This document shows positions 1-22,237 of a stretch of 22,237 bases of DNA, piece by piece. Numbering within the stretch: the stretch's first letter is position 1; the number at the start of each line of letters is the position of its first letter. The notes below the pieces were generated by a model. It made no database searches and had not been told where the DNA came from. It saw only the letters and a list, made by a program, of their open reading frames with translations. The translations under genes were made by a program, and so were the position numbers. This stretch comes from a virus: positions 1 through 22,237 of the IMG/VR virus record IMGVR_UViG_3300003324_001076. One strand, 5' to 3'.

Positions 1-31
1 GACCACGAGCTGGGGTGCTCCTCCGCTCTAG
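1..31 (+). CDS. C-terminal end of an upstream gene (partial)
   Basis: One reading frame enters from the left edge and stops at TAG 29-31, giving the tail TTSWGAPPL. The next gene starts with its own ribosome site 37 bases later. From the order of actinophage head genes the upstream gene would be the major capsid protein or a close neighbour. Nine residues cannot identify it, and the other two frames are also open here, so the frame choice rests only on the fitting stop position. Confidence 0.3.
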   Translation, partial: TTSWGAPPL

Positions 32-67
32 CATGGCAAGCGGACATCAACAGAAGGGATCGCCGTC

Positions 68-514
68 ATGGCGGACGAGAAGCAGGCCGGCAGCAACACC
101 GCTGTCGAGAGGACGCGCGACCACGACCGGGTGCAGATGCTCAGCCTGCGCGCGGACGGGACGCCCGACCAGTACGACCCCGAGTTCATCGGGGACAAGG
201 ACCTCACGCTGGAGGCCACGAAGGAGCAGTTCCGGCAGCAGGCCGTCTCCGTGCGGGACACCGAGCTCCGGCAGCCCTACCCGGCGACCGCGGAGGAGAC
301 GGAGGAGGACCCGACCATCGCGGAGCTGAAGGCTGCCCACGAGGAGGCCGTCGGAGCCGCGGACAGCGCAGCGGAGGCTGCCGTCGAGGGTCTGTTCCGG
401 GACACCAGCGAGGTCGAGACGACCAACAAGCCGGCTGGCGCGAGCCCGACCGACTCGAAGGCAGGCACCCCTGAGGACCCGGCTCTGCAGCCGGACTCCG
501 ACGAGAACCGCTGA
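68..514 (+). CDS. Acidic head-region protein, function unknown
   Basis: This encodes a 148-aa, very acidic, hydrophilic protein. The ATG at 68 follows a usable Shine-Dalgarno (AGAAGGGA). Residues ~20-65 are the most ordered-looking part (DRVQMLSLRADGTPDQ, then KEQFRQQAV). Residues ~80-148 are rich in Ala, Glu, Asp, Pro and Ser and look disordered. No signal peptide or membrane segment is seen. It sits between the presumed capsid gene and the head-tail connector. In actinophages that slot often holds small capsid-associated or completion proteins, so a structural role in the head is inferred from position only. I do not recognise a named domain. Confidence 0.75.
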   Translation: MADEKQAGSNTAVERTRDHDRVQMLSLRADGTPDQYDPEFIGDKDLTLEATKEQFRQQAVSVRDTELRQPYPATAEETEEDPTIAELKAAHEEAVGAADSAAEAAVEGLFRDTSEVETTNKPAGASPTDSKAGTPEDPALQPDSDENR

Positions 515-532
515 GAGGGGAGGGGAAGCGCG

Positions 533-679
533 ATGACCCTCATCCGCGTCATCCGAGAGCAGGCCGGCACGCCTGGGTGTGTGCGAGAGGTCACGCCGTC
601 TGAGGCTCGGGAGCTCATCGAGCGAGGAGACGCGGTGAGGGTCATCGTCCGCGAGAACACCGACATCGAGAGGGGTTGA
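533..679 (+). CDS. 48-aa small protein, function unknown
   Basis: A short gene with ATG at 533 and a strong ribosome site (GAGGGGAGGGGAAG) just upstream; TGA at 677-679. The protein starts MTLIRVIREQAG and contains TPSEARELIERGDAVRVI, an amphipathic helix followed by a short strand. Small proteins with a similar 'SEARxLIxxGDA' helix are common beside actinophage head genes, though I cannot name a family. It lies 18 bases after the acidic protein and 2 bases before the connector gene, so it is translated in the same operon. It is too short to assign a function, but the ribosome site, tight spacing and sensible composition support it as real. Confidence 0.65.
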   Translation: MTLIRVIREQAGTPGCVREVTPSEARELIERGDAVRVIVRENTDIERG

Positions 680-681
680 GC

Positions 682-1515
682 ATGTCGTTCGATCTGGGCG
701 ACGTGGTGCCGCTCGGGCTGCAGGTCAAGGATGCGTCTGGGGCGCTGGTCAATGCGGCTAGCGTCACGCTGACGATCACGCAGCCGGACGGCTCGACGGT
801 CGCTCCTCCTCCGGTTCCAGCCAACCCGTCGACCGGCAACTACACCTTCGACTTCGTGCCGACGCAGGTCGGCAGGCATGCGGTGCGGTGGACCACGCAG
901 ACGCCGAGCACGGGCTACTCGGACGCGTTCGATGTTCAGCCGGCAGACATCGGTGCCCTGATCTCGCTGGCGCGAGCGAAGGACGCACTCAACATCACTG
1001 GGACCCGCGACGACGAGGAGCTGCGGCGAGCGCTAGCCACGGCCTCCCGCATGATCGAGAACCGTTGCGGGCCGGTGCTGCGCAAGACGGTCGCGGAGAA
1101 GATCACGGTCAGTGGCTACTCGACTGAGCTCCTGGCGCTGCGCTATACGCCCGTCCTGAGCATCGTCAGCGTCGCTGGCGCTCCTCCGGCGAGCCCAGTG
1201 CTCTACGGGCCCGGAGACCTCGACGTTGAGCCGGAGAGCGGCGTTGTGAGGCTCGCCTGGGGTGGCTGCTGGCCGAAGGGACGCCACACCATCACCTACA
1301 CTGTTGGGCGCGCCGTCATCCCTGACCCGATGCAGACCGCGACTGAGGTGCTGCTCGATCATCTGTGGAAGACGCAGCGCGGCTGGGCGACTGCTCCGAC
1401 GATGCGCGGTGAGCCGGCGCCTGGCTCCTCAGAGTCGACCTACCCTGCCGGCTTCCTCTGGCCGAACCGCGCGAGCGAACTACTCGAGCCCTACGTGCAG
1501 GTGATCCTCTCGTGA
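682..1515 (+). CDS. Head-to-tail connector (adaptor) with N-terminal Ig-like domain
   Basis: The protein has 277 aa. ATG 682 is chosen over an in-frame TTG at 676 because the AGAGGGG ribosome site sits six bases before 682. Residues ~1-87 read as a small beta-sandwich: alternating strands, the PDGSTVAPPP turn, the GNYTFDFVPTQVGRHAVRW strand pair typical of bacterial Ig-like folds. Residues ~89-277 match the gp6/gp15-type adaptor pattern. That part has an N-terminal helical part (SLARAKDALNITG, DDEELRRALATASRMIENRCG), a beta segment, and a C-terminal helix (TATEVLLDHLWKTQRG). Known family members form a dodecameric ring under the portal. The Ig-like extension may decorate the neck surface, which is inference. 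The stop overlaps the next gene as GTGA. Confidence 0.75.
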   Translation: MSFDLGDVVPLGLQVKDASGALVNAASVTLTITQPDGSTVAPPPVPANPSTGNYTFDFVPTQVGRHAVRWTTQTPSTGYSDAFDVQPADIGALISLARAKDALNITGTRDDEELRRALATASRMIENRCGPVLRKTVAEKITVSGYSTELLALRYTPVLSIVSVAGAPPASPVLYGPGDLDVEPESGVVRLAWGGCWPKGRHTITYTVGRAVIPDPMQTATEVLLDHLWKTQRGWATAPTMRGEPAPGSSESTYPAGFLWPNRASELLEPYVQVILS

Positions 1516-1979
1516 CGCCTGGACTGCCGACCCGCGTGCCGGCCATCCTCGGCGCGATGCAGACGCTGATCTCTGACCGGCTGGAGGAACTCGGAGAGAC
1601 CGACGTCCAGGTGCTCTACGGCGAGGAGCCGGTCTCTCCGCAGCCGGAAGGCATCATGCTGGTGCCTGCCGACGCAGACACTCCTGGCGCGATGGTCACC
1701 TATGGCGCTGCGGCAGCGCTCGGCAACGCTAACACCGAACAGACCGAGTTCGCGCTGCTGCTCCGCTCCTTCAACGGCGACGGCGACATGCGGCTGGCGG
1801 TGAACCGCTGCGGCGAACTGTTCGGCATCGTCCAGGACATCGTCAACAAGAACCCGGTCCGATCCGACTGCTGGGACCGGCTCGAGATGGGTCCGAATGC
1901 CTCCTGGCATCCGTTCTTTACTGACCGCGGCGCCAACTGCTATGTGGCACTCTCTCTCGTCGCGTCGGCGCTGGTCTAA
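1512..1979 (+). CDS. Tail terminator-like protein
   Basis: The protein has 155 aa. GTG 1512 overlaps the TGA of the connector gene. The layout fits the gpU/terminator fold: a long N-terminal helix (RVPAILGAMQTLISDRLEEL), a strand (DVQVLYGEEP), and a central hairpin where the hydrophobic strand EFALLLRSFNGDGDM is followed by helix LAVNRCGELFGIVQDIVNK. It ends with the closing strand GANCYVALSLVASALV. Terminators cap the tail tube and join it to the neck. The order here (terminator before the gp10-like gene) is slightly unusual, so a head-stopper role is the main alternative. The assignment rests on pattern and neighbours, not on a conserved catalytic motif. Confidence 0.6.
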   Translation: MTPGLPTRVPAILGAMQTLISDRLEELGETDVQVLYGEEPVSPQPEGIMLVPADADTPGAMVTYGAAAALGNANTEQTEFALLLRSFNGDGDMRLAVNRCGELFGIVQDIVNKNPVRSDCWDRLEMGPNASWHPFFTDRGANCYVALSLVASALV

Positions 1980-2416
1980 TGGCTGCGCACCCGGTCGACT
2001 ACACGAGCGTTCGTCTCCTGGCGCGGCAGTTCGGGAAGGTGCCCGTCGATCTGCGGCGCGAACTGCGACCTAAGCTCCGGCAGGCCGGCGAGCATGTGCG
2101 CAGCGGCATCCGCGAGGAGGCTGCGAGGTTCTCCGACACGATCCCGCGGGCGGTGCGGATGTCCGTCTCGTTCGCAAGCAAGACCGGAGGGATCCGCATC
2201 TACGTCGACCAGAAGGCTGCTCCTGGCGCTCGCGCTCTGGAGAACCTCGGCAGGGAGGGCACCTTCCGGCACCCTGTCTTCGGTAACCGCGACGTCTGGG
2301 TGGCGCAGCCGGCTCACCCGTTCTTCTTCCGAGTCGTTCAGCGTGAGCGACCTAGAGTCCGCAAACTGGTGGAGGACGCTGTGCGTGCCTCTCTCCCGAA
2401 AGGAACCATCACATGA
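1979..2416 (+). CDS. HK97 gp10-like neck/tail-completion protein
   Basis: The protein has 145 aa. ATG 1979 overlaps the preceding TAA (TAATG). The diagnostic part is residues ~86-120: RALENLG, then FRHPVFGNRDVWVAQPAHPFFFRVV. This matches the conserved 'FRHPVFGN...W..Q.AHPFF' signature of HK97 gp10-like proteins, which act at head-tail joining or tail completion. The N-terminal half is basic and helical (VDLRRELRPKLRQAGEHV). The protein ends in a helix of charged residues. Tight overlaps on both sides place it in the connector operon. The family is well recognised by the motif, while the exact mechanical role of gp10 proteins varies between phages. Confidence 0.8.
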   Translation: MAAHPVDYTSVRLLARQFGKVPVDLRRELRPKLRQAGEHVRSGIREEAARFSDTIPRAVRMSVSFASKTGGIRIYVDQKAAPGARALENLGREGTFRHPVFGNRDVWVAQPAHPFFFRVVQRERPRVRKLVEDAVRASLPKGTIT

Positions 2417-2748
2417 CCGACGAGCAGGAGCCGCAGCTGGCAACCATTCCTCAGCCGGAGGAGGAGCCGCTGGTCTATGGCTCCGACGACACCGCGCTGG
2501 TGCGCATCTACAACGCCGAGCTCGACGCCTACGGGGAGAGCCCGCGGGCAGGCGTCAAGTACCTGCCTGGCTGGGAGATCGTGGATCCGACGCCGGAGGA
2601 GGCTGCTCGGGCCACCGACTACGACCCGAGCGCGCACAGCGCGAGCGAGGTCGTCGCGCACCTGGAGGAGGTGCCGCAGAGCGAGCGCGAGGCGATCATC
2701 GCGCTGGAGAAGGACGGTAAGAACCGCTCCACGATCGTCAAGTCCTGA
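2413..2748 (+). CDS. Small acidic tail-region protein with a C-terminal 'GKNR' helix module
   Basis: The protein has 111 aa. ATG 2413 overlaps the previous TGA. The first ~25 residues are acidic and Pro-rich. The middle (LVYGSDDTALVRIYNAELDA to VKYLPGWEIVDP) looks like a small beta unit. The end, YDPSAHSASEVVAHLE then SEREAIIALEKDGKNRSTI, is a two-helix module. Actinophage structural proteins often carry a similar module at their C-terminus (a 'DYDPSxHTVxEVxxYL... GKNRxTI' pattern). It lies just before the major tail gene. A role in tail-tube assembly or neck decoration is inferred from location; I do not know a proven function. Confidence 0.65.
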   Translation: MTDEQEPQLATIPQPEEEPLVYGSDDTALVRIYNAELDAYGESPRAGVKYLPGWEIVDPTPEEAARATDYDPSAHSASEVVAHLEEVPQSEREAIIALEKDGKNRSTIVKS

Positions 2749-2780
2749 CGCCACCCACTGAACCCGAAAGAGGTTAGAAC

Positions 2781-3263
2781 ATGGTTGCACCTGCTATCGC
2801 GGCAGCCACGCGGTACTTCCAGCCTGGGACCACGAAGGTCCTGGTGCTCCCGTCCATCGCGTCTCTCAGCGCTGGCGCCACTCGAGCCGAGATCAACGCA
2901 GGCACGGACGTCTCCGGCGACGTCGCCGGCATCAACGGCTTCCAGGTGACGAGCGGCCAGCTCGACACCCCGGATCTGGGAGGCCGGTTCACGAAGCGCG
3001 TCCCTGGCCGACTGACCGCTGACGACTCCTCGATCACCTTCTACGCCGACATCGCCGGCACCGACATCCGGACGGTCCTCAGTCGCGACCAGAACACCTA
3101 CATCGGCATCCTCGACGGCGGCGACGTCACCGGCAGGAAGGCCGACTACTTCCAGGTGACGGTCGCGGCGGTCGGCAAGGTGCGCGACATGGAAGATGCT
3201 CCGCGACTGACGGTGACGTTCACCATCCGCGACTACGGCGAGAACAAGACCGTCCCGGCGTAG
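2781..3263 (+). CDS. Major tail tube protein
   Basis: The protein has 160 aa. ATG 2781 follows AGAGGTTAGAAC, a moderate ribosome site. The fold reads as the tail-tube beta-barrel. An early strand (TTKVLVLPSI) is followed by DVSGDVAGINGFQVTSGQLDTPDLGGRFTKRVPG, the typical loop with target residues between 'V..I.G....' and the barrel. Next come DDSSITFYAD and the GRKADYFQVTVAAVGKVRD...PRLTVTFTIRDYGEN strands near the end. Known tail-tube proteins stack as hexamers around the tape measure. There is no C-terminal Ig domain, which many siphophage tube proteins have. Position directly before the chaperone/tape-measure block supports the call. The short intergenic stretch after it holds a hairpin (3267-3302). 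Confidence 0.8.
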   Translation: MVAPAIAAATRYFQPGTTKVLVLPSIASLSAGATRAEINAGTDVSGDVAGINGFQVTSGQLDTPDLGGRFTKRVPGRLTADDSSITFYADIAGTDIRTVLSRDQNTYIGILDGGDVTGRKADYFQVTVAAVGKVRDMEDAPRLTVTFTIRDYGENKTVPA

Positions 3264-3266
3264 GCC

Positions 3267-3302
3267 GGCTCCTCCCCTCCCCCACCTACTCCCTGAGGAG
3301 CC
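3267..3302 (+). promoter_or_regulatory. 8-bp hairpin covering the ribosome site of the next gene
   Basis: GGCTCCTC (3267-3274) and GAGGAGCC (3295-3302) are perfect reverse complements, with a pyrimidine-rich 20-base loop. The right arm contains GAGGAG, the Shine-Dalgarno of the gene starting at 3309. The stem would therefore hide that ribosome site. The left arm begins two codons after the stop of the highly expressed tube gene. No T-run follows, so it is not a classic terminator. It may lower expression of the downstream genes relative to the tube protein. Confidence 0.5.
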
Positions 3303-3308
3303 TGAGCA

Positions 3309-3587
3309 ATGGCCGACCTCTCCGACGCGCAGATCCGCGCGACTTCGCTGGAGTGTGCCTGTCGAGCTGTCGAACAAGGCAGCCCGACAGGCCACTTTTT
3401 GTCGTCTGCGCGCATGTTTGAAACCTACATCCGCTCTGGGCTGACGCAGACTGGGCCGCGCTTTCAGCAGGGCGTCCTGGCTGGCAGGACCGGAGCTATC
3501 GTGCGGGTCGATGGCAATCTTGGACCCGATGAGGCTACCGCGATCGTGGCAGCCGTCACCTCCCTACTGCAGAAGGACCTACCATGA
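3309..3587 (+). CDS. 92-aa unknown protein between tail tube and tail chaperone
   Basis: ATG 3309 sits eight bases after GAGGAG. The protein has a helical first half (LSDAQIRATSLECACRAVE, then SSARMFETYIRSG) and a less ordered second half ending in an amphipathic helix (GPDEATAIVAAVTSLLQKDL). It has two cysteines close together (ECAC) and no membrane segment. The stop overlaps the ATG of the tail chaperone gene, so the two are probably translationally coupled. It could be an assembly factor of the tail, judged by place alone. I do not recognise the family. The same helix-rich opening (ALRxxALxxAxxL) is seen in many small actinophage proteins of unknown role. Confidence 0.7.
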   Translation: MADLSDAQIRATSLECACRAVEQGSPTGHFLSSARMFETYIRSGLTQTGPRFQQGVLAGRTGAIVRVDGNLGPDEATAIVAAVTSLLQKDLP

Positions 3588-4135
3588 GCAATACCCGCAA
3601 GCCGCGGCTGCGCGAGGCGCTGAAGAAGCGGACCACCAAGAAGACGTTCTACGACATCCCGCAGGTCGAGCATGAGGTCGCGCAGAAGGCTGCGGAGGAC
3701 CTGGTGCTGGCGAAGAACACTGTCAGGGCAGCCCAGTTCCTGCAGGCGCGAGAGGGCAAGCGCGACGACATCGTGGAGGCTCTCGCTGCAGCTCAGCGTG
3801 AGGTCGAGGCCGCGCAGCAGAGGGTCGATGACTGCTTCTTCCGCGTCTGGTTCGTCGGCATGCGGGAGGACAACTTCGACGCTCTCGTCAACGCGCACCC
3901 TCCGACGGATGAGCAGCGCGAGCAGGCGCGCAAAGCCGGCGAGGAGGAGCCGATCTGGAACGAGGACGTTCTGCCCTTCGAGTTGCTGGAGCACTGCGCG
4001 CAGGAGAGCGACCTGACGGCTGAGCAGTGGCGCGAGGAGATCGAGGGCTGGACTCGAGCGGAGAAGGCAGAGATCCTCTCCCGCGTGCTCGACTGTAACG
4101 TCCGGTCGTTCCGGGCGTCGCTGTCTTTCGACTGA
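3584..4135 (+). CDS. Tail assembly chaperone, short form (gpG-like)
   Basis: The protein has 183 aa. ATG 3584 overlaps the stop of the preceding gene. A basic N-terminus (KPRLREALKKRTTKK) is followed by a long helical region (VEHEVAQKAAEDL to AQQRVDDCFFRVWFVGMREDNFDALVNAHPPTDEQREQARKAGEEEPIWNEDVL, seen at residues ~28-135). The 'FDALVNAHPPTDEQ...WN.D..P.ELL..C' block is a hallmark of actinophage tail chaperones. By analogy with lambda G, the protein binds the tape measure during tail assembly. It sits directly before the tape-measure gene, as expected. Its last codons hold the frameshift site that makes the long form. Confidence 0.85.
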   Translation: MSNTRKPRLREALKKRTTKKTFYDIPQVEHEVAQKAAEDLVLAKNTVRAAQFLQAREGKRDDIVEALAAAQREVEAAQQRVDDCFFRVWFVGMREDNFDALVNAHPPTDEQREQARKAGEEEPIWNEDVLPFELLEHCAQESDLTAEQWREEIEGWTRAEKAEILSRVLDCNVRSFRASLSFD

Positions 4136-4446
4136 GGCAGGACGCAGGGTATCGCGCGTCCGTCGCGGCAGCACGCGATCACCACCTGCCTCACTCGGAG
4201 TTCCTCGCCTGGGACCCCGACGACCGCGACGCACAGTGGGCTCTCGCTGACTATGAGAGTGAGGAGTGCTCTGAGTGCGGAGTCCATCCGAGCAGGTGGG
4301 ACCGCAAGTTCGGAGGGCACCCGAACGCAGTTGTTCCCGAGTGGAGGTTCTGCCGCGTCTGCGAGCTCATCGCTCAGGCCGTCAAGGCTGGGCCACCAAG
4401 CGACAGCGGAGGCTGGCATCTAACGCTGAAACACCAGACGATCTGA
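3584..4446 (+). CDS. Tail assembly chaperone, -1 frameshift fusion (gpGT-like)
   Basis: If the ribosome slips back one base on T-TTC (4126-4129), reading continues from CGA 4129 to TGA 4444-4446. The result is a 287-aa product: 182 residues of the short form plus 105 new ones. The new part begins RLRQDAGYRASVAAARDHHL and continues PHSEFLAWDPDDRDAQWALA, a sequence pattern conserved in the T-part of actinophage chaperones. It carries two CxxC pairs (C229/C232 and C257/C260), a probable zinc ribbon. The new frame has a stop at 4096-4098, so the slip must occur between about 4099 and 4135. No start codon with a ribosome site is seen for the extension alone. Confidence 0.8.
4124..4132 (+). promoter_or_regulatory. 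Putative -1 ribosomal frameshift site
   Basis: The zero-frame codons are TCT TTC GAC TGA. The Phe tRNA on TTC can re-pair with TTT one base back (4126-4128), and the next codon becomes CGA. This is a non-canonical single-codon slip, not an ideal X-XXY-YYZ heptamer. It is preferred because it is the only run allowing good re-pairing inside the window limited by the new-frame stop at 4096 and the old-frame stop at 4133. Confidence 0.55.
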
Positions 4447-4455
4447 GGAGGCTCT

Positions 4456-7400
4456 GTGCTGGGTTCTAACAGCACCAACCTCGAAGTGCGCGTCGACGGC
4501 AAGGTCGACCGCTACGAGGCTGCCATGCGGCGTGCTGAGCGCGCGACGCTGCGCACAGAGCGCACCTTGAAGTCTCTCGATGACCAGATGCTGAAACTTG
4601 AGCGGGAGATGAACGACGAGGCGACTCGGCGCATCGACGCTCGGAACGCAGCCTTTGACCGGATGGGCCGCGGCGCTGTCATTGCGGGAACAGCACTACT
4701 GACTGGTGCTGCTCTCTCTGCGCGAGCAGCGGTCAAGTGGGAGAGTGACTGGGCTGGTGTTGAGAAGACCGTCGACGGCTCTCAGAAGCAGATGGAGGGA
4801 CTGGAGGCTGGGCTGAGGAACCTGGCCCGGACGTTGCCGGCCTCCCACCATGAGATCGCTGCGGTCGCGGAGGCTGCTGGCCAGCTCGGCGTCCAGCGTG
4901 ACGACATTGTCGACTTCACCAAGGTCATGATTGACATGGGGGAGACGACGAACCTGTCGGCAGATGAGGCGTCGACTGCGCTCGCCCGGTTCATGAATAT
5001 CATGGGAACCGCTGCCGACGACGTCGACCGGCTGGGCGCAACCATTGTCGACCTGGGCAACAAGGGAGCGAGCACCGAAGCCGAGATCGTGGCGATGGGT
5101 CTGCGCATCGCTGGCGCCGGCAACCAGATTGGGCTGAGCGAGGCTCAGGTCCTCGCCTTCGCTAACGCGCTCTCCTCGCTGGGCGTCGAGGCTGAGGCTG
5201 GCGGCTCCTCCATCTCCACCATCTTCCTGAAGGCTCAGGCAGACGTCGACTCTGCCTCTGGCCCGATGCTGGCGAAGATGTCGGAGGTCGCCGGCATGTC
5301 CCGGAAGACGTTCTCCGACCTGTGGAACCGGGACTCGGCTGCAGCGTTCGTCAAGGTCGTCTCTGGGCTGCAGAACATCGACGCTAGCGGCGGGTCCGTG
5401 ATCACCACGCTGAACGGCATGGGCATCACTGAGATCCGGCAGCGCGACGCGATGCTGCGGCTCGTCGGGGGTGGCGACCTGCTCCGCAAGAGCCTCCGGG
5501 ACGGCAACACGGCCTGGCAGCAGAACAGCGCGCTCATCGCAGAGGCCACTAAGCGCTACGACACGACCGAGTCTAAGTTGCAGGTGGCCCGCAACCAGAT
5601 CAACGACACCGCCATCACCATCGGAGAAACCTTCCTGCCGGTCCTGGGCGACCTCGCTGGGCAGCTCGGGACCGTCAACAACTTCTTCACTGGGCTACCT
5701 GGACCAGTCAAGAGCCTCATCGGGCCGGTGGCTGCGCTCGCTGGGGTCATCGCACTGGTTGGTGGAGCGATGCTCATCGCGGTGCCGAAGATCGCTGCGT
5801 TCAACGCTGCCCTCTCCTCCGGCAACCTGCCGACGAACATTCAGCGCACCGGCAAGGCAGCGCAGGGGCTCGCCTCCTTCCTGACTGGCCCGTGGGGCGT
5901 TGCCCTGGCTATCGGCACCGTCGCAATCGGTGGGCTCGCTGCGGGAGCGCAGGAGGCTCGAGACTCGGTGCGCCGGCTGCAGGAGACGCTCTCAGATGAC
6001 AGCGGCGAGGCGACTCAGGAGACTCTGGACCAGATCCTCGCAACCCTGCAGGACAAGGGCTGGGACGACTTCGCCCGCGACATTGGGCTGAACATGGAAG
6101 ACGTCGCGCGGGCCGTCCTCTACGGCGGCGACGCGATGGACCAACTCATCGACAAGGTGCGTGAGCATGAGGGTGAGCTAGGGCCGTGGGCTCGGCTGCA
6201 GGAGACAGCGACCGGCGACCATGAGCAGTTCATCCGCACCATCCAGTCGGAGAACAAGGCTCTCGGAGGCGCGAAGGTCAACCTGAAGGAGTCGAAGGAC
6301 GCGCAGCAGGATCTCGGGCTGGCAGCGAAGGGAGCGACCCCTCAGGTTGCTGGCATGACGGAGGAGCTGGAGGACCAGAAGACTGCAGCCGAGCAACTGC
6401 AGGAAGCCATCGAGGGACTCAACTCCGCGATCCTGGGTGGCCGCGCGGGTGCCCGCGATTACCAGCAGACGCTCGATGAGGCCGACAAGACGCTGCGGCG
6501 AGGCAAAAGGACGCTGGACATCCACACGAAGGCTGGCCGCGACAATCAGGCTGCGCTCGACTCCATCGCAGACAGCACGATCGCGTGGAGCGACAAGTTG
6601 AAGGAGGTCGACGCGTCTGGCCGGCGCTCCTTCAAGGTGATGCAGCAGGGCAGGAAGGATCTGTTCGAGGCCGCACGCACATTCGGCATGACTCGGCAGG
6701 AGGCTCGCAAGTACGTCGATGAGGTACTGCGGATTCCGAGCGAGTGGAAGACCAAGTTCGACACCCCGAACCTCCCTAAGAGCAAGGGAGATGTCCGCAA
6801 CTGGCGCGAACTGCTCGACAAGGTGCCGAAGCATACGGACACGAAGGCCAACTTCGACGGACGCAAGGCTGCCCGCGATGCTGCTCAGGCCGCGGCGGAC
6901 ATTGCGCGCGCGCTCTCCGGCATCCCTGATGAGCCGGTCAACATCAAGCTCACGGCGCAGGCTCGCAAGGTGCAGAGGCAACTGGGCGACATGAACTTCT
7001 GGGAGGGTGGCCCGGTCTACGGAGCAGGCACGGGGACGTCGGACTCGATCGCTGCGAGGCTCTCCAACGGCGAGCATGTCGTCACCGCGGAGGAGGTGCG
7101 GAAGGCTGGCGGGCATCGCGTGGTCGAGGCGTTCCGGCGAGCAGCGAAGCGAGGGGAGTTGCCGCGCATCGGGGAGTTGCCAGCGTTCGCAGACGGTGGT
7201 GCTGTCAACATCAACCCTTCTGCCCGCGAACTCGGCGTGCTGGCCGCTACGGGCGCGCTGGAGCAGATAATCCAGTCGGTGGCTGCAGGCATCTCTGCGC
7301 AGCTCTCAGCGAAGGCGAGCAAGGCGTTCACGGAGGCTCCCATCGGAGGCATGCTGGGGTTCGCGGGGAACCTGACGCCAGCTCAGTTGGTGCGAGGGCA

Positions 7401-8451
7401 GCAGTTCGCGCGAGCGCAGGTAGGGAAGCCTTACATCTGGGGTGGGGTCGGCCCACGCGGGTATGACTGCTCGGGAGCGGTCTCGGCTGTCACGCGGGCA
7501 GCGCTGGGCCAGCAGCCCTATGTGCGCATGGGGTCGACAGGCACGATGCCGTGGCCTGGCTGGGGAATGGGCTACGGCAAGCTCTCCGCGGGCTGGTTCA
7601 CCGGCTCCCCTGGCCACACCGCCGGCAACATCGGAGGACTGCCGTTTGAGAGCGCAGGAGGCGTCGGCTTCCGCGTCGGAGGCTCAGCCACCTCCGTTGG
7701 GTCGTTCCCTCGCCACATGCATCTGGGCATCCACGACGAGGGTGGGTGGCTGCGGCCTGGCGACCTCGCGCTGAACAAGAGCGGCAAGCCGGAGCCGGTC
7801 TTCTCCTCCGCTCAGTGGGACAAGCTCGGGAAGCTCATCGAGAAGATGGAGGAGACCCACGGCAAGAACAGCCCTCTGGTGGTGGCTGCGAAGGAGTTGC
7901 GAAAGGACCTGTCGCAACGTGCCACGGAGGGGCGCCGGCTGCTGACTGAGTTGGCGAATGTCAGGTCCTCGAGTCGCGAACTCGGCAGGACCGCTGCGCA
8001 GCCGTTCCTGGGCAACTCGAACCTGTTTGAGGGTGGTGCTGCTGGGGCACGGACGCTGCTGCAGGCTCAGGCCAACGATGCACGCCGGCAGAGGAATGCG
8101 CTGCGGGAGGCGAGAGCGAAGGGGCTGTCGCGCGGCCTCTACAACCAGCTGGTGGCAGCCGGCAACTACGGCGTCTCGCAGGAGTTCGCACACATGAGCG
8201 GGCGTGAGATCCGGCAGTTCAACCAACTCTACGCGGCGAGGGGAGTGCAGGCGGCTAGGCTCTCTCGCTCGGTGGGGCGCATCGATCAGAGCCATGTGCG
8301 GGAACTGCGACAGGAGATCAACCGGCTGGAGCGAGGCATCAACCGCATGGCCGACAAGCTGGAGAGCGCCGTGGAGCGGGGGAGTGAGAGAGGGACTCGG
8401 AGGGGTGCCGGCGACGCTGGCCGTAGGACCAACGTAAGGAAGCGATCATGA
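4456..8451 (+). CDS. Tape measure protein with embedded NlpC/P60-type domain
   Basis: The protein has 1331 aa. GTG 4456 follows AGGAGG. Residues ~10-70 form a coiled coil. The conserved TMP core (KWESDWAGVEKTVDGS, then AAGQLGVQRDDIVDFTKVMIDMGETTNLS) follows at ~90-170. Hydrophobic segments lie near residues 72-92, 420-445 and 478-498, and the last two are likely membrane-insertion helices. Residues ~975-1095 resemble an NlpC/P60 peptidase: the GKPYIWGG...GYDCSG motif with Cys1005, and His1054 in SPGHTAGN. Long helical repeats and a basic tail complete it. Tape measures set tail length at roughly 0.15 nm per residue, which suggests a tail of about 200 nm. The peptidase may open the cell wall at injection. 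Its TGA overlaps the next ATG. Confidence 0.9.
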   Translation: MLGSNSTNLEVRVDGKVDRYEAAMRRAERATLRTERTLKSLDDQMLKLEREMNDEATRRIDARNAAFDRMGRGAVIAGTALLTGAALSARAAVKWESDWAGVEKTVDGSQKQMEGLEAGLRNLARTLPASHHEIAAVAEAAGQLGVQRDDIVDFTKVMIDMGETTNLSADEASTALARFMNIMGTAADDVDRLGATIVDLGNKGASTEAEIVAMGLRIAGAGNQIGLSEAQVLAFANALSSLGVEAEAGGSSISTIFLKAQADVDSASGPMLAKMSEVAGMSRKTFSDLWNRDSAAAFVKVVSGLQNIDASGGSVITTLNGMGITEIRQRDAMLRLVGGGDLLRKSLRDGNTAWQQNSALIAEATKRYDTTESKLQVARNQINDTAITIGETFLPVLGDLAGQLGTVNNFFTGLPGPVKSLIGPVAALAGVIALVGGAMLIAVPKIAAFNAALSSGNLPTNIQRTGKAAQGLASFLTGPWGVALAIGTVAIGGLAAGAQEARDSVRRLQETLSDDSGEATQETLDQILATLQDKGWDDFARDIGLNMEDVARAVLYGGDAMDQLIDKVREHEGELGPWARLQETATGDHEQFIRTIQSENKALGGAKVNLKESKDAQQDLGLAAKGATPQVAGMTEELEDQKTAAEQLQEAIEGLNSAILGGRAGARDYQQTLDEADKTLRRGKRTLDIHTKAGRDNQAALDSIADSTIAWSDKLKEVDASGRRSFKVMQQGRKDLFEAARTFGMTRQEARKYVDEVLRIPSEWKTKFDTPNLPKSKGDVRNWRELLDKVPKHTDTKANFDGRKAARDAAQAAADIARALSGIPDEPVNIKLTAQARKVQRQLGDMNFWEGGPVYGAGTGTSDSIAARLSNGEHVVTAEEVRKAGGHRVVEAFRRAAKRGELPRIGELPAFADGGAVNINPSARELGVLAATGALEQIIQSVAAGISAQLSAKASKAFTEAPIGGMLGFAGNLTPAQLVRGQQFARAQVGKPYIWGGVGPRGYDCSGAVSAVTRAALGQQPYVRMGSTGTMPWPGWGMGYGKLSAGWFTGSPGHTAGNIGGLPFESAGGVGFRVGGSATSVGSFPRHMHLGIHDEGGWLRPGDLALNKSGKPEPVFSSAQWDKLGKLIEKMEETHGKNSPLVVAAKELRKDLSQRATEGRRLLTELANVRSSSRELGRTAAQPFLGNSNLFEGGAAGARTLLQAQANDARRQRNALREARAKGLSRGLYNQLVAAGNYGVSQEFAHMSGREIRQFNQLYAARGVQAARLSRSVGRIDQSHVRELRQEINRLERGINRMADKLESAVERGSERGTRRGAGDAGRRTNVRKRS

Positions 8452-9878
8452 GCGCATACACCTGCCGGTTCGTCAACGACATCTCGAGCCTGCCTGTCGT
8501 CTCGCTCGACCTAAACTCGGGTGCGACCTGGCAGCAGCCTGGCTCCATCCAGGTAGACGGTGACGGCTTCGACCCTGGCTGGCCGGAGCTTAAACGCTCC
8601 ATCGCGGAGAACATGCTGGGCGACGGCGACCGGGTCGCGTCGGAGTCCTATGGCAACCGGACGCTGCGCGTGCCTCTGTTCCTGTTCGGCTCTCCCTCGC
8701 AGGCCGCTAGCTCGCTGAACAAGATCATCCGACAGTTGGACAAGCCGCGGAACATCCTGCAATGGGAGAGCGACGACCCTCTCGACCAACCGGTCTTCTT
8801 CCGGACGTTCCGCTCCTCCATCGCTGAGGGCGACATCCGCGACGTCGGCTCAGGCTTGACGCGCGTGACGCTCTCGATCCTGGCTGAGCCGTTCGCGCTC
8901 GGGCTGCCGGAAATCTGGAGCGACTCGTGGACAAACGACGGGCTGAACCTGTTCCGTGCGCTGCCGACGATCAAAGGTGACGTCGCTGCTCCTCTGCGGG
9001 TCTTCTTCAAGCAGCAGGCGAGCGGAGCAGCAGCCCGCATCTTCAACGGCACCGCTCTCCTCTGGAGCTTCGCAGCCACCTATCTTGCCGGCAACCTGCT
9101 CGCTGAGTTCGGACAGCAGACCTCCATCGCCAACGACACCACGCAGGTGACGGCAGACGCGACGGCGACGAACTCTAACCACTGGCGCATCTCGTTTGCG
9201 ACCTTCGCGACGGACGCCTACCGCATTCAGATTACGACGAACCCGATCCCGCGAGGCTCCTACCGCATCCTGGCGCGCATCCGCGGCAACACGGCAGGCA
9301 ACGCGTTCACAATGCAGCTCAAGACAGGCACCACTGCCCTCGCAGCTATTGGGCCGCAGGTCGCCTACACGGCCGTCAACCCTATCGGGTGGGATTGGGT
9401 CGATCTCGGCATCATCGAGAACCCTGCGTTCGGCTCTGTCCCTGAGCAGGAGCGCGACTATCTGCCGCGGGACCTCGCGCTCAACTTCCTGTTCTCTGCA
9501 GCACGCACCTCAGGCACCGGTTCCTTGGACGTCGACTGCTTCGTCGCGCTACCCATCGAAACCATCGACTCGCAGCCGGCTCGCACGGCCTTCATCAAGA
9601 TGCCCGACGACTCGCTCGGCTCCACCGACGGGCTGGTAGTCGACACCGACTCGGACAGCGCACGCATGATTGCCAGCATGAACGGCAACCTGACGCCGAC
9701 GAGCAAGGGACCGGAGATCGCCGGAGGGCTGCCACAGGTCTGGCCTGGGCTGAGCAACATGCTCTACATCCTGCCGCTGTTCCAGCAGGTCGCAGCGAAA
9801 GACGACAAGACCCGAACGACGCTAGCCGACTTCTTCTACTACCCTCGCTACCTGCTGCTGAGAGGGGTTGGGGTATGA
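8448..9878 (+). CDS. Minor tail protein, Dit-like (distal tail)
   Basis: The protein has 476 aa; the start overlaps the tape-measure stop (ATGA). The N-terminal ~150 residues fit a distal-tail domain: GDRVASESYGNRTLRVPLFLFG, then a helix (SSLNKIIRQLDKPRNILQW), then the closing strands GLTRVTLSILAEPFALG. Residues ~200-330 look like a beta jelly-roll (NHWRISFATF, RGSYRILARIRGNTAGNAFTMQL, WDWVDLGII), which may bind carbohydrate. The C-terminal part returns to the tail-associated scaffold and ends LYILPLFQQVAAKD...YYPRYLLLRG. Dit rings join the tube to the tail tip. The jelly-roll insertion is inferred from strand pattern only. The gene overlaps the next minor tail gene by four bases. Confidence 0.75.
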   Translation: MSAYTCRFVNDISSLPVVSLDLNSGATWQQPGSIQVDGDGFDPGWPELKRSIAENMLGDGDRVASESYGNRTLRVPLFLFGSPSQAASSLNKIIRQLDKPRNILQWESDDPLDQPVFFRTFRSSIAEGDIRDVGSGLTRVTLSILAEPFALGLPEIWSDSWTNDGLNLFRALPTIKGDVAAPLRVFFKQQASGAAARIFNGTALLWSFAATYLAGNLLAEFGQQTSIANDTTQVTADATATNSNHWRISFATFATDAYRIQITTNPIPRGSYRILARIRGNTAGNAFTMQLKTGTTALAAIGPQVAYTAVNPIGWDWVDLGIIENPAFGSVPEQERDYLPRDLALNFLFSAARTSGTGSLDVDCFVALPIETIDSQPARTAFIKMPDDSLGSTDGLVVDTDSDSARMIASMNGNLTPTSKGPEIAGGLPQVWPGLSNMLYILPLFQQVAAKDDKTRTTLADFFYYPRYLLLRGVGV

Positions 9879-11515
9879 GCAGCGTCCCTCTGCAGGTACG
9901 GCTCGGTTCGAAACTCATTACGCGGCAGCTCTCCGACCTGTCGTTCCGCAAAACCATCCCTGGAGGGTATGCATCTGCTGGCTTCCAACTCCACGACTCC
10001 ATTGCTCGCAGCCGGCCAGATCGCGAGATGCTCACCGACGTCGCCATCTCAGACACGCGGCACGGTCGCGTCTGCTGGCAGGGAGTGTTGGAGGATCCTG
10101 GCCGCTCCTCCGCTGCAGACGGCGAGACCTGGGACATGGTCGCGATTGGGCCGAGCGGCCATGCGAACGAGCGGAACGTGCCCGCCGTGTATGTCGACCG
10201 GCAACTGGACCACTGGGTACCTATCGACCGCGGCGGTGGAACGTCGGGAGGCAATCAGGCGACCGGAGAGCAAGCCGGCGTCCCTGGTGGCGGCACAACC
10301 ACAGGGCAGGATGCGCAGCAGGCTCTCGTCTTCACCTTCCCGCAGGGCATGGCGCTAGCAACGAACGCCCGCGCTCCTCTCGGCTACCGAGCTCTAGCCG
10401 ACTCAGGGCAGAGGCTCGGCGGCATCCAAATCCAGTGGCTCGCAGGACTCATCAGTACCAGCCTGTCAATGCAAATCGTGACCGGCCAGACAAACGGCTC
10501 AGGCAGGGCTGCAGCCCGTTCCGTCAACGCATCCACCACAGACCAGCAACTCACCGCCCAACACACGACGGACTTCCCTTTAGGCAACACTATCCCAGAA
10601 CTGCGGTTCATCTGGACAGCAGCAGGCACGACGGTCCCTGCTGCCACCCACTGGGCGGCAGCTCGCGACGTCTGGGTGCGTGCGATCCTCCTCAACAAGA
10701 GCGGCGTCGACCTGACTGGAGCCTACGCAAACGGCTACGTCACCAACGCGCTGGTGGTGGGGGACCTGCTCGGCAGGCTCCTCACCCGCTTCGATGGCCC
10801 GAACGCAGTCATCGACTCGAGCTCGACGTTCCAGATTGAGCAGATGCAGTATGTCGACGGCGCTTCTGCTCGGCAGATCTTCGATGACCTCATGGCGCTG
10901 GACTCAGACTTCTTCTGGGCTGCTTGGGAGGGCACGCCGGCGCGGTTCGAGTGGAGCAAGTGGCCGACCGCCGTCCGCTATGAGTTCAAGGCTGAGGACG
11001 GCTTCTCGAGCCCGCAGAGCAGCAGCGAAATCTACAACCGCGCTCCCGTCCGTTGGAGAGATGCCCGCGGCGAGACGCGCAGCTGGACGGTCTCCAACGC
11101 TGTGCCTGCCCTCGACTCCCGCGGCATCATTCGCGAGGCTCCAGTCATCGATCTGGGAGACGAGATCGGGTCGCGCGCCATGGCCATCCAGGTGGGGAAT
11201 GAGTTCCTCCGCACGCATGCCTACCCGACGAACGCCGGTACCATCCAGGTCAGCCGGCCAGTGCGGAACCTGCTGACTGGGCAGCGCGTCTGGCCGCATG
11301 AGATCGACCCCGGCTGCCTTGTTCGCGTCCGTGGAGTCGAAGGTTCTCCCTCAGCGCTGAACCTCTCGACAGAGGACGGCGTCAACGTTTTTCGCATGGT
11401 CGCTACCGACTATCGGGCCAGCGAGAATGCGGTCACTTGCGAGCTCTCGTCTCCTGCTCGCACGCAAGAGGAGATCATCGCTCGGATAGCCGAGCAGAGG
11501 AGGAGGAAGAGGTGA
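9875..11515 (+). CDS. Minor tail protein, tail-tip hub/Tal-like
   Basis: The protein has 546 aa; ATG 9875 overlaps the preceding TGA. The first ~110 residues are a compact beta domain (LSDLSFRKTIPGGYASAGFQLHD, GRVCWQGVLEDPGR) seen at the start of hub-type minor tail proteins. Residues ~120-270 are Gly/Thr/Gln-rich and then form a sandwich-like insertion (GIQIQWLAGLISTSLSMQIV to DVWVRAILLNKSG). The last third resumes the hub scaffold: SARQIFDDLMALDSDFFWAAWEG, TRSWTVSNAVPALDSRG, GCLVRVRGVEGSPSALN. Such proteins form the tail tip and contact the host surface. The exact class (gp27-like hub or adhesion carrier) cannot be settled from sequence alone. Its stop overlaps the next gene as GTGA. Confidence 0.75.
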   Translation: MSSVPLQVRLGSKLITRQLSDLSFRKTIPGGYASAGFQLHDSIARSRPDREMLTDVAISDTRHGRVCWQGVLEDPGRSSAADGETWDMVAIGPSGHANERNVPAVYVDRQLDHWVPIDRGGGTSGGNQATGEQAGVPGGGTTTGQDAQQALVFTFPQGMALATNARAPLGYRALADSGQRLGGIQIQWLAGLISTSLSMQIVTGQTNGSGRAAARSVNASTTDQQLTAQHTTDFPLGNTIPELRFIWTAAGTTVPAATHWAAARDVWVRAILLNKSGVDLTGAYANGYVTNALVVGDLLGRLLTRFDGPNAVIDSSSTFQIEQMQYVDGASARQIFDDLMALDSDFFWAAWEGTPARFEWSKWPTAVRYEFKAEDGFSSPQSSSEIYNRAPVRWRDARGETRSWTVSNAVPALDSRGIIREAPVIDLGDEIGSRAMAIQVGNEFLRTHAYPTNAGTIQVSRPVRNLLTGQRVWPHEIDPGCLVRVRGVEGSPSALNLSTEDGVNVFRMVATDYRASENAVTCELSSPARTQEEIIARIAEQRRRKR

Positions 11516-12030
11516 CGGCTCTAGCAACATCCCCCACCGACTTCCTGGCTCTCCTCAACCCGGTGTTCGGGGTCGCCACCGTCATTGCGTCGATCCTCGC
11601 TGGCCTGAGTTGGGGCACGGTCCGGAACCTGCGGGAAACGATTACCGACCTGCGAGGCAGGGTTGGGGATCTGGATGCGCACAGGAACTCGCTGGAGCGG
11701 GATATCACTCACCGTGAAGCTCGCGTGCAGGAGCTCCTGGCAGAGAACAAACTGCTGCAGCAGATCGCGACGGGAGAGGTGCACTGGGAGGCTCTGGCAT
11801 CTCTGCTGACCGATCACCACAAGGAAGCGCGCGAGCACTGGAAGGCTGAGTTGGCTGCGCTCGCCAGACTCACGGAGGCAGAGGAGCGGCTCGCTACCTC
11901 AGAACAGGAGGTGGCTCGGCTGCTCCGCGGCGAGGAGTTTCCACCTTCGCCTCCTCCACCTCGTCCAGGGCAATCGAAGCGACCACCTGGGCAGAGGCAG
12001 CAACGCCGGTCGGATCAGGAAGGACAGTGA
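11512..12030 (+). CDS. Membrane-anchored coiled-coil protein
   Basis: The protein has 172 aa. GTG 11512 is preceded by AGGAGGAGGAAGAG and overlaps the stop of the hub gene; in-frame starts further upstream lie inside that gene and are not used. Residues ~8-34 form one transmembrane helix (NPVFGVATVIASILAGLSWG). Residues ~38-145 form a long charged coiled coil (RNLRETITDLRGRVGDLDAH onward). The tail is Pro-rich and basic (FPPSPPPPRPGQSKRPPG). It lies among tail genes, yet its layout suggests a membrane protein, perhaps part of the lysis apparatus, a DNA-entry factor or superinfection exclusion. I do not recognise a named family and no catalytic motif is visible. Confidence 0.7.
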   Translation: MTALATSPTDFLALLNPVFGVATVIASILAGLSWGTVRNLRETITDLRGRVGDLDAHRNSLERDITHREARVQELLAENKLLQQIATGEVHWEALASLLTDHHKEAREHWKAELAALARLTEAEERLATSEQEVARLLRGEEFPPSPPPPRPGQSKRPPGQRQQRRSDQEGQ

Positions 12031-12039
12031 CCCACCCCG

Positions 12040-12381
12040 ATGAGCACTCCCATCTCGAGGAGACGCCTGCGACGCTGGCTGGGAGCAGCAGTCGGCGTCC
12101 TCTCATGTCTACTTCTGTTGTGGTTCGCGGGGGTGACGGTGCTGCTGTTGCAGCAGAGTCAATCCAACGGACGAGCTGCAGACAGAATCGAGGACTGCAC
12201 CTCACCGGAGGGGCAGTGCTACAAGGACGCGCAGGCTAGAACAGCAGAGGCCGTGCTCGGCATCAAGCGCGACACTCTGGACGTGGTCGTGGCTGCGCTC
12301 TCCTGCCAAGAGGACGGGGTGAAGGAACAGAAGGCGCTCGCGCGCTGCACGATCAGTCGCCTGGAGAAGAGGAAACCATGA
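12040..12381 (+). CDS. Small bitopic membrane protein with four extracytoplasmic cysteines
   Basis: The protein has 113 aa. ATG 12040 has AGGAAGGACAG about 15 bases upstream, a rather distant ribosome site. A basic start (SRRRLRRW) is followed by one hydrophobic helix at ~13-38 (AVGVLSCLLLLWFAGVTVLL), so the C-terminal part should face outside. That part has four cysteines: DCTSPEGQCYKDAQARTAEA, then ALSCQ and ARCT. Membrane proteins with 'ECxx..ECYxRGQxRTA' and two later cysteines occur in many actinophages near tail and lysis genes, though their role is unknown to me. Disulfides are plausible but inferred. The stop overlaps the next gene as ATGA. Confidence 0.7.
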   Translation: MSTPISRRRLRRWLGAAVGVLSCLLLLWFAGVTVLLLQQSQSNGRAADRIEDCTSPEGQCYKDAQARTAEAVLGIKRDTLDVVVAALSCQEDGVKEQKALARCTISRLEKRKP

Positions 12382-12632
12382 AGATCACGCAGGGCAGCAT
12401 CGTTGCCGGCGAGGGTGAGCACATCGTCCTCACTGGCCCAGTGCAGGGCACCGTGACCCTGCCGGACGGCGAGGAGGTCGACGTCTCGCCTGCCGCCGTC
12501 GCGGCTCCCACGCAGGAGAAGGCAGCAGAGATCGCACTGGCCGTCTCTCGCTTCTACGCCGAGAACGGGCACCCGACCGACCCCGACTTCTCCTTCGACG
12601 AGAAGCAGTCGAAGAAGAACCTGAGGAGTTGA
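12378..12632 (+). CDS. 84-aa unknown protein
   Basis: ATG 12378 overlaps the stop of the membrane-protein gene. The protein starts with a small beta unit (KITQGSIVAGEGEHIVLTGPVQGTVTLPDGEEVDVSP at ~2-39), continues in a helix (QEKAAEIALAVSRFYAENG), and ends in a charged, probably flexible tail (DFSFDEKQSKKNLRS). No membrane segment or metal-binding motif is seen. The 'TLPDGEEVDVSPAAV' phrase suggests a small barrel or a domain lining a fibre. It sits two bases before a fibre-like gene. A role in tail-fibre assembly is possible by place only. Confidence 0.65.
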   Translation: MKITQGSIVAGEGEHIVLTGPVQGTVTLPDGEEVDVSPAAVAAPTQEKAAEIALAVSRFYAENGHPTDPDFSFDEKQSKKNLRS

Positions 12633-12633
12633 G

Positions 12634-12984
12634 ATGCCTGGCTACTCGGCTGCTGCAGCGAACCAAGCTCTCGACGCTCTCTCAGGAGGCGCCGTCAATC
12701 TGCTTGCGTTCGTGAACCTGAACACCGCCGACCCCGGCACGACTGGCGCCTCTGAGGCGACCAGCGCGCGGCAGGCATGCTCGTGGAGCGCTGCCTCCTC
12801 GCGCAACAAGACGAACAGTTCAGCTCTCACCTTCACTGGGCAGTCAGGGTCGACGCCGAACACCCACTTCTCGACATGGTCGGCGGCGACGGCGGGCACG
12901 TTCGGCATCTCCGGCGCGCTCTCCTCCTCCGTGACAGCAGCCACCATCACGGTCGCAGCTGGCGCGCTGACGCTGTCGGCGTAG
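12634..12984 (+). CDS. Small tail-fibre-like protein
   Basis: The protein has 116 aa. ATG 12634 follows GAGGAG, which overlaps the previous stop. The opening MPGYSAAAANQALDALSGG, then LAFVNLNTADPGTTGASEAT, RQACSW and THFSTWSAATAGTFGISGAL, matches a recurrent actinophage family annotated as minor tail or fibre-like. In that family 'HTADPGxTGANEV', 'RQ..W' and 'HFG.W.A..GG.F' are the conserved blocks. The C-terminus is a run of short beta strands rich in Ser, Thr and Ala. It is likely a beta-structured domain at the tail tip or on the capsid. Family recognition is from the motifs; the location fits a tail role. Confidence 0.7.
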   Translation: MPGYSAAAANQALDALSGGAVNLLAFVNLNTADPGTTGASEATSARQACSWSAASSRNKTNSSALTFTGQSGSTPNTHFSTWSAATAGTFGISGALSSSVTAATITVAAGALTLSA

Positions 12985-12994
12985 GAGCAGCCCG

Positions 12995-13669
12995 ATGCCT
13001 GACGTCTTCTCATCCGCTACGGCAGGGCTGCAGTTCCGTGGGTTCCAGCGCGGAGCAGCAGCCGGCGCTGGCACCGACCAGTACGTCATCCCGGTCGAGG
13101 ACAAGGTGGTGTCATTTCGGGGGAGGGCAGCCACCTTCGTTACCCCTGGACGGGGTGGAGTGACCCAGCGGTTGTTCGCGCTCATGAATGCGGGTGGCTC
13201 TCCTGTCATTGTCAGCCTCAACCGGATCGTGGTCGACCTGCTAACCACGGCCGTCAAGGCGCAAAACGTGCTGCCTCCCATCATTCGAGCCAACCGCATT
13301 ACCGCCACGTCTGGAGGGACTGCGCTGACCAAGATGGCGATGGACAGCAACATGTCCTCGAATGGCAGCGTTTCTGTGGCTGGCGACTCGTCGGCTGACA
13401 ACGGTGGTGCGGGCACCCTATCTGGGACTGCGCTGTCGGTGACGACGACGGGCCAGCCTCTCGCGCAGATATATGCTCCTCGAGTTCTCACGGCCGTCGG
13501 GTATGAGCTGGTAGACACGGCGCCGTTCTTCATAGGCGAGCCGGATGTCATTCTGCGCGCAGGGGAGGGGATGGCGATCTCGCTCGATCAGGCGACGTCG
13601 TCGACCGGCAACCCGTCGACGGACCGGTGGACCCTGTTCGCTGACTGGACCGAGTTCACGAGGCCGTAA
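12995..13669 (+). CDS. Beta-rich fibre/minor tail protein
   Basis: The protein has 224 aa; ATG 12995 comes ten bases after the previous TAG, with a weak ribosome site (GGAGCAG). It is almost wholly beta-structured: QYVIPVEDKVVSFRGRAATFV, RLFALMNAGGSPVIVSLNRIVV and the closing DVILRAGEGMAISLDQA with DRWTLFADWTEFTRP. A Ser/Gly/Asn-rich stretch (ATSGGTALTKMAMDSNMSSN onward) at ~105-150 is probably surface loops. The pattern 'F.GEPDVILRAGEGMAI.L' is typical of phage surface or fibre domains with a jelly-roll shape. No catalytic motif is visible. Its TAATG junction couples it to the repeat protein that follows, so both may belong to one adhesion structure. Confidence 0.65.
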   Translation: MPDVFSSATAGLQFRGFQRGAAAGAGTDQYVIPVEDKVVSFRGRAATFVTPGRGGVTQRLFALMNAGGSPVIVSLNRIVVDLLTTAVKAQNVLPPIIRANRITATSGGTALTKMAMDSNMSSNGSVSVAGDSSADNGGAGTLSGTALSVTTTGQPLAQIYAPRVLTAVGYELVDTAPFFIGEPDVILRAGEGMAISLDQATSSTGNPSTDRWTLFADWTEFTRP

Positions 13670-14595
13670 TGCCGTTCCTGCCGCTGTTCGCAGACACCGA
13701 GGTAGCGGCAGCCGGTTCTGCAGACCTCGCGCTGTTCGCATCGGGTGGTGCTGAGAGCGCGGCAGCCGGCGCAGCCTCACTGTCGCTGTCGGCTGCAGGC
13801 GTGGCCGTCGCTGGGACGGCGGATGCTTCTGGAGCGGCGTCGCTAGCCCTCACGGCGTCTGGCGCTGCGCGAGCTGCGAGCGCCGGAACCGCTGCGCTGG
13901 CTCTCTCTGCTGTTGGAGCTGCAGGGGCGCCGGCAGCAGGCACAGCGAGCCTCACCCTGTCGGCTTCAGGCACGCCGCGGGCAGCCGCGGTCGGCTCCGC
14001 TGCGTTGGCGCTCACGGCAGCCGGCACGGCAGGAGGGAGGGGCTCGGGGGCTGCTGCCCTGGCGCTGGCTGCCTCTGGCGCGGCTCAGGCCCCCACAACC
14101 AGCACAGCAGCGCTCTCGCTCGCAGCGTCGGGCGCTCCTCGAGTCGCCGCAGGTGGCGCCGCAGAACTGGCGCTCGCTGCCAGCGGAGCCGCGCAAGCAC
14201 CCCTGATGGGTGCGGCAGCGCTGGTCCTGTCTGGAGTCGCGAATGTCGGGGGCAGCCTGGCTGCGACCGGTGCGGCGGTGCTGGCTCTCAGCGCGAGCGG
14301 CACCATCTGGGCTGCTGGAGCAGGAGCAGCCACCCTCGTGCTGTCTGGTGCAGGAGTGGCTGCAGGCGACGGTAGCGTCGCGGGACCGGCGCTGGGGAGC
14401 AGCAGCGGCTACCTACCGGAGAGAGCGACCGGTAGTCGAGCGGAGAGGGACGCTGCAGCGGCAGCCGGCTCGATAGGGGACGCGACCGCGGCCAGAGGAG
14501 CATCCGGACTGGGCGCGCGCTCGGGAGGGGCAGCCCGTTCGGCTAGCTCTGGGGGAGCGTTGCCACGGCAGGGTCCGAGCAGTGGGAATGGCTGA
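13669..14595 (+). CDS. Ala/Gly-rich protein of twelve 18-residue repeats
   Basis: The protein has 308 aa; ATG 13669 overlaps the preceding TAA. After a 15-residue start (MPFLPLFADTEVAAA) come twelve tandem units spanning residues 16-236. They begin at residues 16, 34, 55, 73, 91, 109, 127, 145, 163, 181, 201 and 219. The consensus is G-[STA]-A-x-L-x-L-x-A-S-G followed by about seven variable, Ala-rich residues. Ten units are exactly 18 residues long; those at 34 and 181 are 21 and 20. The alternating L-x-L suggests one strand and one turn per unit, as in a repetitive fibre or solenoid; this is inferred. Residues ~240-308 are Ser/Gly/Arg-rich and probably disordered. As last gene of the tail operon it is likely a fibre or adhesion protein. 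I know no assigned function. Confidence 0.7.
   Translation: MPFLPLFADTEVAAAGSADLALFASGGAESAAAGAASLSLSAAGVAVAGTADASGAASLALTASGAARAASAGTAALALSAVGAAGAPAAGTASLTLSASGTPRAAAVGSAALALTAAGTAGGRGSGAAALALAASGAAQAPTTSTAALSLAASGAPRVAAGGAAELALAASGAAQAPLMGAAALVLSGVANVGGSLAATGAAVLALSASGTIWAAGAGAATLVLSGAGVAAGDGSVAGPALGSSSGYLPERATGSRAERDAAAAAGSIGDATAARGASGLGARSGGAARSASSGGALPRQGPSSGNG
13714..14376 (+). repeat. Tandem coding repeats, period about 54 bases
   Basis: Twelve in-frame units of 54 bases (two of them 63 and 60) encode the repeated G-[STA]-A-x-L-x-L motif. The units differ strongly at DNA level, mostly at codon third positions and in the variable half, so they are old repeats, not a recent expansion. 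One pair is closer: the units at residues 127-144 and 163-180 share LALAASGAAQAP. Recombination between units could change fibre length. Confidence 0.7.
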
Positions 14596-14639
14596 GCCTC
14601 CGCAGTCCGGCCAACCCATAACCGGTGCGGAGGCTCAGC
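14591..14639 (+). terminator. Inverted-repeat terminator at the end of the tail operon
   Basis: GCTGAGCCTCCGCA (14591-14604) and its perfect reverse complement (14626-14639) form a 14-bp stem, extendable by a CCGG/CCGG pairing (14607-14610 with 14622-14625) over a two-base bulge, loop of 11. The stop codon of the repeat protein (14593-14595) lies inside the left arm. It stands between the rightward tail operon and the leftward gene ending at 14759, so it could serve both directions. It lacks a T-run, as many actinobacterial terminators do. The remaining stretch to 14758 shows nothing I can support. Confidence 0.65.
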
Positions 14640-14758
14640 AGGCGAGGCACGTGGGTCCTCACCCGGATGCCGCTGCGCGCAGGATGCTGTGCGGCCGTGG
14701 CAGCCGAGCAACCTTCGAGGTGGAGTTCAGGACCCCGTTGACGCGCAGTCGGCGTGGC

Positions 14759-15196
14759 TCAGGAGATGGGCTGGTCCTCCCTGATCTCTGGCTTGCCTCC
14801 GTAGTCGCCTGAGGCGATGTCGTCGCGGAGCCGCGCAGCATGCCCTTCGCAGTAGAGGTGGAGCAGCAGCCCGCAACGCTCTTCGCGCTCTCCCGCATAG
14901 CGGTCGTAGTGCGCGCACTCCTCCTCGAAGAGCAGGATGCGGTGCGCGATGGGTTCGCGGCAGGTCTCCGTCACGATGCCGTCTCCGAAGCCGTAGGCTG
15001 CTCCCATGTCAGGATGGATGGCCTCGTAGGTGCAGTGCGGGCGGCTGGCGAACTCGAGCGCAGTGGGGAGGGTTTCGGCTTGCATGGCGAGCAGGTTGGG
15101 TTCCTGCTCCTCGCGGACGGTGAAGGCGGTGCCTCCCTGCTCGCTCTCCATGTGGGCTCGAAGCGTCGGTAGAGTTGTGGGGTTGCTGATGGTCAT
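14759..15196 (-). CDS. Cys-rich unknown protein, leftward
   Basis: The protein has 145 aa. The ATG at 15196 (minus strand) has the strong ribosome site GAGGAGG about nine bases upstream. It has five cysteines (55, 79, 94, 108, 116) and several histidines in the second half: RPHCTYEAIHPD, VTETCREPIAHR, EEECAHYDRY, EERCGLLLHLYCEGH. This suggests metal binding or disulfides, but no standard finger spacing fits. The N-terminal third is polar (TISNPTTLPTLRAHMESEQG). No membrane segment is seen. It runs against the tail operon and lies downstream of the leader element at 15285-15347, so that element probably drives it. I do not recognise the family. Confidence 0.7.
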   Translation of the reverse strand: MTISNPTTLPTLRAHMESEQGGTAFTVREEQEPNLLAMQAETLPTALEFASRPHCTYEAIHPDMGAAYGFGDGIVTETCREPIAHRILLFEEECAHYDRYAGEREERCGLLLHLYCEGHAARLRDDIASGDYGGKPEIREDQPIS

Positions 15197-15284
15197 GGTG
15201 GGTTGCCTCCTCAGGCGAGCAGAGCGGCAGCGATGGCCGCGGAGGTGACGGTGTCCTGCTGGTCTCAGGAGCTGGCTGCTCCCT

Positions 15285-15347
15285 CATGGCTACAGCCTCC
15301 CGTATGCAAGAGGCTTGCGCAAGGCTCTTGCAGAAACATGCAAGGGG
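15285..15347 (-). promoter_or_regulatory. Leftward 5' leader/operator, copy B
   Basis: On the minus strand this block reads through to GAGGCTGTAGCCATG, whose ATG is at 15287. It aligns without gaps to the block at 17626-17688; I count about 48 of 63 positions identical. It holds several CTTGCR/YGCAAG half-sites: TGCAAG 15305-15310 (within the less conserved part), CTTGCG 15314-15319, CGCAAG 15318-15323, CTTGCA 15327-15332, TGCAAG 15339-15344. The last two form a perfect CTTGCA-N6-TGCAAG palindrome. It lies between the PLP enzyme gene's stop and the gene 14759-15196. The 88 bases from 15197 to 15284 hold only a possible decayed small ORF. Confidence 0.6.
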
Positions 15348-15368
15348 CCGTGCCCTACTGCTGCAGGC

Positions 15369-16154
15369 TCATACAAGATTCTCCCGACGTCCAACCACCC
15401 AGAGCGCATCCCCCACAGAGAGGAACGGCAGACACTTCGCCTCATAGATCGGGTCGAGCTCCAGATCGCCTAGCGTCGTCTTCGCTGCCCTCTCATGGTA
15501 GTCGAGGCCGGCAGGCACAAGCTCGCACTGCAGCCGCCAGAACGCCGGAGCATACCGGTCGAGCCGGCGCGTCGGATCGGCTCCCACAACCACGCCGAGC
15601 ACGGAGAGGTCGCAGCATGGCCTCTCATACCGGTCGAGGCCAGTCAAGATGCCTGCCAGACTCATCCCCGACCCGACGGGGACGACGATCCTCGAGACGC
15701 CGGCAGCGCGCAGCCCGTGGATGTCGAGCTCGCGCACCTGCGCAGAGGTCTGCCTGACTGCCTCCTCGCACTCCATCCCGAAGGGGATCTCGACCCACCC
15801 GAGATCGGCTGCAGCTCTCCTCGCGCGAGCGACAATGACGGAGTTGTGGCCTGGCCTATGCGGAACGATGCGTGCACCACGGTCGCGGGCAGCGGCCAGC
15901 TCGGGCGTCTCCTGCCCTGCAGGAACATGTACCTCGCAGGGCAGCCCTAGGTGTTCTGCGATGGTGGCGACGATGTTGACCTGTGGGCTCTGCCGGCTGC
16001 CAGCGGTCACGAGGCCGCGGACGCCTGGCTGTTGGGCGAGCGCGAGGCAGGTCCGGACCTTGCCTCCGCGGCTGCCCGCGACCTCGAATAGGTCTTCCCG
16101 TTTCACCCACGTGCCTGCCTTCTGCTGCCACGGGGTTCTAGTCTGGGGGATCAT
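15369..16154 (-). CDS. PLP-dependent enzyme, tryptophan-synthase-beta/ACC-deaminase-like
   Basis: The protein has 261 aa. ATG 16154 is preferred over an in-frame TTG at 16199, which would overlap the endolysin start. Fold-type II PLP marks are clear. WVKREDLF is followed by GSRGGKVRT, with Lys32 as likely Schiff-base residue. TAGSRQSPQVN (50-60) sits where the family has its substrate-carboxylate loop (TxGxxxSxHxN). VPVGSGMSLAG (158-168) fits the phosphate-binding loop. Known relatives (ACC deaminase, D-cysteine desulfhydrase, threonine synthase) act on small amino acids, and they are usually 300-340 aa, so this one is short. Related enzymes occur in actinophages without a settled role. Lying opposite the lysis genes, it may be accessory cargo; substrate unknown. 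Confidence 0.8.
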   Translation of the reverse strand: MIPQTRTPWQQKAGTWVKREDLFEVAGSRGGKVRTCLALAQQPGVRGLVTAGSRQSPQVNIVATIAEHLGLPCEVHVPAGQETPELAAARDRGARIVPHRPGHNSVIVARARRAAADLGWVEIPFGMECEEAVRQTSAQVRELDIHGLRAAGVSRIVVPVGSGMSLAGILTGLDRYERPCCDLSVLGVVVGADPTRRLDRYAPAFWRLQCELVPAGLDYHERAAKTTLGDLELDPIYEAKCLPFLSVGDALWVVGRRENLV

Positions 16155-16161
16155 GCGCAAG

Positions 16162-16167
16162 ACGTTA
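16162..16167 (-). promoter_or_regulatory. Putative -10 box for a leaderless PLP-enzyme mRNA
   Basis: On the minus strand TAACGT (fits TAnnnT) ends seven bases before the ATG at 16154, so transcription would begin at or next to the start codon. No Shine-Dalgarno precedes that ATG. Leaderless transcripts are common in actinobacteria. No convincing -35 is seen. The 44-base divergent gap (16155-16198) also holds the ribosome site AGAGGAG of the endolysin gene. Confidence 0.4.
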
Positions 16168-16198
16168 GCGCAACGGGGATGCGAGAGGAGCGGGAGCA

Positions 16199-16984
16199 AT
16201 GGTCAAGATCGCTGACTTCATCGAGGCGCCGAACAGTGGCGGCAACTACACCAAGGTGTTGCTTGTCGTCCACGTCACGGTCTCTCCTGAGGTGGAGGGA
16301 GCAGCCCGCGGCGTGGTCGGCTTCTGGAACAGAGGCCGCACCGGGTCAACGCAGTATGTGGTCGACAACCGCGAGATCATCCAAGCCGTGCGAGAGAAGG
16401 CATATGCCTGGGCAGCTGGGACGACGGCGAACAAGTGGGGCATCCATGTCGAGCATTGCGGCATGATCCAGACGGTCCGGCAGTGGCGCGACGGCTACTC
16501 GACGGCCGAACTGCGGCTCTCTGCTCCGCTGTTCGCTGAGCTCGGACAGAAGTATGGGATCCCTCTGCGCCGACTGAGTCCGGCAGGGGTTCGGGCTGCT
16601 GTCGCGAGCGGCAACCCTGCTCAGGGAGGCATCTGCGGCCACGCCGACATCACAGCTGCGTTCCCTGGGGAGACCTCCCACACCGATCCGGGCGTCAACT
16701 TCCCTTGGACGCTGTGGATGGGCATGGTCCGCAACGCAGCGCAGCCCTCTGTTCCGGAGCCGGAGGAGCCGCTGAGGGAGCCGGCTAAGCCGGTGGTGGT
16801 GCAGCGGACGAATGTCTGGCGCGCGAGGCAGCGGTTGGCTGCGGCCTCGAACGCCTGGGACGATGCCCTCGAGTTGCTCGGGAAGGTCAACTCATCCCGC
16901 GTCGCCGTCCAGAAGGACCGCGAAGATCTCGCTGTCCAGAAGGTCGCCTTCGATCGGCTCCGCAGAGGGCTCCCACTCGACTAG
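16199..16984 (+). CDS. Endolysin: N-acetylmuramoyl-L-alanine amidase (type 2)
   Basis: The protein has 261 aa; ATG 16199 follows GAGAGGAGCGGGAGCA. Residues ~1-170 form an Amidase_2/PGRP domain that cuts the bond between MurNAc and L-Ala in peptidoglycan. Zinc ligands by analogy with AmpD are His25 (LLVVHVT), His148 (GHADI) and Asp163 (SHTDPG). QYVVDNREIIQAVREKAYAWAAG and WGIHVEHCG match the conserved core around the substrate groove. A Pro/Glu linker (PSVPEPEEPLREPAKP) leads to a C-terminal helical part (~200-261), perhaps a cell-wall-binding or oligomerisation unit. No signal peptide is seen, so export needs the holin. The holin candidate follows 21 bases downstream. Confidence 0.9.
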   Translation: MVKIADFIEAPNSGGNYTKVLLVVHVTVSPEVEGAARGVVGFWNRGRTGSTQYVVDNREIIQAVREKAYAWAAGTTANKWGIHVEHCGMIQTVRQWRDGYSTAELRLSAPLFAELGQKYGIPLRRLSPAGVRAAVASGNPAQGGICGHADITAAFPGETSHTDPGVNFPWTLWMGMVRNAAQPSVPEPEEPLREPAKPVVVQRTNVWRARQRLAAASNAWDDALELLGKVNSSRVAVQKDREDLAVQKVAFDRLRRGLPLD

Positions 16985-17005
16985 GCTCCTGAGAGGAGGA
17001 AGATC

Positions 17006-17209
17006 ATGACGGCAATCAAGGACCTGACGATCCTGAGGCTGGCGCTGCTGCTGCTCGGCGTGCTGGCAATCATGTGTGTCGGCGGCATCATCTGGCTGTC
17101 GCTGGCGACGCCTGCGCGGGCGATCCCCGACATCTTGGTGGGGACGACCACCCTGATTGTCGGCGGCATACTCGGCATCTTGGTGCCGAGTAAGGACGTC
17201 GGCGCGTAG
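17006..17209 (+). CDS. Holin candidate, two transmembrane helices
   Basis: The protein has 67 aa; ATG 17006 follows GAGAGGAGGAAGATC. It has two hydrophobic helices: ~10-33 (LRLALLLLGVLAIMCVGGII) and ~43-61 (ILVGTTTLIVGGILGILVP), joined by a short polar turn (ATPARAIPD). Size and layout fit class II holins, which form membrane lesions that release the endolysin. The gene directly follows the amidase gene and is followed by a strong terminator, so the two form a lysis cassette. Several other actinophage membrane proteins have a similar shape, so the function rests on neighbourhood plus topology. Confidence 0.75.
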   Translation: MTAIKDLTILRLALLLLGVLAIMCVGGIIWLSLATPARAIPDILVGTTTLIVGGILGILVPSKDVGA

Positions 17210-17226
17210 CAGCGCGTAGCAACTAC

Positions 17227-17267
17227 GAGAGCCCTCCACCCCGGTTGCCGGGGGGTGGAGGGCTCTC
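17227..17267 (+). terminator. Strong intrinsic terminator after the lysis cassette
   Basis: A perfect 16-bp inverted repeat: GAGAGCCCTCCACCCC (17227-17242) pairs with 17252-17267. The nine-base loop (GGTTGCCGG) can itself form a tiny GG/CC stem. The right arm is followed by TCTGCTTGTGT, a weak T-rich stretch. It lies between the rightward holin gene and the leftward 64-aa gene ending at 17276, so it may act in both directions. Confidence 0.85.
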
Positions 17268-17275
17268 TGCTTGTG

Positions 17276-17470
17276 TCAGCGGTTGAACCAGGAGTATGGG
17301 AACTTGATGCCAGCTATGGCTGCCTGCCGGTGGATGCTGCGCAGCATGAGGTGGCAGGCGATGTCTCTGCGCATCTCTTGACTCCAACGAGGCGCCGTTG
17401 AGAGAGCGAGGCTGGCCTCTATTGCCTCTCGCCTGAGGCGCGCTATCTGCTGCTCCTGCTGTGGCGTCAT
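17276..17470 (-). CDS. 64-aa unknown protein, leftward
   Basis: The ATG at 17470 overlaps the TGA of the 53-aa gene upstream (ATGA), so they are translationally coupled. The reading frame is open further upstream, but that part is the antisense of the 53-aa gene's frame and reads as low-complexity His/Arg/Gln. The protein is helical and basic (TPQQEQQIARLRREAIEASL, then SQEMRRDIACHLMLRSIHRQ), ending AGIKFPYSWFNR with an aromatic cluster. It has no membrane segment. Size and charge would suit a small DNA-, RNA- or protein-binding modulator, which is a guess. I do not recognise the family. Confidence 0.55.
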   Translation of the reverse strand: MTPQQEQQIARLRREAIEASLALSTAPRWSQEMRRDIACHLMLRSIHRQAAIAGIKFPYSWFNR

Positions 17471-17628
17471 CGGGTGATCCGGATGTGCCAGAAGGAGAGA
17501 GCCTGCTCGACCTCGCTGTTGCTGCTCTCGTCGCTGACCTGGATGTCGATGTTGCCGGCGAGGTAGTGGTCGGTGGCGAGGTCGAGTGCCTCGTCGCGGG
17601 TCATGAGCTGGGTGGGCTTGTGCGTCAT
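17467..17628 (-). CDS. 53-aa unknown protein, leftward
   Basis: This small gene was found by reading the minus strand by hand. ATG 17628 is preceded by GAGGCTGTAGCC, and TGA is at 17467-17469. The protein starts MTHKPTQLMTRDEALDLATD, continues HYLAGNIDIQVSDESSNSEV and ends QALSFWHIRITR. It looks like a helix followed by beta strands, well mixed in composition as real proteins are. It is the first gene of a two-gene leftward unit driven from the shared leader (17626-17688). No named family is recognised. The start is supported by the leader shared with the ATG at 15287. Confidence 0.65.
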   Translation of the reverse strand: MTHKPTQLMTRDEALDLATDHYLAGNIDIQVSDESSNSEVEQALSFWHIRITR

Positions 17629-17688
17629 GGCTACAGCCTCGCGCAGCCTGCTCGCCTGCGCAAGCCGCTTGCATAAACCTGCAAAGGG
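17626..17688 (-). promoter_or_regulatory. Leftward 5' leader/operator, copy A
   Basis: This is the partner of the block at 15285-15347, ending in the same GAGGCTGTAGCCATG. The distance from GTTT to ATG is 53 bases in both. It contains YGCGCAAG at 17657-17664 and the near-palindrome CTTGCA-TAAACC-TGCAAA at 17668-17685. With the extra copy at 17696-17717 it fills most of the 110-base divergent gap between the 53-aa gene and the HTH gene. The rest of that gap holds nothing else I can support. Confidence 0.6.
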
Positions 17689-17717
17689 AGTGCTGAAGCG
17701 GCTTGCATAAACCTGCA
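17662..17717. repeat. Two direct copies of a 22-base operator-like repeat
   Basis: AAGCCGCTTGCATAAACCTG (start of copy 17662-17683) recurs at 17696-17717 with one mismatch in 22 and a start-to-start distance of 34 bases, about three helical turns. Each copy contains the dyad TTGCA-N6-TGCA. The pair lies in the divergent gap, and the second copy overlaps the putative -35 of the HTH operon. Confidence 0.75.
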
Positions 17718-17732
17718 GCGCAGTCCTAGCCT
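17703..17732 (+). promoter_or_regulatory. Putative promoter of the HTH/methyltransferase operon
   Basis: TTGCAT (17703-17708) and TAGCCT (17727-17732) are 18 bases apart. The -10 fits the actinobacterial TAnnnT pattern and ends six bases before ATG 17739, so the mRNA could be leaderless; no Shine-Dalgarno precedes that ATG. The -35 matches only TTG and lies inside the second operator copy, so a bound regulator would block or aid the polymerase. Confidence 0.45.
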
Positions 17733-17738
17733 GAGAAC

Positions 17739-17945
17739 ATGGCGATGACGAAGACTCCTCTCTACCTCCTGTTGGAGACCAAGCTCGGGCGAGACCCCGC
17801 GCTGGACATGCGGGAGCGGCGAGAGCGCGGCGAGACCTGGCGCAGCATCTCGCATGCGTACCTGCAGTTCGGCATCGACGTGACTGAGGTCACGCTGCGT
17901 GCCTGGCTGAAGGATGCGACCGCGCCGACCGCAGCGGCTCAGTAG
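17739..17945 (+). CDS. Small helix-turn-helix DNA-binding protein
   Basis: The protein has 68 aa. It opens MAMTKTPLYLLLETKLGRDP, followed by RERRERGETWRSISHAYLQF and GIDVTEVTLRAWLKD. The second part has the HTH rhythm: helix, turn at GETW, helix RSISHAYLQ, turn GIDVT and recognition helix EVTLRAWL. Small proteins of the form 'PLYxLLExKLG...WRxIAxxLxxxTGxxVSxExLRxWF' are frequent in Streptomyces and other actinophages and are annotated as HTH proteins. It is first in the rightward operon, directly behind the operator repeats, so it is the natural candidate for binding them. That link is inference. Confidence 0.75.
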   Translation: MAMTKTPLYLLLETKLGRDPALDMRERRERGETWRSISHAYLQFGIDVTEVTLRAWLKDATAPTAAAQ

Positions 17946-17947
17946 CG

Positions 17948-18148
17948 ATGAGTCGGGGGAGCCTGCAGGCGCAGCGCATCGGCGCGCACGTCGCGCTCTA
18001 CGGGCTGTTCCGCATGGGCGCCATGAACGACCCCCATGGGATGACCCTGCTGCTCCGCTGGTCCGTGGCTGAGCGCCGGAGGGCTGCCTTCTTACGTCAG
18101 ACCGGCGCATGGGAGCGGTGGCTGCGCACCGGGCAGCCACCGACATGA
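17948..18148 (+). CDS. 66-aa unknown basic protein
   Basis: ATG 17948 comes two bases after the HTH gene's stop, without a clear ribosome site, so translation probably continues from the gene before. The protein is helical (SLQAQRIGAHVALYGLFRMG, then MTLLLRWSVAERRRAAFLRQ, then GAWERWLRTGQ) and rich in Arg and Trp toward the end. It has no membrane segment. The gene overlaps the nuclease gene as ATGA. I do not recognise the family; a role as small DNA-associated partner is only a guess. Confidence 0.6.
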   Translation: MSRGSLQAQRIGAHVALYGLFRMGAMNDPHGMTLLLRWSVAERRRAAFLRQTGAWERWLRTGQPPT

Positions 18149-18522
18149 GCACGCAGTATGAGCGAGGCGCCGAGTTCGAGAGGCGAGTCGCCAAACGGCT
18201 CACCGTCGACGGCTACGCCTGCTTCCGCAGCGCCGGCTCCCACGGCAAGGCAGACATCGTCGCTATCAAACCGGGCCAGATCCTCCTCATCCAGTGCAAG
18301 CGCGACGGCGAGATCTCCCGCGCGGAGTGGAATGGTCTGCTGGAGCTCGCCCACCTCATACAGCCCTCTCTCTCAAACGGGTTGGGCAGGCGCGTCGTCT
18401 GGCCGCTGCTCGCCTTCATGCCTGGCAGGCAGGGCATCTCGTACCGGATGCTGTTGAGGCCGGCTGAGCCGCACCAGCGGCGCTCCTTCTCTGTCTGGGC
18501 TCCGGACGGGGTGCAGCAGTGA
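18145..18522 (+). CDS. Hjc-like Holliday-junction resolvase / PD-(D/E)XK nuclease
   Basis: The protein has 125 aa. ATG 18145 overlaps the previous TGA; an in-frame GTG at 18109 would start inside the preceding gene and is not used. The motif order fits the archaeal Hjc-type nuclease fold: Glu12 in YERGAEFERRVAKRL, RSAGSHGKADIVAI with Asp37, then LLIQCKRDG with Gln50 and Lys52 (the usual E/Q-x-K). Such enzymes need a metal ion and cut four-way junctions or branched DNA, which phages use to resolve replication and packaging intermediates. A role in modification-linked cleavage is an alternative, given the methyltransferase next door. The stop overlaps the methyltransferase start (GTGA). Confidence 0.75.
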   Translation: MSTQYERGAEFERRVAKRLTVDGYACFRSAGSHGKADIVAIKPGQILLIQCKRDGEISRAEWNGLLELAHLIQPSLSNGLGRRVVWPLLAFMPGRQGISYRMLLRPAEPHQRRSFSVWAPDGVQQ

Positions 18523-19883
18523 TCATCGACCTGTTTGCTGGTCCCGGCGGCTGGGATGAGGGTCTGCGCATGCTCGGGCGTCGCGACGTCGTCGGAGTCG
18601 AATGGGATGAGGCTGCGTGCGCGACAGCGCGAGCAGCAGGGCACGCGCGCATCCTGGGGGACGTGGCTCGAGTCCGCATCCCGCGGGAGAAGAAGGTTGA
18701 GGGACTCATCGGGAGTCCTCCCTGCACTCCCTGGAGCAACGCGGGCAACCAGCTAGGCGACGTCGATCGTGCTCTCTGCCATGAACTCGTGGACCGTATG
18801 GCGGCAGGGAAGGATGCCCTCTCCTGGACGGACTGGGCCGATCCGGTGAGTCCTCTCGTGGCGCAGCCGGTTCGGTGGGCGCGTGAGTTGCAGCCTGAGT
18901 GGGTGGCTCTGGAGCAGGTCCCTCAGGTGATGGATCTCTGGGAGCATCTGCGGATCATCTTCCGGCGGTGGGGTTATTTCACGTGGGCTGGGGTGCTGAA
19001 CGCTGCCGACTATGGGGTGCCTCAGACGCGCCGGCGTGCGATCTTTTTGGCGAAGGCTCGGGGGACTGGGTTCTGTTCGGAGCCGGAGCCAACCCATCAG
19101 GCGAAGGGGAATGGAGTTCGTCGGCGCAAGTGGGTCAGCATGGCTGAGGCTCTCGGTTGGGCAGAGGACTCATCGGTCGGGTTTCCTCGAACTCCTGAGC
19201 GGGAGGATGAGGAGACGGACGAGAATGGGATGCGCGCTCGCGATTGGCGACCAGCAAATCGTCCCTCTCAGACAGTGACGGCGCGAGCGAGGTCGTGGCA
19301 GTTGAAGCAGGGTCGGCAGGAGAGAGCGACGGTGAGGTCGCTCGACGGGCCGGCTGGGACGGTGGCGTTCGGCAACGCTGCCGCTGACCATCGGTGGGTT
19401 CAACGCGGCTCTGGCAACGCTGGGGCGAGCAGAGACCGCGAACTGGGCGACCCTAGTTCGACGATCACGAGCGGGGGAACGGCGACGTGGACTTTGCGTG
19501 AGGTTCCTGGACCGGAGGAGGGCATCGCGCGAGTCAATGACCAGACGGGCGCGAACTATGACGAAGAATGGCCGTGGGGGAGGCCGTCGACCACGATTGC
19601 GACGCGGCCTCTTGTGCCGCATCCGGGATCGAATGCGAACCGCTTCAACGGCGCAGAGAAGAGCCGGAATGACGGCGTGCGGGTCTCGGTTGAAGAGGCT
19701 GCCACTCTGCAGTCGTTTCCCATCGACTACCCCTGGCAGGGCAGCAGGACAGCGCAGTTCCGGCAGGTGGGGGACGCGGTGCCTCCTCTGCTCGCAGCTC
19801 ACGTGCTCGCTGCTCTAGGGGTGGGGGAAGTGCCAGACCGCTACAGGAAGCTCGGGTGGCGAGCGGAGAGGAGAACAGCATGA
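18519..19883 (+). CDS. DNA (cytosine-5-)-methyltransferase
   Basis: The protein has 454 aa; GTG 18519 overlaps the nuclease stop. Motif I DLFAGPGGWDEGL (4-16) binds SAM. Motif IV GSPPCTPWSN has the catalytic Cys69. Motif VI reads LEQVP (131-135), so ENV is changed to EQV. Motif VIII is QTRRR (169-173). Motifs IX/X are TLQSFP and QVGDAVPP (396-423). The region between VIII and IX (~180-390) is the target-recognition part. It contains four imperfect P-[SA]-x-T-[VI] units. The enzyme methylates C at an unknown site, probably shielding phage DNA from host restriction. The gene uses more T- and G-ended codons than its neighbours, a hint of separate origin. Confidence 0.85.
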   Translation: MIIDLFAGPGGWDEGLRMLGRRDVVGVEWDEAACATARAAGHARILGDVARVRIPREKKVEGLIGSPPCTPWSNAGNQLGDVDRALCHELVDRMAAGKDALSWTDWADPVSPLVAQPVRWARELQPEWVALEQVPQVMDLWEHLRIIFRRWGYFTWAGVLNAADYGVPQTRRRAIFLAKARGTGFCSEPEPTHQAKGNGVRRRKWVSMAEALGWAEDSSVGFPRTPEREDEETDENGMRARDWRPANRPSQTVTARARSWQLKQGRQERATVRSLDGPAGTVAFGNAAADHRWVQRGSGNAGASRDRELGDPSSTITSGGTATWTLREVPGPEEGIARVNDQTGANYDEEWPWGRPSTTIATRPLVPHPGSNANRFNGAEKSRNDGVRVSVEEAATLQSFPIDYPWQGSRTAQFRQVGDAVPPLLAAHVLAALGVGEVPDRYRKLGWRAERRTA

Positions 19884-20287
19884 ATGAAACGCAGGAGATG
19901 GAGCACTGGCGGGCGTCTCGAGAACTCGCGCAGCGCTACGACATCCTCAACAACAGCCCCGACCTGGACTGCGTCAGGTACCCGTCGATCTTCGAGTTGA
20001 CGGAGACGCTGAGGAGAGCGAAGAAACTTGCGATGGAGCTCTGCGCCGACTGCGCGGTGAGGGATCTATGTCTGGAGCGGGCGTTGGTGCAGGAGGCTGG
20101 GCTGCGTCCGAAGGATCGCTTCGGCGTGGCTGGGGGGCTGGACGCGACGGGTCGCTACAAGTTGGCGCGTGAGCGCGGCTGCACCATATGTGGAGGCGAT
20201 CTGCCTCCGAATGGGAGTGGGCTCTTCTGTGGGGCTCATGCTGCGAGAGGAGCGCGGGAACTTGCCGTCAGGTTCGGAGCAGCGTAG
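19880..20287 (+). CDS. WhiB-like iron-sulfur regulator with C-terminal zinc-knuckle pattern
   Basis: The protein has 135 aa. ATG 19880 overlaps the previous stop and follows GGAGAGGAG; a GTG at 19856 is less likely. Cys31, Cys55, Cys58 and Cys64 fit the WhiB pattern C-Xn-CxxC-x5-C, which holds a 4Fe-4S cluster. The following GVAGG (82-86) replaces the usual GVWGG, losing its Trp. WhiB proteins bind the principal sigma factor and alter transcription; phage-borne WhiB proteins are known in mycobacteriophages. An added tail (Cys101, Cys104, Cys117, His120: C-x2-C-x12-C-x2-H) looks like a zinc knuckle. It may bind DNA or a partner, which is inference. Confidence 0.75.
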   Translation: MNETQEMEHWRASRELAQRYDILNNSPDLDCVRYPSIFELTETLRRAKKLAMELCADCAVRDLCLERALVQEAGLRPKDRFGVAGGLDATGRYKLARERGCTICGGDLPPNGSGLFCGAHAARGARELAVRFGAA

Positions 20288-20294
20288 GCAGCGC

Positions 20295-20423
20295 TTGACG
20301 AGCGACTGCGGGCATCATTGCGGCGTCAAGGACGGCATCGTTGGCCATTGTGGCTGCAGAGAGTGCCATGGTAGCCGGCTGAGCAACGAGGTGGAGAGGG
20401 ATTACGGGCATGACGGACCCTGA
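20295..20423 (+). CDS. Possible 42-aa Cys/His-rich protein
   Basis: Between the WhiB and methyltransferase genes one frame reads (from TTG 20295) LTSDCGHHCGVKDGIVGHCG, then CRECHGSRLSNEVERDYGHD, then GP and TGA 20421-20423. The cysteines and histidines (C-x3-C, then HCxCxxCH) look like a zinc-binding knot, similar to small actinophage proteins with 'HCxxCHRTF'. The start is uncertain: TTG 20262 after GAGAGGAG is an alternative inside the WhiB gene. The end overlaps the next gene by 14 bases. If it is not coding, the 122-base gap holds nothing else I see. Confidence 0.4.
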   Translation: MTSDCGHHCGVKDGIVGHCGCRECHGSRLSNEVERDYGHDGP

Positions 20424-21519
20424 CGTGCTCGGCGAGGGAGCGCTGTTCGACATCGAGCTCCCTCCTCCGGTCTCGCTGGCAGACCGGTTCGGGGTGCCTC
20501 CGTTCTCGGTGCTGGACAGACGGTCGGGCCACTGGCAGGAGAGGCGCGCACGCTGGCTGTCGCTGGGCATCGAGAGCGAGCTGGGGCGTGCGAACGACCT
20601 GCTGAGCGGCAAGAACTGTGCCTATGGGTCGCGGACGATCTTGCGCGATGAGGAGGGGACGCTGGTCTATGCCGGCAAGCGCGTCGAGCAGGAGCCGAGC
20701 GGCCAGCTGGGCACCCCGCAGATCAGGCAGAACCACTACGCGTATGGGGCGAAGGCGATCACGAACGCCGACGGCAAACTGGAGTATGAGGTCTCGCAGG
20801 GAGCGACGAGCGTCTTTGACCCGGTGCTCGCTGAGCTCGCCTACCGCTGGTATACGGCGCCTGGACAACGGATCCTCGACCCCTTTGCGGGAGGCTCCGT
20901 CCGCGGCGTCGTGGCGGCTACGCTGCAGCGCCACTATCTGGGCGTCGATCTGAGGCCGGAGCAGATCGAGGCGAACCGGCTGCAGGGCAGGCAGATCCTC
21001 GACGGGTCGCGGTTCATGCCGAAGTGGGTGGCCGGCGACTCCTCTGAGGTGCTGGCTCGCGCTCCCTCCAACTCCGTCGACTTTGTCTGGTCTTGCCCTC
21101 CATATGCGGACCTGGAGGTCTACTCAAACGACCCGCGGGATCTCTCGACGATGGAGTACCAGGATTTCCTTGCAGCGCACGACGACATCGTCTTCAAGGC
21201 TGCGCGAGCGCTGAAGCCTGACCGGTTCGCGGCCTGGGTCATCTCCGACGTCCGCGACCGCAACGGCATCTATCGGGGGCTGGAGCATGACGCTGTCCGA
21301 TCGTTCCAGAAGGCCGGGCTGCACTTCTACAACGATGCAATCATTCTGGACCCGGTGGGGTCGGCTGCGGTGCGAGCTGCTCGTATCTTCCTTGGAGGTC
21401 GCAAGCTGACCCGCATGCATCAGCACTTGCTCATCTTTGTCAAGGGAGATCCGAAGCGTGCGACGCAGGCTATCTCCAGCGGCGAGCAGATCGTACCAAC
21501 AGGAGAGGACCAGTCGTGA
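20410..21519 (+). CDS. DNA amino-methyltransferase (N6-adenine or N4-cytosine)
   Basis: The protein has 369 aa; ATG 20410 follows GGAGAGGGATTACGGGC. SAM-binding motif I is ILDPFAGGS (155-163), followed by HYLGVDLRPEQIEAN with the acidic Asp180. The catalytic motif IV is SCPPY (228-232). An N-terminal extension (~20-130) has PFSVLDRRSGHWQERRARWL and paired GxxxAYG blocks; it is typical of phage-borne enzymes of this type and probably contacts DNA. FDPVLAELAYRWYTAPG (136-152) is the usual lead-in. Motif order I then IV without a large insert speaks for the gamma class. With the C5 enzyme it would give the phage two DNA marks. Target base and site cannot be read from sequence. Confidence 0.8.
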   Translation: MTDPDVLGEGALFDIELPPPVSLADRFGVPPFSVLDRRSGHWQERRARWLSLGIESELGRANDLLSGKNCAYGSRTILRDEEGTLVYAGKRVEQEPSGQLGTPQIRQNHYAYGAKAITNADGKLEYEVSQGATSVFDPVLAELAYRWYTAPGQRILDPFAGGSVRGVVAATLQRHYLGVDLRPEQIEANRLQGRQILDGSRFMPKWVAGDSSEVLARAPSNSVDFVWSCPPYADLEVYSNDPRDLSTMEYQDFLAAHDDIVFKAARALKPDRFAAWVISDVRDRNGIYRGLEHDAVRSFQKAGLHFYNDAIILDPVGSAAVRAARIFLGGRKLTRMHQHLLIFVKGDPKRATQAISSGEQIVPTGEDQS

Positions 21520-22237
21520 CCGAGCACACTGAGACGCTGCGCCGGGCCGCGAGCCTGATGCGCGCAAGGGCCGAGGCTGCCAGCGAGTCGCCGTGGCGCG
21601 CCTGGGATGCACAGGAGTGGTACGGCAACGTCGCGCTCGCCGTGGCGGACCTGCTGGACATGCATGCGCAGGGCATCGAGGACTGCAACATCCACGAGCG
21701 ATTCGCAGACAAGGGCGCTGCGTGGCCCGAGGCGCAGCCGAACGCGAAGTTCATGGCCGTCGCCCGCGCCTACCTGGAGACGCTCGAGACTGAGTACGCC
21801 ACCAAATGCAGAGACCCCAGCTGTTCGGCGCACGGACGCACGGTGCGACGACTCAGCCGACTGCACCGGGAGGTCGCACGGCTGCGGGCAGAGAACCAAT
21901 CGCTCAGCGTCATCGAGCAGGTGCTGGCACTGCACCGACCTGTCCAGTGGACCGGCTGGCAACTGTGGGCGTCGAGGCTGGCTCGCGACCCTCGCGCCTA
22001 CTTCGACCGCTGGTGCCGGGGAGTGCAACAAGCCCTGGCCCTGTCCCACCGCCAAAGCTCTGGAGGGGAGATGACTGAGCACACCGCCGAGAAGGACGCG
22101 CCAGAGGTTGGCTCCCTGTGGCAGCGGAACCCGCCTGGTCGGGAGGTAGTCGAGGTGCGCCGCGCCTGGAACTACTCCCCCATGGGTGGCCCTGCCGTGC
22201 CGACCGTGCGCGCCCACCCCAAGCGCGGCGGCAGGCC
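21516..22237 (+). CDS. Unknown protein, open at the window edge (possibly two fused genes)
   Basis: GTG 21516 overlaps the methyltransferase stop. The frame stays open to the last base, at least 240 codons. The opening MTEHTETLRRAASLMRARAE and SPWRAWDAQEWYGNVALAVADLLD match a small actinophage family of unknown role ('LRRAAxLMRxRAEAA.. PW'). A helix-rich middle follows (TVRRLSRLHREVARLRAENQ). After residue ~185 the sequence changes to MTEHTAEKDAPEVGSLWQRN and PPGREVVEVRRAW, which looks like another small protein with its own ribosome site GGAGGGGAG at 22062-22070. No stop separates the two. No membrane segment is seen. The right end is cut by the window. Confidence 0.6.
   Translation, partial: MTEHTETLRRAASLMRARAEAASESPWRAWDAQEWYGNVALAVADLLDMHAQGIEDCNIHERFADKGAAWPEAQPNAKFMAVARAYLETLETEYATKCRDPSCSAHGRTVRRLSRLHREVARLRAENQSLSVIEQVLALHRPVQWTGWQLWASRLARDPRAYFDRWCRGVQQALALSHRQSSGGEMTEHTAEKDAPEVGSLWQRNPPGREVVEVRRAWNYSPMGGPAVPTVRAHPKRGGR
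22071..22237 (+). CDS. Possible internal start: small phage protein, partial
   Basis: ATG 22071 follows GGAGGGGAG directly and is in frame with the gene from 21516. The product would start MTEHTAEKDAPEVGSLWQRN and run past the edge. 'VGSLWQRNPPGREVVEV' resembles short actinophage proteins of the 'GxxWrxxxxGREVxV' type, a small beta unit. It may be made independently by internal initiation or only as the end of the longer product. The Shine-Dalgarno touches the ATG with almost no spacing, which weakens the case. Confidence 0.4.
   Translation, partial: MTEHTAEKDAPEVGSLWQRNPPGREVVEVRRAWNYSPMGGPAVPTVRAHPKRGGR

Follow-up and report, generated by a model that had tools for sequence, protein, structure and literature searches.

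A repeated, palindrome-bearing leader before leftward genes of an uncultivated phage as a putative set of operators

Introduction

Why would a virus carry two similar 63-base leaders in front of two groups of leftward genes, and what would they do there? The question arises in the IMG/VR virus record IMGVR_UViG_3300003324_001076, of which positions 1 to 22,237 were analysed (22,237 nucleotides; hereafter the window). We infer an actinobacterial host from a WhiB match, a GC content of about 0.66 and tape-measure matches that include actinobacteriophages among others. Since 2011, several unrelated clusters of actinobacteriophages have been described with start-associated repeats, and to our knowledge nobody has shown what binds them. 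The leader described here would add an example of this type of phage gene switch, which is known but little understood. It also offers a compact test case: three exact 13-bp palindromes are spread over two leaders, one of which adjoins a small gene.

Results

Two similar leaders in one window

The similarity of the two leaders is real and no chance match. Both are intergenic, lie on the same strand and stand upstream of leftward genes: leader A (17626-17688, minus strand) lies upstream of the gene at 17467-17628 and includes its start codon, and leader B (15285-15347, minus strand) is found 22 bp downstream of the stop of a gene for a PLP-dependent enzyme (PALP). Aligned without gaps, A and B are identical at 48 of 63 positions, bearing out the likeness of two gene-start regions claimed in an earlier, sequence-only reading of this DNA. 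For comparison, the best match to leader A in 60 windows simulated with a first-order Markov model (one strand) was 35/63, and the next-best real match in the window, outside both leaders, was 34. An independent repeat search of the window also ranked the A/B pair first (74 nt, 74%). Additionally, we compared upstream regions containing a Shine-Dalgarno (SD) site across 238 loci, namely 237 fetched loci and this window, each at least 6 kb long. The best pair from this window matched at 45/60 and ranked sixth among the 238, while the typical best pair per locus was 30/60.

Conserved blocks and palindromes

The identity between A and B comes in blocks. The upper dyad (TTTGCAGGTTTATGCAAG / CTTGCATGTTTCTGCAAG) matches at 15/18 positions and the 3-bp spacer beneath it at 1/3, followed by the CTTGCGCA block at 8/8 and a 16-bp stretch that, at 6/16, is about at chance level. 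The leaders then end in GAGGCTGTAGCCATG, which is GAGGCTGTAGCC plus ATG and is identical at 15/15. As previously proposed, this 3' end is the same in both leaders, and the exact 15-mer occurs at just these two sites, with no other copy in the window. The start-associated blocks themselves, GAGGCTGTAGCC abutting ATG in each case, agree at 12/12 (block A, 17629-17640; block B, 15288-15299; both on the minus strand). GAGGCTGTAGCC combines a Shine-Dalgarno GAGG, an 8-nt spacer and the imperfect palindrome GGCT-GT-AGCC.

Among the symmetric units, the 13-bp palindrome GCAAGNNNCTTGC stands out most sharply from background. Three exact copies are present in 22 kb, all within the leaders: copy A1, a putative operator, at 17660-17672, and copies B1 (15319-15331) and B2 (15306-15318), which abut each other. 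Outside the leaders no copy with 0 or 1 mismatch was found anywhere in the window, and 40 simulated windows gave 0.0 exact copies and 1.0 copies with up to one mismatch per window. The two abutting 13-mers of B make up a composite 28-bp palindrome (15305-15332) that is symmetric at 26/28 positions and is not kept in A, where the figure is 12/28. The upper dyad, CTTGCA-N6-TGCAAG, has perfect arms in B (15327-15344) and one arm mismatch in A (17668-17685). A third, partial upper dyad, A' (17702-17719), had gone unlisted in the sequence-only reading; it is a direct copy located 34 bp from the dyad of A and overlaps the putative -35 of a divergent promoter. The palindromic half-sites proposed earlier hold as GCAAGNNNCTTGC and as the dyad CTTGCA-N6-TGCAAG, but not as the loose pattern CTTGC-N8-TGCAA, which occurs at chance frequency (22 matches in the window against 16.9 expected).

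The suggestion that the leader itself is what has been kept agrees with this anatomy, in which symmetric blocks at fixed spacing resemble putative operators for one DNA-binding protein. In our preferred reading, to which we give a probability of about 0.6, such a protein, of phage or host origin, would recognise the GCAAGNNNCTTGC palindromes together with the overlapping upper dyads. Once bound, it would control transcription of leftward accessory genes, and we infer repression rather than activation. The attached, fixed ribosome-binding block GAGGCTGTAGCC-ATG at the end of the leader would set the start of translation.

Genes and promoters at leader A

Leader A is predicted to drive a 53-aa gene (17467-17628, minus strand). 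The coding signal of this gene is strong (+0.57 per codon), and its product has no Pfam, PHROGs or NCBIfam match and a structure prediction of low confidence. The second gene of operon A (64 aa; 17276-17470, minus strand) has a start that overlaps the stop of the first gene, and its coding signal is weak (+0.05). The repeat search also identified a perfect 16-bp hairpin between convergent genes (17227-17267), which probably ends both the leftward operon A and the rightward gene at 17006.

A divergent 68-aa gene adjoins leader A (17739-17945, plus strand), and its product had been put forward as the regulator. A four-helix model compatible with HTH speaks for this proposal, while a Foldseek search returned no match at E <= 0.001; the AlphaFold pLDDT, from single sequence, was 82.8 in the best of five models and 48-68 in the others. 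We consider this product a candidate only for the regulator of the palindromes.

A sigma-70 promoter scan found no site, and neither leader A nor leader B contains a leftward promoter that is sigma-70-like or of the TANNNT type, TANNNT being the -10 motif of mycobacterial promoters (PMC3898074). This motif is rare in the window (0.00135 per position) and lies within 30 bp of the gene start in just 3 of 29 genes. In two of these three it sits 6 or 7 bp before the ATG without a ribosome site. Gene 17739 has the putative leaderless promoter TTGCAT - 18 bp - TAGCCT, 6 bp, ATG (17703-17732, plus strand), and the PLP-enzyme gene has TAACGT 7 bp before its ATG. Both genes are probably leaderless, judging by these motifs, with TANNNT-to-ATG stretches at 17727-17738 (plus strand) and 16155-16167 (minus strand). 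At A the genes on either side of the sites diverge, and one site covers part of the -35 of gene 17739, so that a single bound protein could set both directions there.

Genes at leader B and passive duplication

The open frame that begins at B's ATG (15009-15287, minus strand) has a coding signal of -0.52 per codon and is probably not a gene. Further downstream, a 145-aa gene (14759-15196, minus strand) shows a coding signal of +0.22 and has its own SD, GAGGAGG. The gene served by B is probably this one, starting 91 nt after B's ATG, at 15196, and B might act on it through a long or partly translated leader. Products downstream of A and B match no known family. The sequence-only reading had held that the leader is kept while the proteins behind it are unrelated; the conservation of the leader stands, but the comparison of proteins after the ATGs is invalid for B because its frame lacks a coding signal. 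Within the 91 nt between B's ATG and gene 15196 (15197-15287, minus strand) a coding-like signal switches frame, which may reflect either a decayed short gene, a sequence error or simply a long leader. Several observations stand against the operator reading: only two leaders are visible, neither contains a recognised leftward promoter, B's ATG opens no convincing gene, the candidate regulator has no significant fold match, and the searches described below turned up no relative with this leader.

The same region bears on a rival account, in which the leader and first codons were copied once by recombination and are now decaying, leaving the second copy without a regulatory role. The lack of coding signal in B's frame and the coding-like signal that changes frame within 91 nt would both fit a decaying copy. 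The repeat also runs slightly beyond the ATG (74 nt), where a gapped local alignment reaches a score of 50, compared with 46 at the 95th percentile of shuffles, although this score is still within the shuffle maximum of 57. Decay should moreover be even, whereas the symmetric and start blocks are identical at 15/18, 8/8 and 15/15 and the sequence between at 6/16. B also possesses a second exact palindrome without counterpart in A, which creates the 28-mer with 26/28 symmetry. We therefore find passive duplication unlikely.

Viral contigs contain 65 relatives of the PLP-enzyme gene upstream of leader B (15369-16154, minus strand; PF00291, E 2.4e-12). Of these 65, 57 are accompanied by a homologue of the methyltransferase-like protein encoded at 20410-21519 (plus strand), and in 54 the two genes lie no more than 1.5 kb apart, nearly always on the same strand. 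Here they are 4.2 kb apart and on opposite strands. Together they appear to form a conserved phage module of two genes, which may serve to modify DNA bases.

Translation, recombination and replication

A different explanation would locate the function of the leader in translation. GAGGCTGTAGCC-ATG would then serve specifically to signal initiation, either recognised by a factor of the phage or acting as a small hairpin that hides the ribosome site, and expression would depend on GCTGTAGCC, beyond GAGG. By this account GAGGCTGTAGCC is the sole fully identical block, and it directly adjoins the start codon; a 3-bp stem of -3.6 kcal/mol is possible within GGC-TGTA-GCC, and the Cluster K SAS has been discussed in such terms (PMC3203893). 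This role leaves the palindromes 20-60 bp upstream unexplained, however, and the frame after B's ATG is probably not a gene. The hairpin is weak, and the whole leaders fold as RNA no better than shuffled sequences (z -0.65 and -0.87), for which reason we favour DNA sites over RNA structure. An Rfam search gave no match. Overall, a dedicated translation signal appears improbable.

The dyads might instead be bound by recombination, partition or replication proteins and not serve gene control. Palindromes that recur, with direct copies at a distance of 34 bp, do in general form resemble iterons or arm-type sites. Against this, the sites occur nowhere but just ahead of two groups of leftward genes, attached to a ribosome-binding block, and the window genes searched included no recognisable integrase or partition gene. 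This makes such a function very improbable for the dyads.

Search for further sites and relatives

The sequence-only reading had anticipated a larger multi-operator regulon, with further sites in the rest of the genome and in related phages. The 22-kb window does not bear this out, showing two leaders plus the partial third dyad inside A's intergenic region, and no more sites were found in the 17-kb contig L143 or in related phages. L143 was the only near-identical contig, and we take it to be the same phage because it is 99.99% identical over window positions 1-10448; its sequence stops short of the leaders, and no GGCTGTAGCC within one mismatch is present in its 17 kb.

Leader DNA gave nothing significant against 50,697 phage records. 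Several of the other searches for relatives were exact-pattern scans. The exact 15-mer GAGGCTGTAGCCATG had 45 matches in viral contigs, none with palindromes upstream when inspected. A search with TTGCANGTTTNTGCAAG returned 95 stretches, including a single set of leaders related to one another, from phages unrelated to this one; since the pattern itself was the query, these matches were treated as chance sharing of the core. The loose pattern TGCAAG-N15-45-GGCTGTAGCC, run against viral and genome contigs, produced no leader among the matches listed, and a search with TGCAAGNGSCTTGCGCARG gave two matches, neither beside a start-associated block. Relatives of the tail protein, methyltransferase-like and amidase genes were likewise not found with the leader.

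Discussion

The operator reading could be extended to the whole region. One phage protein would then act through the palindromes on leader B and on the divergent pair at A at once, bringing accessory genes of both strands near the PLP-enzyme and methyltransferase genes under joint control, with GAGGCTGTAGCC as a second, translational layer. We consider this extension distinctly unlikely, and we know of no phage in which a two-layer switch of this type, transcriptional and translational, has as yet been proven.

Other repeated leaders resemble this one in kind. A phage that also has a PLP-enzyme gene (L411, IMGVR_UViG_3300039210_000318) carries a leader of ~70 bp before eight different small genes (leader region, L411 4-95; further example span, L411:725-4760). 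Its 20-bp palindrome, ATACCGNNRCGTNNCGGTAT, has about two dozen sites in the 73-kb record G002, in which a reversed-pattern control gave no match. Similar to the leader described here, that of L411 bears palindromes and is repeated before small genes; it differs in its unrelated sequence (ATACCGNNRCGTNNCGGTAT, a second palindrome and GAAAGG) and in its many more copies. We count this second phage, like the named precedents below, in favour of the operator reading, and it suggests that leaders of this sort are common in uncultivated phages too. A core, GCTTGCAAGTTTNTGCAAG, belongs to a leader common to more than 20 viral contigs with a GC content of about 0.56 (L049, L052, L055, L058, L071, L081 and L091 among them), where it precedes several different genes and likely represents another start-associated leader family. 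Lastly, a phage with a GC content of 0.31 (L396) has similar start regions (41/60) at ~11930 (plus strand) and 10534 (minus strand), before apparently different genes, and the pair retains CCAACTGCTCTAA and GGAGNCAATCAGCTATG.

Among characterized systems, Cluster K phages (TM4, Anaya, Pixie, Adephagia) have an ESAS inverted repeat upstream of an SAS at the gene start (PMC3203893, PMC11373665), and the ESAS is now proposed to contain an operator together with a SigA-like promoter (PMC11373665). The likeness lies in a short conserved block placed where the ribosome binds ahead of some of the non-structural genes, with inverted repeats just upstream, in intergenic DNA. Specifically, the block conserved beyond the Shine-Dalgarno core near the ATG is present here (12/12, the ATG at B being doubtful), and inverted repeats lie upstream of the start block in both leaders. 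The block itself is GGGATAGGAGCCC in Cluster K, 3-7 bp from the ATG, whereas here it is GAGGCTGTAGCC, touching the ATG; compared with the 13-bp SAS consensus of PMC3203893, GAGGCTGTAGCC did not match GGGATAGGAGCCC as a ribosome site with up to two mismatches. The inverted repeats of Cluster K have 17 bp arms and a 4-13 bp spacer, in contrast to the 13-bp palindromes and 18-bp dyad found here, and its genomes contain 11-19 SAS each, compared with two leaders in a 22-kb fragment. The SigA-like promoter of the Adephagia ESAS was not found, as neither leader has leftward SigA-like hexamers 17-18 bp apart.

The Microbacterium phages of Cluster EF (AnnaSerena) also have SAS/ESAS, in ten copies (PMC7302621). 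The shared features are a conserved ribosome-site block tied to a motif upstream of it and an actinobacteriophage as carrier; the sequences in Cluster EF, GGGAAAGGACCCC and an ESAS centred on GTAGAG, are different. In Microbacterium Cluster EG (Hyperion), 18-bp inverted repeats, GATCAACCNNGGTTGATC, precede leftward genes (PMC7302621). Here the likeness is that palindromes stand 14-22 bp ahead of leftward start codons, in short stretches between genes; the EG repeats differ in sequence and length, occur in 8-10 copies and have no conserved ribosome block described. Because sequences and copy numbers differ, the leader does not belong to the Cluster K, EF or EG families and, as far as sequence comparison can place it, would be a new example of the same kind outside the named SAS, ESAS and EG families. 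By analogy, the best reading is that it works like the ESAS/SAS of Clusters K and EF and like the inverted repeats that Cluster EG phages carry at gene starts.
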